A stretch of DNA of 64,000 bases from Haladaptatus cibarius D43. GTDB taxonomy: Archaea; Halobacteriota; Halobacteria; Halobacteriales; Haladaptataceae. Positions 1 through 64,000 of the stretch are shown here, piece after piece. A program made the position numbers and the translations under genes. How positions within the stretch are numbered: position 1 is the stretch's first letter; every line of letters starts with the position of its first letter. The stretch spans positions 178,082-242,081 of the forward strand of contig NZ_JDTH01000002.1 in NCBI RefSeq assembly GCF_000710615.1. The letters are read 5' to 3'. A model generated the notes under the pieces. That model had not been told where the DNA came from and did no database searches. It saw nothing but the letters and a program-made list of their open reading frames with translations.

Positions 1-339
1 ATAGTCGCGGTGTTCGTCGGGTTCGTCGCCCGACGATTTTGTCACGCCGAACGCCGTCTCCAGTTTCACGTATTCACCCTCGGAGCGCGCTTCGGTTTCG
101 ATAACTTGTGGCTCCAGCGAGTCGCCTATCGTCTCGTCGTCATCGACAATCTCGCGTTCGATGTACTGGCGCTCGCATGCTTTGACGCGGTTTTCGACAG
201 CGTTGTCGGAGTCGGTCGGCGTGGATTCGTCCGAGTCGCCAGAATCGGTCGTTGTTGGTGAACGATCTCCTTCTGTCTCAGTAAGACATCCAGCAGTTGT
301 AATGACGATGATGCTGCCTATCAAAGCTCTCCGATTCAT
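1..339 (-). CDS. Secreted lipoprotein, C-terminal part beyond the window edge
   Basis: The frame opens with ATG at 339 and stays open to base 1, so at least 113 residues are present and the C terminus is missing. The N terminus is a short charged stretch (MNRR), a hydrophobic segment and a lipobox (TTAGC, Cys at residue 18), followed by a Ser/Thr/Asp-rich spacer typical of haloarchaeal surface lipoproteins. The rest is acidic and matches nothing I recognise. An AT-rich TATA-like stretch (353-366) lies about 20-25 bp upstream, suggesting a leaderless transcript. Function unknown. Confidence 0.75.
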   Translation of the reverse strand, partial: MNRRALIGSIIVITTAGCLTETEGDRSPTTTDSGDSDESTPTDSDNAVENRVKACERQYIEREIVDDDETIGDSLEPQVIETEARSEGEYVKLETAFGVTKSSGDEPDEHRDY

Positions 340-542
340 GTTTATATTCAAATATTTTATAATAAGATTTTCCGATATGGTAAATCGTTCGGTACTGTCT
401 ACTTGAGTTAGTTTGAGGAACGAGCAGGTGGTTGAGTAGCTTGTTTAGAGGTTCTCGCAATCCTGCTCAGCGAAGGTTTAGAAGAAATTTGGAAGAACGA
501 GCGGACGATGACGCCGACGGCGAGTCACGGTGAACGAAGAGA

Positions 543-1796
543 TTATCGAATGCGATGTTTCACATCCTCGTGAATGGCGTGTCCCTCGGGAAGGTTGGCG
601 AGTCGAATCCGCCGACCGTCTTTTGTTTCGAGTTCTATCGTCCGCGTTCCGAGTCGGCGGTCGATACGCCCCTGCTGAATCGAAATCTCGGTAACATCCC
701 GAAATTCGAGTCGCCACTGCACTTCGGTCAACCACTCGTCGTACCCCACGATTTCGTCGTCGTACACACGATAGGTCATGTGACCGTATTCGGCGACGTA
801 CTCTGCGGTTTTCACCGGAACGAACGCGACAGTGAGAACAACTGTCGTAATCGCCATCACCCCGGCCATCCACCACAGGTCGCTTCCGACCGCAAGAATC
901 CCCGCGAAACTGACGACCCACAGCGGCCCGAGCAGGCCGTAGTACCAGTATTTCATCAAATCGGACAGGAATGCGCGAGCGACACCCGCTCGGGCAACGG
1001 TTTCACGATTTGCGGAGATTTCGATACTCGGTTTCCCCTCCGGCGATTCGATACAAGTGGGTTCTATCCAGTTCGGTTCGTCTCGAAAATACCGCGTCAC
1101 TCGGTTCCAGTGTTTCGGGATTCGACCGGGACGGTGGCGAAGCAGTTCGTAGCCGAGTTTCACCAGCACGAATAGCACGAATATCGTCGGTGGGGAGGCC
1201 CTGTCGGCGGCCATCAACAGCACCAAGCCGCCGACGAAGAGGAAATACTGTCCCGCCTGCTGGTACAGACCGAGGTCGGAAACCCTTTCGAACTGTCGCC
1301 GTCCGAGGGAGGCCTCCCGAACCACGATTCCACGACTGACGAAACAACAGCCAGCGACGAACAGCATCGTCACCGTCGAAAGTTTCGTGAGAGCGCCGAA
1401 ACTGAGCCATCCGAGTGGGTCGAGCGCGAGTGAGAGAATCACCAGCGGTACTGCGCCGCCGAGGAGGAGGCGAACTGCTGTCGAAGCGTTCCGCGGATAC
1501 ACTGGTGGGTAGCCCCCCGCGATTTCGAGTTCCCCGATTTTCCGCCTGAATCCCTCGAACTGAAGCACTTCGTCTTCGAGTGCCAACGCTTTTGTGGGGT
1601 CGTGCGTTCGTTCTGCGAACAGGATTTCCACCGCAGACCAGAAGAGAACTGTCCAGATTTCTAGCCAGTACAGCAGTTGAAGGGTTCCGAAATGCCAGTT
1701 CAAAAACGCGAGGCCCATCAACGGAAGGAGGGTTGTCAGGATGAGCGCAAGCAGTGGCCGTGTGGTGGATGGCTTCGCGTTCAGACTCCGATTCAT
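543..1796 (-). CDS. Polytopic membrane protein with C-terminal PH-like domain (DUF6498-like)
   Basis: 417 residues. Six or more hydrophobic segments fill residues 15-330, including a motif like YWLEIWTVLFW near residue 45 that resembles the haloarchaeal DUF6498 family. The last 75 residues are soluble and resemble a bacterial PH-type domain, with alternating strands and a DGRRIRLANLP-like turn. No enzymatic motif is visible. It stands alone, with tRNA-Thr upstream. The family name is from memory and uncertain; the membrane assignment is firm. Confidence 0.7.
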   Translation of the reverse strand: MNRSLNAKPSTTRPLLALILTTLLPLMGLAFLNWHFGTLQLLYWLEIWTVLFWSAVEILFAERTHDPTKALALEDEVLQFEGFRRKIGELEIAGGYPPVYPRNASTAVRLLLGGAVPLVILSLALDPLGWLSFGALTKLSTVTMLFVAGCCFVSRGIVVREASLGRRQFERVSDLGLYQQAGQYFLFVGGLVLLMAADRASPPTIFVLFVLVKLGYELLRHRPGRIPKHWNRVTRYFRDEPNWIEPTCIESPEGKPSIEISANRETVARAGVARAFLSDLMKYWYYGLLGPLWVVSFAGILAVGSDLWWMAGVMAITTVVLTVAFVPVKTAEYVAEYGHMTYRVYDDEIVGYDEWLTEVQWRLEFRDVTEISIQQGRIDRRLGTRTIELETKDGRRIRLANLPEGHAIHEDVKHRIR

Positions 1797-1887
1797 GGAC
1801 TGTATTCAAGGTTACGTCGATTATGTGATATTTCGTCCGATTTTGAGATAACACTCAACGAAATGGATCCTGAACAAAGAGTTTGAA

Positions 1888-1960
1888 GCCAAGGGTGGGA
1901 TTTGAACCCACGTATTCTCGATTACAAATCGAGTGCTTGAACCACCCAAGCTCCCTTGGC
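1888..1960 (-). tRNA. tRNA-Thr (anticodon TGT)
   Basis: On the minus strand the sequence folds into a complete 73-nt cloverleaf. The 7-bp acceptor is GCCAAGG paired with CCTTGGC, the D arm is GCTT/AAGC, the anticodon stem is CTCGA/TCGAG with loop TTTGTAA, and the T arm is GTGGG-TTCAAAT-CCCAC. The anticodon TGT reads ACA threonine codons. CCA is not encoded. No intron is visible. Confidence 0.95.
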
Positions 1961-1977
1961 GCAGATGGTGATTGTGG

Positions 1978-2454
1978 CTACTCCTTTGAGTGGTTATCGT
2001 TTTCGACCGATTTTTCCAGCTCGATTCGATGCGGTTCGTACCCCCGACTTTGGTACAGTCTTCGGGCGTTTTTGTTCTTCGCCATCACTTCCAAGGCCAA
2101 CCGCTCGGCCCCGCGCTCGACGAGTGCCGTTTCGGCGGCGTCCAACAGTTCCGAACCGATTCCCGAATCGCGGTGTTCGGGTTCGACGTAGACGTTCTGG
2201 ATGATGCCGCGAGTCGTCGCCTGTTCGTACATCCCCGATTGCAGGTCGAACATCACGAATCCGACGATGTCAGTCTCACGGGCAACGAGCAGGGTGTTTT
2301 CGATGACGTGCCGAGCGACGCTGTCGCGGATAGTGTCGCGGTTCTCGTCCGGAAGAAAATGTGAACCGTGCGCACGTTGGTCGCACGCGAGTTCGACCCA
2401 GAGGTCGGTGACGGTGTCCATGTCCCCGCTCGTCGCCGCCTCTATCGTGACCAT
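1978..2454 (-). CDS. GNAT-family N-acetyltransferase
   Basis: 158 residues. The GNAT fold is clear: an N-terminal strand and helix, the acetyl-CoA loop (HRDSGIGSELL, about residues 96-106) and the final strand with ARRLYQSRGYEP. The substrate cannot be told from sequence; protein N termini or small amines are usual. I chose ATG 2454 because it lies 14 bp after the pgk stop and gives a normal GNAT N terminus (MVTIEAAT); longer starts would run into pgk. It is probably cotranscribed with pgk. Confidence 0.85.
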   Translation of the reverse strand: MVTIEAATSGDMDTVTDLWVELACDQRAHGSHFLPDENRDTIRDSVARHVIENTLLVARETDIVGFVMFDLQSGMYEQATTRGIIQNVYVEPEHRDSGIGSELLDAAETALVERGAERLALEVMAKNKNARRLYQSRGYEPHRIELEKSVENDNHSKE

Positions 2455-2468
2455 TTCTGCTGTGCTAG

Positions 2469-3668
2469 CTATCGTGAGAGTGCTTCCACCGCGGGGAGCG
2501 GGTCGCCGGTCAACATCCGAAGGCACGCGCCGCCGCCCGTGCTGACGTGGTCGAATCCGGACAGGCCGAACTTCCGAATCGCGGCCGCGGTGTCGCCGCC
2601 GCCGACGATGCTGTACTCGGCGTTCACGGCTTCGGTGTACAGTTCTCTGGTTCCGTCGGCGAAGGTGTCGTCCTCGAAGACGCCTGCTGGCCCGTTGAGG
2701 ATGACGGTTCCGGCATCCCGGAGAATTTTCGAATAGGCGGTGATGGTGGCGTTGCCGATGTCCATCGCACCCTCGTCTTCTTTCGGCGGGAAGTCGCCGC
2801 GCGTGATTTCCGCACGTTCGCCGTCGCGGGAGACTGCCGCGTCTTTCGGCAGGTGAATCTTATCGCTGTAGGCTTCGAGGAGGTCTGCGGCGTCGTCGAT
2901 GTAGTCCCAGTAGCCTTGGTCGTGGATAAAGTCCGCGCTGGCGTCACCGAGGTCAGCACCGTCGGCGAACAGGAAGACGTTGCCGACGACGCCCGCCGTC
3001 AGGACATGGTCTGCGAGGTCGCGCTCCAGCACGTTCTTTGCGACGGCGATGGAGTCGGATACTTTCGCACCACCGACGACGTACACCCGCGGGCGAGGTG
3101 TCGCGTCGATGTCGCCGAGGACGTCGAGTTCGTTCTCCATGACTCTGCCGACGTAGCCCGGAAGCCGCGTCGGAAAGCCGACGAGCGAGGGCTGAGAGCG
3201 ATGGGCCGCCGCGAATGCGTCGTTGACGTAGGCGTCGAGTTCGGGAACCAGACGGTCAACCAGATGGGTTTCGGCGGCCTCTTCGGCCGGGAACTCCATG
3301 TACTCCTCGCTGTAAAAACGGGTGTTTTCGAGGACGACCGCTTCGCTCTCGCGGAGGTTTGTGACCGCTGTTCGCGCATCGCCCGAGAATGTCGCGTCGC
3401 AGTGGGAGACGGGGTAGGATAGTAGTTCGTCCAGTCGCTCCGCGTGCGGGGAGAGGCTTGCGAAATCGTCGCTCCCGGGCCGCCCTTGGTGCGCGAGAAT
3501 CGCCACCTTACCGCCGCGTTCCAACAGTTCCGAGAGGGTATCGACGTGCGCCCGGAGTCGCGCGTCGTCGGCGAGGTCACCGGACTCGGTCAACGGACTG
3601 TTGATGTCGATGCGCACGCCGAGGGTCGTCCCTTGGACGGCGAGGTCGTCCAGGGTCTGAATAGGCAT
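2469..3668 (-). CDS. pgk: Phosphoglycerate kinase
   Basis: 399 residues, the usual length. It transfers phosphate between 1,3-bisphosphoglycerate and ADP in the cytoplasm, in lower glycolysis and gluconeogenesis. Signature regions are RIDINSPL (substrate binding), AILAHQGRPG, the conserved NDAFAAAHR and GYVGRVMENE, and the C-terminal nucleotide loop with GGGDTAAA and STGGGACLRML. ATG 3668 has GGAGG 8 bp upstream and matches family N termini. An in-frame ATG at 3695 sits where a leaderless transcript would begin, giving nine extra residues as an alternative. Confidence 0.95.
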   Translation of the reverse strand: MPIQTLDDLAVQGTTLGVRIDINSPLTESGDLADDARLRAHVDTLSELLERGGKVAILAHQGRPGSDDFASLSPHAERLDELLSYPVSHCDATFSGDARTAVTNLRESEAVVLENTRFYSEEYMEFPAEEAAETHLVDRLVPELDAYVNDAFAAAHRSQPSLVGFPTRLPGYVGRVMENELDVLGDIDATPRPRVYVVGGAKVSDSIAVAKNVLERDLADHVLTAGVVGNVFLFADGADLGDASADFIHDQGYWDYIDDAADLLEAYSDKIHLPKDAAVSRDGERAEITRGDFPPKEDEGAMDIGNATITAYSKILRDAGTVILNGPAGVFEDDTFADGTRELYTEAVNAEYSIVGGGDTAAAIRKFGLSGFDHVSTGGGACLRMLTGDPLPAVEALSR

Positions 3669-3675
3669 ACCTGTG

Positions 3676-3680
3676 CCTCC
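3676..3680 (-). promoter_or_regulatory. Shine-Dalgarno site deciding the pgk start
   Basis: GGAGG on the minus strand lies 8 bp before ATG 3668 and favours this start over the upstream in-frame ATG at 3695. Confidence 0.6.
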
Positions 3681-3718
3681 AACACCGCTCGGCATATGTG
3701 TGTCGGTAGCTGGTACTG

Positions 3719-3726
3719 AAAATAAA
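3719..3726 (-). promoter_or_regulatory. TATA box of pgk
   Basis: TTTATTTT on the minus strand is centred about 27 bp from base 3695, so transcription probably starts near 3695 and leaves a leader of about 27 nt before ATG 3668. Confidence 0.55.
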
Positions 3727-3834
3727 CACACTTTCGAGTAAACAGTGGAAAAACAAAAGAATCGGACATAATTGTCGAACAATCGGAAGTATGCCGCCGT
3801 TACCGAAATTCGCCCGGTGACTCTGTCGGAAAGG

Positions 3835-3842
3835 TTTAATAG
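3835..3842 (+). promoter_or_regulatory. TATA box of the liv operon
   Basis: TTTAATAG lies about 41 bp before livH ATG 3879. That predicts a leader of roughly 15 nt containing GGAG at 3867-3870, spaced 8 bp from the start codon. Confidence 0.5.
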
Positions 3843-3878
3843 TTTGACCGGAACCGATTATCGTGTGGAGAGTTACCA

Positions 3879-4994
3879 ATGGACGGCGTAAATGAAACCT
3901 ATTCACGTGGACGACGCCTCGTTGTCGAGCGACCACTGCTCGTGGTTGTCGGCCTCTTTGCGGCGCTTCTCGTCGTGGATTTCGTAAGCCGCCTGCTATC
4001 CGGCGACCTACTCGTGTCCGACGTCGGTTCGCTCGTCTGGAGCGGACTCATGCGCGGACTCATTATTGGCCTTGCCGGAATCGGGCTATCGATGACGTAC
4101 AGTATTCTGAACTTCGCCAACTTCTCTCACGGCGATTACATCACGAGCGGCGCGTTCACCGGTTGGGCGGTAACGTATCTCGTATCCGGGTTCAGCCAAT
4201 CCAGCCTTCCGGGCTTGCTGTTGGTCGGAGCGGGCGGAACGGTGTACGCGAGCGACCTCAACATAACCATTGCGACGACGCCAATCGCGGTCATTTTGGG
4301 ACTCGTTCTCGCCGGGCTGGGAACGATTGCACTTGCACTGTTCATCGACCGCGTGGTATACAGACCGATGCGCGATGCGGGCGGTATCGCCCTGCTCATC
4401 ACCAGCGTCGGCGTGGCGTTCATGCTTCGATACCTCATCGTGTTCGTCTTCTCGACGCAGAACCGCGGCACGACGGCGTCACAGGAGATACCTTCGTGGC
4501 GGCTTCTGCTCTGGGACGGAACCGTTCCCGTCACTGCACACGACCTCACCTTGCTCGTTTCGACGGTGGGGCTGATGGTCGGCGTTCACGTCCTGCTTCA
4601 GCGAACGAAACTCGGCAAGGCGATGCGCGCCATGGCCGACAACGAAGACCTCGCGCGAATCACCGGGATTCCGACCGAGCGCGTCATTCGCTGGACGTGG
4701 ATAATCGGCGGCGGCCTGACCGGGGTCGCTGGCTACCTGATGGTTCTCTGGACGGGAACCATCGACTTCCAGTTCGGTTGGCTCCTGTTGCTCCCGATTT
4801 TCGCCGCGGTCATCCTCGGCGGCATCGGGTCGATTTACGGCGCGATTCTCGGCGGGTTGGTCATCGGACTGACATGGGACTTGGCCATCATCTGGATTCC
4901 GGGTGAGTTCGGCCGGGCCGCCGCGTTCGGCATGATGATTCTCATCCTGCTGTTTAAGCCGCAGGGACTGTTCGCAGGGAGGACGACCGCATGA
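3879..4994 (+). CDS. livH: Branched-chain amino acid-type ABC transporter permease (LivH family)
   Basis: 371 residues, mostly hydrophobic, with about eight to ten membrane segments and a charged 20-residue N terminus. The LivH pattern is visible: an N-terminal GLSMTYSILNFANFSHGD region, the RAMADNEDLARITGIPT cytoplasmic loop (about 245-265) that contacts the ATPase, and the GGIGSIYGAILGGLVIG hairpin near the end. It forms the membrane channel with LivM. It is first in a four-gene operon and overlaps livM by 4 bp. Family members also carry urea or amides, so the substrate is not certain. Confidence 0.9.
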   Translation: MDGVNETYSRGRRLVVERPLLVVVGLFAALLVVDFVSRLLSGDLLVSDVGSLVWSGLMRGLIIGLAGIGLSMTYSILNFANFSHGDYITSGAFTGWAVTYLVSGFSQSSLPGLLLVGAGGTVYASDLNITIATTPIAVILGLVLAGLGTIALALFIDRVVYRPMRDAGGIALLITSVGVAFMLRYLIVFVFSTQNRGTTASQEIPSWRLLLWDGTVPVTAHDLTLLVSTVGLMVGVHVLLQRTKLGKAMRAMADNEDLARITGIPTERVIRWTWIIGGGLTGVAGYLMVLWTGTIDFQFGWLLLLPIFAAVILGGIGSIYGAILGGLVIGLTWDLAIIWIPGEFGRAAAFGMMILILLFKPQGLFAGRTTA

Positions 4995-6316
4995 GCGCGA
5001 GTTTCCGCGATTTCGAAGTCAGCGACACGATGCTCATCATCGGCGCGCTTCTCGGCCTGTACGCGCTGTACCTCCTCGCCGGGTCGGCGCTCGGCTACTC
5101 GTTCCGCGGCCAGTTGAACTCCCTCGCGCGCCTCACGTTCCTCATTGCGGTGTACGGAATGTTGGCGCTCGCGTTGAACCTACAATGGGGATACACCGGG
5201 CTGTTCAACATCGGCATCGCGGGATTCATGGCTGTCGGATTGTATACGATGGCCATCGTCTCGAAACCACCGGCAAGCGCGACTGCAGGGGCCGCGACCG
5301 TGTCCGGACTTGGCCTGCCTCTCTGGGTCGGCATCATCGCCGGAATGCTCGCGGCGGCGCTTCTGGGCTTGCTCATCGCGCTTCCGGCGTTACGGTTACG
5401 GGCCGACTATCTCGCCATCGTGACCATCGCGATGTCCGAAATCGTTCGGTTCACCGTGATGTCGAACCAGTTCCAGAACGTCGTGATATTCGGCAGAAAC
5501 CTCGGAACCGGCGGCGGTCGCGGTCTGCTGTTGAACTACGACGACCCACTGCAACCGCTGTTCGACAGCGCCCCCTACGCGGCGGTGGAGAACGCGCTGA
5601 ATCCGCTCGTGGGCGGCAGTGTCGGGCCGGTACTCGATTCGCTAACTTACGCAATCATCCTGATGGGATTCGTCGCCGGATTCTACTGGTTGCTCAAGCG
5701 AACCGGCGAATCGCCGTTCGGTCGTGTTCTCAAGGCCATCCGGGAGGACGAGGAGGTTGCGAACGCCCTCGGCAAGGACACCGACCGGTTCAAAATCAAG
5801 TCGTTCATGCTCGGGTGTGCACTGATGGGACTGGCTGGCATCCTCTGGCAACTCCGGCAGGGTGCCATCACGCCGACATCGTTCAGACCGCAGGTGACGT
5901 TTTTCGTCTGGTTGGCCCTCATCATCGGCGGTGCGGGGTCGAACACCGGTAGCGTTCTCGGTGCGGCGGTGTTCGCCGGTCTGCTGTTCCAAGGGCCGCT
6001 GTACCTGAAGAACATCATTCGGCAGGTGTACGACGTTTCGGCGTCGCCGAACACGTTCGCCGACGCAATCGGCCCGGTATTCGCGGGCAACATCACGCCG
6101 TTCGTCGCGTACACCATCAACAACATCAACGCGTTGCAGTTGGTCATCATGGGCGTCGTGCTCATTTTGATAATGCAACGCCGCCCTGAGGGCGTGCTCG
6201 GCCACCGCAAGGAGGAGGCCGCGAGCATTCCGCTCTCGCGTCCGCGCAGTGGCGGTGGCACGCCTGAACCGAAACCCGCGACTGACGGTGGCGAACAAGG
6301 AGGTGACGGACAATGA
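4991..6316 (+). CDS. livM: Branched-chain amino acid-type ABC transporter permease (LivM family)
   Basis: 441 residues, somewhat long for the family. The core has many membrane segments, the NLQWGYTGLFNIGIAGF motif (about 59-75), the AIREDEEVANALGKDTDRFK ATPase-coupling loop (about 246-265) and GGAGSNTGSVLGAAVFAGLL. The last 45 residues are a hydrophilic Gly/Pro-rich tail. It pairs with LivH to form the import pore. It overlaps both neighbours by 4 bp (ATGA), a sign of translational coupling. Confidence 0.9.
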   Translation: MSASFRDFEVSDTMLIIGALLGLYALYLLAGSALGYSFRGQLNSLARLTFLIAVYGMLALALNLQWGYTGLFNIGIAGFMAVGLYTMAIVSKPPASATAGAATVSGLGLPLWVGIIAGMLAAALLGLLIALPALRLRADYLAIVTIAMSEIVRFTVMSNQFQNVVIFGRNLGTGGGRGLLLNYDDPLQPLFDSAPYAAVENALNPLVGGSVGPVLDSLTYAIILMGFVAGFYWLLKRTGESPFGRVLKAIREDEEVANALGKDTDRFKIKSFMLGCALMGLAGILWQLRQGAITPTSFRPQVTFFVWLALIIGGAGSNTGSVLGAAVFAGLLFQGPLYLKNIIRQVYDVSASPNTFADAIGPVFAGNITPFVAYTINNINALQLVIMGVVLILIMQRRPEGVLGHRKEEAASIPLSRPRSGGGTPEPKPATDGGEQGGDGQ

Positions 6317-7146
6317 CTGCAAGCGAATCCGAACAGAGAGAAACGCTCGACATCGGGCGTGAAACGGTGGATTTGAGCGAAACGCCGCTTCGAGTCGAAA
6401 ATCTCCGCAAGACGTTCGGCGGAATTACTGCGGTTGACGGCGCGACGTTCTCCGTCGAACAGGGGTCGTTCACCGGACTCATCGGGCCGAACGGGGCCGG
6501 AAAATCGACCACGTTCAACCTCATCACCGGCGTCTATCAACCGGACGGCGGCGCGGTGTACTTCGACGACGAGGACATCACCGGACAGCGCCCGTACCAA
6601 ATCGCCAATCGCGGACTGGTGCGGACGTTCCAAATCGCCCGCGAACTCGCGGAGATGACAGTGCTCGAAAACATGATGCTCGCGCCGAAAGCGCAGGAGG
6701 GCGAGAAACTCTGGCGGTCGGTGACGCCCGGACTTCGAGGCAGCGTCGAACAACAGGAAGAAGAAGTCCTTTCTCGCGCGTGGGAAATGCTCGATTTCTT
6801 CGAAATCGAGCATCTCGCGGGTGAATATGCGGGCAACCTCTCCGGCGGCCAGCGAAAACTGCTGGAGATGGCGCGGGCGCTCATGACCGACCCGCAGATG
6901 GTTCTACTGGACGAACCGCTGGCGGGCGTCAACCCGTCGCTTGAAAAGAAACTGCTGAAACACGTCCACGAACTGCGCGAACGTGGCTACACGTTCCTGC
7001 TCGTGGAACACGACATGGACGTTATCATGAACAACTGCGAACACGTCATCGTGATGCACCAAGGCAAGGTGCTCGCCGAGGGCGAACCGGCGGAAATCCG
7101 CTCGAACGAGCAGGTCATCGACGCCTATCTGGGGGACGAAGTCTGA
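6313..7146 (+). CDS. livG: Branched-chain amino acid-type ABC transporter ATPase (LivG family)
   Basis: 277 residues. After a hydrophilic leader of about 25 residues come the Walker A loop GPNGAGKST (about 57-65), the Q-loop, the ABC signature LSGGQRK (about 176-182), Walker B with LLDEPLAG, and the switch His in LLVEHDMD. The ELAEMTVLENMML region is typical of LivG. It hydrolyses ATP on the cytoplasmic face to drive import. It overlaps livM by 4 bp and livF by 1 bp. Confidence 0.93.
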   Translation: MTASESEQRETLDIGRETVDLSETPLRVENLRKTFGGITAVDGATFSVEQGSFTGLIGPNGAGKSTTFNLITGVYQPDGGAVYFDDEDITGQRPYQIANRGLVRTFQIARELAEMTVLENMMLAPKAQEGEKLWRSVTPGLRGSVEQQEEEVLSRAWEMLDFFEIEHLAGEYAGNLSGGQRKLLEMARALMTDPQMVLLDEPLAGVNPSLEKKLLKHVHELRERGYTFLLVEHDMDVIMNNCEHVIVMHQGKVLAEGEPAEIRSNEQVIDAYLGDEV

Positions 7147-7853
7147 TGGCACTCCTCGAAATCGACAGCCTCGACGCGGGGTACGGCGAAGACTTGCAAA
7201 TCCTCGACGACGTGGATATGCGCGTCGAAGATGGCGAGTACGTCACCATCGTCGGGCCGAACGGGGCCGGGAAATCGACCGTGATGAAATCCGTCTTCGG
7301 ACTGACGACCTACATGGGCGGAACGGTCACCTTCGAAGGAACCGAAATTCAGCGGAAGACGCCGGAGCAAATCATCCACCAGGGACTTGGCTACGTCCCG
7401 CAGAACGACAACATCTTCGGGTCGCTCTCCGTGCAGGAGAACTTGGAGATGGGCGCGTACATTCTAGACGAAGTGCCGGACGACGCGCTTTCCGAGGTGT
7501 TCGAACGCTTTCCGATTCTCCACGAGCGCAGGGAACAGAAGGCCGGAACGATGTCCGGCGGCCAACAGCAGATGCTCGCCATGGGGCGGGCGCTGATGCT
7601 CGACCCCGACTTGCTGATGCTTGACGAACCGAGCGCGGGATTGGCTCCCGACCTCGTGGCCGAGATGTTCGACAAGGTTGACGAAATCAACGACTCCGGC
7701 ACCGCGATTCTGATGGTCGAGCAGAATGCGAAGGAGGCTCTACGGCGCTGCGACCGCGGCTACGTCCTCGTACAGGGTGGCAACCGGTTCATGGACACTG
7801 GAGACGCCCTGCTGGCCGACGATGAGGTCAGACAGGAGTTCCTCGGCGGCTAA
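7146..7853 (+). CDS. livF: Branched-chain amino acid-type ABC transporter ATPase (LivF family)
   Basis: 235 residues, full length. Walker A GPNGAGKST (about 38-46), signature MSGGQQQML (about 137-145), Walker B LLMLDEPSAGLAP and the switch region MVEQNAKEAL identify the LivF half, which partners LivG. It is last in the liv operon. No binding-protein gene follows on this strand; the two binding-protein genes lie just beyond, in the opposite direction. Confidence 0.93.
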   Translation: MALLEIDSLDAGYGEDLQILDDVDMRVEDGEYVTIVGPNGAGKSTVMKSVFGLTTYMGGTVTFEGTEIQRKTPEQIIHQGLGYVPQNDNIFGSLSVQENLEMGAYILDEVPDDALSEVFERFPILHERREQKAGTMSGGQQQMLAMGRALMLDPDLLMLDEPSAGLAPDLVAEMFDKVDEINDSGTAILMVEQNAKEALRRCDRGYVLVQGGNRFMDTGDALLADDEVRQEFLGG

Positions 7854-7899
7854 CCCCGATTTTCTTTCACTGAAACGGTGCTTTGCCCGGTCGTTCAAC

Positions 7900-8166
7900 T
7901 CAGTACAATCCGGGCGTAACTATCTCCGAACGTCCGTATTTCATCGTGAAAACGCCCATTCCTGCCAGAAACAAACCGGTGACGCTCACGACGAACTGTA
8001 CGATTGGCATGCTCAAGAATGACTGTTCAAGTACTACTCCGAAGTCACACATAAATGACACTCTCCCGGTCAGTCCAAAAGAAAAGAGTACCGTTGGCGC
8101 AAGACCAATCGTAATCATGAGTATTCCCAAGACAGCGCCGCTGAAGTCCGAATCTCCGGGAGCCAT
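7900..8166 (-). CDS. Small membrane protein of unknown function
   Basis: 88 residues with two clear hydrophobic segments (about 9-30 and 50-75). I do not recognise the family. It sits between the convergent liv operon and the binding-protein genes, which may be coincidence. The frame, hydrophobic pattern and clean ATG favour a real gene, but coding evidence is moderate. Confidence 0.5.
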   Translation of the reverse strand: MAPGDSDFSGAVLGILMITIGLAPTVLFSFGLTGRVSFMCDFGVVLEQSFLSMPIVQFVVSVTGLFLAGMGVFTMKYGRSEIVTPGLY

Positions 8167-8294
8167 TTACTGACAGTACAACACGCTGTCGCTTCTGCCT
8201 TTTTATTAGCCGATTCGCTCGAACTCCGATGTGAACGCCACCTTTCGAATCGCGAGAATCGCGACGAAAAACGGCGTGGTGAATCCGATTTCCG

Positions 8295-9578
8295 TTACCC
8301 GCCCAACGCCTGATTGATGACCGACGTGTACGACGATTCGCCGATGTTGAACGCGACTTGGTTGTTGACCTGTCCGTCGTGGTCTTGCTGGAACGACTGC
8401 GAGAACTGTTCGGACAACTGTTGGCCGTAGTCGTTGTTCACGAACAGGGTGGAAGCGGATTGTGCGCCGAGTCGTTCGGCCGCGACTTGTGCCATCACTT
8501 GCCCCTGAAGCAGGTCGCTCGGTGCGGTTCGGAAGACGTAGTCGTTGTCCTGCAAGCGCGAGACGGTAATCGCGGTACTGGACGGTGAACAGCCGACGAT
8601 TTCGTTCGGGATGTACACCTCGCTCGAAACCGGGATGTTGTTCCCCGACGATGCCGGGCCGGAGATGGCCGGATAGCCCGCGTTGACGAGCGCGTTCGCA
8701 CCCGAGAGTGCCGGTTGTCTGGATGTTTGCGTGTCTTCGACCTGCGTTTCGACTTGCAGGTCTACGTCGGCCTGATTCACCTGCTGAATCGGGATTCTGG
8801 ACGCTTGAATCATGGGCGTCCCGACGGAGCCGAGGTCGCCGGTTTCCGGAAGCAGGATACCGACTCTGATGGTTCGTCCGGTTCCGCCGGGTGCGTTGTT
8901 CGCGCTCGGCCCGCCCGCGTTGCTCTCGAATCGCCGCGTGTTCACGGTTCTGATGCCGTCCTCGGTCTGCGGCGCGAACTGCCACACGTCGTAAGATGCC
9001 GCGGCGGGGTCGCCGTTCTGATCGAAGTTGGTCGTACTCGATGCTCCTTGGTAGTTGATGTCGTCTCCGTTCGCGGCGGCTTGAACTCCCTCCACAAAGT
9101 TCTGTGGGCCGTACTCCTGCCCGCCGGGGTTAGCGATTCGGCGCATCTGTTCGCGGATGGCCGACCCGGTGTTCTCGCCTGCTGCGGCGTTCGCCAGAAT
9201 CAGGATTGCGACCGAATCGTAGGACTGCGAGGTGAACACGCCCGGTGGTTGGTTGTACTGGTCTTGGAACAGTTGATTGAACGCATCTTGGTTCGGTCCG
9301 GCGGCGGCGGGTGCGGTTCCGGTGACGTTCTGCATGTCGTTGCCGACTTCCTGCGGAAGCGTCGATGACTGTAGGCCGTCCGGAACGAGAACGTCGAGGT
9401 TCTGTCCGGTTGCGTACAGGTCGCGGAACAACTGAATGCCGCTTTGCGGATAGCCGATAATAGTGAGCATATCCGGGCCGCCGTCCTGTTGGAGCGACCC
9501 CATCAGGCCAGCGGTCGTCGCGACACCTACGCCACCCATCCCCCGAAGGTAGGTGCGACGGTCGATTTTGTGTCTCAT
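8295..9578 (-). CDS. LivJ-type substrate-binding protein with swapped halves (circularly permuted), Tat-exported
   Basis: 427 residues. The N terminus carries a Tat motif (RRTYLRG, residues 7-13) but no lipobox Cys, so the product may be released or held by other means. Residues about 36-212 match what is normally the C-terminal half of type I periplasmic-binding proteins (IIGYPQSGIQLF, PDGL, PPGVFTSQSYDSVAILI, INYQGAS, FDQNGDPAAASYDVWQF). A linker follows, then residues 245-427 match the normal N-terminal half (IRVGILLPETGDLGSVG, AISGPASSG, YVFRTAPSDLLQGQ, STLFVNNDYGQQL). The protein ends where the usual hinge crossing would be. It likely feeds the nearby livHMGF importer. Confidence 0.85.
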   Translation of the reverse strand: MRHKIDRRTYLRGMGGVGVATTAGLMGSLQQDGGPDMLTIIGYPQSGIQLFRDLYATGQNLDVLVPDGLQSSTLPQEVGNDMQNVTGTAPAAAGPNQDAFNQLFQDQYNQPPGVFTSQSYDSVAILILANAAAGENTGSAIREQMRRIANPGGQEYGPQNFVEGVQAAANGDDINYQGASSTTNFDQNGDPAAASYDVWQFAPQTEDGIRTVNTRRFESNAGGPSANNAPGGTGRTIRVGILLPETGDLGSVGTPMIQASRIPIQQVNQADVDLQVETQVEDTQTSRQPALSGANALVNAGYPAISGPASSGNNIPVSSEVYIPNEIVGCSPSSTAITVSRLQDNDYVFRTAPSDLLQGQVMAQVAAERLGAQSASTLFVNNDYGQQLSEQFSQSFQQDHDGQVNNQVAFNIGESSYTSVINQALGG

Positions 9579-9613
9579 ACCCGGGGGAACTGTCGTCGTT
9601 CTGCAGGAAAAGT

Positions 9614-9623
9614 CTATTTTAAA
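9614..9623 (-). promoter_or_regulatory. TATA box of the first substrate-binding protein gene
   Basis: TTTAAAATAG on the minus strand lies about 41 bp before ATG 9578, giving an expected leader near 15 nt. The gene therefore has its own promoter and need not be read from the upstream paralogue. Confidence 0.5.
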
Positions 9624-9727
9624 CTATCGTTATAGATTTTGGTCGATTCATCCCTCCGTTACCGATACAACAGGTGTCAGAATCGATGACCGTTTTTACA
9701 GAGCGGCGTCCAGCGGGGAGAACGGAA

Positions 9728-11059
9728 TTAGTTCGAATCCGTCGCTTTGTTGATGACGGAGGTGTAGGAGTTTTCGCCCTTGTTGAACGACACTTTGTTC
9801 AGGATTTCGCCGTCCTGTTCTTCCGTGAATGCCGAGGAGAACTTCTCGGATAACTGCTGGCCGTAGCTGTTGTTCACGAACAGCGTCGAGGCGGTGCTGC
9901 CGCCGAGTCGCTCGGCGGCGACCTGTGCCATAACTTGTCCCTGAAGCAGGTCGCTCGGGGCTGTGCGGAAGACGAAGTCGTTGTCCTCCAAATTCGTCAC
10001 CGTGAGCGCCGTGCTCGACGGCGAACAGCCGACGATGCTCTGTTTGGTGAACACCTGTTTGCTCACCGGGATGAAGTTTCCGGACGAAGCAGGGCCACAG
10101 ATGGCCGGGTAGCCCGCGCTGACGAGTGCGTTCGCACCGGAAAGCGAGGCCTGTTTCGTGGTTTGTGAATCCTCGACTTGCGAGTCAACTGTCACGCTGA
10201 TTCCCGCGTCGTTCACCTGTTGAATCGGCAAGTTCGCCGCCTGAATCATCTGGCTCCCGACGGAACCGAGGTCGCCGGTTTCCGGAAGCAGAATACCGAC
10301 CATGATTTCACGGTCTTGGCCGCCGGGCGAACTGTCCGCCATGTTGCCACCAGCGTCGCCGTCGAAGTTGATGGTATCGACGGTTTCCGAACCCGCATCC
10401 GTATCCGGAGCGAACTTCCACACGTTGTAAGCCGCGGAGGCCGGGTCGCCCTTCTCGTTGAAATCGACCACACTGGATGCGCCCTGATAGTTGATGTCCT
10501 CACCGCGTGCCGCGGCTTCGACCGCTTCCACGAAGTTTTCGGGGCCGAACTCCTGCCCACCGGGGTTGGCGACTCGACGCATCTGGTCGCGTATCTTTTG
10601 ACCATCGTTCGCACCCGCCGCCGCGTTGGCGAGGATGAGGATGGCAACCGCATCGTAGGAGTGTGCGGTAAACACGCCCGGCGCGCTGTCGTATTCGTCG
10701 CGGTACATCTCCGTGAACGCCTCTTGATTCGGCCCGGAGGCGGCCGGAGCGGTTCCGGTGACGTTCTGCATGTCGTTGCTGACCTCCTTCGGGAGGTCAG
10801 CGTCGAGCAGTCCGTCGGGAACGATAATGTCGTGGCTTCCGTCGGTGTTTTTGTAATAGTCGCGGAACAGTTGGATACCGCTTTGCGGGTAGCCGATAAC
10901 GTTGATAACGTCCGGGCCACCACCGTTTCCGCCGCCATTTCCGTCTCCATTGCCATCACCATCTCCAGCGCCGCCACCGCCGATACAGCCCGCAAGACTG
11001 GCGATTCCAGCGGTTCCGACACCTTTCAAAACGTCACGTCGTTCGATACCATATCTCAT
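9728..11059 (-). CDS. LivJ-type substrate-binding lipoprotein with swapped halves (circularly permuted)
   Basis: 443 residues, a paralogue of the neighbour with the same swapped order: normal C-half at about 50-220, linker, then normal N-half at 251-443. It starts with a Tat motif (RRDVLKG, residues 7-13) and lipobox LAGC (Cys 25), then a Gly/Asp/Asn-rich spacer, so it is a membrane-anchored lipoprotein on the outer face. ATG 11059 is preferred over ATG 11083 because the TATA box at 11086-11094 is about 31 bp away. It probably delivers amino acids or related ligands to LivHMGF. Confidence 0.88.
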   Translation of the reverse strand: MRYGIERRDVLKGVGTAGIASLAGCIGGGGAGDGDGNGDGNGGGNGGGPDVINVIGYPQSGIQLFRDYYKNTDGSHDIIVPDGLLDADLPKEVSNDMQNVTGTAPAASGPNQEAFTEMYRDEYDSAPGVFTAHSYDAVAILILANAAAGANDGQKIRDQMRRVANPGGQEFGPENFVEAVEAAARGEDINYQGASSVVDFNEKGDPASAAYNVWKFAPDTDAGSETVDTINFDGDAGGNMADSSPGGQDREIMVGILLPETGDLGSVGSQMIQAANLPIQQVNDAGISVTVDSQVEDSQTTKQASLSGANALVSAGYPAICGPASSGNFIPVSKQVFTKQSIVGCSPSSTALTVTNLEDNDFVFRTAPSDLLQGQVMAQVAAERLGGSTASTLFVNNSYGQQLSEKFSSAFTEEQDGEILNKVSFNKGENSYTSVINKATDSN

Positions 11060-11085
11060 GGATAGAGATGGGTATCGACTCATGG

Positions 11086-11094
11086 AATATAAAA
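11086..11094 (-). promoter_or_regulatory. TATA box of the second substrate-binding protein gene
   Basis: TTTTATATT on the minus strand is about 31 bp before ATG 11059, which fits a leaderless or nearly leaderless transcript and excludes the start at 11083. Confidence 0.6.
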
Positions 11095-11160
11095 CTACCT
11101 TTCGAGATTTTTAAAATTCGGCTCGATAGACGCTATTTGCAGAAGATGTCGCCGAGCTAT

Positions 11161-11724
11161 CTAGTATTCGCGGCAGTCGGTACAGACCAGTTGGCCGTTG
11201 ACGTTCGCTAGTTCCCGCGTGAGTTTGCCACAGACCTCACAGATGCTTTGCCCTTCGTATTCGGTGTCGCCGCCGTTCGTTTCCATCGTTCCGACGAGTT
11301 CGGCGTCGCTCACCTCCGGTTCGGGAGAGGACGTAATGCTCGACGGCGATGCCGAGGCAGAAATCACGTCCCGTTCGGTGAGCAGGCCGACCATCTCGTC
11401 GTCGCGGGTGACGACGAGCCGTCTGATTCCCTGTTGTGCCATTACCCCCGCGGCGTCGGCGAGACTGCGGTCTGCCCGCATCGAGACGACAGGACTCGTC
11501 ATCGCGTCGGCGACGGTGGTTTCGGTAGCATCTCTTTCGTCTGCGACGAGGCCGACGACGTCCGATTCGGTCATGATTCCCACCGGTTCGCGTCCCCGAA
11601 GGACGACGACGCTCCCCACGCCTTCCGTCTGCATGAGTTGTACTGCGCCGAGAACGGAGTCAGATTCACTGACCCCCACGTATTCGCGGGTCATCATATC
11701 CCGGATTGTGACTTCAGCGTCCAT
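11161..11724 (-). CDS. CBS-pair protein with C-terminal zinc ribbon
   Basis: 187 residues. Two CBS motifs occupy about 5-60 and 68-123 (IRDMMTREYVGV..., VADAMTSPVVSM...), a pair that usually binds adenine nucleotides. A Ser/Pro-rich linker follows, then a zinc ribbon with two Cys pairs (CEVCG and CTDC, about 163-185). The role is probably regulatory, through nucleotide sensing. It is monocistronic, upstream of the binding-protein genes. Confidence 0.85.
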   Translation of the reverse strand: MDAEVTIRDMMTREYVGVSESDSVLGAVQLMQTEGVGSVVVLRGREPVGIMTESDVVGLVADERDATETTVADAMTSPVVSMRADRSLADAAGVMAQQGIRRLVVTRDDEMVGLLTERDVISASASPSSITSSPEPEVSDAELVGTMETNGGDTEYEGQSICEVCGKLTRELANVNGQLVCTDCREY

Positions 11725-11821
11725 ATGTGAACGTTTGACACAACTATGCTAAAAGCTATCCCCGGCACCTTTATTCCCGTCTCCCGCGAATATCTACGGT
11801 CTGCCGCCAGAGTCCAGTTCG

Positions 11822-12580
11822 TTACTGGAACTCCACGTTACTGCCGTCCGCGCGACACGTTTCGAGCGCGTGCTTTGCCGCCATTCCGGCATCCTGCGGA
11901 ACGCGACCGTTGCCGACGCCAACTTTCAGTTCGACTTCCACCGTGTCCCGAACGTGTCGAATGGCGTCTTCGTATTCGGCCTCGTCCAATTCCGGGCAAA
12001 CCGCGATGACGTTGTCGCCGCCGACGAAGAAAGAGAGGGAATCGTGGGCTTCGCGCATGTACCTCATCAGTTCCGCATAGCCCTGCTCGATGTGAATGAA
12101 CGAGTCGAAGGCGTTCACTTCGTCGGTGAAGTTGCCGGTCATGTCGTTCACGTCGAAATGCGCGATTTGGATGTCGTCGTCGGTTCGGAACTCCTCGTCA
12201 ATTGTCCGTCCGCGAAGGATTTCCCGACGTGACTTGTCCTGTGCGCTTCCCGCGTCCTGCAACTGTTCGGTTGCGTCGGCGAGCGCCTGCACTGGGCTGG
12301 TTCCGGTGGCGACACCGAGGCTGACCGTCACCGGGTAGCGGTTTCCGACCGATTCTTGTACGAGCGCGTGGTCGTCCATCGACAGGCCGTTGGTCACCGC
12401 AATCATGTTGTCGAACCGGGTGAAAAAGACGTAACCCTGCCGATTGCCGATGAGTTGCGAGAGGTCGGCGTACAGACGCGATTGGAGCGTCTGGAGGTCT
12501 ACTTCCCGGCGCGGTTCCGGCGTCACGGTCCACGGACCGTAGTTGTCGATTTGAACCAACGTAATCTGGGCGTTCGTCAC
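11822..12580 (-). CDS. gch3: GTP cyclohydrolase III
   Basis: 252 residues, the normal length. The enzyme converts GTP to 2-amino-5-formylamino-6-ribosylamino-4(3H)-pyrimidinone phosphate, the first archaeal step toward riboflavin and F420. It has two cyclase-like subdomains; visible family regions are TLVQIDNYGPWTVTPEPRRE at the start, GYVFFTRFDNMIAVTNG, VTVSLGVATG, and SFFVGGDNVIAVCP with KVGVGNGR in the second half. It stands alone. Confidence 0.92.
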   Translation of the reverse strand: MTNAQITLVQIDNYGPWTVTPEPRREVDLQTLQSRLYADLSQLIGNRQGYVFFTRFDNMIAVTNGLSMDDHALVQESVGNRYPVTVSLGVATGTSPVQALADATEQLQDAGSAQDKSRREILRGRTIDEEFRTDDDIQIAHFDVNDMTGNFTDEVNAFDSFIHIEQGYAELMRYMREAHDSLSFFVGGDNVIAVCPELDEAEYEDAIRHVRDTVEVELKVGVGNGRVPQDAGMAAKHALETCRADGSNVEFQ

Positions 12581-12814
12581 TGTTGGCTGTGGGTTTGACG
12601 TACTGGCCTATAAGTTGTCCTAATCGTGATTTGCGTCTCAGAAATGAGAACCGTTAGTGATACCTTATCGAGTAGTATCTACAACTACATTAACATTTAT
12701 ATATATGAGTAAAAAGAGGATTGCAAGCAAGGACAGGGTCAACACGGTCAGCAATCCATTCCAACCTAGTGTATTATCGAGAATTTATTTATATTAAATA
12801 AATAAGTTCATAAA
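12581..12814. other. AT-rich intergenic segment
   Basis: This 234-bp stretch is far richer in A and T than its surroundings, with runs such as TTTATATATATG near 12697 and TTATTTATATTAAATAAATAA just before 12815. It holds the promoters of the flanking divergent genes. A 30-codon frame (ATG near 12705) shows no recognisable feature and is not called. Confidence 0.5.
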
Positions 12815-13465
12815 ATGCAGCCACTAGAATCCCTTGCTTGCCCAACAGCCGGGCCGATACCTGCGCTGGGAACGTTGCTGCTCTACGTCGGTAGTGCTAT
12901 TCTACTGTATTCGATTTCAATTGTAGCATCGTTTTCAACTGGTGTGTTTCTCACGGAAGTTGGATTTTTAAATCGAGTTAGTGGACAGAGGTCTAGTTCA
13001 GAACTGAACGACAGTGAACCGACCATATTTGACTGGTCTCGCCAGTTCGAAATGGTAATTCTGTACGGTGGTGGTGCTATATCACTCCAAACCGTATACG
13101 GATTTACGTGTCCTGTAGACAGTTCTATTCCAATACTAACCCACGTTTTACAGAACGTCAGTTTTCAAATCGGATTGTTGGTTCTACTGGTCACGCTGTT
13201 GCTTCACGGGGGCGTGAGTCACCTCTCAAATCGCTTTGATTTTATCGAACGTTACCAGCAGCATATGAAAGGAGTGCTACTGATTTTGGTTATCGCATTT
13301 TCGGTGTATCAAGCTCCTTTTTCTTTATTCACACTTTTCCTGTTCTTTGTGGCAATCACCGTCAAGTTGGTTCAAACAGATTCGTGGTCCATCCGGATTT
13401 TGATGGCTTTCTGCTGGCTCTACCTACTAATTGGCTTCGTGCTGGCTGTCCTCTATATTTTCTAA
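12815..13465 (+). CDS. Polytopic membrane protein of unknown function
   Basis: 216 residues with about six hydrophobic segments (near 19-48, 70-90, 105-130, 152-170, 172-190 and 193-215) and no recognised motif. The gene and its upstream region are clearly more AT-rich than neighbouring genes and use rarer haloarchaeal codons, so it may be an acquired gene. A strong TATA-like run lies directly upstream. It ends 61 bp before udk. Confidence 0.6.
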   Translation: MQPLESLACPTAGPIPALGTLLLYVGSAILLYSISIVASFSTGVFLTEVGFLNRVSGQRSSSELNDSEPTIFDWSRQFEMVILYGGGAISLQTVYGFTCPVDSSIPILTHVLQNVSFQIGLLVLLVTLLLHGGVSHLSNRFDFIERYQQHMKGVLLILVIAFSVYQAPFSLFTLFLFFVAITVKLVQTDSWSIRILMAFCWLYLLIGFVLAVLYIF

Positions 13466-13526
13466 CCATATGAATCGCCCGGTGAATTTCGAGAGATTCA
13501 AACATCCGTTCCACCTGTTCCCCACA

Positions 13527-14279
13527 ATGACCATTCCGTCGTTCGTTATCGGCATCGCCGGGGGAACCGGTGCGGGAAAAACCACCGTTGCCCGCGAGGT
13601 AACCGAGGACGTGAGCGACTCCGTCACTCGCATTCCGATGGACAACTACTACGAAGACCTCTCACACCTCAATTTCGAGGAGCGCGCGGAAGTCAACTAC
13701 GACCACCCCTCGGCGTTCGAGTGGGAACTGCTCCGCGACCATCTCGATGAACTCCTCTCCGGTCAGACCATCGAGATGCCCCAGTACGATTTCACGATTC
13801 ACAACCGGAAAGAAGAACGCGTCACGGTCGAACCGACCGACGTGGTGATTCTCGAAGGGATTCTCGCCCTCTACGATTCGGAAATCAACGAGATGCTGGA
13901 TTTGCAAGTGTACGTCGAAACCGACGCCGACGTTCGCATCCTCCGGCGAATCGAGCGCGACGTGGTAGACCGCGAGCGCGACCTCGAAGGCGTCATGAAC
14001 CAATATCTCTCGACGGTGAAACCGATGCACGAGCAGTTCGTCGAACCGACGAAAAAGCACGCCGACCTCATCATTCCGGAAGGTGCGAATCGCGTCGCCG
14101 TCAACCTGCTTGAGGAGAAAGTACAGGCAGAAGCCAGAAGCCATCCGACGTGGAACGTAGACGAGGAACTGAACCTTTCTGACGACCACGCAGACAGGGA
14201 TAGCCGACGCGTGCCGCAGACTGCCGCGACATCCGACGGTAGCGGAGAACGGTGGCACTCGGCGGAAAATCGAGAGTAG
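13527..14279 (+). CDS. udk: Uridine kinase
   Basis: 250 residues. It phosphorylates uridine and cytidine with ATP or GTP in pyrimidine salvage. The P-loop GIAGGTGAGKTTVA is at about 9-22, followed by the uridine-kinase signatures MDNYYEDL, NYDHPSAFEW, and the IVLEGILALYD-like strand. ATG 13527 gives the standard N terminus (MTIPSFVIGIAGG); in-frame ATGs upstream (13470) would add an atypical extension. The last 40 residues are a charged haloarchaeal tail. Confidence 0.92.
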   Translation: MTIPSFVIGIAGGTGAGKTTVAREVTEDVSDSVTRIPMDNYYEDLSHLNFEERAEVNYDHPSAFEWELLRDHLDELLSGQTIEMPQYDFTIHNRKEERVTVEPTDVVILEGILALYDSEINEMLDLQVYVETDADVRILRRIERDVVDRERDLEGVMNQYLSTVKPMHEQFVEPTKKHADLIIPEGANRVAVNLLEEKVQAEARSHPTWNVDEELNLSDDHADRDSRRVPQTAATSDGSGERWHSAENRE

Positions 14280-14307
14280 GTAGGGTTAGTCCGCTGATTC
14301 GCGGTTC

Positions 14308-14628
14308 TCAGGCTCGTTTCTTTTCCGGGTTTTCGCCGACCGGGTGGTAGTCCCAGAAGCCACCGGAACGCATTGCGGCACCGACGCCGCGGTGGAAATT
14401 CACAATCGTCTCGTACTCTGCCGGTTCGACGTGCTCGAAGATGTCGGCGACGCTCACGACGCTCTTGTAGTTGATGCGAATCGGTTCGTCTGCGTGTTCC
14501 TCGGCGAATTCCTCGCTGGAAAGCGGGAAATCCTCGTCTTCGTCCAGTTTCTTTGCGAGGATTGCGAGTCCGTACTTCCGTCCGCCCTCGCTCCCTTCCT
14601 CGCCGTCTGGGTCGTGGGGCCAGTCCAT
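14308..14628 (-). CDS. Conserved small haloarchaeal protein (DUF5785-like)
   Basis: 106 residues, acidic and soluble. The N terminus (MDWPHDPDGEEGSEGGRKYG) and the C-terminal GGFWDYHPVG resemble the haloarchaeal DUF5785 family as I remember it. No function is known to me. It is convergent with udk, 28 bp away. Confidence 0.7.
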   Translation of the reverse strand: MDWPHDPDGEEGSEGGRKYGLAILAKKLDEDEDFPLSSEEFAEEHADEPIRINYKSVVSVADIFEHVEPAEYETIVNFHRGVGAAMRSGGFWDYHPVGENPEKKRA

Positions 14629-14688
14629 GTTCGCACGTCAGTCCGGGGGGACGAAAAGGATTCCCTTCCGTCGTCAGCTCGCGGGTAT

Positions 14689-15347
14689 CTATACACGACT
14701 GTCGTTCGACGACGACTGCCCACTTTTTACGAGACTGCGATGGTCACGGCGAAGTCGCTCCGAGATGGCCTGATGGGACACCCCAATTCGTCCGCGAGGT
14801 CTTCCGTGGTTGCGTTCCGTGGAATGTCGTAGTAACCGCGGTCGATTGCGGTTTGGAGCGTTTCGTACTGCTGTGTCGTGAGTCCCCGCGAATTTTCGGT
14901 CAGCGTCGTCTGCTCGTGAACGTTTTGGATTTCGACGGGGTATCCGGCATCGCGGCACGATTCGTAGACGGAAGAAAGCGCGTCTCGGTCACCAGATTGG
15001 ATTCGAAACCGCCACTCGCTGTTCGCCGCATGCGCGGCGAGAACTGTCGTATCACTTTCCGCCAGCAGATGAACAATTTTTCGACCGGTTTCACACCAGT
15101 TCATCCAGAACAGTCCGCGGTTGCCACGAGTCGTAAGAAGGGTAACATCGGTAACAGAGGGGTCGGTTTCCAACGCCGACTGAAGAACTGCAATATCCGA
15201 CGCAGTCGCCTGCATCTGCGGCATAACGTGTTCGGCATCGTGTGCGACGACTCCCACGATTTCGAATCTGGCTCCGGGGATTCGGGAGAACGCTTCGCGG
15301 AGCGCAAATTCGCTCGCCGGGAGTGCAATTTCGGCAATCGTACTCAC
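14689..15347 (-). pseudogene. Bat-type HTH transcriptional regulator, frameshifted at the C-terminal HTH
   Basis: From GTG 15347 the frame reads MSTIAEIALPASEF-like sequence, the typical N terminus of haloarchaeal Bat-family regulators, through about 185 residues to the HTH (LTTQQYETLQTAIDRGYY, then ATTEDLADELG). At 14781-14784 (four Cs on the plus strand) the reading shifts: one frame continues as nonsense to a stop at 14727, while the other carries the expected rest of the HTH (VSHQAISERLRR) and stops at 14689. One missing G restores a full protein of about 219 residues. It is either a real mutation or a sequencing slip. Confidence 0.8.
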
Positions 15348-15528
15348 CCGAAGGAAATGAAAGAGAACCCAATTCCCTTTTCTGCTTGCCAAATCATGTA
15401 CGTTTAAATCGGACCGTCTATTTCGGTCGGAATAGTTCGAGAGAATTGCACTTTAGTAGGTGTATAATTAACTCCGTAGAACGGCGAGAACGGGTCATGG
15501 TGCCGCACGCGAGGGGGATTTGAGAAAC

Positions 15529-16605
15529 ATGTCAGGCGCGTCATCGGGTGGATTTATTCACGGTGCACTCATCGGTGGTGGACTGGTCTTTTTCGTCGCT
15601 GGGATGATTATCGTTGCGGGGATTCCCGGAATCCTCGGGTCGTCAACGGGCGGAATGGACGACGGGACGACATCCGCACCGACGGAAACACAAACCAATA
15701 CACAGCCGACCGAAACCACCGGAGAGCAGTCAACGACTGAATCAGCACAGTCCACGACCCAGCAACCGCAAACGACGCAAACCACGACACCGCCAACGAC
15801 ACAGACGACTACAGCAGAGCCAGCCGAGGAAACCGTGCGTTACCGCGTCAACGTCGGTGGCCAGCGAATTGCGATGTCTGATGGCGGTCCCGACTGGGAA
15901 CAGGACTCCGAACAGCGCCCATCACGGTTCGGAAACGCACGCGAAAGCGGCAGTCACACGAACACGACGAGCGACCGAATCGCAACGACGCCGTCCGTCC
16001 CCAGCGGAGCGCCCGAAGCGGTCTTCCAGAGCAGGCGATACGACGCAGACAATCCGAACGACTTCAGCGACAACACGGAAATGCAGTATCGGTTCCCGGT
16101 CGAGGATGGCAGATACGTCGTCCGTCTCTACTTCGTGGAGTCGTACTTCGGTAACTCCGGTTGGAACGATTACGACGAGAAAGGGCCGCGAAAATTCGAC
16201 GTCGAAATCGAAGGGGAGCGGGTTCTCGACGATTACGACATGTACGAAGAACTCGGCCACGACAGAGGGACGATGAAATCGTTCGCCGTAGAACCGGACG
16301 ACGGCGCGATTGACGTGCGCTTCCTCCACGAAATCGAAGACCCGATGCTTTCGGGTATCGAGGTCGTTCGCGTGGGTGGGAACGGAAACGCACAGAACGA
16401 TAGAACCAGCGATTGGAACGACAACGAAGACGATTGGAGAGACGACAACGATGGTCGGGATACTGGCGAAGACGAAAACAACTGGTGGGACGACGCGAAT
16501 GATGACGAAGATAATTCTGCGTGGGACGGCTGGAACGAGATTTCGAGTCCGGATTCTGCGCTCGCGCTCGCTCACCGATTCCACTCTCGAAGCACCGACT
16601 CGTGA
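15529..16605 (+). CDS. Membrane-anchored surface protein with malectin-like domain
   Basis: 358 residues. An N-terminal membrane segment (about 8-35) is followed by a long Thr/Gln/Pro stalk (40-105), a globular part and an acidic Asn/Asp/Trp-rich tail. Residues about 108-290 resemble a malectin-like carbohydrate-binding domain: VRYRVNVGGQ, a paired FQSRRYD, YVVRLYFVESYF, FDVEIEGERVLDDYD and the closing LSGIEVVRVG. It probably binds sugars outside the cell. ATG 15529 has GGGGGA just upstream. The 3' end overlaps the convergent CoA-transferase gene by 34 bp. Confidence 0.75.
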   Translation: MSGASSGGFIHGALIGGGLVFFVAGMIIVAGIPGILGSSTGGMDDGTTSAPTETQTNTQPTETTGEQSTTESAQSTTQQPQTTQTTTPPTTQTTTAEPAEETVRYRVNVGGQRIAMSDGGPDWEQDSEQRPSRFGNARESGSHTNTTSDRIATTPSVPSGAPEAVFQSRRYDADNPNDFSDNTEMQYRFPVEDGRYVVRLYFVESYFGNSGWNDYDEKGPRKFDVEIEGERVLDDYDMYEELGHDRGTMKSFAVEPDDGAIDVRFLHEIEDPMLSGIEVVRVGGNGNAQNDRTSDWNDNEDDWRDDNDGRDTGEDENNWWDDANDDEDNSAWDGWNEISSPDSALALAHRFHSRSTDS

Positions 16606-17723
16606 TGTTCGTCCAGTAGCGGCGCACGAGTCCCGGGTTCCGGCGGTGTCTCGGTCATCTTAATCGGCGTCCCCGCAATCGTCACGGTTTCGTCGCTTCC
16701 GGGTTGTTCGACGGAAACCAGCATATCTCGGTCGTGAATATGCGGATCTGCGAATACGTCCGAAACGTCTTGTACCGGTGCGCAGGGAACGAGTCCGTCG
16801 AGTTTGTCGAGAACCGTCTTCATGGTTTTATCCGCCATCCACGATTCGATTTCCGCGCGGAGTCGCTCGCGGTCTTCAAGTCGGTCGTCTCCTGTCGGAT
16901 ACTCCTCGACTAGTTCGGGGCGGTTCATGGCCTCACAGAGTGATTGCCAGTGGCCGTCGCTGAAGGCCGCGACGACGAGATATCCGTCCCATGCTTCGAA
17001 CGCATCGTACGGAAACAGCGTCGGGTGTGCGTTTCCTTCACGACCCGGAACATCGCTGGTGTAGGAATGCTGGTAGACCGTTCGCTCGCACATGCTCACC
17101 ATGCTGTCGTACATCGCAGTATCGACGTACTGCCCTTCACCGGTTCGTTCTCGGTGGTGAAGCGCGCCGAGAATCCCCATTCCGTGAAGCACGGCGGCGA
17201 ACAAGTCGCCGATTCCCGGCCCGACTTTCGTCGGCGGGCCGTCAGGGTGGCCTGTAATCTCCATTACGCCGCCCAATGCTTGCGCGATGAGGTCGAACGC
17301 GGGCCGCCCCTGTCGGTCGGTTTCGCCGGTTCGCGGGTCGCCGAACCCGCGAATCGAGGCGTAGATGAGTTCCGGGTTTCGCTCCCGAAGTCGTTCGTAC
17401 TCCAAATCGAATCGCTCCATCGTCCCGGCGCGGTAGTTTTCGACCACCACGTCGGCTTTCTCGACCAATCGGAGGAAATCTGCTCTGTCGCTTTCGTCCC
17501 CGAAATCGAGTTCGACGCTCCGCTTGCCGCGGTTGACGCTCTGGAAATAGCCGCCGTAGGGGTCGTCCTCCTCGGTAAAGGGTTGTTTGGAGCGCATCAA
17601 ATCGCCGCCCGGTCGTTCGATTTTCACCACGTCCGCGCCCATATCCGCCAATAACATCGTACAGTACGGCCCCGCGAGAACCTGTGTTAAGTCCAGCACG
17701 CGGAGGTCGGAGAGTGCGCCCAT
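16572..17723 (-). CDS. Class III CoA-transferase (CaiB/BaiF family)
   Basis: 383 residues. The family transfers CoA between carboxylic acids through an aspartyl-CoA thioester. Visible signatures are LRVLDLTQVLAGPYCTMLLADMG at the N terminus, VKIERPGGD, NRGKRSVELDF, VVENYRAGTMERF and GPGIGDLFAAVLHGMGIL, which contains the likely catalytic Asp. The partner acids are unknown. ATG 17723 gives the canonical start; an upstream in-frame ATG at 17816 would add an unusual leader. It is monocistronic here. Confidence 0.88.
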   Translation of the reverse strand: MGALSDLRVLDLTQVLAGPYCTMLLADMGADVVKIERPGGDLMRSKQPFTEEDDPYGGYFQSVNRGKRSVELDFGDESDRADFLRLVEKADVVVENYRAGTMERFDLEYERLRERNPELIYASIRGFGDPRTGETDRQGRPAFDLIAQALGGVMEITGHPDGPPTKVGPGIGDLFAAVLHGMGILGALHHRERTGEGQYVDTAMYDSMVSMCERTVYQHSYTSDVPGREGNAHPTLFPYDAFEAWDGYLVVAAFSDGHWQSLCEAMNRPELVEEYPTGDDRLEDRERLRAEIESWMADKTMKTVLDKLDGLVPCAPVQDVSDVFADPHIHDRDMLVSVEQPGSDETVTIAGTPIKMTETPPEPGTRAPLLDEHHESVLREWNR

Positions 17724-17904
17724 GTGTTCGTGGGAGGTCTGTCGGCGCGAAAAAGGTTGGTGTGAGGGCAGGACGGGACGGGAGTTTGGCTTGCATGGCT
17801 TAAGGTCTCCAATCACGAGCAGTTGCTATTCAGGGGGTACGTCGTCTCTTCAGTCGTTTGCTCTCGATAGGAATCGCATTCGTCAGTCCCATGCCGCAAC
17901 GGAG

Positions 17905-18363
17905 TTATTTCTTATCGCACTTGATAACCGCTGGAGGATCATCTAAAGTCTCCGTAGCAAAAACAGTCGTTCCAAGACTTCCTTCATACTTTTCGAAAAT
18001 AAATGTCGGTATCATACATTGACCATCAAATTGGTCCCTATTCAGATCAACTGTGCGCTGTTGATTGCCGATGCGTCCACTAACAACGATAGGATATTGA
18101 TTCTCTGGCACATCGGGGGCAATCGTTTTCATGGTATTGTTTTTGCCGTCAAGCGGTGGTTCTACTTCGTGAGAAGACTGGTGGATTCTTTCGCCGTTGC
18201 ACTTGACCGTAACGTGAAATTCCCTCACTTTGGAGATTGTATTGACGAGCGAAATCCCTCCAAGCGTCACTTGGCTGGTGCCATCTAGATACGAACAACC
18301 GGTGAGCGTTCCCATTGAAACCGAACTAGTTGCTAAAAATTGGCGTCGGGTGAGAAATTCCAT
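17905..18363 (-). CDS. Tat-exported lipoprotein of unknown function
   Basis: 152 residues. It opens with a Tat motif (TRRQFLATSS, residues 5-14) and lipobox LTGC (Cys 23), so it is an exported lipoprotein. The rest has a beta-rich pattern and two further Cys residues (VKCNGE, DGQCMIP) and matches no family I know. ATG 18363 is preferred over 18378. The gene is slightly AT-rich relative to its neighbours. Confidence 0.7.
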   Translation of the reverse strand: MEFLTRRQFLATSSVSMGTLTGCSYLDGTSQVTLGGISLVNTISKVREFHVTVKCNGERIHQSSHEVEPPLDGKNNTMKTIAPDVPENQYPIVVSGRIGNQQRTVDLNRDQFDGQCMIPTFIFEKYEGSLGTTVFATETLDDPPAVIKCDKK

Positions 18364-18476
18364 AAAATATAGTTCCAATAAGCGGGCAAAAATATTCCTA
18401 CATTACACCGTAATCAACTAGTTTTGATATTACGAGATGAGAATACACGATGCTCGCCGAATAGTCGTGTGAAAAG

Positions 18477-18559
18477 CGGTGGGATTGGGATTTGAACCCA
18501 AGAGGCATGACGCCACCTGCTTTCAAGGCAGGCGCAATAGGCCGCTCTGCCATCCCACC
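18477..18559 (-). tRNA. tRNA-Ser (anticodon TGA)
   Basis: On the minus strand an 83-nt cloverleaf with a long variable arm is seen. The acceptor is GGTGGGA paired with TCCCACC, the anticodon stem is CCTGC/GCAGG with loop CTTGAAA, and the T arm is TTGGG-TTCAAAT-CCCAA. Anticodon TGA reads serine UCA. The discriminator is G, as expected for archaeal tRNA-Ser. Confidence 0.95.
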
Positions 18560-18705
18560 ACACCCCACAGTACTGGATACCGGGTTTAAGAACTGTCGGT
18601 CTGGTTCCGCCGACGTATCGGGACGAATAGATCATTCGCCTAACGATTACCCACAGGCATCGAACCATAACCGTTTAATTCCCTTGGTGCATCGGAACAG
18701 GTACG

Positions 18706-20151
18706 ATGGCGTCACTGGATTTCGAACCCCTCACATACGCGGAGCTACCGGAGAACCGGCGACCGTCGCTGAGACTGGCGCTCCTGCCGGTTCTCGCAAC
18801 GGTCGTATTCTTAGGTGTCGGCTCGGCTTGGCTGAAGATGGATCCACACATTCCTCTGCTGTGGGCCATCGCGTTCACCGGGCTGGTCGGCTACTACGGA
18901 CTGGGAATGTCGTGGGACGACCTGTACGGCGGCGTGGCGGACAGCCTCCTGATGGGCTTGCAGGCCGTTCTCATCCTGTTCACGATTTACGCGCTCATTT
19001 CGACGTGGATTAGCTCCGGCACCATTCCGGGACTGATGTACTACGGCCTCCAACTCCTCTCACCGACCATCTTCCTGCCGGTGACGGCGGTGCTGTCGGG
19101 CCTCGTCGCGTTCTCCATCGGTTCCTCGTGGACCACGGTGGGAACGCTCGGCGTGGCGTTCATCGGCATCGGTTCCGGACTGGGCGTCCCCGCCCCGATG
19201 ACGGCGGGTGCCATCCTCTCGGGAGCCTACGCCGGTGACAAACAGTCACCGCTTTCGGACACCACGAACCTCGCCGCGGCGGTGACCAACACCAACCTCT
19301 ACGAGCACATCCGAGGAATGCGAACCGGAACAATCCTCGCGTTCGGAATCGGTGTCCTCGGCTACGCCGTCCTCGGCGTGCAGTCAGTTAGCGGCGGTTC
19401 GACCGGAAGCGTCGGCGAGATTCAGACCGCACTGACGGGCACCTACTCGCTTTCACTGCTCGTCTTCCTTCCGCTGGTCGTCACCTTCGGACTCGCACTG
19501 CGCGGCTACCCCGCGCTTCCGTCGCTTCTCGCAGGCGTCTTCGCTGGCGCGATAGTGACCATTCTGGTGCAAGGGCAGTCGTTCACCGAGAGCTGGCAGG
19601 TGCTTCTCGGCGGCACCAGTCCGGAGACGGGAATGGACATGGTGAACAACCTCTTGGCGAGCGGCGGCATCGAAGGCTCCGCGTGGACGATTAGCGTCGT
19701 GGTCGCGGCACTCACCCTCGGTGGCCTGCTAGAGACGACTGGCACGCTGGCGGTGCTTGCCCATCACCTCTCGAAGAAGGTCAGCAGCGTCGGCGGACTG
19801 GTCGCTGGAACCGGCGCGTCGGCCACGCTCACCAACGTTCTCACGGCCCAGCAGTACATGAGCATCGTCGTCCCCGGAATGACGCTCCGAAACCTCTACG
19901 AGGAGTACGGGCTGGAAAGCAAAGATCTCTCGCGGGCGGTCGAGGCCGCCGGAACGCCGACCGGCGCACTCATTCCGTGGCACGCCGGAGCAGTGTACAT
20001 GGCCACGGCGTTGGGCGTCCCGACGCTTCAGTACGCGCCGTACTACTTCTTCGGCTACCTCTCACCCCTCGTCCTGTTTGCGATGGCCGCGACGGGACTG
20101 GGAATCGGAACGCCGTCCGAAAAGAAAAAATCCGCCACGACCGCGGACTGA
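18706..20151 (+). CDS. nhaC: Na+/H+ antiporter, NhaC family
   Basis: 481 residues with about eleven membrane segments. NhaC signatures are SGLVAFSIGSSWTTVGTLGVAFIGIG (about 130-155), GAILSGAYAGDKQSPLSDTTNLA (about 168-190), and the second repeat with TGTLAVLAHHL and ATLTNVLTAQQYMSIVVPG. It should exchange cytoplasmic Na+ for protons (or a related organic pair) across the membrane. Substrates of NhaC relatives also include malate/lactate, so specificity is a family inference. It is single-gene. Confidence 0.88.
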   Translation: MASLDFEPLTYAELPENRRPSLRLALLPVLATVVFLGVGSAWLKMDPHIPLLWAIAFTGLVGYYGLGMSWDDLYGGVADSLLMGLQAVLILFTIYALISTWISSGTIPGLMYYGLQLLSPTIFLPVTAVLSGLVAFSIGSSWTTVGTLGVAFIGIGSGLGVPAPMTAGAILSGAYAGDKQSPLSDTTNLAAAVTNTNLYEHIRGMRTGTILAFGIGVLGYAVLGVQSVSGGSTGSVGEIQTALTGTYSLSLLVFLPLVVTFGLALRGYPALPSLLAGVFAGAIVTILVQGQSFTESWQVLLGGTSPETGMDMVNNLLASGGIEGSAWTISVVVAALTLGGLLETTGTLAVLAHHLSKKVSSVGGLVAGTGASATLTNVLTAQQYMSIVVPGMTLRNLYEEYGLESKDLSRAVEAAGTPTGALIPWHAGAVYMATALGVPTLQYAPYYFFGYLSPLVLFAMAATGLGIGTPSEKKKSATTAD

Positions 20152-20181
20152 CGACCGCAGTAACGTATTTTCGCGATTCGA

Positions 20182-20949
20182 CTACCGAACGATTTCACGG
20201 CTGCCGTCCACTTCTTCGACGCGCAGACCGAGTTCGTTGAGATACGTCGCTGTGTTGACCGGAACGATTCGACCGGCGGCGATTCGCGCGTTCAGCAGGG
20301 GAACCAGCGAGCGCAAATCCTCGCCCGTTCGCACGTTCGTCATCGTCGGCATGAAATCGACTTCGTGGCCCGCGTCAACGCCTTTCTCGGTCAGGGTTTC
20401 CAGTTCCGGTGTCGCGTAGGCCTCCGTGAAGTCGATGGTATCTTTCAGGCCGACGAAGTACGCTCGTCCGTCCTCGGCGGGGCCGAGGACGACTTCGCTT
20501 CGGCGGAGTTTCATCGCCGCGCTGTCGAGGTCTTTGCGCGTCAGCATCGGGGTGGTTCCGTCCACGATTGCGACGGAATCCACGCTTTCTTGCTCCAGCA
20601 GGTGGGTCGCGGTGTTTCCGGCGCGACCCGCGAACGTCTCGCCGACCTGCACCTCGAAGCGAACCTCGTCGTCTTCGCCGAGTGTCACGTCTTCCAGCGC
20701 TTTTTCCGCCAGCTTTCGGAGTTCGTCCTCCGAACTCGTCTCGCCCGCGAACTCGTCCGGAATCGCGTCGTCGGGACGGTAGTTGACCAGCAGGTCGCCG
20801 CCGCTTTTCGCGGCGGCGACGAACGTATCTTTCAGCATTTCGGCGTACAGTTCCGCTACTTCGGATTCGGAGAGCGGCGATGAGTGTGCGAGTTCCGGCA
20901 GCACGAATCCCTCGCGCGGCGGGTCGGCCAGCACGGCGATGGTGGTCAT
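20182..20949 (-). CDS. DUF2064-like nucleotidyl/glycosyl transferase-fold protein
   Basis: 255 residues. The sequence MTTIAVLADPPREGFVLPEL, the central VDSVAIVDGTTPMLTRKDLDSAA and VVLGPAEDGRAYFVGLK match the pattern of DUF2064 (GT-A-fold, molybdopterin/nucleotidyl-transferase-like) proteins. Catalytic activity is unknown. ATG 20949 gives a sensible N terminus; ATG 20988 would add 13 residues. It is convergent with the antiporter gene. Confidence 0.7.
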   Translation of the reverse strand: MTTIAVLADPPREGFVLPELAHSSPLSESEVAELYAEMLKDTFVAAAKSGGDLLVNYRPDDAIPDEFAGETSSEDELRKLAEKALEDVTLGEDDEVRFEVQVGETFAGRAGNTATHLLEQESVDSVAIVDGTTPMLTRKDLDSAAMKLRRSEVVLGPAEDGRAYFVGLKDTIDFTEAYATPELETLTEKGVDAGHEVDFMPTMTNVRTGEDLRSLVPLLNARIAAGRIVPVNTATYLNELGLRVEEVDGSREIVR

Positions 20950-21017
20950 ACTCGGTAGTCGGCGCGGGACGGCCTTGAAAGCCACCATTTTATGCCCCGA
21001 CTGCGCTTAGTTTTCCT

Positions 21018-21218
21018 ATGAAACGAACGAAACCCCTTGCCTTGCTCGGCGTTGCCGTCCTCGCAGTGCTCGTGCTCGGCGCATTCGCACTGCTAATGAC
21101 GACCCTCCTTTCGGACGTTGCGGCCGTCGCCACCCTCGCGCTCTGTATCGTATTTATCGTCGCACTCTCCGTTCTCGGCGCGAAATCGAAGCAGTGGCGA
21201 CAGAATCCGTACTGGTAA
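21018..21218 (+). CDS. Small two-helix membrane protein
   Basis: 66 residues: a positive start (MKRTKP), two hydrophobic helices (about 7-29 and 34-53) and a polar tail ending QWRQNPYW. It has the look of a conserved haloarchaeal small membrane protein, but I know no function. It faces away from the DUF2064-like gene and towards the uracil-DNA glycosylase gene. Confidence 0.65.
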   Translation: MKRTKPLALLGVAVLAVLVLGAFALLMTTLLSDVAAVATLALCIVFIVALSVLGAKSKQWRQNPYW

Positions 21219-21230
21219 TTTCCCTCCGTC

Positions 21231-21860
21231 TTATCGACCCTGTCGGCCTTTCGTCTGGCGATAATCGGTACCCATCAACTCGGCGAACGCTTTTACGAAC
21301 GCTTCGGTCTGTTCGTCGGTCTGTTTTCCCGGATGCACCATCGGCACGAGTTCGAATCCGCGGCCGCGAATCGTCGTCGCGTGGTCGGCCGCAATGTCGA
21401 GGTCGCTCGCGCGCGTCGTCGTGTATTCTGTGGCGATTGCTTCGAGCGCGCGCTCCCCGACGGGGACGAGGATTTCCGGATTTATCATCCGGATTTCGGC
21501 GTTCAGATACGGCTCGCAGGTCATGATTTCGCTGTCGTTTGGGCCACGCTCGGGATGATAACATCGCGTCAGATACGTCAGAAACGCGTTCTCGATTTCG
21601 GGGTCGTCTGCATCCGGGGGGGATTCGCTCAGTCCCAGTCTGCCGAGGATATCCTGCAATCGCTCTCCCGCAGAGTCTCCGGTAAACGGAATTCCCGTTT
21701 CGTCCGCCCCTGCGTTCGGCATCTCGCCGACAAAGAGGAACTCGGCACCCACGTCCCCGTACCCGTGAACGACGTTCGTGCGGGTTTCGCACAAATCGCA
21801 GTTCGTACAGGCCTCGTCCATGCTGAATGGGTTCGAGCGCGTTTCCTGATTCGCGTCCAT
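21231..21860 (-). CDS. Uracil-DNA glycosylase, family 4-like
   Basis: 209 residues. Family 4/5 enzymes remove uracil from DNA and carry a [4Fe-4S] cluster; candidate ligands are C18/C21 (CTNC), with further Cys in RCYHP and MTCEP. The active-site motif reads GEMPNAGADETGIPFTG (about 49-65), a variation on GEAPG-ED-GxPFVG, and the second motif is MVHPGKQ near 175. It is 31 bp downstream of the DUF7504-like gene on the same strand. Confidence 0.85.
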   Translation of the reverse strand: MDANQETRSNPFSMDEACTNCDLCETRTNVVHGYGDVGAEFLFVGEMPNAGADETGIPFTGDSAGERLQDILGRLGLSESPPDADDPEIENAFLTYLTRCYHPERGPNDSEIMTCEPYLNAEIRMINPEILVPVGERALEAIATEYTTTRASDLDIAADHATTIRGRGFELVPMVHPGKQTDEQTEAFVKAFAELMGTDYRQTKGRQGR

Positions 21861-21891
21861 ACCCGTCGTTGTAGCGCGACGCTAAAAGGGA

Positions 21892-22809
21892 CTACTCCTC
21901 GGCGAGGGCGAGAAACGGTGCGACCCAATCTGCCGCCTCACGAACCGAGACTCGATGATTCGCGGCATCGTGGTCGATGAGGCCCGCATCGTCCAATTTC
22001 GGCAGATGGAGTTGATACAACGTCGTGTAGTATCTGCGATGTCGATTCCTCGTCGCGCGGTCGTCTCCCTCGAAGTCGGCAACCGCGGTGGCAAGTTCTT
22101 TTATGTCCACTGGGCCACGCTTCGAAAGCAGATACCGCAGTGCCTCGCGTCGCCGCTTCGAGCGAAGCACGTCGAACACTACGTCGAGTGACGGGTCGTC
22201 CGGCATGGGTAGGTTCCGCCGACGAACCGACCACTCGGTTCCGTCGTCGGTGAGTTCGGCCGTCGCGTCTGCCAGTGCGCGAAGTGTTCTGACGGGTGGA
22301 GGGTCGTGAGCACGACGGTCGAGGTAAAAGTAGCCGGTCGCATCGAAATCCGCGAGCAGTTCGGTGAGCTGTCGGAAAAACGGCACCATTTCGGCGAGCG
22401 AGACGTGTTCGAGCGACGATGTGAGCGAATCGAACACGAGCGTCGTTTTACCGGTTGCTGACGCCAGCGCCGATTCGATGGCGGTTTCGACTCCACCGAG
22501 GTCGTCGGGTCGTTGAACGGTTTGGACGACGGTACCGCGGGTTCCGCTCGCACCGCTCGTCGAGTCGGTCGCCGTAGACCGAATTGTCTGTTCAACATCG
22601 ACAATTCGGGCGTACTTCGGCACCGTTCCGATGCTGTCGCGCCACGTTCGGAGAAACGTGTCCGCCGAGCGGTCGTACAGCACTGCGACGACGGACTCCG
22701 TTTCGGCGTCGAAAAGGTGGTGTCCGTCGTCACAGACAGCATCGGAGAGGGTCGGAACGGAGACGAGGATGCTACGTTCCACGTCGAAATCGAATGTTGG
22801 TTCGGTCAT
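21892..22809 (-). CDS. Haloarchaeal regulator with RecA-like N domain and winged-helix C domain (DUF7504/DUF7344-like)
   Basis: 305 residues. The first 190 look like the RecA-fold domain found in haloarchaeal sensory proteins (TTLVFDSLTSSLEHVSL around 150) but no clear P-loop is seen. Residues about 208-305 form a winged-helix-like domain (VFDVLRSKRRREALRYLL, YYTTLYQLHLPKLDDAGLI, NHRVSV) typical of DUF7344. It likely acts in transcription or signalling. ATG 22809 is chosen over the earlier ATG at 22866. It lies downstream of a HalOD1 gene. Confidence 0.75.
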   Translation of the reverse strand: MTEPTFDFDVERSILVSVPTLSDAVCDDGHHLFDAETESVVAVLYDRSADTFLRTWRDSIGTVPKYARIVDVEQTIRSTATDSTSGASGTRGTVVQTVQRPDDLGGVETAIESALASATGKTTLVFDSLTSSLEHVSLAEMVPFFRQLTELLADFDATGYFYLDRRAHDPPPVRTLRALADATAELTDDGTEWSVRRRNLPMPDDPSLDVVFDVLRSKRRREALRYLLSKRGPVDIKELATAVADFEGDDRATRNRHRRYYTTLYQLHLPKLDDAGLIDHDAANHRVSVREAADWVAPFLALAEE

Positions 22810-22887
22810 TGTCGCTCGCTCGTGATTCGGTTGTGTGAGGTCATAGTGGAGGATTTCGCGTTGCAAGTCGTCATCGTCAGACGGTGG

Positions 22888-23244
22888 TTAGAGTACGTCG
22901 CCGACTCCGGCGAGTTCGGGTTGTTCGCGGATGAAGACGTGTCCATTGGCGTGCGCGAACACTTCGAGTCCCGAAATGGCGAACACGATGTGTCCCTGTC
23001 TTCGCTTTCGGCCGTCATGCGTGTCGGCAAATAGAGCGTCGAGCGCGTCCGAGTCGACTGTGTTCGTCAACGGAATCGGTGTTTTAGTTGGGTCTATATT
23101 CCGTATTACGGCGATTGCACTGAGCAGAGTTTCACTGAGTTCCCAATCGGTCGTCGCGTCGTGATAGACGTGATAGCCGGTTTCGTTCGCAACAGGCGTC
23201 GGTTTCGGGTCGTTTTCATCGAAGCCCGTGTTCACCCTACTCAT
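22888..23244 (-). CDS. HalOD1 output-domain protein (copy 1)
   Basis: 118 residues made up almost wholly of a HalOD1 domain, an output domain found in haloarchaeal response regulators. Recognisable parts are YHVYHDATTDWELSETLLSAIA, TPIPLTNTVDSDALDALFA and GHIVFAISGLEVFAHANGHVFI. No DNA-binding motif or receiver domain is attached. A second copy (25806-26138) lies on the other side of the CHAT gene. Its partner is unknown. Confidence 0.82.
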   Translation of the reverse strand: MSRVNTGFDENDPKPTPVANETGYHVYHDATTDWELSETLLSAIAVIRNIDPTKTPIPLTNTVDSDALDALFADTHDGRKRRQGHIVFAISGLEVFAHANGHVFIREQPELAGVGDVL

Positions 23245-23437
23245 TAGAATAAACTATGCGTTTGGCTGGCGTAAAAAATTTGCGTCGCATCTATGGGGGA
23301 TATTATGGACGTCGTACCGAAACCGAAAGCCGTGCGTATCCGACGTAACTCTCACCTATCGTTCGCGTAGGGTTCGTTTATCGCGTTCTACGCGGCTCAT
23401 ACCGAAGTGAGTCGAGGTTGGTATTCATCTCATACCG

Positions 23438-23575
23438 ATGACCGACCAAACGTTCAAATCGTACCTTAGCGAGAACCCACGAATGATAGGCGTGCTGTTC
23501 ATGGCGGCGTGCCTGCTTGCACAAGTAGGCACCGCCGCGGCGGGCGTCGGCACGCTGGCGGTGTACGGGCCGTAG
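23438..23575 (+). CDS. Tiny haloarchaeal membrane peptide (DUF7503-like)
   Basis: 45 residues: a polar start with SYLSENPRMIGVLFMAAC, one hydrophobic helix, then a Gly/Ala tail ending AVYGP. The pattern (ENPRM, then a helix, then GP at the end) resembles the small DUF7503 family in haloarchaea. It is read against the flanking minus-strand genes. Function unknown; the assignment rests on pattern memory. Confidence 0.6.
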   Translation: MTDQTFKSYLSENPRMIGVLFMAACLLAQVGTAAAGVGTLAVYGP

Positions 23576-23616
23576 TCCAGTTTACGAACCGTACCCTGTG
23601 TAGCCGAGCACTATCG

Positions 23617-25683
23617 CTACAGTGAGCGTTCGTCCCACACTAAATCGCCGTCTTTTCGCACGGGAGACTGATGCCAAACGAGATACTGCCGTAACTCGTC
23701 CGCAGTCAATCGAAACGTCCGGGTCGCCCCCGGCACGAGAAAATGCTGGTCGTTCGATTCCACCAGCGGAAACGCCATCGTCCCGACTTTCCCCTCCCGC
23801 GAGGGGTAGGTTCGCGGCGTCACGTCGTACTCGCCGTCGTCGCGCGTCACGATGTCACAGAGGGTCGGAACGCCGTCTTCGACCTGAACGACGTCCGCGC
23901 TTCCGTCGCCGACGACGAGGTAGTGACTTCCCACGATGCTCTCGGCGCGAGCGAGCGCGAGCGCCGAGCGAAGCGGAAATCCGAGGTTCAGCAGTCTCGC
24001 CATCGCGTACCCGATTTTTGCGGCACCGTCGTTCACCACCTCGTGAAACGTGACGACGCCGCCGACCGCGCCCGCGTCGATGAGCGCCACACCCTGTTCG
24101 TACGATTGGCACGCGTTGAGGAGGAAGGTCGCCACTCCCACAGTCGTCAGCGTCGTCGCGTCGAGTGCACCGTCCCGACACCGAAATCCTTCGTCGTCGA
24201 TGTGTCCGACGTAGTGGAGGAAATCCACGTCGAATTCGAGGACGGAACGAAGTTCGTCCGTCGAACAGTCGTCGTGAAACGTCACGTCGAAGGCTACCTC
24301 AGGCCGACGACCGTAGGCGGTTTCAACGCCCTCGTCCGCCGCCATCGCCGAGTCGTTACAGACGACGGCGATGTCGATGGTATCGGCGTTCGGTTTCCGG
24401 TCGAGTTTGTTCCGAAACGCCTGCGGCATCGCTTTCGTCGCACGAAGCGGAATGTCATCGGCGAACCACGCCTGCTCGAGCGATTCGTCCGCGTGCACGC
24501 AGACGAATCGCGAATCGTTTTTTCGCCATCCTCGCGTCGTACCCTCATCCCGTGTCGTACTCTCACTCCGCGTCGTTCGAAGAAACGAATCCAACGCGGA
24601 TGACAGCATGTTGTCCACGGATGCCGGTGTCGCCCGCGGCGTTTTGACGATTCCGAGGTCGTTCACCACGAACGGAAGAGCTTCGATTCGCTCCGGTGTC
24701 GGCGCGACGTGCGCAGTTAGCGGCCAGCGCGGTATCCACGGGGCGAGTCGGTCGAACGAAACCGAGAGATACTCCGGCAACTGCTCGGCGATGGGTCGGT
24801 CGTACAGATCGGTGAAATCGAGCGTGAGGTCTGCGGTGCGTTCGGCCTGCTCGCGTTCATAGAGATCCACCCGGTAGTAGCCCTCCGTCCGCGTGAGACA
24901 GTCGAGGAAAAACACCTGTTTCAACACGCGCTCGATTTCGGTTTCGAAATTCGCCTCCGACAGCAGATATTCGAACCCGTCCGCGACCAGTTTCGGGTCG
25001 TCGCCGGGAACCATCTCTGCACCGAGATAGTACGCGAGCGGTGCCGAAACGTATGCCGAACGAAGCGTCGGCGGCAGTTCGAGGCGAACTCCCGTGTCCG
25101 GTCGTTCCAGTTCGTCGGGAACGTGCAGTTCGTCGCCCAGTTCGACGCTCGGAGGATGACCACGGAGAGTCGGATACGAGCGTTCGCAGGTCGTCGTTTT
25201 TAGGGCGGACGACAGCGACGAGAGGGCGGAAAACACGTCTTCCGGGTCGTCCGTCGTCGTCACCGTGACCGCCGGATGCTTGTGATACGAGCGCGCACCG
25301 ATGCGTACCTCCGCGGGATCGAACCCGAACACAACGCTATCCATGGTCGCCCGAACCGAGAGTTCCCCATCGACTCGAAGGTAGAGTTTGACGGGGGCGT
25401 TCAGCTCGACGGTGTAGGTTCCCGCAGGCAACTGTTCGTTGGTGTCGGAACTCACCTCGAACAGCGGTTCTCCTCGCGCCCCGCGAACGAAGGTATCGAC
25501 GCGCTGGTCGAGGCGGAGTTCGTCGGTCGAAATCCTCACCGCCCGGTCAACCGGGAAGTGAAACAGGGTTTCGTCCGCCGGTTCAGGATTCACCACGGAC
25601 GAAACGCCGAGGACGTACCGTCGTCGCTCGATGGAGTCGATGACGGCGAGGTCGGCGTCCGTGAGTGGTTCAAACCTAAGCAC
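23617..25683 (-). CDS. CHAT-domain (caspase-like) protein
   Basis: 688 residues. The C-terminal third has the CHAT peptidase layout: LHYVGH with the likely catalytic His at 494, then a strand ending LLNACQS with the likely catalytic Cys at 525, followed by GAVGGVVTFHEVV and the helix ALALARAESIVGS. The N-terminal 400 residues are a long beta-rich region with no repeat (no TPR) that I recognise. CHAT proteins cut other proteins or act as signalling scaffolds; the substrate here is unknown. It is bracketed by two HalOD1 genes on the same strand. No signal peptide, so cytoplasmic. Confidence 0.8.
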   Translation of the reverse strand: MLRFEPLTDADLAVIDSIERRRYVLGVSSVVNPEPADETLFHFPVDRAVRISTDELRLDQRVDTFVRGARGEPLFEVSSDTNEQLPAGTYTVELNAPVKLYLRVDGELSVRATMDSVVFGFDPAEVRIGARSYHKHPAVTVTTTDDPEDVFSALSSLSSALKTTTCERSYPTLRGHPPSVELGDELHVPDELERPDTGVRLELPPTLRSAYVSAPLAYYLGAEMVPGDDPKLVADGFEYLLSEANFETEIERVLKQVFFLDCLTRTEGYYRVDLYEREQAERTADLTLDFTDLYDRPIAEQLPEYLSVSFDRLAPWIPRWPLTAHVAPTPERIEALPFVVNDLGIVKTPRATPASVDNMLSSALDSFLRTTRSESTTRDEGTTRGWRKNDSRFVCVHADESLEQAWFADDIPLRATKAMPQAFRNKLDRKPNADTIDIAVVCNDSAMAADEGVETAYGRRPEVAFDVTFHDDCSTDELRSVLEFDVDFLHYVGHIDDEGFRCRDGALDATTLTTVGVATFLLNACQSYEQGVALIDAGAVGGVVTFHEVVNDGAAKIGYAMARLLNLGFPLRSALALARAESIVGSHYLVVGDGSADVVQVEDGVPTLCDIVTRDDGEYDVTPRTYPSREGKVGTMAFPLVESNDQHFLVPGATRTFRLTADELRQYLVWHQSPVRKDGDLVWDERSL

Positions 25684-25805
25684 TGGTATGCGACCCCCAC
25701 GATACTAGCTAGCGTTCTGTGTCGTATTAAATTTCGACCTAATATATTAGAATAGTTGTAGAGAACACACATTTCATCCGTGACGTCGTTCTTTGAGAGC
25801 CAATT

Positions 25806-26138
25806 TTAGTTGTCGGACGGCCGCTCGCGGATGAAAATGTGGTCGTTGGCGTGGACGAACACTTCCAGTCCGTCGAGCAAAAACACGACGTGCCCCGCGT
25901 TTCGTTCCGACCCGCGGTGTGTGTTCGCGAACAGCGAATCGAGCGCGTCCGGGTCGATGATGCTCGCCAACGGAATCGGGTCGTCGGTCGGGTCGCGGTT
26001 TCGAATGGTCGCAACCGCTTCGATAACGGTTTCGCTGAGCGAATACGTGTCCCGCGAATCGTGATACACGTGGTATCCGCGGGGTTCGCTCGCTACGACC
26101 ATTGGCTCACTCGCGTCCATCCCCCCGTCAGAGTGCAT
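25806..26138 (-). CDS. HalOD1 output-domain protein (copy 2)
   Basis: 110 residues, a paralogue of the protein at 22888-23244. The shared blocks are YHVYHDSRDTYSLSETVIEAVA, IPLASIIDPDALDSLF and GHVVFLLDGLEVFVHANDHIFI. A short acidic N terminus precedes the domain; ATG 26120 is an alternative start. It lies 122 bp upstream of the CHAT gene on the same strand. Confidence 0.82.
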   Translation of the reverse strand: MHSDGGMDASEPMVVASEPRGYHVYHDSRDTYSLSETVIEAVATIRNRDPTDDPIPLASIIDPDALDSLFANTHRGSERNAGHVVFLLDGLEVFVHANDHIFIRERPSDN

Positions 26139-26181
26139 GGTCGGAGTACTATCCTAGAGGATGGGGCGAAGAGCAATAAAA

Positions 26182-27375
26182 TTACGTTTCAGGCTGGGTT
26201 GGGTGGTAGTCCGTGTCGTACTCTCCCGGATTATTATCCATTCTGTCGGGATTGATTCGTCCACCGAGAAGCATGAAATCGACGAGTGTCAGCGCCAGCA
26301 TCGCCTCCACAACCGGCACGCCGCGAGGCGGCAGAACCGGGTCGTGTCGCCCGACGACTTGGACTTCTTTTTCCTCGCCCGCCTCCCAATCCACCGTGGT
26401 CTGGGTCTTCGGAATCGAAGTCGGCGCGTGAAGGGTCACTTCGCCGTAAATCGGCTCCCCGGTCGTGATTCCGCCTTGGAGTCCGCCGTGGCGGTTCGAA
26501 CTCGGTTTCGGAACCTGCTGCGGTTCGCCATCCTTCCCGCTCGCATCCGAGTCGCCGCGCGACTCGGATGCGAACTCCCACTCGTCGTTTCTGTCGTGTC
26601 CGGCCCACTCGCGGGCCTCCCTGCCGAGTCCGAACTCGAAGGCGGTGCTGGCCGGAACAGCCATCATCGCCTGTCCGAGTCGCGCTTCGACGGCATCGAA
26701 GCGCGGCGCACCGAGTCCGCGCGGGACGCCGCGCGCCTCGAAGTAAATCGACCCGCCGATGGAGTCGCCTTCCGTCTGATACTGGTCAATCAGTTTGCGC
26801 ATCTCCTCGGCCACTTTCGGGTCGGCACATCGAACCTCGTTTTCCTCGCTGTGTTGTTTGATGTCCTCGAACGTCACGTCGTCCGCCTGAATATCGCCGA
26901 TTTGGTTGACGTGTGCTTTCAGTTCGACGCCGTGTTCCGCGAGGATTTTCTTGGCGATTGCGCCGCCAGCGACCCAATTCACCGTTTCGCGCGCGGACGA
27001 CCGACCGCCGCCGCCCCAGTTCCGAGTTCCGAACTTCGCGGAGTAGGTGAAATCACCGTGGCTCGGTCGCGGGGCCGTGATGAACGGTTCGTACTTGCCC
27101 GACCGGGCGTCTTTGTTCTGAATGACCATTCCGATTGGGGTTCCGGTCGTGTAGCCATCCTGAACGCCGCTGTTGATGGTGACTTCGTCCGGTTCGCCCC
27201 GACTGGTCGTTATCATGGACTGGCCGGGTTTCCGTCGGTCTAAATCGCGCTGTACGTCGTCTTCTGTGAGTTCGAGTCCCGCCGGACAACCGCTGATGGT
27301 GACGCCCATCGCCTCGCCGTGGCTTTCGCCGTAGGTCGTGACCTGAAACAGGCGTCCGAACCGATTTCCGTTCAT
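26182..27375 (-). CDS. aroC: Chorismate synthase
   Basis: 397 residues. It converts EPSP to chorismate, the last step of the shikimate pathway, using reduced FMN. Signatures are FQVTTYGESHGEAMG (signature 1, about 10-24), RSSARETVNWVAGGAIA (signature 3, about 125-141) and the central GGLQGGITTGEPI. An insertion of about 25 hydrophilic residues (near 262-290) is usual for halophilic forms. It forms a local shikimate pair with aroA at 29193-30482, with two unrelated genes between. Confidence 0.95.
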   Translation of the reverse strand: MNGNRFGRLFQVTTYGESHGEAMGVTISGCPAGLELTEDDVQRDLDRRKPGQSMITTSRGEPDEVTINSGVQDGYTTGTPIGMVIQNKDARSGKYEPFITAPRPSHGDFTYSAKFGTRNWGGGGRSSARETVNWVAGGAIAKKILAEHGVELKAHVNQIGDIQADDVTFEDIKQHSEENEVRCADPKVAEEMRKLIDQYQTEGDSIGGSIYFEARGVPRGLGAPRFDAVEARLGQAMMAVPASTAFEFGLGREAREWAGHDRNDEWEFASESRGDSDASGKDGEPQQVPKPSSNRHGGLQGGITTGEPIYGEVTLHAPTSIPKTQTTVDWEAGEEKEVQVVGRHDPVLPPRGVPVVEAMLALTLVDFMLLGGRINPDRMDNNPGEYDTDYHPTQPET

Positions 27376-27478
27376 ACACCCTGTTCTGCGTGCAGGCCAT
27401 TTAGATGTTGCAGGAGGCGGTACGTTTCGCCGCGCATCGCAAAAGAAAATTTATACCCCGGCAGTGAAAGGCAATCCG

Positions 27479-27886
27479 ATGGAACGGCGTCGTTTCGCCG
27501 CCCTGCTTGGTCTTGCAGGCCTCCCGGGCTGTGTCGGAGTCCTCCCCTCCGATGGCCCGCCCGCGAACCCGGTTAGCATCCGCGTTCGCAACTACTTCAA
27601 GAGCAGACGCGCTGTCTTCGTCTCGGTTCACGGACTGGACTCCGACGAAGCCTACGAGTCGGAGTTTTCCCTTTGGCCCGGGTGGGTTGGAACCCGCAAA
27701 AACGTGCTGAAAGCAGGCGAATACGAGGTACGAGTCGAGGTTGACAACGGCATGTGGCGCGTCGCGGAGTGGGATATGTGGGGCTGTGAGACGAACACGA
27801 TTTTAGTCGATGTCGGAATGGACGGCATCGGCATCACCGCGACGTGCCAAAATCCGGACGAAGGCTATGGGACGACTGTAAAGTAG
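27479..27886 (+). CDS. Tat-type lipoprotein of unknown function
   Basis: 135 residues. It has an RRRFAALLG Tat-like motif, lipobox LPGC (Cys 18), then a compact beta-rich domain with a C-terminal Cys pair (WGCETN, TATCQN). ATG 27479 is chosen over ATG 27464. A TATA-like run (TTTATAC) lies about 28 bp upstream. The last 53 bp overlap the convergent phosphatase-like gene. No family recognised. Confidence 0.7.
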   Translation: MERRRFAALLGLAGLPGCVGVLPSDGPPANPVSIRVRNYFKSRRAVFVSVHGLDSDEAYESEFSLWPGWVGTRKNVLKAGEYEVRVEVDNGMWRVAEWDMWGCETNTILVDVGMDGIGITATCQNPDEGYGTTVK

Positions 27887-29132
27887 CAACGTTCCCCACG
27901 GCGAACGGAATCAACATCTCCTCGCGTGAGAGTCCCCCGTGCATCCCGATAAGGTCGAGTTCAGACTCGTCCCACCACATACCCTTCTCGCGGTGGACGG
28001 CCACGAGGTCGGGACACTGTTTCTCGAACCGTTTGCTCGGCGACCTGTGGCCGAACAGATTCCGCGAAGTCGCTTCCTCACGAGTAAACGTCCGCACGTC
28101 GAATGCGCTCTCGACTGCGTCTCGAACTGATTCGACCATGCCTTCCTTAAGATGTAACTGGACGTTTCGCGCACTGCCGACCGGTGGAATCGGGCCGCCG
28201 TCGCTGTTCCGCCGGAGGTTGTCCCAAATAGGGTCGAACTCGCTGATATCGACGTTGTCGGTCGTGTCGATGTGGCCGTGGTCTGCCGTGGCGACGAGGA
28301 GCGTCTCGTCGGCAATGTCGGGGTCGAGTTTTTCGACCACTTCCCGGCGCACGCTTTCGGTGACCATCGCCAACTGCGTCTGGTACGCTTCCGAGTCGGT
28401 TCCGGCGGCGTGTGAGACGGCGTCGATTGTCGGAACGTACGCGAACACGAACGTCGGTTCGTCGGTCGATTCGAGCGTGTGTCGGATCTTCATCGCCATC
28501 TCCGGGACGTTGTCGTAGGGAACCGGTGTCGCGCTCCCCAGCGTCATTTCCGAATACCCACCGTCAAAGGTGTGTGCGGGTTGCACGAGATACGTGTCGA
28601 TTCCTGCTTGTTCGGCGCGCGAGTACAACGAGTCTCCCGCAAAGAGCAGTTCCGGGTCGGCGTCATCAAACACGTTTTCGGCACGTTCGTCTGCTCGCGT
28701 GCTGAAGGGAAGCGTCTGTACCACTCCCTCGAACTCCTGATAGTATTGATACCAGCCGAGAAGTCCGTGTTCGACCGGATGGCGGCCAGTGTGATTCGTC
28801 GTCATCGCCGCGGCAGTTTCGGATGGGAAGACGGACGTCAGCGGCGTGACTCTTCCGCGCTCGGTGAATGTCGAAAGAAGCGGATGAGCATCGTAGTCGC
28901 GTTTCCACTGTTCGTAGCCAAACCCGTCCACGAGCAGGACGACGACGTTCTCCGCATCGCACGCGACACCGTCGAACACGTCGTCCGGAAGTCCGGCGTC
29001 GAACGACGAATCGAGCACCGAAAGCGCAGTTCGAGAGACGTTCGCAAAGCAGTAGTCGTCGTACGCAGGGAAGACGTAGTCGCTCTCTCGGTGTTCTGCA
29101 AGTAGTTTCCGTTCGACTGCGCTCCGAAGCAT
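27834..29132 (-). CDS. Alkaline-phosphatase-superfamily phosphodiesterase (NPP-like)
   Basis: 432 residues. The metal-site pattern of nucleotide pyrophosphatase/phosphodiesterases is visible: VVLLVDGFGYEQW (first Asp, about 63-75), VFPSETAAAMTTNHTG with the Thr nucleophile region (about 101-115), YVPTIDAVSHAAG (Asp and His) and ATADHGHIDT (Asp-His) near 288. It probably hydrolyses a phosphodiester or pyrophosphate, substrate unknown. No signal peptide, so cytoplasmic. The C-terminal coding overlaps the lipoprotein gene. Confidence 0.82.
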   Translation of the reverse strand: MLRSAVERKLLAEHRESDYVFPAYDDYCFANVSRTALSVLDSSFDAGLPDDVFDGVACDAENVVVLLVDGFGYEQWKRDYDAHPLLSTFTERGRVTPLTSVFPSETAAAMTTNHTGRHPVEHGLLGWYQYYQEFEGVVQTLPFSTRADERAENVFDDADPELLFAGDSLYSRAEQAGIDTYLVQPAHTFDGGYSEMTLGSATPVPYDNVPEMAMKIRHTLESTDEPTFVFAYVPTIDAVSHAAGTDSEAYQTQLAMVTESVRREVVEKLDPDIADETLLVATADHGHIDTTDNVDISEFDPIWDNLRRNSDGGPIPPVGSARNVQLHLKEGMVESVRDAVESAFDVRTFTREEATSRNLFGHRSPSKRFEKQCPDLVAVHREKGMWWDESELDLIGMHGGLSREEMLIPFAVGNVATLQSSHSLRPDFGTSR

Positions 29133-29192
29133 GCCGGAAAATTGTCGGAGTTCCGTAAAATCCTGTCGCTCGTCTTTCGGTTCCGACCAACG

Positions 29193-30482
29193 CTATCGTT
29201 CTATCTTTGCACCGAGGTCGTACAGCACCTCGAAGAAGTTCGGGAAGGAAACATCCACGTGTTCCGCCTCCGCAATCGTCGTGGTTCCGTCGGCGACGAG
29301 TCCCGCGACCGCGAGCGACATGACGATTCGGTGGTCACCGTGGCCCGCCACGTCCGTTCCCGACAAATCGGACTCCCCGCCACAAATCGTGAGTTCGTCT
29401 GCTTCTTCCTCGACGACTGCGCCGAGGGCGTCGAGTTCGCTCGCCATCACGGCCACGCGGTCGGTTTCCTTGTACCGGACGTGTTCGCAGTTGACGATTG
29501 TCGTCTCGCCGTCGGCAATCGCGCCGAGGACCGCGGTGGTGGGAAGCAAGTCCGGAGTATCACCGACGTCAACTTCGACGCCCGACAAGGAGGAGCGTTT
29601 CACCGTGAGCACGCCGTCGTTCCGATTCCAGTTCACGTCTGCGCCCATCCTGTCTAACACCTCGACGATGAACGTGTCGCCCTGCGCGCTGGGGTACGCA
29701 CCTTTGATTCGAAGTTCCTCACCCTCCTTCGCCGCGACTGCGCCTGCCGCCAGCAGGTAGGAGATTGACGAGAAATCGCCGGGAACGTGGTACTCGCCGT
29801 CGGTCGGTTCGTAGAACTGGCCACCCGGAACGCGGAACGTTCGACCGTCTTTTTCGGCTTCGACGCCGAAATCGGCCAGCAGTTCCAGCGTGATATCAAC
29901 GTAGGGTGCCGATTTGAGTTCGGTTTCCAGTTCGATGTCGATGCCGTCCTCCGTCAGCGCGCCCGCCATCAACAGGGCGGAGATGTACTGCGACGAAACG
30001 TCGCCCGGAATCGACACCGTGCCGCCCGAAACCGGCCCCTTCACGACGAGCGGAGCTTTGCCGTTTCCGCGACTGCTCTCGGCCCGGCCATCGAGTTGTT
30101 CGATGGCCGACAGCATCGGCCCTTGGGGACGCGAGCGAAGCGAGGAATCGCCGGTTAGAACCGTGATACCGTCCACTAGTGCGGTCGTTCCTGACACCAG
30201 TCGCATCGTTGTTCCGCTGTTCGCGCAGCCGATAACGTCCGCCGGAACTTGCGGTTCCCCGTCGAAGCCGTCGATTTCGAGGGCCTCTCCGGTGTCGGTT
30301 ACGTCGCCGCCGAAAGCCTCCACGGCCCGCATCGTGGCTTTCGTGTCGGCACTCACGAGTGGGTCGTACACCAGTGCGCCGCCGGAATAGCCTGCGGCGA
30401 GAATCGCTCTGTGGGTGTAACTCTTCGACGACGGTGCCCGCGCCGTCCCCGAGAGTGACGACTGAGAGAGTTCGACGTTCAT
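29193..30482 (-). CDS. aroA: 3-phosphoshikimate 1-carboxyvinyltransferase (EPSP synthase)
   Basis: 429 residues. It adds phosphoenolpyruvate to shikimate 3-phosphate, making EPSP for chorismate synthase. Signatures: [15 protein letters not shown] (substrate loop, about 15-29), [14 protein letters not shown] (about 83-96, glyphosate-site region), [14 protein letters not shown], and C-terminal [17 protein letters not shown] and [19 protein letters not shown] 30482 is taken because it gives the [10 protein letters not shown] start; the longer frame from 30530 has an atypical leader. Confidence 0.95.
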
Positions 30483-30565
30483 GTGCAAGTCGTCGTCACG
30501 GAGGGCTAATAGAATACCGCCTCCCGTCAATATCGCCGCCTACCACTAGTTGTTGACAACAATGG

Positions 30566-31018
30566 TTACCGCACGATCGTCACCGGAACGGTCGCCCGTC
30601 CCGCGACGTTTTTTGCAGTACTTCCGAACAGGCCTTCGTAGCGTTCCGACGTTCCGCGGTGGCCGAGGAAGATGGCCTCGAACTCGTTCTCGTCGGCGTA
30701 CTCCGTGATTCGTTCGACCGGTTCGCCGTACAGCAGTCCGGTTTCTATTTCCAACCCTTCCTGTTCCGCGACTGCCGACGCTTCGTCCAACAGTTCCTGT
30801 CCGTGCGTTTCGGCATCTTCGATGTTCGACAGCAGGATGTCGCGTTCTGCCTCCGCAAAACTCGTCGGCGCGGTGTCGCCCGCCGTGAACTGCTGATTCG
30901 GCACGACGATGTGAATCGCCGTGATGTTTGCCCCCGTGCCCCGAGCGAGGTCGGTTGCGTATCGAAGTGCGTCCATGCTTTCCCGTGACCCATCGATTGC
31001 GACTACGTATCCCCCCAT
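30566..31018 (-). CDS. Universal stress protein (UspA family)
   Basis: 150 residues, one Usp domain. The N-terminal strand VVAIDGSRESMDALRYA and the C-terminal ATP-binding loop GHRGTSERYEGLFGSTAKNV (GxxGx9GS/T) indicate the ATP-binding subfamily. The role is stress response or persistence, cytoplasmic. ATG 31018 gives MGGYVVAIDGS; the earlier frame start at 31078 lacks support. Confidence 0.9.
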   Translation of the reverse strand: MGGYVVAIDGSRESMDALRYATDLARGTGANITAIHIVVPNQQFTAGDTAPTSFAEAERDILLSNIEDAETHGQELLDEASAVAEQEGLEIETGLLYGEPVERITEYADENEFEAIFLGHRGTSERYEGLFGSTAKNVAGRATVPVTIVR

Positions 31019-31175
31019 GGTCGCGTGATGTAAGGTTTGTAACCGAATGTGAATTTCGGCTACAATGTGAGGGTTCACTCGGGATTCGGCGGGCTGTCCA
31101 TGCGCTCGCGGACTCGTATAAAAATGCGAACAGTCTGCCGAGAACAGACTACTCTGTCAAAAGACGACTAACTGT

Positions 31176-32318
31176 TCAGTCCAACATTTGTGCGGCGATG
31201 GTGTTCCGCAGAACCTCGCTCGTTCCTTCGTAGATTTCGTTCAGTTTGGCGTCGCGGTAGTAGCGTTCCGCATCGAAATCCGTCGTGTAGCCGTAGCCGC
31301 CGTGAATCTGGATGCCTTCGTTTGCGACCTCGCGGCTGATTTCGCTGGCGAACAGTTTGGCCTGCGCAGCCTGCTTGATGTAATCTTCGCCGCGAATCTT
31401 GCGGTCTGCGGCCTGATGCATGAGCAGTTTCGCGGCGCTGACTTTCGTGTCCATGTCCGCGAGTTTGTGCTGGATGGTCTGGAAGTCGCTGATGGGTTGG
31501 TCGAACTGCTCTCGCTGTTGAGCGTACTCCAGCGCGTCGTCCCTCGCGGCGCGGGCCAGTCCGATACTGCGCGCGGCGATAGTAATGCGCCCGCCGTTCA
31601 GCGTCTTCAGCGCGTGAACGAATCCGCGACCCTCTTCGCCGAGCAAGCGGTCTTCGGGAATCCGCATGTCGTCGAATCGGAGTTCTGCGGTCGGACAGCC
31701 CTTGTCGCCGAGTTTGTGTTCCGTGCCCTCGACGAAGAATCCGTCATCTTCCTCGGGTCGGACGACGAACGAGGAGATGCCTTTGTTGCCCGCGGCCTCG
31801 TCGGTTTTGGCGAAAACCGTAACGGTTTCAGCAACCGAACCGTTCGAAATCCAGAGTTTGCCGCCGTTGATGACGTACTCGTCGCCGTCCTTTTCGGCGG
31901 TGGTGTCCATCGCGGGAACGTCGCTTCCCGCACCGGGTTCCGAGAGCGCGAAGGCACCGATGTCGGTGCCTTCGTTGAGCGGGGTGAGGTACTCCTGTTT
32001 CTGCTCTTCGTTGCCGAACTCATAGAGCATGTTACCCGCGAGACTGGTGTGGGCCGCGACGATAGTGCCGAGGCCGCCAGAACCGCGCGAGATTTCTTCG
32101 AGGCCGATTGCGTAAGAGTGGTAGTCGAGTCCGGCCCCGCCGTACTCCTCGGGGAAGGGCATTCCCATCAGGCCGAGGTCGGCCATCTCGCTCACGAGGT
32201 CTGCGGGGAACTCGTCGGTTTCGTCGATTTCTGCGGCGCGAGGCTTAATTTCCTCGTCTACGAACTCCGCGACCATGTCCCGAATCTGTTTCTGCTCTGC
32301 GGAGAGACTGAAGTCCAT
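31176..32318 (-). CDS. Acyl-CoA dehydrogenase
   Basis: 380 residues, full length. It oxidises an acyl-CoA to the 2-enoyl-CoA with FAD and passes electrons to an electron-transfer flavoprotein. Regions seen: MDFSLSAEQKQIRDMV, FALSEPGAGSDVPAM (signature 1, about 123-137), KLWISNGSVAE, RITIAARSIGLARAARDDALEYAQQREQF (signature 2 region) and the C-terminal QIHGGYGYTTDFDAERYYRDAK with the base region IYEGTSEVLR. Chain-length preference cannot be told. Confidence 0.92.
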   Translation of the reverse strand: MDFSLSAEQKQIRDMVAEFVDEEIKPRAAEIDETDEFPADLVSEMADLGLMGMPFPEEYGGAGLDYHSYAIGLEEISRGSGGLGTIVAAHTSLAGNMLYEFGNEEQKQEYLTPLNEGTDIGAFALSEPGAGSDVPAMDTTAEKDGDEYVINGGKLWISNGSVAETVTVFAKTDEAAGNKGISSFVVRPEEDDGFFVEGTEHKLGDKGCPTAELRFDDMRIPEDRLLGEEGRGFVHALKTLNGGRITIAARSIGLARAARDDALEYAQQREQFDQPISDFQTIQHKLADMDTKVSAAKLLMHQAADRKIRGEDYIKQAAQAKLFASEISREVANEGIQIHGGYGYTTDFDAERYYRDAKLNEIYEGTSEVLRNTIAAQMLD

Positions 32319-32410
32319 ACCCGAAAATGCGGCTAGTCAATCCTTTACTTTTCCCATCGCCGTCCGGTTCTCGCTCGCCGCGAACCGGACAAGCGGCTAG
32401 CGGTCGGTCG

Positions 32411-32674
32411 TTATTTGAACCGTTTCCGAATGTTGTCCGCCGTGACCACGCCCTGCACGAGGTACGACAGTTTTCGGTTTTTCGGCGCGATGGTCGCCGC
32501 ACCGATTAAAATCGCGCCTTTCATCGGTTCTCCCTTCCGGAATGCGTTTCCGGCTTGCGCGAGGAGGGAAATGACGTTCAGTTTGTCCAAGGAATTGCCT
32601 CCCGAGGGGGAGGGGGCAGTGGAGGTCAACAGTCGAATCCCGGATTTCACGACGCGAAAGAGCGTTTGAAGCAT
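32411..32674 (-). CDS. Conserved hypothetical small protein
   Basis: 87 residues from ATG 32674 (MLQTLFRVVKSGIR). It is basic for a haloarchaeal protein, with a mid-region helix (LNVISLLAQAGNAFRKGEP) and a weakly hydrophobic stretch GAILIGAATIA. I do not recognise it. The frame from 32719 is longer but starts with an unlikely Cys-rich leader. It is divergent from the gene at 32793. Confidence 0.55.
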   Translation of the reverse strand: MLQTLFRVVKSGIRLLTSTAPSPSGGNSLDKLNVISLLAQAGNAFRKGEPMKGAILIGAATIAPKNRKLSYLVQGVVTADNIRKRFK

Positions 32675-32792
32675 GGATGGATAACACCACCCACAGCATG
32701 GTAAAGATGCCGGGCGCACTCGAAAATGGTTAAAAAGGACGACGGTCGTATTTTCCGACCCGCGTTCGTAGCCGATTTTTTGTGTATCTGAA

Positions 32793-33671
32793 ATGCGATT
32801 TTTCGCATCCGAAACCGATTACCCGGACGAACACAACTATCGAATCATGTACGGCGTGGTGACTCGAAATCCGGAGGAACTCGACTGGCCCGAGTTCGAA
32901 TGGGGTTTCTACGAGATGAAAGACGTAACGGGACGCGCAACCGAACCAGTCGAGTCCGGCGTGAACATGATTTCCTGTTTCGGCGACAGCAACGCCGCCG
33001 AAAACGACCCTTCGCTGGTTCCGGTGAGCGACGAAGGCGAACTGGCGACCCGGGAGCGACCCTACTTCGATTGGGGCTACATCTGTCCGACGCGCGAATC
33101 CTACCGCGAAGGATTGTTAGAGATGATTTCCGATGCCGCAGAGGCGAACCCCGACGTTCGACTAGACGACATCGGATTCCCGCGCGCAGAGTACTGTCAC
33201 TGCGACCAGTGTGAATCCGAATTCGAAGAAAGCGACTACGACGACTGGCAAGAATGGCGAGCCAACGTCATCACGGAGTTCGTCGCGGACGCAACCGACC
33301 GAATCCCTGGCAAAACCTATCTCACACTCTATCCCGACCCCTATCCCGGCCACCTCTACGAGCGCGCCGGACTGGATTTGGACGCCCTGTCGGAATACGT
33401 AGACGAGTTCGTCGTCCCGCTGTACGACATGGCCTACTCCACGACCTACTGGTTGGAGGTCATCGCAACCGGGTTCGAAGACGCGCTCGACATCCCGTTC
33501 AGCATCGAACTCTACGCGGTTGATATCGACATCGACAACCTGATTCACGCCACGGAAGTCGCGGACGCCTACGCGAACGACGTGTTTTTCGGCTACGAAT
33601 CCAGCAACGCTCGCGGCGCGATTCGGCGGATGGACGCCGACTCGCGCGAGGGGGTCTCGCACGGAAACTGA
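32793..33671 (+). CDS. Probable TIM-barrel hydrolase-like protein
   Basis: 292 residues. It begins MRFFASETDYPDEHN and holds conserved-looking motifs DDIGFPRAEYCHCDQC (about 123-138, a possible Cys metal site), a barrel-like strand TYLTLYPDPYPG, and VDEFVVPLYDMAYSTTYW. The pattern fits a glycoside-hydrolase-like or polysaccharide-deacetylase-like barrel, but no catalytic pair is assured. A short leader without a signal peptide suggests the cytoplasm. Function unknown. Confidence 0.6.
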   Translation: MRFFASETDYPDEHNYRIMYGVVTRNPEELDWPEFEWGFYEMKDVTGRATEPVESGVNMISCFGDSNAAENDPSLVPVSDEGELATRERPYFDWGYICPTRESYREGLLEMISDAAEANPDVRLDDIGFPRAEYCHCDQCESEFEESDYDDWQEWRANVITEFVADATDRIPGKTYLTLYPDPYPGHLYERAGLDLDALSEYVDEFVVPLYDMAYSTTYWLEVIATGFEDALDIPFSIELYAVDIDIDNLIHATEVADAYANDVFFGYESSNARGAIRRMDADSREGVSHGN

Positions 33672-33686
33672 ATTCAAAATCGAATT

Positions 33687-34241
33687 TTAAAACCGCTCGT
33701 CTCGCCACGCGCACAACTGCTCGCGGTCGCGGGTGTTTTCGGGCAGTTCGGCGAACCACTGCGCGTCAGTAATCTCCCCATCGGGGTCATCGACCGTCAG
33801 GGAAGTCGTCTCGGCTTTCGCTTCGAACACCGGGAGGACGCCCCACGTCGAATAGTCGCCGCACCGAATTGCAGTTCGGGTCGCAATGCCTAACCCCTCG
33901 TATTTCGCCCCAATTCCCGCCTCCTCGTCGAGTTCTCGCTCCGCCGTCTCGCGGAAAGATTCCCCGTCACGAACGCCGCCGCCGGGGAGTACCCACATAT
34001 CCACGCCTTCGTGCCAGACGAGGAGCAGTTCGCCTGACGGTCGATAGACGGCGGTGTGCGCGCCGTAAGGTGCGCCGCTTTCTGACACTCTTTGGGCGAG
34101 CGTCCGGAACCGTCGGCGGGAAACGTCGTAGGTGCGTGAAAACTCCAAAAACTGCGTGTGGTCGTCCGTCAGTCCGTGGTAGGCCTGCTCGGCGCGCTGT
34201 TCCGCCTCGGTGGCGAGAAACCACAGGTCATCGAGCGTCAT
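33687..34241 (-). CDS. Nudix hydrolase
   Basis: 184 residues. The Nudix box is complete: GGVRDGE-x7-REL-x-EEAGI (about 87-109). The N-terminal 60 residues are a helical extension seen in haloarchaeal ADP-ribose pyrophosphatase-like members, followed by GAHTAVYRPSGELLLVWHEG. It cleaves a nucleoside diphosphate linked to another group; the substrate is unknown. Confidence 0.88.
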   Translation of the reverse strand: MTLDDLWFLATEAEQRAEQAYHGLTDDHTQFLEFSRTYDVSRRRFRTLAQRVSESGAPYGAHTAVYRPSGELLLVWHEGVDMWVLPGGGVRDGESFRETAERELDEEAGIGAKYEGLGIATRTAIRCGDYSTWGVLPVFEAKAETTSLTVDDPDGEITDAQWFAELPENTRDREQLCAWRDERF

Positions 34242-34415
34242 CGTTGGTCGCGTGGGGCCGTGACCGTGGTGGTGTGGAGCGCGACCGACGAGACGAGCGA
34301 GGAGATGGAGCGAGTGTAATCATGTGCCACGGTATTCCGGCAGGCAGAATAAGCCTTCGGTCACCGACACTCCGGAATCGGTCGCTTTTTACCATCGGGC
34401 GGGCTATTCGGCGGT

Positions 34416-34604
34416 ATGAGCTTCGAGGAAGACGACCACGTCATCCTGCACGACCAGCACAGCGACTACGACGGCGAAGAGGGCAAAATAACGCAGGTCA
34501 TGGAGAGCATGTTCGGCGACGCCACGTACACGATTAGCTTCGAAGACGGACAGGAAACGGGCATCCCCGAGGACTCGCTCGAAGCCGTCGAAGACGAAGC
34601 GTAA
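34416..34604 (+). CDS. Small acidic protein with KOW-like beta pattern
   Basis: 62 residues, very acidic. The sequence has a KOW/SH3-like pattern (DDHVILHDQHSDYDGEEGKITQV, then FGDATYTISFEDGQE) similar to DUF1918-like small proteins. It lies 29 bp before the RNA-binding protein gene on the same strand and may be cotranscribed with it. No function is assured. Confidence 0.65.
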   Translation: MSFEEDDHVILHDQHSDYDGEEGKITQVMESMFGDATYTISFEDGQETGIPEDSLEAVEDEA

Positions 34605-34633
34605 CTTTTCTTTCTTCCACTCGTACATCCATT

Positions 34634-35053
34634 ATGGCCAGCGTTCCCTTCCACTACATCGACCTGCGGACGTTCTGCTACGCAACTGAGGACGACCAGC
34701 GCGTCGAAACCGCCCTCGAAACGTACCTCCCCGAAGAGGTCGAAATCGACCGAATGAAAAGCGAAGGACACCACGGCGACCGAATCATCGTCCTCTCCGC
34801 GCGCGTAGAGAACGCCGACGAGATGCGCCACGTCCTCGGCAAACTCCGCGAACTCGCCGACATCGACCAAATCCGGGACGAACTAAACCAGCGCGTGGAC
34901 GACAACTGTTCGTTCTTTGTCTCGCTCGACAAGCAGTCAGCGTACCGCGACACGGTCGAACTCGGCGAGGGAATTACCCTCCGCGCGAAAGTCGAGGCCT
35001 ATCCCGCGAAGAAAGACGCCGCGGTCGAAAACGCCCGCGACGCACTCGCCTGA
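34634..35053 (+). CDS. RNA-binding protein of the predicted exosome-associated family (COG1325-like)
   Basis: 139 residues with an N-terminal VPFHYIDLRTFCYATED, a central ADEMRHVLGKLRELADIDQIRDEL and a C-terminal LDKQSAYRDTVELGEGITLRAKVEAYP, the usual pattern of the archaeal COG1325 family, predicted to act with the exosome or ribosome. The link is a family inference. Length is typical. Confidence 0.75.
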   Translation: MASVPFHYIDLRTFCYATEDDQRVETALETYLPEEVEIDRMKSEGHHGDRIIVLSARVENADEMRHVLGKLRELADIDQIRDELNQRVDDNCSFFVSLDKQSAYRDTVELGEGITLRAKVEAYPAKKDAAVENARDALA

Positions 35054-35201
35054 CGACGACTCTCTCCGATTTTCGTTGATTTCCACGTCGTTCCGAACTG
35101 GTTACTGCAATTCACTTCTGAACGTTTCCACCGACACAAAGTATATCAAGGTACATCGTGTGTTGGCGAGTGTTACCACGTATCGAACGTGAGTGAGTAT
35201 C

Positions 35202-35357
35202 ATGCAAGAGTGCCCATACTGTAGTTCTGAACTACTCGGCGGCAGTAATTCGAAGACGACTCGCAACGGGAACCCAACTGGACACAAAAGTACCGGCACA
35301 GAAATGGTGTCGTGCCCTGATTGTGGCGGCGTTATCGACGGATTCAGCGACCACTGA
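35202..35357 (+). CDS. Small double-CxxC zinc-ribbon protein
   Basis: 51 residues with two CPxC pairs: ECPYCSSELLGG and SCPDCGGVIDG (Cys at about 4, 7, 38 and 41), which should bind one zinc. A TATA-like sequence (AAGTATATC) lies about 60 bp upstream. Too small for a general gene finder threshold but the motif and ATG are clear. Function unknown. Confidence 0.65.
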   Translation: MQECPYCSSELLGGSNSKTTRNGNPTGHKSTGTEMVSCPDCGGVIDGFSDH

Positions 35358-35442
35358 AGTTGTGTTGAGCGGCGAGTGGTGATTTTTCATTTTCGGTAGT
35401 CATGTGATTCGTTGTGACTTGCAGGATTCGAATCCGCTGAAC

Positions 35443-35479
35443 ACATTCTCCTCTCACGAACGAAGTTCGAGGAGAATGT
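35443..35479. repeat. Perfect hairpin beside first copy of tRNA-Leu 3'-end repeat
   Basis: ACATTCTCCTC is followed 15 bases later by its exact reverse complement GAGGAGAATGT. The loop contains GAACGAAGTTC, itself a small inverted repeat. The right arm runs straight into the 24-bp tRNA-end repeat at 35475. The hairpin has the same arrangement as the one at 35569-35601. Confidence 0.75.
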
Positions 35480-35498
35480 GCGGGACCGGATTCGAACC
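35475..35498 (-). repeat. Copy 1 of a 24-bp repeat of the tRNA-Leu 3' end
   Basis: This 24-bp stretch (minus strand: the T-loop to acceptor end GGTTCGAATCC...CACATT) is identical to 35599-35622, which is the 3' end of the intact tRNA-Leu gene. The neighbouring sequence cannot fold into a tRNA here, so only the end is repeated. Such 3'-end copies are typical of integration (att) sites at tRNA genes. Confidence 0.75.
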
Positions 35499-35568
35499 AC
35501 GCCAAGACGTTCCGGGTCGCTTCGCTTCCCGGGCGTGCGTCTCGTCTACTTCGAATCTGCTCGGCACA

Positions 35569-35601
35569 ATTTTGTCACTCACGATTTGTTCGTGACAAAA
35601 T
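35569..35601. repeat. Perfect hairpin directly after tRNA-Leu
   Basis: ATTTTGTCAC and GTGACAAAAT form a 10-bp stem around a 13-base loop that contains TCACGA-TTTGT-TCGTGA, an alternative stem. It starts at the tRNA-Leu discriminator base on the minus strand. It may be a transcription terminator or processing structure for the tRNA. Confidence 0.7.
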
Positions 35602-35622
35602 GTGCGGGACCGGATTCGAACC
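35599..35622 (-). repeat. Copy 2 of the 24-bp repeat, within tRNA-Leu 3' end
   Basis: Identical to 35475-35498, in the same orientation, 124 bp apart. This copy lies in the T arm and acceptor of the functional gene. Confidence 0.75.
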
Positions 35623-35685
35623 GGCGGACTCCTACGAGACAGCGTCCTAAGCGCTGCGCCGTTGGCCTAGCTTGGCTACCCGCAC
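35601..35685 (-). tRNA. tRNA-Leu (anticodon TAG)
   Basis: An 85-nt class II tRNA on the minus strand. The acceptor is GTGCGGG paired with CCCGCAC and discriminator A, the anticodon stem is CAGCG/CGCTG with loop CTTAGGA, and the long variable arm and T arm (CCGG-TTCGAAT-CCGG) follow. Anticodon TAG reads CUA leucine. Its 3' end is the likely target of a past integration. Confidence 0.94.
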
Positions 35686-35741
35686 GCAACATCAACTTCC
35701 GAACTCTGCGATAAGAACCTGTCGCTCTCGTCGGACGAGCG

Positions 35742-35749
35742 TTTATATT
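35742..35749 (+). promoter_or_regulatory. TATA box of the TFB-like gene
   Basis: TTTATATT is centred 26-27 bp before GTG 35772, so the transcript would begin at or next to that codon. This picks GTG over the nearby out-of-frame ATG at 35752. Confidence 0.65.
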
Positions 35750-35771
35750 CCATGCCGCGCTACCTCGTGTC

Positions 35772-36092
35772 GTGTATCGGGCACGTGACCAAGTCGAAAA
35801 CGAAGCGTGGCTTGCCGAACTCCAACAGGCCGCCGACCGTCTGGAACTCGAAACCGGGGCGCGCTCGCGCGCGGCCGACCTCTTTCTCACCACGATTTCC
35901 GACGTGGACAACCCCGAAGACCGGTCGAAGCGCGCGGTCGCCGCAGCCAGCCTCTACGCCGGGTCGCTCATCGAGGGGGACCAGCGTTCACAGCAGGCGG
36001 TGGCGGATGCGGTCGGTGTCGCCCGGCTGACGATTCAGCAACGCTGGAAGACGATTCTGGAAACAGCGGGACTGCAACCGCCGTCGTGGTAG
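35772..36092 (+). CDS. TFB-like protein with a single cyclin repeat
   Basis: 106 residues, starting at GTG 35772. About residues 20-95 resemble one cyclin-like repeat of transcription factor B (helical, with SKRAVAAASLYAGSLIEGDQRSQQAVADAVGVARLTIQQRWK). The zinc ribbon and second cyclin repeat of full TFB are missing, so this is a short TFB-related protein. It may bind DNA near promoters or modulate basal transcription; that is inference. Confidence 0.8.
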   Translation: MYRARDQVENEAWLAELQQAADRLELETGARSRAADLFLTTISDVDNPEDRSKRAVAAASLYAGSLIEGDQRSQQAVADAVGVARLTIQQRWKTILETAGLQPPSW

Positions 36093-36117
36093 ACAGTCGA
36101 AAAGAAAAACCGAAAAC

Positions 36118-36597
36118 TCAGTCGCGTCCGCTCTGGGCCGGGGTGAGATTGCCGTGCTCGTCGATTTCGCCCCTGACGATTCGCGTGCTGGAAATGATGT
36201 CGCCGTCTTCGGCCTCGACGTGCGGGACGACCACGATTTCGAGCGAGTCGAATCCCCGCTCTTCCCGGATTTCGTTGATTCGCTCGCCGCCGTGTTTCGT
36301 TTCGGGGGAAACGATGAGTACGTCGAACTTTTCCTCAGTGGCGATACCGGTCGGTTCAGTGAGTTTTCGAACGTCGAACTCGCGGTCTTTCTCTTCGGCG
36401 AACGGTCTGAGTTCGGCTTCGAGGTCGGCTTTTCGCTTCGCAAACGACCGAACGTTCCGGTCTTCGTTGCGCGTTTTCGGCGCGAGGTCGTCGCTCGTCA
36501 ATCCAACTGTCACGTCGCCGAGTTCGAACGCTCGCTCGAACAACGCCCGGTGACCATCGTGTACCGGGTCAAACGTCCCACCCAACGCCACGTCCAT
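36118..36597 (-). CDS. coaD: Phosphopantetheine adenylyltransferase, archaeal type
   Basis: 159 residues. It moves AMP from ATP to 4'-phosphopantetheine to make dephospho-CoA. The nucleotidyltransferase motif GGTFDPVHDGH (HxGH at about 15-18) and the closing ISSTRI (about 137-142) are present. ATG 36597 starts the domain (MDVALGGTFD). It is followed 50 bp upstream by the HTH regulator on the same strand. Confidence 0.9.
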   Translation of the reverse strand: MDVALGGTFDPVHDGHRALFERAFELGDVTVGLTSDDLAPKTRNEDRNVRSFAKRKADLEAELRPFAEEKDREFDVRKLTEPTGIATEEKFDVLIVSPETKHGGERINEIREERGFDSLEIVVVPHVEAEDGDIISSTRIVRGEIDEHGNLTPAQSGRD

Positions 36598-36647
36598 ACA
36601 CCGGCGAATGGTTCGGCGTGGTTTATCACCTTCGGAACTCCCCGCCG

Positions 36648-37412
36648 TCACCGAATGGGGGACGAGCGATTGCGATACTGCTGATAGAGGGTTTTAGCCC
36701 AATCCAGAAACTTCGGGTCGTCGCACTCAAGCAGTGCTCGAAGTTGCCCCTCTGTGTCGTATGCGCCCGCGAACGCCCAATTATCGCCGAGTGTGAGGCC
36801 GAAGTCAACCGGGCCGTCGTGTTCGTAGATGTCGATGGCGCGACTGACGAGCCGAAATTCGAGCGGATTGCTTGACCGTGCGGTTTCGATTCGCTCCGGC
36901 GGCATGACGAGTTCCGTTTCGACGCCAGACAGAACGAGTTCTGCGTGCGCGTCGTGATACAGTCTACTCAGGACGGGGGCGAGCATGCGAACCGTCTCCG
37001 TTTCTCGCGCGCGCAGTCGCTTTACGTAGTGGCTCACTGGGGCCTGTGGTTGGTCGGGGGATGCCGTAACGAGTGTCGCGTCGGCCAACCACGCAGGATT
37101 CGGGGCGTGGTCTGCATCCGGAAGATGTCGATAGAAGGGGTCGTATGTAGAAATCGTATCGAGCGTTTCGATGTATTTCCGATGGGTTCGAGCGACGAGT
37201 TCGCCGCTGGTGGTGAGTTCGTAGACGCCGTCACGTTTTTTCACCCATCCACGGTCTGCGAACTCAGAGAGATTTCGCTGAACACTTCGGCGGGAAACGT
37301 CCGTCGCGTCGGCCATGTCCCGTGGGGAACCCGACTGCTCGCGGAGATGGGCGAGCAACCGGTGTCGCTCCGGCGACCCGGCGAGGAACGCGGCGGCCTC
37401 TGACGCATTCAT
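36648..37412 (-). CDS. Winged-helix regulator with FilR1-like C domain
   Basis: 254 residues. The N-terminal 75 residues form a winged helix (RHRLLAHLREQSGSPRDMADATDVSRRSVQRNLSEFADRGWV), followed by a domain (about 130-250) with VSHYVKRLRARETETVRMLAPVLS and DNWAFAGAYDTEGQLRALLE that matches the FilR1/DUF1724 pattern of archaeal regulators. It probably controls transcription, target unknown. It is upstream of coaD. Confidence 0.82.
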   Translation of the reverse strand: MNASEAAAFLAGSPERHRLLAHLREQSGSPRDMADATDVSRRSVQRNLSEFADRGWVKKRDGVYELTTSGELVARTHRKYIETLDTISTYDPFYRHLPDADHAPNPAWLADATLVTASPDQPQAPVSHYVKRLRARETETVRMLAPVLSRLYHDAHAELVLSGVETELVMPPERIETARSSNPLEFRLVSRAIDIYEHDGPVDFGLTLGDNWAFAGAYDTEGQLRALLECDDPKFLDWAKTLYQQYRNRSSPIR

Positions 37413-37517
37413 CGCCGAAAACTACACGAAGGAGGGATGTAAACGTCCCTCTTCAACGATGCACTCTCTCGCGGGCGAAACGTGATTCTTAAGGGGCGAA
37501 CGGGTGTCGTTTCGTGT

Positions 37518-38432
37518 ATGAGTGACGAACAAGAGGCAGAAGCGACCGAAGAAGAAACCGAACAGCAGGACGGACTGCAAGAAGGCGACTTCATCAGTCT
37601 CGATTACACCGCACGAACCGTCGAAGAAGGCGACCTCGTTGACACGACCAGCGAAGAGGTTGCGGAAGAAGAAGGCGTCGAAGCCGAAGGCCGAGAGTTC
37701 GGCCCGCGCACCATCGTTCTCGGTGCAGGCCACATCTTCGAGGGTGTCGAAGAGGACATCTACGGCAAAGAAGCGGGCGCAGAGGGTGAGGTAACAGTCG
37801 AACTCGCATTCGGCGAGTACGACAACGAAGAGGTTCGAACCATCAGTGCCGACAAGATTCAGGAAGACGACCGTTATCCCGGCGCGCGCGTCAACGTTGA
37901 CGGCCAGCAGGGCTACGTCGAGACAATCATCGGCGGCCGCGCACGTGTGGACTTCAACCACCCGCTCGCGGGCGAAGACATCGAATACGAGTACGAAGTG
38001 CTCGAAGAAGTCGACGACCAAGACGAGAAGGCAAAAGGCCTGTTCTCGATGTACATCGACGCCGACCTCGACATGTGGATTGAGACGGACGAAGTCGAGG
38101 AAGAGGACGAAGACGGCGAAACCGAGACGGTCGAAAAGGAGACGCTGTACATCGAGGCGACGCCACAGCTCTCGATGAACCAGCAGTGGATGTTCCAGAA
38201 ACAGCAAATCGCACAGGACGTCATCGACCGACTCGACTTAGACCGCGTCATCGTGCAGGAAACCATCGACGGCTCCGCCGGTGGCATGATGGGCGGTATG
38301 GGCGGCATGATGGGCGGTGCCGGCGAGGCGGACCTCGAAGAGGCTCTCGAAGACGCTGACATCGACGAGGACGAAATCGTCGAGGAACTCGAAGCGGAAG
38401 GCGAGGACGAAGCGGAAGACGTCGAAGAGTAA
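37518..38432 (+). CDS. FKBP-type peptidyl-prolyl isomerase (SlyD-like)
   Basis: 304 residues. It helps proteins fold by prolyl isomerisation. The FKBP core spans about 22-110 and 128-165 (GDFISLDYTARTVEEGDLVDTT, FGPRTIVLGAGHIFEGVEEDIYG) with the chaperone insert between, and RVDFNHPLAGEDIEYEYEVLE ends the core. The C-terminal extension (about 165-304) is acidic and holds a Met/Gly-rich patch (GGMMGGMGG). ATG 37518 begins the protein; the preceding 12 codons belong to an unlikely extension. Confidence 0.9.
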   Translation: MSDEQEAEATEEETEQQDGLQEGDFISLDYTARTVEEGDLVDTTSEEVAEEEGVEAEGREFGPRTIVLGAGHIFEGVEEDIYGKEAGAEGEVTVELAFGEYDNEEVRTISADKIQEDDRYPGARVNVDGQQGYVETIIGGRARVDFNHPLAGEDIEYEYEVLEEVDDQDEKAKGLFSMYIDADLDMWIETDEVEEEDEDGETETVEKETLYIEATPQLSMNQQWMFQKQQIAQDVIDRLDLDRVIVQETIDGSAGGMMGGMGGMMGGAGEADLEEALEDADIDEDEIVEELEAEGEDEAEDVEE

Positions 38433-38477
38433 AGCCGTAACCGAACCGTTTTTTCGGCCGTAAACAACTATCGGGGT

Positions 38478-39107
38478 ATGCACACCCCGACGAGACTCTT
38501 TCATCTCCACTTCAACACGCCGGACGTCGGCCGCGCAGAGCGACGACTTTCGGAAGTCGGTTTGCCGCTGAACCACCGATTCGGCCACATCGATGGCGAA
38601 TCTCACGCGCTGGATGCAGACGAACCGATTCCGGAGGACTTTCGCCTACGTCTTCAGGACGCAGAGCGAGGCTACGCGAACGTCACGGTCGCACCCGGAC
38701 AAAAGCCGCATTTCGACCATCTCGGACTCTGTACGTGCGAGTTCGACGCGATTTGTGACCGAGCGGAGAACACGGGGTGGTCGGTGCGCGACCGCGACGG
38801 GAGACGAACGTTCGTCATGACCCCGTGGGGGTTTCGGGTCGAACTGCATCCGGACGGAAGCGCGGTGGAGGAATCTCTCGGGTCGTGGGACGACGCGCAT
38901 TTCGAGGCCGTCGAACTCACGATTTCGGAGTCGGACGGAGACGAAACCGCATCGGAAAAATTTAGGTTGATTTTCGGGGGCGTTCCGGGACTCGAAATCC
39001 GAGACCGCGAAGACGTTTGGATTCCGCGATTTCGACTGGCTGGCGATGCGTTTTCGGATGGGTCGCAAACCGAAACAGTAGAAATAGACACGAAAAATCT
39101 GTTTTAG
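38478..39107 (+). CDS. Glyoxalase/VOC-superfamily protein
   Basis: 209 residues, two VOC-like strands and helices. The first unit begins LFHLHFNTPDVGRAERRLSEVGLP and ends PHFDHLGLCTCEFD; the second starts VMTPWGFRVELHPDG. His-rich positions (FHLHFN, FDHLG) suggest metal sites. No substrate can be named. It overlaps the convergent surface protein gene by 4 bp. Confidence 0.75.
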   Translation: MHTPTRLFHLHFNTPDVGRAERRLSEVGLPLNHRFGHIDGESHALDADEPIPEDFRLRLQDAERGYANVTVAPGQKPHFDHLGLCTCEFDAICDRAENTGWSVRDRDGRRTFVMTPWGFRVELHPDGSAVEESLGSWDDAHFEAVELTISESDGDETASEKFRLIFGGVPGLEIRDREDVWIPRFRLAGDAFSDGSQTETVEIDTKNLF

Positions 39108-39946
39108 TTGTCCGAGTTGTTTCCAGTGTTGGAGTCGTTACCGTTGTCGGAGCCGCCTCCAGTGTTGGATCCATTCCCGTTGTCGGAGCCGTTTCCGGGC
39201 GAACTCGTCGCGGTTTCCTGTCCTTCGCTTCCCCTATCGACTTCCTCCGCCGACCACTCCCCAGCAGTCGCGTTTCGAACGACCGCCGATTCCGCGGTTC
39301 CGTTTTGAATAACGACGTCGGGTCGCGGTGCTGACGAGGGGTCTGTCGCGGCAGACGAAACCGGTGACTCATCGGAACGTTCTGGCACCTCCACGTTTCG
39401 GACGGTCATGTTCTCCACAGTCAGCGCGTCGAGGTTCGCACCTTCGACGACTACGTTAGCGAGGACGGTTCGCTCGATAACACGGTCTCTCACGCCCGGG
39501 TCGAAGATGTCGCCGCCCGGAATATCGAGAATCGAGCGATTTCTGACGACGATTCGCTGTGCGGTCACGTTGTTCAGTTCCCCTTCTTCGATTTCGAGTT
39601 CGGCGACATCGACGTTGCGCAGTGTAACGTTCCGGCGGACTTCATCATCCGTTTGCAGTCTCCGAACGCGAACGGTATCCACCGTGGCGTTTCGCACCGT
39701 GGCGTTTCGCAGTGCCCACGTTCGAATCGTCGCGTTGTCGATGGAGACTTTGTACTGGCCGAGTTGGCCGAACTGCCCGAACTGATTGACTTGGCCATTC
39801 GCTTCGTAACTGTCGCCGACGGCCGGTTTCGCGTTCGGCGTCGAACCGACGCCGCCAGCGAGCGGTGTTACTCCCGAGAGTGCGAGGAGAACCGATAAAA
39901 CGAGCACAGACACGACAGTGATCCGGTGGTCGACTGGGACTCTCAT
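39104..39946 (-). CDS. Secreted surface protein rich in N-glycosylation sequons
   Basis: 280 residues from ATG 39946 (MRVPVDHR). A signal-type hydrophobic segment (about 8-28) is followed by a repetitive beta-solenoid-like region (RNATVRNATVDTVRV, RNVTLRNVDVAELEI, ENMTVRNVEV) and a Gly/Ser/Asn tail. I count about 13 Asn-X-Ser/Thr sequons, many in a row, so it is a strong candidate for AglB-linked glycans. It may be attached outside the cell. Function unknown. Confidence 0.7.
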   Translation of the reverse strand: MRVPVDHRITVVSVLVLSVLLALSGVTPLAGGVGSTPNAKPAVGDSYEANGQVNQFGQFGQLGQYKVSIDNATIRTWALRNATVRNATVDTVRVRRLQTDDEVRRNVTLRNVDVAELEIEEGELNNVTAQRIVVRNRSILDIPGGDIFDPGVRDRVIERTVLANVVVEGANLDALTVENMTVRNVEVPERSDESPVSSAATDPSSAPRPDVVIQNGTAESAVVRNATAGEWSAEEVDRGSEGQETATSSPGNGSDNGNGSNTGGGSDNGNDSNTGNNSDN

Positions 39947-40020
39947 ACTGCCACAAATCCGAGAGACGGCATAAACCAAATCGACCGTTTTGGCCAGTTT
40001 GGGGGTTAAGCCGCCGTTTC

Positions 40021-40482
40021 TCACTTGACGCTGATATGTGCGGCGAGGTCGGTTCGGATGATCGTGTCGCAGTATTCGCATCGGACGCCGTCCGCAAGCA
40101 CCTCGAATTTCGACTCGACGGGTTCGTCTTTCGTCGTGATACAGTTGCTGTTCGGACAGGAGAGAATACCGACAACTTCCTCGGGACGCACTAATCGATG
40201 TTTTTCTGCAACCTCGTACTCGCGGATGATGTTGATGCTCGCGTCGGGGGCGATGAGCGACAGCACGTCCACCTCGTTTTGGCTCAACTCTTTGCCCTCG
40301 ACTTTCACGATGTCTTTCTGTCCCATCCGGTCGCTGGGAACGTTCATTCCGACGCTCACTGCCTCGCCGTCGGTTCCGTCGATGCCGAGGATGGCGAGGA
40401 CGTTGAGCGCCTGTCCGGCGCGGATGTGGTCGATTACGGTGCCGTTTCGAATCTTACTGACGCGAAGTTCGTGGTCGCTCAT
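40021..40482 (-). CDS. pyrI: Aspartate carbamoyltransferase, regulatory subunit
   Basis: 153 residues. It binds allosteric nucleotides and joins PyrB trimers. The N-terminal nucleotide domain ([21 protein letters not shown]) and the C-terminal zinc domain with four Cys (SCPNSNC, RCEYC at about 112-139) are clear. It overlaps pyrB by 4 bp (ATGA). Confidence 0.94.
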
Positions 40483-41390
40483 TGTTCCTCCAGCATGGAA
40501 TCCAGAATCGCCATCCGCACCGGGACGCCGTTGTGCGCCTGTTCGAAGTAGGTCGCGTACTCCGTGTCGTCCACCTCGGGCGCGATTTCATCGACGCGGG
40601 GAAGCGGGTGCATGATGGTCAAATCGTCCGTCGCATTTTCGAGTGTCTCCATGTCGATACGGTATTCGCCAGCAATCTCCCGATATTCGTTCTCGTCGGG
40701 GAAGCGTTCGCGCTGAATGCGCGTCACGTAGAGTACGTCCAAGTTCGGGAGCACGTCCTCGATGTCGGTGTGCTCGCGGACGCTCGCACCCGACTCGTGG
40801 AGGTCGTACCGGACGCTCCGTGGGAGTTGCAGACTGCCGGGGCTGATGAAGTGCTGACGGACGTCGAAGTTCGTCAGCGCGTGCGCCAGCGAGTGAACCG
40901 TCCGCCCGTACTTCAAATCGCCCATGATGCCGATGGTGATGTCGTCCAGTCCGGCGTTCTCCCGAATCGTGTAGAGGTCGAGCAAGGTCTGTGTCGGATG
41001 GTGGCCCGCGCCGTCGCCCGCGTTGAGCAGGGGAACGTCAACGAAGTCGCTCACCATCTTCGCCGCGCCTTGACTCGGGTGGCGAAGTACGAGCGCGTCG
41101 GCGTAGCCCTCGATGACCCGCGTCGTGTCGGCGAGGGTTTCGCCTTTCTTCACGCTGGACGATTCGACGGAACCCATATCGACGATGTCCCCACCGAGGC
41201 GTTTGATGGCGGTTTCGAAGCTCATCTTCGTGCGAGTGCTCGGTTCGTAAAACAGCAGACCGAGCAGTTTCCCCGCGTGTCGGTCGGCGAACGCCGAGGG
41301 GTCGGCGTCGATTTCGGCGGCGCGGTCGAGGACGGCTTCGATGTCCTCGCGCGCGAGTTGTTTCGTATCAATGAGGTGGTCGTCCCGCAT
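40479..41390 (-). CDS. pyrB: Aspartate carbamoyltransferase, catalytic subunit
   Basis: 303 residues. It joins carbamoyl phosphate and aspartate, the first committed step of pyrimidine synthesis. [15 protein letters not shown] (carbamoyl-phosphate site, about 47-61), [28 protein letters not shown] and [10 protein letters not shown] are diagnostic. ATG 41390 ([11 protein letters not shown]) is the family start; the frame from 41861 is longer because of stop-free sequence antisense to the MinD-like gene. Confidence 0.95.
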
Positions 41391-41471
41391 CGTTTGAACA
41401 GGCGTCACCACCAGTCTTGAAAGCCACGGGTCGCCCCGAATTTTAAATCGGATGGCGGAACCAATCGCGGT

Positions 41472-42119
41472 ATGCTCGCCATTGCAGGGGGAAAGGGAGG
41501 CTGTGGAAAAACGACGACCACGCTCGGTCTTGCCGGTGCATTCGGTAGAACTCGTCGGTCGGTGCTCGCGGTTGACGCCGACCTCGACATGCCGAACCTC
41601 CACCTGCTCGCCGAAGTGGACGGCGAACCGGGACTCGCGGCGGTCGCAAACGGCGGCAGTATCGAGGACGTTACGCACCCACCGCCCGAACCGTCCGGAC
41701 TTTCCGGGGTTAGAGTGGTTCCTGCTCCGCAATCCGGAACCCGAGAGGTTCATTTCCCCGCCGCACTCTCCCGACTCGAAAATGGTGCAGACCACGTTCT
41801 CGTGGACTGTCCCGCCGGGGCAGGGCCGGACGCCGTCACGCCACTCCGCGCTGTGAACCACGTTCTGCTGGTGACGACGCCAGACCCCGCCTGTCTCCGC
41901 GACACGGCGAAAACCGCGGCGATGGCGCGCACGCTGAACACGCCCATCGTGGGTTGCGTCGTGACCAAAACGGAGCGCCCGCCGCCCGGCATCGAGCGAT
42001 TGCTCGACAGTCCGATTTTGGCGACGATTCCCGACGTTGGCCCGCCCGTTCTTCCCGACGAATCAGTCGCTCGGGCATACGATGCCCTCGCGTCGGCTAT
42101 CCTGTCCAAACACTTATGA
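41472..42119 (+). CDS. MinD/ParA-family ATPase
   Basis: 215 residues. The deviant Walker [11 protein letters not shown] (residues 6-15) and the switch region [13 protein letters not shown] define the SIMIBI/MinD family. There is no obvious C-terminal amphipathic membrane helix, and the protein is short, so it belongs among archaeal MinD-like proteins of unsure localisation role. It overlaps a downstream RecA-like gene's possible start by 4 bp (ATGA at 42116-42119). Confidence 0.85.
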
Positions 42120-42142
42120 ACGCTGTCGGAGTTGTCGTATTT

Positions 42143-42766
42143 ATGGGAGAGCGACTTTCGACCGGCGTTCCGGTGCTCGACCGGAAACTTGAGGGAGGAC
42201 TGCCACCGGGGAGCACCGTCGCTCTCTGTGCGCCCCCCGCGAGCCAAGCCGAACTCCTCCTGTCGGAGTTCACGTCGAGTCGCCCCACGCTCTATCTCAC
42301 GACCGACCGCACCGAGGAATCCGTGAGCGCGGAGTTTCGGCGCGCATCCGACAGGCGAACGCCCGAAGTTCGCTACATACCCGGCGATGCTCCCTTAGAC
42401 CACGCCCGGCGACTGTTTCAGCGATTGCCGAGCGACTCGACGCTCGTCGTAGACCCGGTTGACCTGCTCGAACGCGAAGACCCGACCAGATACCGGAACT
42501 TCCTCCACGACTTGCAGAGTCACGTTCGCGGCACCGACAGCCTCGCCGTACTCCACTGTCTCGACGGCCGGAGCGTCCCCGACCAACGCGATATCACGGA
42601 ACACGCCGTCGATGTGGTGTTCCAACTGCACACTGAGATTTCGGGCGACCGAGTGGAAAACCGGTTGGCGGTGCCGAAGTTCCGTGGCGGGCGCGCGCTT
42701 CCGGAAACCATCAAACTCGAACTCACCGAATCGGTCGCTATCGACACCAGCCGGGATATTGCCTAA
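42143..42766 (+). CDS. RAD55/RecA-superfamily domain protein
   Basis: 207 residues. The start MGERLSTGVPVLDRKLEGGLPPGS matches RAD55/KaiC-like P-loop family N termini, but the normal Walker A GKT is replaced (ALCAPPASQAELL at about 26-38), so ATP binding is doubtful. Later parts, TLVVDPVDLLE and DVVFQLHTEISGD, fit the family. ATG 42116, coupled to the MinD-like stop, is an alternative start adding nine residues. The pair may work together. Confidence 0.72.
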   Translation: MGERLSTGVPVLDRKLEGGLPPGSTVALCAPPASQAELLLSEFTSSRPTLYLTTDRTEESVSAEFRRASDRRTPEVRYIPGDAPLDHARRLFQRLPSDSTLVVDPVDLLEREDPTRYRNFLHDLQSHVRGTDSLAVLHCLDGRSVPDQRDITEHAVDVVFQLHTEISGDRVENRLAVPKFRGGRALPETIKLELTESVAIDTSRDIA

Positions 42767-42841
42767 CTCCCGCGAAAAACGGGAAGAGAAAACAAGAGAT
42801 TGAAAGCAAAAGCAAGAAACAGAAAAACGAGAACGGAGATT

Positions 42842-43756
42842 TTATCGCCGTTCGTCCATCCGCCGCATCTGTTCTCGATGAAGCGTGACGATCATATCCG
42901 AGAGGACGCCGAACATAAGCAGTTGTACGCCGAAGATGATGGCGACTCCGGAGACGACGGCGAGGACTTCGTGGCTCCGTCGAGGTGTGGCGAGGAACCA
43001 TTCGAATCCAACGTAGCCGCCGACGAGCAGGCCGACGAGGATGGAGAAAAATCCGACGCTTCCGAAATAAAAGAGCGGGTTGTTGGTTTTGGCCAACTGG
43101 TAGAGCGTCATGATGATGTCCCCGCCATCCCAAATCGGGTGGAGATTCGTCTCCGACTCGTCGGGGCGCTCTTCGTAGGTAATCGGTACGACCGTCGTCG
43201 GAACGCTGTGTTTCACGCATTCGACCGCCAGTTCGGTTTCGACGCCGAATCCGTCGGACGTGAGATAGGCGCGCTCCGCGGACTTTCGGGAAAACGCCCG
43301 ATAGCCGCTGAGAATGTCGCCGAAATCCCGGCCGTGGATGACCGAAAACGCCTGATTGATGATTCGGTTGCCGAACCGGTTCAGTTTGGTCATCGACCCG
43401 TTTTCCATGTCGGCGAATCGGTTCCCGATGACGTGTTCGTAGCCGTCGTCCAGCGGTTCGAGCATTACGTCTGCGTCTTCCGGTTTGTACGTGCCGTCGC
43501 CGTCTAGCATCAGGACGTATTCGGTTTCGACGTTCTCGATGCCTTCACGAACCGCTTGGCCCTTTCCGACTCCGGACTGTGCGATGACGCGAGCATCGCG
43601 ATTTCGTGCGATTTCCTGCGTCTCGTCGTCCGAATTGCCGTCTACCACGAGAACGTTCGAAAAGCCCTGCTCCTGAAACCCCTGGATAACGTCACCGATA
43701 GTTTCGGCTTCGTTCAGCGTTGGGATGAGTACGCACACGTCCTCGGAGTCGGGCAT
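42842..43756 (-). CDS. aglJ: Dolichyl-phosphate glycosyltransferase AglJ-like
   Basis: 304 residues. GT2 domain at about 5-220: VCVLIPTLNEAETIGDVI, DGNSDDET, a DGDGTY (DxD-type) motif near 84 and RPDESETNLHPIWDG near 205. Two C-terminal membrane segments (about 225-285) anchor it. This fits AglJ, which starts N-glycan assembly by adding a hexose to dolichyl phosphate in haloarchaea. It diverges from the operon that starts at 43862, 105 bp away, and its place in an agl cluster supports the name. Confidence 0.82.
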   Translation of the reverse strand: MPDSEDVCVLIPTLNEAETIGDVIQGFQEQGFSNVLVVDGNSDDETQEIARNRDARVIAQSGVGKGQAVREGIENVETEYVLMLDGDGTYKPEDADVMLEPLDDGYEHVIGNRFADMENGSMTKLNRFGNRIINQAFSVIHGRDFGDILSGYRAFSRKSAERAYLTSDGFGVETELAVECVKHSVPTTVVPITYEERPDESETNLHPIWDGGDIIMTLYQLAKTNNPLFYFGSVGFFSILVGLLVGGYVGFEWFLATPRRSHEVLAVVSGVAIIFGVQLLMFGVLSDMIVTLHREQMRRMDERR

Positions 43757-43833
43757 TGTCGGGGAGATAGACACCGGGGGCTAAAAGCCCAACCTTTTCC
43801 TCTCGGATTTCCGACCGGGACAATCCATAGATG

Positions 43834-43840
43834 TTTAAAA
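43834..43840 (+). promoter_or_regulatory. TATA box of the glycosylation operon
   Basis: TTTAAAA is centred 25 bp before ATG 43862, predicting a leaderless transcript that begins with the first glycosyltransferase gene. Confidence 0.6.
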
Positions 43841-43861
43841 CAAACCGCCCAACCACCGAAT

Positions 43862-45004
43862 ATGAACCGGCTTGCGAAGGCTGCCGCGGTCGTCGTCGCG
43901 GTCGCTGCAATCCCTTATCTCGCATTTCTCGGCCTATACGGACTCATTCGTCCCGATGGCTCGCCCGCAAAAAAGCGGGAGGCAGAGCCGAGCGTGAGCA
44001 TCGTCCTCCCGACGTACAACGAATCGGACATCATCGAGAAAAAACTGGACGACCTCCTCGAACTGGACTACCCCATGGAGAAAGTCGAACTCGTCGTCGT
44101 CGATTCGAGCGACGACGAGACGCCCGACCTGATTCGGGAGTATCTCGGCGACTACAAACATCCCGAACTGACCCTCATCGAAGAGGAAGAGCGCCGTGGC
44201 CTCGCCCCGGCGCTCAACGACGCCTACGCCGCCGCAAAACACGAGATGGTCGTGAAAACCGACTGCGACTCGTTCGTCGCAAACGACGCGCTTCGCGTTG
44301 CCGCGGCGAATCTCGCTGACCCCGGAATTGCGGCGGTTACCGGACAGAACGCAGAGGTTCTCGGTGGAAGCGAAGTCGAAGAAGGCTATCGCGGCGTGCA
44401 GGCACACGTCCAAACGCTCGAATCACATCTCGATTCGACGCTCATCTTCCACGGGCCGTTCTCCGCGTTCGAAAACGACGCTATCGTTCCCCTCGACCCG
44501 AACTCGCTCGCGGACGACACCGAACTCGCGCTGAAGATTCGCCGAAACGGAAAGCGCGTCGTCTTCGACCCGGACATCCGATACAGCGAGGCCTCACACT
44601 CCGATTTCAAAAAGCGACGATTGCAGAAAGACCGGCGCGGAATGGGTCTAATTCGGCTGCTGTTCCAGCACCGTGACGCTCTCGGCAAGCACGGCAACTA
44701 CGGCGGATTCGTGCTTCCGTTCAACTGGTGGTTCATGATAGTTTCACCGTGGTTGGTCGCGTTGGGGATTGGCTTGCTGACTGGTGCCGTGCTGGTTGCG
44801 GCAGGCCCGTTCGGGTTAGTCGTCCCCAGCGCGCTCGCGGTTTTCGTTCGACTGGGTGGAAACGATCAACTCGGCCCACTGCAACCACTGTACGCGATTT
44901 TCGACGCGCAGGTGTCGCTGTTCCGCGCGAGTTTGGAACTGTTGCGTGGAGAGGGTGATGGAACGTGGGAAATTGATGAGGAACTGCGGGAGGCGTTCGA
45001 ATGA
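43862..45004 (+). CDS. Membrane glycosyltransferase family 2
   Basis: 380 residues. One N-terminal membrane segment (about 6-30), a GT2 domain (about 43-265: SIVLPTYNESDIIEKKLDDL, DSSDDETPDLI, KTDCDSFV, LADDTELALKIRR) and a C-terminal pair of membrane helices (about 285-345). DCDSF is the likely metal/sugar-nucleotide motif. It adds a sugar to the lipid-linked glycan. First gene of the plus-strand agl operon; overlaps the next by 4 bp. Confidence 0.85.
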   Translation: MNRLAKAAAVVVAVAAIPYLAFLGLYGLIRPDGSPAKKREAEPSVSIVLPTYNESDIIEKKLDDLLELDYPMEKVELVVVDSSDDETPDLIREYLGDYKHPELTLIEEEERRGLAPALNDAYAAAKHEMVVKTDCDSFVANDALRVAAANLADPGIAAVTGQNAEVLGGSEVEEGYRGVQAHVQTLESHLDSTLIFHGPFSAFENDAIVPLDPNSLADDTELALKIRRNGKRVVFDPDIRYSEASHSDFKKRRLQKDRRGMGLIRLLFQHRDALGKHGNYGGFVLPFNWWFMIVSPWLVALGIGLLTGAVLVAAGPFGLVVPSALAVFVRLGGNDQLGPLQPLYAIFDAQVSLFRASLELLRGEGDGTWEIDEELREAFE

Positions 45005-46155
45005 GCGACATTGATTCGACTTCGCAGGATTCCAAGTCCGATGCTTCGCCTTCTGTCGCTATTCTTCATGACCGTTTTCCGCAAATCGGTGGCGGTGAGA
45101 AGTTCGCCATTGAGGCGGCTCGAACACTGAATGCTCCAATCTATACGATGTATGTGTACCCAGGCACGGAGATTCCGGACGACGTGCGTGTCATTCCTAT
45201 CAAGCAAGAAAAGTATGCACGTGGTCTGTCGAAACATCTCCTCGCATGGAAAAACGAGGGGTCGAACCCATTTGAAACGCTTTCTGTTGCGATTGACATG
45301 ACCGACGCGCATCCCGACCTCACACAGTACGACGTGGTTTTGGAGAGTGCGCCCCTGTCTAAACACTACGTTCCGACGGTTGACCAGACGATCATCCACT
45401 ATCCACACAGTCCACCGCGATGGCTGTACGACCTCTATCGTGACCGGATGGAATCATTCGACTATCCCGGCGTTCGGTTCGCGCTGAAGACCTACGCGAA
45501 GTGGTGGCGCGCGTTGGACAAGGAAGCGAACGACTTCGTCGATACGTTCGTTGCGAACAGCGAACTCATCCGTGACCGGATTCAGCGGTACTATCACCGG
45601 GACGCAAAAGTCGTCTATCCACCCGTAACTGGAGATTGGCGCAACGAAGGCGACGATGGATACTTTGTCACGTGGTCACGACTCGCGCCCGAAAAAAGAA
45701 TGCCGCTCCTTGCAGAGGCGTTTACCGAACTGGACGAGCGACTCGTCATTGCGGGTGACGGGGCGGAGAGGGAGAAACTGGAACGCATCGCACGCGGTCA
45801 CGACAATATCGAAGTCCGAGGATTCGTCGAGGACATCGAATCGCTCGTCGCTCGTTCGACCGGTGTGGTTTACGCACCAGTACAGGAAGATTTCGGACTC
45901 GTTGGTGCGGAGGCACTGATGGCCGGAAAGCCGCTCCTTGGTGTGAACGAGGGTTTCACGAAATATCAGGTCGAAGAAGGCGTCACTGGCGAACTGTTCG
46001 AATCGACGGTGGAGTCGATTCAAGAAACCGTTCAAGCGTTCGACCCGTCGAACTACGATAGCGACACGATTCAGGAACGGGCTGAACGATACAGCTACGA
46101 ATCGTTCCAGAGCGGACTGTGGAACGCCGTCTGTCAAACGGACGAGGAGGACTAA
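45001..46155 (+). CDS. Glycosyltransferase family 4
   Basis: 384 residues, GT-B fold. The N half begins SVAILHDRFPQIGGGEKFAIEAARTL; the C half has ANSELIRDRIQRYYHR, VVYPPV, WSRLAPEKR, IAGDG and the nucleotide-sugar-binding EDFGLVGAEALMAGKPLLG (about 296-314). It lacks membrane segments and acts at the cytoplasmic face. Donor sugar unknown. It is coupled by ATGA overlap to the previous gene and 1 bp from the next. Confidence 0.87.
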   Translation: MSDIDSTSQDSKSDASPSVAILHDRFPQIGGGEKFAIEAARTLNAPIYTMYVYPGTEIPDDVRVIPIKQEKYARGLSKHLLAWKNEGSNPFETLSVAIDMTDAHPDLTQYDVVLESAPLSKHYVPTVDQTIIHYPHSPPRWLYDLYRDRMESFDYPGVRFALKTYAKWWRALDKEANDFVDTFVANSELIRDRIQRYYHRDAKVVYPPVTGDWRNEGDDGYFVTWSRLAPEKRMPLLAEAFTELDERLVIAGDGAEREKLERIARGHDNIEVRGFVEDIESLVARSTGVVYAPVQEDFGLVGAEALMAGKPLLGVNEGFTKYQVEEGVTGELFESTVESIQETVQAFDPSNYDSDTIQERAERYSYESFQSGLWNAVCQTDEED

Positions 46156-46156
46156 A

Positions 46157-46840
46157 ATGGCGATAGAGCGTCCGATCACTGCGACCGACCCGCGGGTTTC
46201 GGTGGTCGTTCCGACGATTCCCGACAACAGCCACGCCGAAGTCGTCAAGTGTCTCGAATCCCAGACCTTCGATTCGTTCGAAGTACTGGTCGTGAACGAT
46301 GCAACCCTCGATATCTGTGAAGCGAGAAACGCCGGAATCGAGGCCGCGAACGCGACAGTTGTCGCCCTCACGGACGACGACTGCCGCCCGGATTTGGGGT
46401 GGCTCTCCGCCGTCGCACACGAGTTCGATACGCAACCCGACCTCGCCTGTCTAGAAGGCAGAGTAGACGGCGGCCGAACCTATAATGGAAAACGTAAGTA
46501 CGTCGGCTGTAACCTCTCTTTCGACCGAGACGCGGCGCTAGCTGTTGGAGGGTTCGACAGTGAGTACGCCGGCTGGCGCGACGACACCGAATTTGGTTGG
46601 CGGATGGAACGGGACGCCGACGGCGAGTGTCGGTACAGCGATGACGTCCGGATGACGCATCCCGAACAGCCGCGGGCGACCATCGACAAGACACTGGAGG
46701 CGCGACTAAAAGCCGCGTATCCGAACCGATACGAACGCGTTATCGTACCGGATACGACGATAGGCCGATTGAACGACTGGCTGTGGCGGAACGGTGTCTG
46801 GGACTTCGTAGACACTATTCGCTACGGGAGACACCAATGA
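46157..46840 (+). CDS. Glycosyltransferase family 2 (short)
   Basis: 227 residues, soluble. GT2 features: RVSVVVPTIPDNSHAEVVKCLE, NDATLDICEARNAGIEAA, TDDDCRP (DxD region, about 74-80), FDRDAALAVGGFDSEYAGWRDDTEFGWRM. It likely adds a sugar to the glycan lipid. The stop overlaps the start of the sulfatase-like gene (ATGA at 46837-46840). Its 3' end has a decayed copy at 48190-48309. Confidence 0.85.
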   Translation: MAIERPITATDPRVSVVVPTIPDNSHAEVVKCLESQTFDSFEVLVVNDATLDICEARNAGIEAANATVVALTDDDCRPDLGWLSAVAHEFDTQPDLACLEGRVDGGRTYNGKRKYVGCNLSFDRDAALAVGGFDSEYAGWRDDTEFGWRMERDADGECRYSDDVRMTHPEQPRATIDKTLEARLKAAYPNRYERVIVPDTTIGRLNDWLWRNGVWDFVDTIRYGRHQ

Positions 46841-48153
46841 CCAACGTCGCACTCGTCGTGCTAGACACGCTCCGGAAAGATGCGTTCGACAAGCATTTCG
46901 ACTGGCTTCCGGGACGCCGGTATGAGAACGCGTGGAGTACGAGCCACTGGACGGCACCAGCTCACGCCTCGCTGTTCACCGGCAAGTACGCGAGCGAAGT
47001 CGGCATTTACACCAACTCACAGCGATTCGACTGTGAGGAATCCTTGCTTGCCGAACAGTTCGCAGACGCGGGATACACCACGCGAGCGTTCAGCGCAAAC
47101 CCGAACATCTCGCCCGCGTTCGACGCTCACCGGGGATTCCAGCAGTTCGACGGGGAGTTCCGTCTCGAAGAGTTGGGTGAAGAGATGTTCGACTGGGAAA
47201 CGTTCATCGCAGGGTCCAAAGACATGGGATCGGAACGGTTCGCTATCGCGCTGAAACGGTGTCTTTTCGGCGATTACGAGACGATTCCGTCGTTGAAGCA
47301 CGGCGCGAAATTGAAGCTCCGCGATATGGGTTTCGGGAAGACGGACGTCTCCGACGGTGGCGAACGCGCGATTTCCCTTGTTCAAAAAACTGATTTCGGT
47401 AATCGAGAGTTCTTCTTTGCGAACCTCATGGAAGCACACGCACCCTACCATCCACCAGAACCGTTCAAAACGGTCGAGGTAGACGTGGATACTATCCCCG
47501 CAACGGTAGGGAGTCCGGACGCTGAGCCGTCTGACATCCAGCAAGCGTACGATGACAGCGCGCGGTATCTCTCGCACGTGTACGAGCAACTATTCGAAGA
47601 ACTTCGAGCGGATTTCGACGTCATCGTCACCGTCAGCGACCACGGTGAACTGCTCGGTGAACACGGCAATTGGGGGCATATGTTCGGCCTGTATCCCGAG
47701 CTCACGAACGTTCCGCTGTCGATATATACTGCAGACGGGGCGAGCGGCGAGAGCAATGTAGCCGTGAATCTCTGCGATGTTCATCGAACGTTGGTGGAAT
47801 GTATCGATGTCGAGTCGAACAGACGCGGACGGAACCTGCTCGGGGAACTCGATGGTGAGGAGTTCTTGACTGAGTTCCACGGACTACGCAAAGCAAACTA
47901 TCGCGGACTGCGAAACGAAGGATTAGAGGACGCAGATAGAGTGAACGAGAACCGAAACGGGCTTGTTTCCGGCGACTACTACGGATACGAGACGGTGGAT
48001 GGCTGGAGCGAATGCGGGCCGAAACCCTTTGCGAATCCGAAACAGCGTCTCGCCGAACTCGTCGCGGACTGCGACCATCGGCAGGTCGAAGACGAAGAGT
48101 ACGACTTGGACGATGACATCGTGTCCCGACTGGAAGACCTCGGATACGTTTAG
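46837..48153 (+). CDS. Sulfatase-like (alkaline-phosphatase superfamily) enzyme, copy 1
   Basis: 438 residues. The AP-superfamily core is clear: ALVVLDTLRKD (metal Asp, about 5-15), SHWTAPAHASLFTG (nucleophile region, about 36-49), NLMEAHAPYHPP and VSDHGELLGEHGNWGH (Asp-His pair, near 266-281). The residue at the formylglycine position is Thr, not Cys or Ser, so sulfate-ester activity is unsure; Thr is the usual nucleophile of phosphotransferase or phosphodiesterase relatives. It probably edits the glycan by removing or moving a sulfate or phosphate group. No signal peptide. Confidence 0.78.
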   Translation: MTNVALVVLDTLRKDAFDKHFDWLPGRRYENAWSTSHWTAPAHASLFTGKYASEVGIYTNSQRFDCEESLLAEQFADAGYTTRAFSANPNISPAFDAHRGFQQFDGEFRLEELGEEMFDWETFIAGSKDMGSERFAIALKRCLFGDYETIPSLKHGAKLKLRDMGFGKTDVSDGGERAISLVQKTDFGNREFFFANLMEAHAPYHPPEPFKTVEVDVDTIPATVGSPDAEPSDIQQAYDDSARYLSHVYEQLFEELRADFDVIVTVSDHGELLGEHGNWGHMFGLYPELTNVPLSIYTADGASGESNVAVNLCDVHRTLVECIDVESNRRGRNLLGELDGEEFLTEFHGLRKANYRGLRNEGLEDADRVNENRNGLVSGDYYGYETVDGWSECGPKPFANPKQRLAELVADCDHRQVEDEEYDLDDDIVSRLEDLGYV

Positions 48154-48189
48154 CGGGACTTCGCGCTTCTCCGGCCAATCGGAGTCGCA

Positions 48190-48309
48190 TCTGCCGACCG
48201 ATACGGAAACGTTATTGTACCAGATGAGACAATAGGAGGAATAAATCATAGCTGTAGCGAAACCGAGTCTGGGACTTCGTGGATGCTATTTGAAGTAAAG
48301 GATAACTAA
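48190..48309 (+). pseudogene. Decayed 3' end of a short glycosyltransferase gene
   Basis: In frame, this stretch reads RYGNVIVPDETIGGIN, close to RYERVIVPDTTIGRLN near the end of the GT2 protein at 46157-46840, then diverges and stops at TAA 48307-48309 at the start of the next gene. The DNA GGGACTTCGT and the start-overlap layout are also kept. It shows that a block of glycosyltransferase plus sulfatase-like gene was duplicated and the first member lost. Confidence 0.8.
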
Positions 48310-49604
48310 TGACGAACGTTGCACTCATTGTACTCGATACCCTTCGCAAGGATTACTTCGACAAACACTTCGATTGGCTCTCCGGTACCCGGTTCGAGAA
48401 CGCATGGAGTACAAGTCACTGGACGGCGTCGGCGCACGCTTCGATGTTCACCGGGAAGTACCCAAGCGAACTGCCCGTAAACAAGAAGAACGAGTTTTTC
48501 CCGGCGACTGAACCGTCCCTCATCGAACAGTTGGCCAAGAACGGCTATCGGACGCGAGGGTTCACGTCGAACATCTACATGTCCTCAAACTTCAACTTCG
48601 ACAAAGGGTTCGACGAACTCGAAGTGTCGTGGCGCGTCAAACAAATCCCGAACGAAGACACGTTCAATTGGGGGGCGTTCATCTCGAAACATCAGGACGA
48701 CGGGCCGTCACGGTACGTCAAAGCACTCTATCAGTGTCTCACTGACGATTCCGACACGGTTCCGTCGTTGAAGTACGGGGCCAAGATGAAACTGAACGAC
48801 CTCGGCGTCATTTCGCACGAAGACGAAGGGAGCAAACGGGCGTTGGAGTACGTCCGGAAGTCGAACTTCGACGCGGACGGGGAGTTTCTCTTCTTGAATC
48901 TCATGGAAGCGCACGCCCCCTACGACCCTCCGGAGGAGTACAAAACAGTCGAGCGACCCGAAATAAACAAACGGCGGCCGTCGCTGACCGGCGGCTACGA
49001 CGACCCGGAGTGGCCGCGCACCGCATACGATGACGCCGTCCGATACCAGTCGGACATGTACGAAAAGATATTCCGAGCGGTTCGGGAAGACTTCGACGTG
49101 GTCATCACCGTCGCGGACCACGGCGAGATGCTCGGCGAGGACGGCGCGTGGCTGCACTGGCTTGGGATTCGTCCGGAAGTGAGCCACGTCCCACTTTGCA
49201 TCTCCGGTGACGTTGACATTCCGGACCCCGAGAGCGTTGCCAGCCTCGTGGATGTTCACGCGACAGTCGCGGACATCGCAAACCTCGACGTGTCGAGTCC
49301 GCGAGGAGCCTCTTTGCTCCGGTCTACGAACCGCGACGCGAGGCTAGTCGAATATCGAGGGCTGGCACAGCGTCGGCGAGAGGTCGTCGAGAAGGTCGGT
49401 GGCGACCCGGACGAATACGACCGAGATTGCTATGGAATTGCTGAAAAAAAGTACCATTACGAGACGCTCGATGGGTTCGTCGGCGACAAGGAGTGGCAAC
49501 AAAAACTCTCGGAACTGGTCGAGTCGTTCGACTTCGAAGCGGCCTCGTCGGACGGCGTCTCGGATTCGGTGGTCGAACATTTAGAAGACCTCGGTTATGC
49601 CTAA
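48309..49604 (+). CDS. Sulfatase-like (alkaline-phosphatase superfamily) enzyme, copy 2
   Basis: 431 residues, a close paralogue of the previous enzyme. Motifs are matched: ALIVLDTLRKD, SHWTASAHASMFTG, NLMEAHAPYDPP and VADHGEMLGEDGAWLHW. The Pro of the nucleophile motif is Ser here, and a His expected after the second metal-site Asp pair (GEHG) is Asp (GEDG), so activity may differ from copy 1. It arose by tandem duplication; see 48190-48309. It overlaps a small open frame at its stop. Confidence 0.75.
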   Translation: MTNVALIVLDTLRKDYFDKHFDWLSGTRFENAWSTSHWTASAHASMFTGKYPSELPVNKKNEFFPATEPSLIEQLAKNGYRTRGFTSNIYMSSNFNFDKGFDELEVSWRVKQIPNEDTFNWGAFISKHQDDGPSRYVKALYQCLTDDSDTVPSLKYGAKMKLNDLGVISHEDEGSKRALEYVRKSNFDADGEFLFLNLMEAHAPYDPPEEYKTVERPEINKRRPSLTGGYDDPEWPRTAYDDAVRYQSDMYEKIFRAVREDFDVVITVADHGEMLGEDGAWLHWLGIRPEVSHVPLCISGDVDIPDPESVASLVDVHATVADIANLDVSSPRGASLLRSTNRDARLVEYRGLAQRRREVVEKVGGDPDEYDRDCYGIAEKKYHYETLDGFVGDKEWQQKLSELVESFDFEAASSDGVSDSVVEHLEDLGYA

Positions 49605-49757
49605 TCACTTACTTGCCAGTGCTACCATTCCGGCACTCGATTGGCCTCGGTTAGTCGAACGAGTGGTCAAGATGCTCCGGCAACCAAAGCGCGGTTCGAG
49701 CACACGATGACGGCCAAGACACTCGAACGTGCCGCCCATCGTGGAGACGACGTATGA
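49597..49757 (+). other. Chain of two short overlapping reading frames
   Basis: A frame from ATG 49597 (overlapping the previous stop) encodes 37 residues and stops at 49710; ATG 49707 then opens 16 codons that stop at 49757, overlapping the flippase ATG at 49754. Each junction is of the ATGA type used elsewhere in the operon. They could be coupling leaders or the remains of a gene; no peptide is recognised. Confidence 0.35.
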
Positions 49758-51229
49758 CCGAAGCGACTGATGTGAGCCTTGGTGGCGAGACGGGGAAGGC
49801 GGCAATTGCCAAGTTTGCAATGGCCGCGGTCGGGTTCGTCGCTAGTATCTTTTTTGCTCGGGAACTCGGTCCGGGAGCGTTCGGTGGATACTACCTGCTG
49901 TTCGGTTTGGTGAAATTCGCAGACCGGCCGCTGATGGGGTGGGCGACAGCGAGCAAAAAACGATTTGCTGATGACGAGACCAAGCGACGAGAAATCGTCG
50001 GTTTGCAATTCCTCTTCAACGCAGCCTGGATTCTCCTCGCCGCAGTCACAGCGTTGTTGTTGGCCAGCAACATTCGGTCGTATAGCGGCCTCGCTATCGG
50101 ACCGCTACTGTTCGTAATCTTGCTCGTATCCGAGTCGAACTACGAAGCGTTCGATCGCATCCTCACGGCGAGGGGGCAGGTCGGACTCGCAACGTGGGCT
50201 GATGCACTCCGGTCGTATCTGACACTTCCGTTACAGGCACTTTTCGTGTTCGCTCTCGCGGGCTACGGCGCGGACGGGATGGTCTACGGTCTTGCAGGTG
50301 CGACAGTACTGACGTTTCCCATCGTTTTCTACTTCATCAAGACGAAACCAGCGATACCGTCGCTCGATACGCTCGCTAGTGTCGCTCAGTACGCCCGGTA
50401 TAGCATCCCAACTGACCTCTTCATGAATCTGTACAGTCGTCTCGACATGATTTTGCTCGGCATACTGTTGGTACCGGCGACGGCGGCGAACTATCAGGTC
50501 GCGGCCCAGTTGACGGTTCCGGCGACGTTCGTTGCATCGCTGGCTGGAAGTGGTCTGATGCCCCGGGTGAGTCGGCTTTGGACCGAGGGGAAGGCGGTCG
50601 GTCAGGAGGTGACGAACGCGATTGCGTTTTCGAGCGTGTTCGCGGTTCCTATCCTGTTCGGTGCCTTGGCGATTCCGAACGCGCTCGTTGTGACGGTGTA
50701 CGGATCGGAGTACGCCCTCGGAGCATCACTCATCGCTAGCATAGCGGCGTACCAGTTTCTCGCGACGCAGACGACGCCGTTGATTCAAACGCTCAACGGT
50801 ATCGATAGACCGGACGTGAACATGCGCGCGTCCGGTATCGCACTCTCGGTCAACATCGTTCTCGGAGTGATTCTTACGCTCCAGTTCGGCCCGATTGGGG
50901 TCGTTATTTCCTCGCTCGTCGCGGAGAGCCTCATCTACGTGTTCACCGCGTACGTCGTGAAGCGACAGGTTCCATCAGTGGAACTGGTTCCGCGTCCACT
51001 GTGCGTACAGGTGAGTACCGGTGTGATAATGTTTCTCGTCGTCTCTGCAGTTAGTCGTGTCGTAGTCGTTCAGTCGTGGTTCGACCTCGGAATACTGCTC
51101 ACAGTCGGTGCGACAACGTACGTAGGTGTATTGCTAGTCGTGAGTCCAGCGATTCGGACTACTGTTGGCAGTGTTTTGGATGGCTCTCGACTCGAAACAT
51201 ACATCCCGAGACGCTTCTTAAATTGGTAA
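49754..51229 (+). CDS. Oligosaccharide flippase (Wzx/RfbX-like, AglR-like)
   Basis: 491 residues with about 12-14 membrane segments and the MOP-superfamily pattern: GGETGKAAIAKFAMAAVGFVASIFFARELG, GGYYLLFGLVKFADRPLMGW, PLIQTLNGIDRPDVNMRASG. It probably flips the dolichyl-linked glycan across the membrane so AglB can use it; the name AglR-like is a guess from function and position. It sits between the glycan assembly genes and aglB, 53 bp before the latter. Confidence 0.85.
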   Translation: MTEATDVSLGGETGKAAIAKFAMAAVGFVASIFFARELGPGAFGGYYLLFGLVKFADRPLMGWATASKKRFADDETKRREIVGLQFLFNAAWILLAAVTALLLASNIRSYSGLAIGPLLFVILLVSESNYEAFDRILTARGQVGLATWADALRSYLTLPLQALFVFALAGYGADGMVYGLAGATVLTFPIVFYFIKTKPAIPSLDTLASVAQYARYSIPTDLFMNLYSRLDMILLGILLVPATAANYQVAAQLTVPATFVASLAGSGLMPRVSRLWTEGKAVGQEVTNAIAFSSVFAVPILFGALAIPNALVVTVYGSEYALGASLIASIAAYQFLATQTTPLIQTLNGIDRPDVNMRASGIALSVNIVLGVILTLQFGPIGVVISSLVAESLIYVFTAYVVKRQVPSVELVPRPLCVQVSTGVIMFLVVSAVSRVVVVQSWFDLGILLTVGATTYVGVLLVVSPAIRTTVGSVLDGSRLETYIPRRFLNW

Positions 51230-51282
51230 CCACCAGAGCGCCATCATAAGGCTTATCCCCACTTTGCCAGACCTTTCACTCG

Positions 51283-54200
51283 ATGAGCCAAGGCACAGAA
51301 CAGGTCGAGGAGTCCTCCAATCTCGCTGACTCCGTCCTCGACCAGATAGAAGACTGGTACCACATCCCTGCGCTCGCGCTTTTGCTGGGATTCATGTTGT
51401 GGGTTCGCCTGCAGTCCTACGACAGGTTCACCCGTAACGGCGAGGTGTTTCTCGCCGGTAACGACGCGTGGTACCACCTCCGACAAGTACAGTACACAGT
51501 CAACAACTGGCCCGCGACGATGCCGTTCGACCCGTGGACGTACTACCCCCAAGGGACGAGCGTCGGGCAGTTCGGCACGCTTTACGACCAACTCGTCGCA
51601 ACTGCCGCGCTAATCGTCGGCCTCGGTGTCCCATCGCAGCAGACGGTTGCGCTGACGCTACTGGTCGCCCCAGCGGTGTTCGGCACGCTCGTCGCAGTTC
51701 CGACCTACTATGTCGGAAAACGACTCGGTGGTCGTCTCGGCGGCGTATTCGGCGTCCTCATCCTCGCATTGATTCCGGGTGAGTTCCTCCGCCGTGGATT
51801 GGTCGGATTCGCCGACCACAACGTCGTGGAACCGTTCTTCCAGACGCTCGCCGTGCTGGCAATGATGGTCGCCGTCTCGGTTGCCGAACGGGAACGTCCC
51901 GTCTTCGAGCTGCTGGCCGACCGTGATTTCGCGGCGGTTCGCCGCCCACTCGGCTATAGCGTCCTCGCAGGTGTTGCGACCGCGCTCTACCTCTGGACGT
52001 GGCCGCCGGGAATTCTCCTCATCGGCATCTTCGGCGTCTTCTTCATGCTGAAACTGACCGCGGATTACGTCCGCGGCATTAGTCCAGACCATCTCGCCTT
52101 CGTCGCGTCGGTCAGCATGGGCGTGACGGGTCTCCTTTTGCTCGTTCCGCTCGGGACGATTTCGTTCAGCGCGACGAAGTTCTCCATCCTCCAACCGCTC
52201 ATGGCGTTCGCCGTCTCGATTGGCGCAGGATTCATGACGTGGTTGGCGCGCGAGTGGGACGACCGAGACGTTTCGCCGATGCTGTATCCGGTCGCCATCT
52301 TCGGCATTCTCGCCATCGGAACCCTGCTCGTCTACGTCGCGCTCCCGAACCTATTCAACCTGATTCAGAATAATCTGGTTCGATTCGTCGGGTTCAACGC
52401 GGGCGCGGCACAGCGAACCATCGGTGAAGCACAACCGTTCCTGCAAGGGTCACAGTCGCTTTCGTCGGCGGTCATCCCGCAGTACGGCCTGATGTTCTTC
52501 ACCGCCATTCTCGGCGCGCTGGTGATGGTCTGGCGTGCGGTGTCGGCCGACGAACACGAGGCCGAAAAACTGCTCATCCTCGTCTGGGCGGCCTTCATCA
52601 CCGCCGCCGCGTTCACGCAGGTTCGATTCAACTACTATCTCGCGGTTCCGGTCGCGGTGCTGAACGCCTACCTCCTCGGATGGATTCTCGGGGCGGTCGG
52701 ATTCGACAGTACGACGCGCGATACGATTCGAAACGTCGAGATGTATCAGGTGTTGGCAGTTATCTTCGTTATCATGCTCGTCGTCCCCGGATTGGTCATG
52801 CCGGTGCAGGTCGGCAACGGCCAGACGGCCACCGCGGCCCAGACCGGTAACAGCACCGCGCCCGGTGCTGTTACCCAGTGGGATGGCACGTTAGAGTGGA
52901 TGCAGACGAACACGCCAGAAGAAGGCAACTACGGCGGTGCCGGAAACGAAATGGAGTATTACGGCACCTACACGGAAGGCGACGGCGATTACGACTATCC
53001 GGAGGGGAGCTACGGCGTCATGTCGTGGTGGGACTACGGTCACTGGATTACGGTCGAAGGTGAGCGAATCCCGAACGCTAACCCGTTCCAAGAAGGTGCA
53101 ACCACGGCCGCAAACTACCTGCTCGCCCAGAACGAATCCGAGGCGAACGAAGTGCTGAACGAACTCGGTGACGAAAACGAGCAGACCAAGTACGTGATGG
53201 TCGATTGGAAGATGGTCGAAACGAACGGCCAGCAAGGGAACGTGAAGTTCTTCGCGCCGACGGTGTTCAAAGACGGCGTCTCATCGGGTGACTATTATGA
53301 GTACGTCTACACGCAGCGGAGCCGAATCGCTCAACACAAACAACCGTACTACGACAGCCAGATGGTTCGACTGTACCGCTATCACGGAAGCGCGGTCGAA
53401 CCGAGACCAATCGTGCTGGACTGGGAGACGACGCAAGGACAGAACGGACAACCCGTCAAGGTTGCTCCAAGTGCCCTCTCGCAGAACGCGAACGACACGG
53501 TCGTAAAGCGATTCGACACGATGCAGAAAGCCCGCGAGTACGTCCAGAACGACCCGACGTCGCAAATCGGCGGCATCGGGCCGTACCCGAGCGAGCGCAT
53601 CTCCGCGATGGAACACTACCGCGTCGTGAAAGAAAGCCAGTCACAATCGACGCAGGTTCCGTCGCACTATCAGGTGCTTAGCCAGCGAGTGGGACTGCTT
53701 CAACAAGCGGGGATCTCCACACAGGACTACTTCCGCACGTCGCCATCGTGGGTGAAGACCTTCGAGCGAGTTGACGGTGCGACGGTGGAAGGAACCGGGC
53801 CTGCGAACACCAACATCACCGCCTCGGTTCGGATGCAGACGGACACCGGAAGCGCGTTCACCTACACGCAGAAGGCACAAACGGACGAGAACGGCGAGTT
53901 CACGATGACCCTGCCGTACTCCACGACTGGCTACGACCAGTGGGGAACTGACGAAGGCTACACGAACGTCAGCGTCCGTGCGGCCGGGCCATATGAGTTC
54001 CGAACGCCGCAAACCGCTGGTGAGGACGGTTTCGAGTTCACGAACGGCACGGCACAGGTTTCGGAAGCAAAAGTGCTCGGCGAGGACGACAGCCCCGTCA
54101 CGGTGTCGGTTGACCAACAGCAGACGATTCCGGTGGAAGGCGCGAACAATTCGACCGGCAACAACTCCGCAGGCCCGAGTAACCCCGGCAATCAGACGGG

Positions 54201-54348
54201 AGACAACTCGTCCGCCGGAAACGGGTCGGTCGGCAACAACTCGACCGGAAACGAGTCGAACTCGCTTCCAGGCCCCGCGTCGCCGCTGACGCGAGGCAGT
54301 CTCGTCGGTGCGTATGCGGCGACGTTGGTCATCGCTCGACGCGACTGA
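51283..54348 (+). CDS. aglB: Oligosaccharyltransferase AglB
   Basis: 1021 residues, STT3/AglB type. It transfers the lipid-linked glycan to Asn of N-X-S/T in exported proteins. About a dozen membrane segments fill the first 530 residues; NDAWYHLRQVQYTVNN (with the catalytic Asp, near 63-78) and GFADHNVVEPFF are the two loop acidic sites, and SWWDYGHWITVEGERIPN holds the WWDYG motif (about 581-585). The outer C-terminal domain ends with a Ser/Asn/Gly-rich tail full of sequons and a weakly hydrophobic end (GAYAATLVIARRD). Confidence 0.93.
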   Translation: MSQGTEQVEESSNLADSVLDQIEDWYHIPALALLLGFMLWVRLQSYDRFTRNGEVFLAGNDAWYHLRQVQYTVNNWPATMPFDPWTYYPQGTSVGQFGTLYDQLVATAALIVGLGVPSQQTVALTLLVAPAVFGTLVAVPTYYVGKRLGGRLGGVFGVLILALIPGEFLRRGLVGFADHNVVEPFFQTLAVLAMMVAVSVAERERPVFELLADRDFAAVRRPLGYSVLAGVATALYLWTWPPGILLIGIFGVFFMLKLTADYVRGISPDHLAFVASVSMGVTGLLLLVPLGTISFSATKFSILQPLMAFAVSIGAGFMTWLAREWDDRDVSPMLYPVAIFGILAIGTLLVYVALPNLFNLIQNNLVRFVGFNAGAAQRTIGEAQPFLQGSQSLSSAVIPQYGLMFFTAILGALVMVWRAVSADEHEAEKLLILVWAAFITAAAFTQVRFNYYLAVPVAVLNAYLLGWILGAVGFDSTTRDTIRNVEMYQVLAVIFVIMLVVPGLVMPVQVGNGQTATAAQTGNSTAPGAVTQWDGTLEWMQTNTPEEGNYGGAGNEMEYYGTYTEGDGDYDYPEGSYGVMSWWDYGHWITVEGERIPNANPFQEGATTAANYLLAQNESEANEVLNELGDENEQTKYVMVDWKMVETNGQQGNVKFFAPTVFKDGVSSGDYYEYVYTQRSRIAQHKQPYYDSQMVRLYRYHGSAVEPRPIVLDWETTQGQNGQPVKVAPSALSQNANDTVVKRFDTMQKAREYVQNDPTSQIGGIGPYPSERISAMEHYRVVKESQSQSTQVPSHYQVLSQRVGLLQQAGISTQDYFRTSPSWVKTFERVDGATVEGTGPANTNITASVRMQTDTGSAFTYTQKAQTDENGEFTMTLPYSTTGYDQWGTDEGYTNVSVRAAGPYEFRTPQTAGEDGFEFTNGTAQVSEAKVLGEDDSPVTVSVDQQQTIPVEGANNSTGNNSAGPSNPGNQTGDNSSAGNGSVGNNSTGNESNSLPGPASPLTRGSLVGAYAATLVIARRD

Positions 54349-54416
54349 ACAGCAGTTCTTTTAATTCGTCTCTCCGGCCCCTATCCTCATATTCATGCTT
54401 CTCGTAGCAAGCAGCA

Positions 54417-55430
54417 GTGACGAGAGACGAGCGAGAATCGAGTACCGTCGAGCGTGGATGGGAATCGTTTTTTGATTGGCCCGGAAATCCCGGAGCAATG
54501 CGCGCCCTCTTGACGATTTACCTGAAGGGGATCTGCATGGGTGCCGCCGACGCGGTGCCCGGCGTCTCCGGCGGGACGATTGCCCTCATCACGGGAATCT
54601 ACGAGCGACTCATTTCGGCAGTCGCGTCGTTCAATCCCAAAATTGTAACGAGCGTGTTCCAGATACACGACCCGGACGAACGGGCAAAGGTTCTGGCGAT
54701 GCTCGAAGAGATGGACTTGCCGTTCTTGCTTGCCCTCGGTGCCGGAATCGCAACCGCAATCCTGACCGTCACCGGATTGGTAACGCTCGCAAGCGAACGG
54801 GTTCCGGTGCTCCTTTTTGCCTTCTTCTTCGGGCTCATTGCGGCGTCGGCCATCGTTCTTTACGACGAGGTTTCAGTCGAGACGCCGGGCCAAATCGGCG
54901 CGGCCATCGCCGGATTTACCCTCGCGTTTCTCGTGGCCGGCGCGGTGGAGCAGGGTGGCGGTTCCCAACCGCTTCCAATCGTGTTCTTCACCGGTGTGAT
55001 TGCTATCAGTGCGATGGTGCTTCCGGGGATTTCGGGTGCGCTCATCCTCATGCTCCTCGGACAGTACAAGTACCTCTCGAACAATCTGCACGGGTTCAAA
55101 GACGCGGTCGTCGGCCTTCTCAACGGCGGTTCCGTTGATGCTCTCGTTGCGCCGGGCGCGGTCGTCATCACGTTCGTAGTTGGTGCAGGAATTGGTATCC
55201 TCACCGTTTCGAAGGCCGTTTCGTGGGCGCTCGACCACTATCGCGCGGCAACACTCACCTTCCTCGTCAGTCTGATGGTCGGCGCGCTTCGGTTCCCTAT
55301 CGAGAGACTACTTATAGCGGATACGTTCGCGTGGACGCCGAGCGTTCTCGGTGGTGCAGTCTTCGCCGCACTCGTCGGCGGTGGGGCAGTCCTCCTCCTC
55401 GACCGCTACACCGACGACCTCGACTACTGA
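54417..55430 (+). CDS. DUF368-family membrane protein (PopT-like polyprenyl-phosphate translocase)
   Basis: 337 residues with two inverted-repeat half units. The first has KGICMGAADAVPGVSGGTIALITGIYE (about 37-63); the second has GVIAISAMVLPGISGALILMLLGQYKYL (about 193-220). This is the DUF368 hallmark. Bacterial members move undecaprenyl phosphate across the membrane; here the natural cargo would be dolichyl phosphate released by AglB. GTG 54417 is the start taken; ATG 54498 is a shorter option. It lies 68 bp after aglB in the same direction. Confidence 0.85.
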   Translation: MTRDERESSTVERGWESFFDWPGNPGAMRALLTIYLKGICMGAADAVPGVSGGTIALITGIYERLISAVASFNPKIVTSVFQIHDPDERAKVLAMLEEMDLPFLLALGAGIATAILTVTGLVTLASERVPVLLFAFFFGLIAASAIVLYDEVSVETPGQIGAAIAGFTLAFLVAGAVEQGGGSQPLPIVFFTGVIAISAMVLPGISGALILMLLGQYKYLSNNLHGFKDAVVGLLNGGSVDALVAPGAVVITFVVGAGIGILTVSKAVSWALDHYRAATLTFLVSLMVGALRFPIERLLIADTFAWTPSVLGGAVFAALVGGGAVLLLDRYTDDLDY

Positions 55431-55522
55431 CTCGATTCGGCTGTTGGCGAGGTTATTTTCGACGCGAACCGGATTTTCGGCTGAATCAGAGTTAACTAAC
55501 TTCCCGACGTATCTCTACCGAG

Positions 55523-55639
55523 ATGACTGCGACCTACGAGTGCGAACAGTGTGGCAACCGCGTGAGCGCGCTTAAACATCCCGGAGAGTGCCCGGACTGT
55601 GGCGGGGAGATGCGAAACGTCAGCGTTTCGCGCGAGTGA
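55523..55639 (+). CDS. Small rubrerythrin-like zinc-ribbon protein
   Basis: 38 residues: ATYECEQCGNRVSALKHPGECPDCGGEMRNVSVSRE. Four Cys in two CxxC pairs (about 7, 10, 22, 25) bind a metal. Such tiny proteins are common in haloarchaea; function unknown. Its end overlaps the convergent gene by 20 bp. Confidence 0.7.
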   Translation: MTATYECEQCGNRVSALKHPGECPDCGGEMRNVSVSRE

Positions 55640-55955
55640 GTTCGGGTGGTTGGGTGAGTTCGGCAAACCGTGAGAAGTGACGGGAGGGGAGTGCTCCGAT
55701 TCGTGCTGAAACGTCGTCGAGCGACTCGTCCAACTCGGGTAGAAACGTCTCCGCTTCTTTCGTCGGAACTGCTCCCTCGGGCGTCGCTTCGATGAGTGTC
55801 TCGTCTTCGAGCATCCCGAGCGCAGCACGGGTTTCGTGGTGTTCGTGTCTTAATTGGCGCGACAGACGACGAATACCGGCGGGTTCGTTTTCCCGGGTGA
55901 GTATCTGCACTGCACGCTCGAACAGCGCGAGTTCGCGGTGAAGGCTATCGAACAC
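55620..55955 (-). CDS. Winged-helix-like regulator-type small protein
   Basis: 111 residues, helical. ILTRENEPAGIRRLSRQLRHEHHETRAALGMLEDETLIEATPEGAVPT (about 18-65) looks like a winged helix (recognition helix and wing), followed by a helical C terminus. No family name is certain. It is convergent with the zinc-ribbon gene. Confidence 0.6.
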   Translation of the reverse strand: MFDSLHRELALFERAVQILTRENEPAGIRRLSRQLRHEHHETRAALGMLEDETLIEATPEGAVPTKEAETFLPELDESLDDVSARIGALPSRHFSRFAELTQPPELTRAKR

Positions 55956-56125
55956 GGGAGTATGCAGTCACCGAACCGGCTAAAACGTTATTTCGAAGTG
56001 ATATTTAGTGATATTGAGGTCACGGTATTCTAAATGGAGCCTGTATCAGTTGTATATCTATCATTATGTTGTGCTATAAAACATACGAAAAAATTCAAGT
56101 GTAGTGGTGAGACAGTCTGGCAGTA

Positions 56126-56770
56126 ATGGATACAAATAATCAACTTGGTGAGGTAAACAAGTCCCTCTGGTGGTTTGGGTGGCGGCCGAGAGCGACGGCA
56201 GCCCTTGGAATTGGCTTTGGATTGGTCATCGCATATCTCACACAAAGCGCCGCGGGATTCGTCATCGGGTTCTCTACCATCGTCGCATTCTGGTATATTG
56301 GGACGAGAGAAATCAATAATCGATATCGGTCAGTTCTCAAAACGTATGCCGACTACACGACGAAGGCAGGAAAGCGAATGCTCCAACTTTCGCCGGACGA
56401 GACATCATCGTACACACTGACCTACGGTTCGGGACTGTCGTTGTCCGTCAACCCGAGCAAACAATACTATTCGACCAGTTTACTCGTCGGAGATACCTCC
56501 GTTTCCATCCACGAAGGCGTTGGACTCGACATGGTAAATCGAGTCCCATATCTCGATGACAGCACGAGAGAACTGTACTACGACCAGATTTCGTCGGTGA
56601 GCTACGACAACCCATATCTAGAAATCAAAACATCTGATGGAGATACACTTCGGTATCAATCCAGTCGCCAACCGGATGACGCCCTGACAGACTTACAGAA
56701 CCGACTCCGGAGTTACAAGAGAAACATTCGACAGGAACCCAAAGCGAGTGCTCCCGGCGCGCGAGCCTAA
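56126..56770 (+). CDS. Membrane protein with soluble C-terminal domain, unknown
   Basis: 214 residues. Two hydrophobic segments near 24-62 (ATAALGIGFGLVIAYL, SAAGFVIGFSTIVAFWYI), then a beta-rich cytoplasmic domain (TYGSGLSLSVNPSKQYY, TSVSIHEGVGLDMVNRV, YYDQISSVSYDNPYLEI) like a PH-type fold. AT-rich upstream. It overlaps the glpC 3' end by 4 bp (convergent). Confidence 0.6.
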   Translation: MDTNNQLGEVNKSLWWFGWRPRATAALGIGFGLVIAYLTQSAAGFVIGFSTIVAFWYIGTREINNRYRSVLKTYADYTTKAGKRMLQLSPDETSSYTLTYGSGLSLSVNPSKQYYSTSLLVGDTSVSIHEGVGLDMVNRVPYLDDSTRELYYDQISSVSYDNPYLEIKTSDGDTLRYQSSRQPDDALTDLQNRLRSYKRNIRQEPKASAPGARA

Positions 56771-58107
56771 TTCACGAGCGCCGAATCCAGCACTTCGAGC
56801 GGATGTCGAATGTCGTAGCCCGTCCCGTGATTCATCTGCATCGCGCAGGTCGGACATTCGGTCATGCCCGTTTCGCTTTCAACGTCTTCCATGTGTTCGA
56901 ACATCTCGTCGCCGATTTTCATCGACGTGTCGTACTTCTCCGATTTCCACCCGTAGGTGCCGCTGATACCGGAACAGGAGTCGCCCACGTCCACCGGGTC
57001 GGTGCCGTCGAGTGCGGACAGCAGTTCGACGGCCTGTCCGTCGAGTCCCTGATTTTTGGCGTGGCACGGCGCGTGGTAGGCCAGTTCGCCGAACTCGGAT
57101 TCCGGAACCGACGAATCGGCGAGTTCGCCCTCCAAATCCTCGTGAACCCGGAGATATTCGAGGGCTTCGAATGTGTTCGCGGCGACCTTCGCGGTTCCGT
57201 CGAACGAGTAGAGTTCCGGGTACTCCTGCCGGAGCGCCATCGAACAGGACGTACACGAGCAAATTACGTCGTAGCCTTGCTCGACTAACGCGGCGAAGGT
57301 TTCGATGTTGAACTTCGCGGCGCGGCGCGCATCGTCCATCATGCCGTTGGCGAACATCGGCGTGCCGGAACAGCGCTGGTCGGGCACGGCGACTTCGTAG
57401 CCGAACTGCTCAAACACGCGAACCATGGCTTTCGCCACCTCGGGCGTGTTGTAATTCGAGTAGTCACCGTGGAAGTAGGCGACTCGCTTGTCGTCGTTCT
57501 CCGCCGCATCGCCGCGTTTTGTCCGCGCCTCCTGCGCTCGCTCTTTCGATGTGGCTTTGCCACCTCGCTTTTCCCACCAGTCCGTAAACGTCTCTGTCGC
57601 AAAGTCGGGAAACTCGCGCTGGCTCGTAATTCCCATCACTTTCTCGTTCACGAACTTCGTCACGGACAGTCCCATGACGAAGTTCGTGAGTCGCGGGAAT
57701 TTGGAGGCGAGTGGCGCGAGTCTGCCGTAGTTCGACAGAATCCGGTTTCGGATGTACTCCCGCGACAATTTTGACATCTGTTCGTCCACGTACTTGCCGC
57801 GGGCCGTGTTGTGCATCTGGGAAAGCGGCACTTCGGATGGGCAAGCGTTATCACAGCGCATGCAGTTCGAACAGGACATCACCGAATCGTCGATGTCGTG
57901 GTCGCCCTTGCGCTTGAGTCGCCACTGCTCCGGCCCTTGGAACTTCGGCCCGGGGAAGTCGTCGTCAACCTCCGCGACCGGACACTCCGTGTCGCAGGTG
58001 GAGCATTTGTAACAGTCGTCCGACCCCGGTCTGAGGTCCATCGGTTCGCCACTGAATACGTCCTGTAGTTCGGATGGATTTCGTGATTCTGCTTCCTTCT
58101 CACTCAT
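56767..58107 (-). CDS. glpC: Anaerobic-type glycerol-3-phosphate dehydrogenase subunit C
   Basis: 446 residues. Two ferredoxin-type 4Fe-4S sites at the N terminus (CYKCSTCDTECP near 32-43; CSNCMRCDNACP near 79-90) and two cysteine-rich CCG-type domains (ICSCTSCSMALRQEYPEL; CSGISGTYGWKSEKY with ECPTCAMQM) pass electrons to the quinone pool. It anchors the complex to the membrane. It overlaps glpB by 4 bp. Confidence 0.93.
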   Translation of the reverse strand: MSEKEAESRNPSELQDVFSGEPMDLRPGSDDCYKCSTCDTECPVAEVDDDFPGPKFQGPEQWRLKRKGDHDIDDSVMSCSNCMRCDNACPSEVPLSQMHNTARGKYVDEQMSKLSREYIRNRILSNYGRLAPLASKFPRLTNFVMGLSVTKFVNEKVMGITSQREFPDFATETFTDWWEKRGGKATSKERAQEARTKRGDAAENDDKRVAYFHGDYSNYNTPEVAKAMVRVFEQFGYEVAVPDQRCSGTPMFANGMMDDARRAAKFNIETFAALVEQGYDVICSCTSCSMALRQEYPELYSFDGTAKVAANTFEALEYLRVHEDLEGELADSSVPESEFGELAYHAPCHAKNQGLDGQAVELLSALDGTDPVDVGDSCSGISGTYGWKSEKYDTSMKIGDEMFEHMEDVESETGMTECPTCAMQMNHGTGYDIRHPLEVLDSALVN

Positions 58108-59390
58108 GGATTCACCTCGTCGCTTGCCTTTCGTCCCGCGACAGTGCCGGTCGAAAGCGAGACGCCGCTTGCTGATTTCTCCGCCGAAACGTCGCAGTTA
58201 CCGAGAACGCCGCCGACAGCGCGGAGGTTCTCGAACTCCGGTTCGCCCGCCGAATCGAGCGGGCGCAGTTCGTCGTCCACCTGCACCCCAAATCGAGCGA
58301 ATGCATGGTTGTCGAACGCCCCGTCTTCCGACCACTCGTATCGGTCTTCCGGCGCGGGAACGCGACAGTCGAAAATCGGTTCGCGGACGCCCTCCCGGTC
58401 GGAGTCGATTCCCTTCCCGACCAGTCCGCCGGTTGCCAGCACGAACTGCTCGCCGTGGAACGGAATCGCCGCGCCGTTTCGCTCCACGACGACCGCGGAA
58501 ATCTCGCCATTGTCCCCGCTCTCGAAATCAACGACCGGGTTTCCGGTCGTGATTCGAACGCCCGCCTCCTTCAGTGCGCTTTCGAACTGCGCTTCGAGGC
58601 GCATTCCGGGCAGACTTGGCGGTCCCATCGGGATTTCGAACACCTCGACGTCCAGTTTTCGTTCGAGGGTCGCCCGAACGTCCTCCGGGTGGTCTTCGCC
58701 CAACATCGCGGGAAAGCCGATTCGTTCCGCATCGCCGAGATGGGGTTTGATTTTCTCCGCAAGCGCGATTCGAACCGGTTCCGACTGGGAGACGTTCTCG
58801 CTACTCCCGATTTCGACGCGCTCGTTTTTGTCCAGCGCGTGGGCCAGTCTGGTTATTTTGGCGTCGGTTCGAAACTCGCCGGGGAACGACAGCGTGACGC
58901 CGCGAACGTCGAACGGAACCGTTTCCCGGAGATGCTCCGCGGCCACCGGGGCATCGAAGTCCACAACCGTCTCGAACCCGACGAGCAGGGTGTCGCGCTC
59001 GTCGCTTGCCAATCCGGGTGCGGTGTGTTTCGGGTATCGCGCTGTCGGCTTGATTCGCCCCCCGAACGTCGGGACGAGCGCGTTTCTGTCGGTGTGGTCG
59101 CCCGCGTAGTCGGCCACCGAATCGAACAGGGCGAGTCCGGCGCGGACGCCGTCCTCGCCGACCTTTTGATACGGGTGTTCGTCCGGCAGTGCAGAAATCG
59201 TCTCGAAGGGATTCGAGACGATTTCGCCTTCAACGTAGCCCAGCACGTCGATAAGCCCGCTGGCGAACCGCAGGGTGCTCTCTTTGTGCGAAAGCAGTCT
59301 GACCCGCGACCCCTCGCGAGCCGCGGACAGCGCGGTTGTCATTCCGGCCAACCCGCCTCCGATGACGACGACATCGTCCTCAATCGCCAT
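58104..59390 (-). CDS. glpB: Anaerobic-type glycerol-3-phosphate dehydrogenase subunit B
   Basis: 428 residues, flavin-binding. The dinucleotide motif [20 protein letters not shown] (about 7-26) is clear, and the C terminus has [29 protein letters not shown], as in GlpB. It links the GlpA dehydrogenase to GlpC. ATG 59390 matches the family start ([13 protein letters not shown]) and overlaps the glpA end by 11 bp; 59408 is an alternative. Confidence 0.92.
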
Positions 59391-61110
59391 TAATTCCTCC
59401 GTCGCCATCGACGACTCCCTTTCCGTTTCGACCTGCGTCGAACGCCGAGAAGTCGATGGTGTCGGTTTCGGCGTCCTGCCCTCCGTTCGCCTCCGGGGCA
59501 TCCCGGTTCATCGTCGTCGCGTGGAGCGCATAGTTCAGCGCGGCCTGCGAGAGCTGTTCGCCCCAGAGGGCGTGGCGCTCGCCCTTCCAGCGTTCCTGAA
59601 ACAGTTCGTCCAGTGCTTCGCGGGCGGTCGGTTCGTCGTGTTCCGGATGGAGTTCGTTCGCCATCCGATGACAACAGATGCCGCCCTGACAGTTGCCCAT
59701 CGAGGCACGGGTTCGAATTCGAACCGCATTCAGGTCGGTGCCCGACCCGTCGATTGCGTCTTGAATTTCGGACTGCGTGACGGCTTCACATTCACAGAGA
59801 ACCGGGTTCGGCCCGTCCGTTTTCAGGACGTCGTCGGCCCGACTGCCGAGTCGCTGGACGCTCCGCCGTCCGATTGGCGAGCGAATTCCGAACTCGTCCA
59901 TGTAATCGCGGAGGATCGAAAAATCGTCGCTTCCGGGGAGCGGTTCGTCGGCGGTTCTACATCTGCCGCGAACCCCGAGTTGGTCGCAGACGTGGTCGGA
60001 AATCTGTTCCGCCATCGCCCGATACGTGGTGAACTTCCCGCCGACGATGCTGGTCAGGCCGGTTAGGCCGTCGCGTTCCTCGTGGTCTAAGAGGAAGAAA
60101 TCCCGCGTGATGTCCGTCGGGTCTGTGGTTCCCGTCCCCGGCGGTTCGTACAGCGGGCGAACACCCCAAAACGACCGAACCGTTCGGGAGTCACGAAGGA
60201 TGGGAACCAGTTTCGACAACTGGTCTATCATCATATCAACTTCCCAGCCTTCTTCGGGGTAGTTTTCAGGGTCAGAAACTTCCTCGTCGGTCGTTCCGAG
60301 AATCGCGGTCACCTCGTGCGGGACGATGATGTCTGCGTCGCCTTTCGGTCGGCAGTGGTTGATGACCGTATCTACTTGTCGGCAGTTCATCACGACCATC
60401 ACGCCTTTCGAGGGACGAACTTCGATATCCACGCCCGCCATCTCGCCGAGTTGCCCGGCCCACGCCCCAGTCGCGTTGACCACGTAGTCGGCCCGGATTT
60501 CTTCTTTCGTGCCGGGCCTCGCGTGGTTTCGCTTGCCCGGCCCGCTTTCGTGGCGGACTTCGACGCCGACCACGTCGTTTTCGTCCACGAGTACGTCAGT
60601 CACTTCCGCGTGCGTTTCGATTCGCGCGCCGTGCATCTCCGCGTCGGCGGCGTTGGCGACGCAGAGACGGAACGGGTCGATTGCACCGTCGGGAACCGAG
60701 ATTGCGCGTTTTACGTCCTTCGTCAGGTAGGGTTCTTGATCGCGCGCTTCCTTCGCGGTGAGGACTTCCGCCGGGATGCCACACTCCCGACAGCCTCGGA
60801 GTTTTTCCTCGAAATAGTCGTCGGAGTCACCTTCCAACTGGACGAACTGGCCGCCCGTCATCTCGACGCAGTGGCTGGCGATGTCCCGGAGGACGCGATT
60901 TTCTTCGATACATTCCGTGGCGCTCGCTTGGTCGGAGACGGCGTACCGGCCGCCGCTGTGGAGCAGGCCGTGCATCCGGCCCGTCGTTCCGTGGGTTAGA
61001 TTGCCTTTTTCCACCAGCGTCACGTCAACTCCCCGCAATGCGAGGTCGCGGGCGATGCCCGTGCCCGTCGAGCCACCCCCCACGACGAGCACTTCGGCGT
61101 CGTTTGCCAT
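59380..61110 (-). CDS. glpA: Glycerol-3-phosphate dehydrogenase, catalytic subunit A
   Basis: 576 residues. It oxidises glycerol 3-phosphate to dihydroxyacetone phosphate using FAD. The FAD fingerprint [21 protein letters not shown] (about 7-27), [18 protein letters not shown] and the Cys-rich [2Fe-2S]-type domain (LCECEAV with GNCQGGICC, about 444-486) are seen. Operon glpA-glpB-glpC is tightly packed. In haloarchaea this is the main route for glycerol released by algae. Confidence 0.94.
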
Positions 61111-61800
61111 GTTTGGTAGTTAGTTGGAGTCCACTTTACGATACCGCCCGTTTTCCGTGGGAATCGGAAGACGGCTTCCGGATAATATTGCCAGCTCGAA
61201 AGGACAGCCAATCGGCGATGTTAGTGGTGGACTGTCTTCAAACAGGTTGGTTACAGCTACGGACTCTACTACACGACCGCCACCGCATGCGCCACGAGGT
61301 TTGTGAAGATTCACGCGACATTCGATTTCCAACACGGCGCGCGAAGGCGACGATAGTCGTCCGCGCGAGGTCTTCGTGAGCGACGACGGAGTTCTCGTGA
61401 GCGAAGCGAACGAGAGCACGGAAGAGCGTGTCTCTTCCGGAGCGAGCGAACGAATCGGTTGGAGAGACGTGCGGGCGGTTTCATTGGAGTCGTGACTTGT
61501 AAACGACACCGCGAAACATCATGGTGAAACAACTCTTGGAAACAAACTCTGAAACTCGGTGTCCGTTCCCTTCTGTTCGCAGTTCACTGGACTGCGCTGT
61601 CGTCCCCTCCACCGAAACTGCATCCTTCATTCCAGCAGACAAATATCCAATAATTTCTCGATTCGTCGTTATTTCGAACACTAACGGACAAACGGATTCG
61701 AATTACACAGAGACAGAAACAAAAACCAAGAAATTCGAAACAATTTTAACATAAGTTATTTATAACCATATTTTATTTGGGAGTACGTCACATTGTGAGC
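61111..61800. other. Long divergent gap between glpA and glpK
   Basis: 690 bp with no credible gene. Two short frames (61521-61754 plus, 61481-61681 minus) show no recognised pattern. The part 61340-61460 has several inverted repeats, such as GGAAGAG with CTCTTCC near 61419-61437, and a GTGAGCGAAGCGAACG run often found in haloarchaeal intergenic DNA. The last 150 bp are AT-rich and hold the glpK promoter. It must contain the control region of both glycerol operons. Confidence 0.6.
61756..61765 (+). promoter_or_regulatory. TATA box of glpK
   Basis: TTATTTATAA lies about 40 bp before ATG 61801, predicting a leader of roughly 15 nt. Confidence 0.55.
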
Positions 61801-63351
61801 ATGGCACCGAGTGAAACCTACGTCGGTTCAATCGACCAAGGGACAACCGGGACTCGATTCATGGTGTTCGACCACAGCGGGGCGGTCGTGGCCAACGCCT
61901 ACGAAAAACACGAACAGATTTATCCCGAACCAGGGTGGGTCGAACACGACCCGCTCGAAATCTGGGAGAACACGAAGTCGGTCACCCAGTCCGCGCTCGC
62001 GGAGGCGGGCATCGAGGCCGAGCAACTCGCGGCCATCGGCGTCACCAATCAGCGCGAGACGACCCTTCTCTGGGATGCAGACACCGGCAAACCGGTTCAC
62101 AACGCAATCGTCTGGCAAGACCGGCGAACCACCGACCGAATCGAGCGGTTGGAAGCGGACGGCAAAACGGACGACGTTCGCGCCAAGACGGGCCTCGAAC
62201 CGGACGCCTATTTCTCGGCGACGAAAGCCGAATGGTTGCTCGACAACGCCGACCCCATCAAAACCCAGCGCGCGCGACCCGCGGACTTGCGCGACCGAGC
62301 CGAAACCGGCGAAATTCTGTTCGGTACAATCGACTCGTGGCTCATTCACAATTTGACGGGCAACCACATCACGGACGTAACGAACGCCTCGCGGACGATG
62401 CTGTTCGACATCCACGAGATGGATTGGGACGAGGAATTGTGTACCGAGTTCGACGTTCCCAAAGAGATGCTTCCGGAGGTTCGACCCTCCAGCGACGACG
62501 ACACCTACGGTTCGACCGACGCCGAAGGATTCCTCGGTGCGGAAGTGCCCGTCGCCGGCGCGCTCGGCGACCAGCAGGCCGCCCTGTTCGGGCAGACCTG
62601 CTTCGACGCCGGAGACGCGAAAAACACCTATGGGACGGGAAGTTTCTTCCTACTCAACACGGGCGAAGAGGCAGTGACGAGCGAACACGGCCTGCTCACG
62701 ACGGTCGGCTTCCAGCGGTCGGGCGAACCGGTGCAGTACGCGCTGGAAGGGTCGATTTTCGTCACGGGCGCGGCAATCGAGTGGCTGGTCGATATGGATT
62801 TAATCGAGGACGCAATCGAGACGGAAACCCTCGCGCGAAGCGTCGATTCCACTGACGGCGTTTTCATGGTGCCAGCGTTCACCGGACTGGGCGCACCCCA
62901 CTGGAACCAGCGTGCTCGCGGGACGCTCGTGGGGATGACCCGCGGCACCAGAAAAGAACACGTCGTGCGGGCAACCCTCGAATCCATCGCGTTCCAAACC
63001 CGCGACGTAGCCGAAGCGATGGAGGCCGACAGCGGCATCGAAGTCGAATCCCTGCGCGTGGACGGCGGCGCGGTGAAGAACAACTTCCTCTGTCAACTCC
63101 AATCCGACATCCTCGGAACCGACATCGTTCGTCCTGTCGTGGACGAAACGACAGCACTCGGGTCGGCCTACGCCGCCGGACTCGCGGTTGGCTACTGGGA
63201 AACCGTAGACGAACTTCGGAACAACTGGCAGGTTGACCGCGAGTTCGAGACGGAAATGGAACTGAACGGCACCGAAGCCGACGAAAAGTACGGCCGCTGG
63301 CAGGACGCGGTTTCGCGCTCGCTCGACTGGGCGCAGGAAGGAAGTGACTAA
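61801..63351 (+). CDS. glpK: Glycerol kinase
   Basis: 516 residues. It makes glycerol 3-phosphate from glycerol and ATP, feeding GlpABC. Signatures: VGSIDQGTTGTRFMVFDHSG (about 8-27), GVTNQRETTLLWDADTG (about 80-96), DQQAALFGQTCF, and the C-terminal DGGAVKNNFLCQLQSDIL. Length is standard. ATG 61801 is used instead of the upstream TTG/GTG codons at 61777 and 61795, which lack support. It is 1 bp before the next gene. Confidence 0.95.
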   Translation: MAPSETYVGSIDQGTTGTRFMVFDHSGAVVANAYEKHEQIYPEPGWVEHDPLEIWENTKSVTQSALAEAGIEAEQLAAIGVTNQRETTLLWDADTGKPVHNAIVWQDRRTTDRIERLEADGKTDDVRAKTGLEPDAYFSATKAEWLLDNADPIKTQRARPADLRDRAETGEILFGTIDSWLIHNLTGNHITDVTNASRTMLFDIHEMDWDEELCTEFDVPKEMLPEVRPSSDDDTYGSTDAEGFLGAEVPVAGALGDQQAALFGQTCFDAGDAKNTYGTGSFFLLNTGEEAVTSEHGLLTTVGFQRSGEPVQYALEGSIFVTGAAIEWLVDMDLIEDAIETETLARSVDSTDGVFMVPAFTGLGAPHWNQRARGTLVGMTRGTRKEHVVRATLESIAFQTRDVAEAMEADSGIEVESLRVDGGAVKNNFLCQLQSDILGTDIVRPVVDETTALGSAYAAGLAVGYWETVDELRNNWQVDREFETEMELNGTEADEKYGRWQDAVSRSLDWAQEGSD

Positions 63352-63352
63352 G

Positions 63353-64000
63353 ATGGCGGATTTATCAGCACTCTGGGCAGTAGAGATGCTCATCGCGGCG
63401 TTCGCAGGCGGCGCCTTCGGCGCGGCACTCGGTGCGCTCCCGGCGTTCATCTTTACTGGCTTCATGGTCATCGCAGGAGAGTCTGCGAACATCATCGGAA
63501 AAGCCGTTGCCGGAGCGTCCCAGTCGGGACCTGTGGCCGAACTCGCAGCGGTCGGCATCACTGGCTCTATCGCGTTCGGCGCGCCGTTCTCGCCCGCCAT
63601 CAGTTTTGCGGGCGGTGCAGCGGCGGCCGCCTACGCCGCGAAACGCGGCTACATGGAGTCCGGGTTCGACTACCACAACGCGAAGGACATCGCCTTCGCA
63701 CAGGGTACCAAACCCGACGTGCTCGCGGTCGGTGGCTTGTTCGGGATTATCGGCTACTGGCTCGTCGAGTTATCAGCCGCCTTCGCCATGCCCTACGACC
63801 CGATTGCGATGGGCGTCGTGCTCTCAGCAATCATCCACAGGCTCGTCTTCGGCTACGACATCATCGGCGACACTGGCAAAGGAATCCTCAACATGAAACC
63901 GTTCGAGGACGGCAACCGGCGTATCATCGGCGAGGCCGCGACTGAGGGCGAAGAGACGACGCCCGACGAACCAGTTGCCGACGGCGGGGCAACCGTGGAG
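63353..64000 (+). CDS. Membrane protein of the glycerol operon, cut by the window end
   Basis: 216 codons are present and the frame is still open at base 64000. About four to five hydrophobic segments rich in Gly and Ala (about 8-50, 60-95, 125-150, 155-170) precede an acidic C-terminal region (GEETTPDEPVADGG). It starts right after the glpK stop, so it is cotranscribed. A homologous-looking gene after glpK in other haloarchaea has been proposed to take part in glycerol uptake; I cannot confirm that here. Confidence 0.75.
   Translation, partial: MADLSALWAVEMLIAAFAGGAFGAALGALPAFIFTGFMVIAGESANIIGKAVAGASQSGPVAELAAVGITGSIAFGAPFSPAISFAGGAAAAAYAAKRGYMESGFDYHNAKDIAFAQGTKPDVLAVGGLFGIIGYWLVELSAAFAMPYDPIAMGVVLSAIIHRLVFGYDIIGDTGKGILNMKPFEDGNRRIIGEAATEGEETTPDEPVADGGATVE

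Follow-up and report, generated by a model that had tools for sequence, protein, structure and literature searches.

Two adjacent genes of the haloarchaeon Haladaptatus cibarius D43, located within the 64,000-nucleotide stretch of DNA analysed here (the window), raise the question of whether LivJ-type substrate-binding proteins can exist in nature with their two halves in reversed order and, if so, how such an arrangement could have arisen.

Segment order and breakpoints of the two window proteins

Both genes are located on the minus strand and constitute unbroken frames in the ORF list (8295-9578 for copy 1 and 9728-11083 for copy 2). By hmmscan, the two frames scored 98.0 and 100.1 bits against PF13458 (Peripla_BP_6), for which the gathering cut-off is 31.7 bits, and two stretches were matched in each. 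In a search of the organism's own genome, profile positions 187-311 preceded 1-186 in copy 1 and positions 190-312 preceded 2-190 in copy 2, which is to say that 190-312 is encoded before 1-190 in both frames. The LivJ-type model PRK15404 (NCBIfam) matches the window proteins as well, albeit below its cut-off. Judged as members of the LivJ type, the proteins score sufficiently over both parts of the model, whereas the N-to-C order of these parts departs from it. Based upon sequence, the window genes encode circularly permuted LivJ-type binding proteins, as the original prediction had proposed. Its assignment to the LivJ family is also supported by the PF13458 searches, in which both halves matched the model, while its view of the genes as intact paralogues and not the product of an assembly slip agrees with the unbroken frames and with an identical order across genomes.

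Copy 2 (9728..11083, minus strand), recognized from its Pfam order and the ORF list, comprises 451 aa from its first ATG or 443 aa from the ATG at 11059, which is probably the true start and is also the end coordinate given in the original prediction. The protein begins with a Tat signal and an LAGC lipobox followed by a Gly-rich spacer (10985..11059, minus strand, as read from the sequence), with the lipobox Cys corresponding to Cys33 of the 451-aa frame. Segment B, which is normally C-terminal, comes first (residues 57-240; 10364..10915, minus strand) and is followed by the linker DGDAGGNMADSSPGGQDR, which connects the old C-terminus to the old N-terminus (residues 241-258; 10310..10363, minus strand), and lastly by segment A, which is normally N-terminal (residues 259-451; 9731..10309, minus strand). 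Its permuted paralogue, copy 1 (427 aa; 8295..9578, minus strand), has a Tat signal lacking the lipobox Cys and is similarly composed of segment B (residues 35-217; 8928..9476), the linker ESNAGGPSANNAPGGTGRT (residues 218-236; 8871..8927) and segment A (residues 237-427; 8298..8870), all on the minus strand. The closest named records are from Haladaptatus pallidirubidus and H. litoreus and exhibit ~95% identity.

When aligned, canonical relatives read through the site of the cut as ...SSYSSQLSQA-LSDD-PDVVVVIGYPESG... with a chain end of ...DTIEFSA, and canonical homologues around this site read ...QA-LSDD-PDVVVVIGYP. The permuted proteins have an export signal and a spacer, then PDxLxVIGYPxSG (e.g. 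...GG-PDMLTIIGYP), and they terminate in ...SSYTSVINQALGG or ...INQALGG. At the permuted junction, ...DTINF is joined to EIMVGILLP via DGDAGGNMADSSPGGQDR in copy 2 or ESNAGGPSANNAPGGTGRT in copy 1; the predicted linker between the old C-terminus and the old N-terminus is thereby evident in the alignment and has a length of ~20 residues. The new termini fall between ...SYTSVINKA and PDVINVIGYP, at Pfam position ~190 and LIVBP-type residue ~190-197. Where the two predicted models are locally confident, this position separates a helix from the strand that follows it within a single alpha/beta unit, which we take to lie inside lobe II based upon established LIVBP topology. The new ends had been expected at the inter-domain crossover, which was incorrect, as the cut is placed within this lobe II unit. 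Among the permuted haloarchaeal proteins, the linker is conserved across families and ends in GG-x-GR(T) or DRT, much like the residues preceding the first canonical strand (e.g. GGGSGRT-IKQGVLLP). Such a likeness would be expected if the tail of one gene copy had been fused to the head of another.

Distribution among Halobacteria and beyond

Both genes are found side by side and in the same order in 9/9 Haladaptatus genomes. At the family level, 15 of 28 genomes yielded matches, all of which were permuted apart from a few additional canonical paralogues. Class-wide, 303 of 391 Halobacteria genomes matched at E <= 1e-40, with 171 of the 391 containing strong permuted-type matches (best E <= 1e-83, counted from the listed best E-values) and 132 containing the canonical order only. 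Upon inspection of four borderline genomes, the ~171 strong matches could be divided into ~167 genomes with intact genes of the window's arrangement (hereafter type 1), one with an interrupted gene, and three with a further arrangement (type 2, described below). The ~167 intact type-1 genomes come from several families and their copies are collinear. A search of other haloarchaeal genomes had been suggested in the original prediction, and the same order was indeed recovered from ~170/391 Halobacteria genomes. Together with its presence in 9/9 Haladaptatus genomes, this argues that the order is neither due to chance nor to an assembly slip. An origin of the order in faulty assembly, an error of frame, or a similarity due to chance is contradicted by the agreement among the independent assemblies of ~170 genomes, as well as by the unbroken frames and the low Ka/Ks values (0.045-0.069 for both copies between Haladaptatus species), which are indicative of purifying selection. 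Nothing was found in favor of this reading, which can be regarded as vanishingly improbable.

Canonical full-length homologues are encoded in 176/382 Halobacteria genomes, and canonical-order relatives occur in other Halobacteria, in other archaea of the phylum, and in bacteria. Classification of the non-redundant frames at the fetched loci yielded 77 permuted and 36 canonical ones. In searches of moderate sensitivity, the permuted form was not found in a sample of 24 genomes with matches from other members of the phylum, nor in a sample of 299 genomes from the phylum of the Rhodospira MAG encoding L040; both samples yielded canonical halves only. Both L040 and L041 had been candidates for bacterial permuted homologues, as they were collinear in a summary row, but tblastn gave the canonical order and they were rejected. 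Plasmid records contained no single-piece full-length match. One further candidate for a new segment order, L164 from genome G091, was rejected because it is a type-1 gene in which segment A is split by ~1.4 kb (9271-11847 of L179, likewise from G091); the interruption is possibly a mobile element and the gene is likely to be a pseudogene.

Phylogeny and a second permutation

Trees constructed from the segments in canonical order place 64 of the 66 type-1 proteins together in a single clade (SH-aLRT 94). Proteins L117 and L119 are long branches outside of the main type-1 clade and have the breakpoint common to type 1; a single type-1 clade including both was not rejected (p-AU 0.309). One type-1 origin early in the Halobacteria would be the simplest reading of these trees. 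Two divergent type-1 proteins with eroded linkers, L163 (G132) and L162 (G204), were located outside of the main permuted clade, which could reflect a misplacement of long branches or else a separate permutation event at the type-1 breakpoint.

The type 2 frames (L165 880-2214, plus strand; L166 883-2214, plus strand; L167 1501-2946, minus strand) originate from genomes G397, G404, and G330 and are arranged as a signal, A' (which starts with the second strand of lobe I), B, the linker, and finally beta1/alpha1 of lobe I. The type 2 cut is found in lobe I, after beta1-alpha1, and lobe II is whole again. Its linker is the type-1 linker (FESDNPDGAGEMADEGPGGFDR in L165). Type 2 is nested within the type-1 clade: two of the proteins group with the type-1 proteins from f4, the family to which they belong (support 95/98), while the third adjoins type-1 proteins, including those of its own genus, with weak support. 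A single type-2 origin was not rejected (p-AU 0.133). All three are encoded at the same livF-facing locus as type 1, and no type-1 gene was matched in G397, G404, or G330. Among 375 sampled genomes searched with a type-2 query, a full-length type 2 match was obtained only from G330, with G397 and G404 being absent from that listing; hence, type 2 is rare. Since it shares the type-1 linker, is nested in type 1, and occupies the same locus, nature appears to have opened the linker-closed ring at two distinct sites.

Genomic neighborhood

A convergent partner operon is located on the plus strand of the window and was assigned from ORFs and synteny. It encodes a predicted livH-type permease (3879..4994), a livM-type permease (4991..6316), a livG-type ATPase (6313..7146), and a livF-type ATPase (7146..7853), the end of which faces copy 1. 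Across ~30 regions drawn from many families, the permuted gene is nearly always convergent to livH-livM-livG-livF, and the canonical relatives L122 and L123 exhibit the same convergent layout. Often, phosphoglycerate kinase is encoded beyond livH, and the binding-protein gene has genes for a CBS-domain protein and GTP cyclohydrolase III upstream of it. We propose that the products of the two window genes would work as substrate-binding proteins for the LivHMGF ABC importer encoded next to them, with an amino acid or similar small molecule as the most likely ligand.

In the window, these neighbors are located at 2469-3782, 11161-11724, and 11822-12580 and are matched by homologues in many regions; named from their sequence by eye, we take them to be phosphoglycerate kinase, a protein that combines a CBS domain with a zinc-ribbon-like tail, and a protein resembling GTP cyclohydrolase III. 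In L129 (G337), two type-1 genes (366-1733 and 11440-13257) are separated by ~10 kb, one of which enters masked bases, and no livHMGF match was found around them within the fetched stretch. In Haloquadratum, livJ genes in general, not specifically permuted ones, were reported to be expressed above other liv genes (PMC5496347).

Ligand pocket and predicted fold

Residues S79, T102, Y150, Y202, and E/D226 (numbered via alignment to 3ipc) are presumably the ligand contacts of LIVBP-type proteins. Across 66 permuted and 32 canonical proteins, no variation occurs at the equivalents of S79, T102, Y150, and D226, and the Y202 equivalent is either Y or F in the same set. In copy 2, the pocket residues are split between S334, T358, and Y407 of the C-terminal segment and Y65 and D90 of the N-terminal segment. 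Due to the retention of these pocket positions, an amino-acid-type ligand is likely. S79, T102, Y150, and Y202 were also treated as contacts in a docking study (PMC6983066).

Structure prediction (AF2) from 10 input sequences yielded a mean pLDDT of 54 and a pTM of 0.50, and a canonical protein was likewise predicted with low confidence. The best Foldseek matches to this low-confidence model were all LIVBP-type and extended over ~195 columns, or about half of the chain, which is compatible with a permutation and not proof of one. Presumably, the proteins would adopt the ordinary two-lobed Type I (Venus-flytrap) fold, with the chain both entering and leaving midway through lobe II and the ~20-residue linker tying together the old termini as a fourth lobe crossing. 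It is also conceivable that two molecules exchange halves, such that a dimer would be the working unit. The two paralogues kept side by side in Haladaptatus could be suggestive of domain-swapped or multimeric use, as could the fact that lobe II is now assembled from both chain ends. However, most other genomes have a single permuted gene, the conserved linker is long enough for intramolecular closure, and type 2 has lobe II whole with only lobe I cut. We consider this scenario quite improbable and favor the ordinary Type I fold.

Export signals and membrane anchoring

Both window proteins contain a twin-arginine motif, with the Tat signal of copy 2 yielding a weak match to TIGR01409, and a lipobox is present only in copy 2. 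Copy 2 and 59 of 73 permuted frames have a lipobox directly ahead of segment B, with a long and variable spacer of 9-53 residues between the Cys and the domain. Canonical relatives are likewise lipoproteins. The original prediction had raised the possibility that the permutation places the lipid anchor on the other lobe and creates a new contact with LivHM. If the permutation were an adaptation that moves the anchor to lobe II and thereby alters docking on LivHM, the lipobox position in copy 2 and the other such frames would be in agreement, and a tethering advantage has been raised for TpMglB-2 (PMC4990184). However, the canonical relatives are lipoproteins as well and have the same livHMGF-facing position, no lipobox is present in copy 1 of any Haladaptatus genome examined, the spacer is variable, and type 2 (L165-L167) is re-anchored on lobe I at an unchanged livHMGF locus. 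An anchor shift thus lacks support as an explanation for the permutation; it is doubtful that an anchor on the other lobe was selected for, and such an adaptation seems unlikely. As a separate observation, the copy 1 and copy 2 paralogues may differ in their membrane anchoring (Tat only vs. LAGC).

Proposed origin

Tandem paralogues, of which the window pair is an example, are the raw material for duplication and fusion, and several steps can be envisioned for the origin of the permuted form. A canonical gene would have been tandemly duplicated in an early haloarchaeal ancestor, after which the C-terminus of one copy was fused in frame to the N-terminus of the next and the resulting fusion was trimmed to one domain's worth. 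At least one descendant lineage would later have re-cut the linker-closed ring in lobe I, yielding type 2, in which case the permutation is possibly serial. Neither a fused A-B-A-B intermediate nor the remnant of a gene was found, and the flanks, when searched for duplication traces, contained nothing convincing. It is likely that a first cut of the linker-closed LivJ ring, in lobe II, took place in an early ancestor of the haloarchaea (type 1) and that a further cut, in lobe I, followed within the same clade (type 2, once or twice), with type 1 and type 2 alike providing the binding protein for one and the same syntenic LivHMGF importer. The whole explanation, in which Venus-flytrap binding proteins of a LivHMGF importer were reordered by tandem duplication, fusion, and trimming with a later re-cut, is one that we hold to be highly probable.

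Comparison with known binding proteins

The permuted proteins resemble canonical LivJ/LIVBP-type proteins (PF13458; PDB 4gnr, 3td9, 4n0q, and 3ipc) in family over both segments, in pocket residues, in Tat or lipoprotein export, and in the livHMGF neighborhood, whereas they differ in segment order, in having their termini inside lobe II, and in the extra linker. Canonical haloarchaeal paralogues (e.g. L122 in G002 and L123 in G009) belong to the same subfamily with 46-57% identity per segment, as do the bacterial L040 and L041 with 33-39%, and all of these have the normal A-B order and no linker.

Within the open-access literature searched, we found no report of permuted LivJ or permuted haloarchaeal binding proteins, and the only natural permutation of a Type I binding protein encountered was TpMglB-2 (Tp0684) of Treponema pallidum. 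This crystallized sugar binder binds its ligand and changes conformation; its cut is in the N lobe, with the first three strands moved to the C-terminus, and it is the basis for the proposed "Type Ic / Cluster Bc", found among spirochaetes and Gram positive bacteria (PMC4990184). Both cases are natural circular permutations of a Type I binding protein with a fourth crossing via a linker, which for the haloarchaeal proteins is a prediction. However, TpMglB-2 is an N-lobe cut in the MglB sugar family, whereas the haloarchaeal proteins belong to the LivJ family and are opened within lobe II in type 1 and after beta1-alpha1 in type 2. They are outside of Type Ic / Cluster Bc as defined, being neither of the MglB family nor cut after strand 3 of the N lobe. 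Engineered permuted halves of the T. maritima ribose-binding protein indicate that permuted pieces of such proteins can fold (PMC9815098), although these are laboratory constructs, whereas the haloarchaeal proteins are natural and full-length.

The haloarchaeal proteins add a new permuted variant to the LivJ family, and they constitute a second, independent permutation that differs from TpMglB-2 in both its protein family and its domain of life, the most unusual part of which is the serial re-cut. The permuted form is also widespread, being encoded by >40% of the sampled Halobacteria genomes. With the same neighbors, the canonical, type 1, and type 2 forms provide a natural series on how permutation arises, which could further address the role of the anchored lobe in LivHM docking and ligand closure with new termini. 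Automated annotation hides the permutation, as canonical-order relatives are named "ABC transporter substrate-binding protein" and Pfam reports two partial stretches.

Follow-up and report, generated by a model that had tools for sequence, protein, structure and literature searches.

The window analysed here, a 64,000-nucleotide stretch at contig positions 178082-242081 of the Haladaptatus cibarius D43 genome, contains an oligosaccharyltransferase gene, aglB, followed on the same strand by a gene for a DUF368 protein, popT (Table 1). This arrangement, first proposed in a preliminary description made from the sequence, was borne out by open reading frames and by Pfam and NCBIfam profiles, with 68 bp between the end of aglB and the start of popT (GTG at 54417). 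The popT start is uncertain, and an alternative ATG at 54498 would widen the gap to 149 bp. AglB scored 963.6 bits against NCBIfam TIGR04154 (cut-off 450) and matched the Pfam profiles STT3 (89.8 bits), AglB_core (87.7), and AglB_L1 (65.0). Its translation contains GNDAWYH and WWDYG, which we take to be the catalytic motifs. PopT matched the Pfam profile 'undecaprenyl phosphate translocase-like' at 211.6 bits (cut-off 26) over profile positions 1-226 of 246, near full length, and was 92% identical to PopT of Haladaptatus litoreus. A profile search of the source genome (99.97% complete) returned a single DUF368 match and a single STT3 match.

Upstream of aglB and on the same strand, positions 43823-51229 encode three glycosyltransferases, two sulfatase-fold proteins, and a MOP-type flippase; AglR, which the flippase resembles, is of MOP type as well. 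Since these glycan genes adjoin aglB-popT, a single gene run may cover assembly, outward flip, transfer, and putatively also return of the lipid carrier.

Table 1 Features of the aglB-popT locus, in window coordinates
Feature	Position	Strand	Evidence
GT2 glycosyltransferase; start uncertain, longest ORF from 43556	43823..45004	+	PF00535, 71 bits
GT4 glycosyltransferase	45001..46155	+	PF00534, 66.5 bits
GT2 glycosyltransferase	46157..46840	+	PF00535, 37 bits
Sulfatase-fold protein	46831..48153	+	PF00884, 71.4 bits
Sulfatase-fold protein	48309..49604	+	PF00884, 72 bits
MOP-family (Wzx/AglR-like) flippase, candidate for outward flip	49754..51229	+	PF13440, 42.3 bits
aglB: oligosaccharyltransferase, long C-terminal form, 1021 aa	51283..54348	+	ORF, Pfam/NCBIfam profiles
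popT: DUF368 (PF04018) polyprenyl-phosphate translocase-family protein, 337 aa	54417..55430	+	ORF, Pfam
PopT first conserved repeat, around MGAADAVPGVSGGTIALI, about residues 39-58	54531..54590	+	Alignment, model
PopT second conserved repeat, around AMVLPGISGALIL, about residues 199-211	55011..55049	+	Alignment, model

Linkage of popT to aglB inside and outside Halobacteria

We searched 292 Halobacteria genomes for DUF368 and STT3 and found them in 289 and 283 genomes, respectively. Two genomes (G186, G205) contained neither gene and one (G021) had STT3 without DUF368. A first-pass linkage count drew on Pfam matches to STT3, among which some AglB were absent, and covered 282 genomes with both genes located. 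In 187 of these, a co-stranded DUF368 began <4.5 kb past the start of STT3; in 11 more it lay one or two genes further, and 84 were unlinked. All 198 pairs within 7 kb were co-stranded with aglB first. Protein comparison around PopT revealed AglB in two genomes counted as unlinked (G272, G164), which were reclassified, and beside PopT in three genomes that had no STT3 match (G043, G069, G231), which were added as linked; the AglB of G043 is a partial ORF. In the final count, popT followed aglB within one or two genes, always co-stranded and in that order, in 203 of the 285 genomes with both genes, a denominator that excludes G118, G282, and G285 (no STT3 match), G225 (no AglB near PopT), and G021, G186, and G205 (no DUF368).

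Linkage was seen in 9 of the 10 sampled families holding both genes, with linked/total counts of 6/7 (f1), 18/18 (f2), 30/58 (f3), 31/72 (f4), 93/103 (f5), 7/7 (f7), 10/10 (f8), 6/6 (f9), 2/3 (f10), and 0/1 (f11), under family labels assigned by hand with f4 as the default. Two unlinked genomes (G161, G261) have their loci near the ends of short contigs (L214, L235), and second PopT copies were undercounted, with one PopT shown for some two-copy genomes. All 43 named halobacterial loci had a co-stranded AglB upstream of PopT, in a sample that is biased by its choice for likeness to the source PopT and includes loci that end at contig edges. The class survey rules out chance adjacency of the two genes, and the conserved linkage that the preliminary description had marked for a gene-neighbourhood survey held within Halobacteria. 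Linkage is not required, since 82 of the 285 genomes were unlinked.

No neighbour of popT was as constant as aglB. Outside Haladaptatus, aglB was present in all 55 linked loci, while the next commonest real neighbour, after frames antisense to AglB or PopT were set aside, occurred in 25; a member of that neighbour cluster is an AglG-type glucuronosyltransferase (NCBIfam NF041394). Among 91 aglB-popT pairs, 10 overlapped by 1 base, 10 overlapped by 4, and 19 had gaps of 0-20 bases, in a set where some organisms appear twice and the longest-frame ORF rule inflates larger overlaps. Overlaps of 1 and 4 bases are frequent in co-translated genes.

A quick IQ-TREE phylogeny of 140 PopT rows, from which short, truncated, and duplicate loci had been left out, separated halobacterial PopT, as a single clade (support 100), from those of other archaea and of bacteria. 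Sixteen unlinked rows formed one group (99) inside a larger group (100) that also held linked or near-linked f5 rows. With 71 more loci added (FastTree), 75 unlinked PopT formed one clade (support 99) without a single linked row, which we named PopT-B; 16 other unlinked halobacterial rows and three non-halobacterial rows fell outside it. Some genomes contained both linked PopT and PopT-B, e.g. G005 (L161/L162), G025 (L164/L165), and G044 (L166/L167). Among 16 PopT-B loci, no neighbour cluster other than PopT and its antisense frame was shared by more than 5. These patterns are most simply read as an old linkage within Halobacteria and an origin of PopT-B from the linked form, which it would have replaced in many genomes.

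We also examined a same-phylum sample of 294 genomes, among them 52 Halobacteria with STT3 and 241 non-Halobacteria (G292-G532). STT3 occurred in 220 of the 241 non-Halobacteria (272 of the 294 less the 52) and DUF368 in 37, all of which also had STT3. The two genes were within 7 kb of each other in none of the 37; in 23 they fell on separate contigs, which may conceal some linkage. DUF368 was missing from 183 of the 220 STT3-bearing non-Halobacteria, and another protein must therefore serve there. A universal archaeal role of PopT is ruled out by these counts, and assigning the role to archaea in general, as originally proposed, was too wide. In family f30, which we guess to be methanogens, AglB and PopT were 13.7-15.5 kb apart in four genomes (G370, G378, G394, G476); we set this aside as linkage because many unrelated genes, judged from their translations, intervene in locus L153. 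In two Thermoplasmatota loci, an STT3 protein is encoded on the PopT strand, ~3.2 kb (L078) and ~2.0 kb (L094) upstream. With two loci, and unrelated-looking genes between the pair in L078, we treat this as a mere lead.

PopT within the DUF368 family

PopT matched PF04018 alone and is not a member of PF09335 (DedA/UptA). Its scores of 186.1 and 76.1 bits against the two NCBIfam PlprenPhTp equivalogs, NF052564 and NF052563, were below the cut-off of 400 for both, placing it in the wider DUF368 family but outside these two narrow groups. Under a repeat-based definition of our own, PopT contains two PG(V/I)SG repeats, each in a broken membrane helix. In an alignment of 62 sequences, from which we had dropped four short loci and all those with ORFs >345 aa, M41, G42, A44, P48, G49, S51, G52, G53, T54, and A56 of the first repeat and L202, P203, G204, S206, G207, and L211 of the second were invariant in all 62, archaeal and bacterial members alike. 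PopT shares its Pfam family and both repeat motifs with the DUF368 proteins VCA0040 of V. cholerae, SAOUHSC_00846 of S. aureus, and HVO_RS12060 of Haloferax volcanii.

The AlphaFold model of PopT (mean pLDDT 86.8) has helix breaks at 47-51 and 202-206, where both PGxSG motifs are predicted to interrupt helices in the manner of re-entrant loops. A sequence search of the PDB found no solved relatives, and Foldseek returned no PDB match to the model at E ≤ 0.001. The best VIA-align fold match, to ZIP zinc transporters, had a Z of 7.0 and was not clearly above background.

A probable role in dolichyl phosphate return

The H. volcanii protein HVO_RS12060 is reported to complement, at least partly, the alkaline growth defect of a V. 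cholerae DUF368 mutant (Sit and others, PMC9876793), and H. volcanii aglB is listed as HVO_RS12050 (PMC5131992, PMC7749143). By these tags the DUF368 gene is two tags from aglB, and locus L158 of G113 has a matching order of aglB, an AglM-type dehydrogenase gene (NF041297) on the opposite strand, and popT. The accessible portions of PMC9876793 mention neither aglB nor glycosylation. Our literature search, with subscription papers and preprints mostly outside its scope, found no publication joining DUF368 with aglB or an oligosaccharyltransferase, no glycosylation phenotype, and no gene assigned to archaeal carrier return. Both the DUF368 family and the general idea have been published; within the literature searched, the conserved tie to AglB appears not to have been.

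Bacterial DUF368 proteins are reported to return undecaprenyl phosphate, a monophosphate (PMC9876793, PMC12826051). AglB of H. volcanii is described as taking its glycan from dolichyl phosphate (DolP) (PMC3871713, PMC4476749), so transfer would leave DolP outside the cell. Characterised archaeal N-glycans are, bar one case, described as borne on dolichol monophosphate (PMC4476749), and Halobacterium salinarum may use both carriers. DolP is the better-supported substrate, and the pyrophosphate that the preliminary description had offered as an alternative found no support. As haloarchaea mainly use a monophosphate donor, transfer by AglB would directly yield a lipid of PopT's substrate class, with no intervening phosphatase. 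In the proposed cycle, the glycan would be assembled on DolP at the cell inside, a MOP-type flippase would turn the sugar-charged DolP outward, AglB would transfer the glycan to asparagine and leave bare DolP outside, and PopT would take DolP from the outer to the inner leaflet. AglR and Agl15, the proposed H. volcanii flippases, belong to the same pathway and also translocate lipid, but unlike PopT they are proposed to turn sugar-charged DolP outward (PMC3871713); a MOP-type protein is also encoded in the window itself. Unlike bacterial DUF368 proteins, haloarchaeal PopT is tied to an oligosaccharyltransferase and not to peptidoglycan, and its likely carrier is DolP.

We conclude that the haloarchaeal DUF368 protein following AglB is probably a DolP-return translocase working from the outer to the inner leaflet. 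Taken together, the gene order, the cross-kingdom rescue, and the fit between AglB's product and the substrate class of PopT make DolP return the best reading. Linkage to aglB alone does not show transport or its direction, and we infer DolP as the substrate, inward return as the direction, and N-glycosylation as the main user. Several points count against this reading: the complementation was partial and took place in a bacterial host with undecaprenyl phosphate, many genomes are unlinked, most STT3-bearing genomes of the phylum outside Halobacteria lack DUF368, DedA is possibly redundant with PopT, G021 lacks DUF368, and PopT falls short of the NF052564 and NF052563 cut-offs. The idea that PopT closes the dolichol cycle is strengthened by the conserved linkage, yet confined to Halobacteria, as its archaea-wide scope did not stand.

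PopT could instead be a general polyprenyl-phosphate recycler for all surface glycans (exopolysaccharide, glycolipids), with the aglB locus merely a place where glycan genes gather, and we give this somewhat less than an even chance. PopT-B proteins, with 75 sampled and none linked, evidently serve cells with aglB elsewhere, and Haloarcula hispanica AepG is described as a lipid-carrier glycosyltransferase for exopolysaccharide (PMC9943897), both of which favor such a broad role. It fits less well with the constancy of popT while other glycan genes around aglB vary by locus, and with the frequent overlap of the aglB and popT frames. Much less probable is a pair joined only by descent or co-transcription, in which PopT moves another lipid or an ion. 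The PDB, with no sequence relative and no clear fold match, would leave room for another substrate, and no haloarchaeal DUF368 member has, to our knowledge, a solved structure or a substrate assay. The order kept over nine families while other neighbours were reshuffled argues against this, as does the partial rescue of the DUF368 mutant by the H. volcanii protein (PMC9876793).

DedA and UptA are proposed carrier-return proteins of bacteria (PMC10127716, PMC12826051). UptA/COG0586 DedA thus have the same proposed job as PopT but belong to a different Pfam family (PF09335), encoded elsewhere in the same genomes. DedA was present in 55 of 56 sampled Halobacteria, with up to 6 matches per genome and including all three genomes without DUF368, so a popT mutant may show a conditional defect only. 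PopT is reported to be important in alkaline and DedA in acidic conditions in bacteria (PMC9876793). This division, together with the near-ubiquity of DedA in our sample, would suit a scheme in which Halobacteria recycle DolP mainly through DedA proteins, with PopT helping conditionally when pH or salt is high. We consider that scheme rather unlikely, as DUF368 occurs in 289 of 292 Halobacteria and is mostly tied to aglB.

Returning to DolP return by PopT, we suggest tentatively, as a possibility still in considerable doubt, that aglB-popT is a dedicated transfer-and-return unit whose two proteins are co-produced and may also work jointly, with released DolP retaken at once; PopT-B would then be an offshoot now doing the task in many genomes. 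Carrier return is needed by N-glycosylation everywhere, and if such a unit exists, PopT would be an assigned DolP-return translocase of N-glycosylation. For the carrier-recycling step of protein glycosylation in archaea, PopT is the best candidate. The survey gives a remark made in one paper a specific gene open to testing: HVO_RS12060, second along from aglB in H. volcanii, an archaeon amenable to genetics.

A PopT clade unlinked to aglB

PopT-B was a derived clade of 75 rows in the large tree, none linked to aglB. Its members were L117–L119, L121–L123, L125–L128, L131, L134, L135, L162, L165, L167 and most of the loci L177–L244, and the clade occurred in families f3, f4, f8 and f11. No constant neighbour of PopT-B was found among the 16 loci examined.

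Spaced, partial and missing genes

At L153–L156, from four genomes of the single family f30, same phylum, AglB and PopT lay 13.7–15.5 kb apart on one strand. Two Thermoplasmatota loci had a DUF368 gene with an STT3 protein 2–3.2 kb upstream. The ORF adjoining PopT at L245 matched AglB at 288 bits and AglB seems partial there; that genome (G043) had no STT3 match, and the partial gene seems to be broken or an assembly fault. Genomes G186 and G205 each lacked both DUF368 and STT3; either the two genes were lost together or one gap in the assembly covers both.

Neighbouring genes and the age of the aglB-popT unit

Relatives of the window's sulfatase-fold genes were also present near some other aglB loci.

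Coordinates of features near aglB and popT
Feature	Position	Remark
Two consecutive sulfatase-fold genes	window 46831-49604	within glycan gene run
Genes after popT	window 56767-63351	glpC, glpB, glpA, glpK (presumed)
Thermoplasmatota STT3 + DUF368	L078:4313-10921	same strand
Thermoplasmatota STT3 + DUF368	L094:4187-10978	same strand

Homologues of the genes that we take, from their translations, to be glp genes recurred near popT in Haladaptatus and Halorussus. The remaining named loci (halobacterial loci chosen by likeness to the window's PopT) had none near popT, except for one weaker match in L069. Given this confinement, aglB-popT is older as a unit than popT together with the glp-labelled genes.
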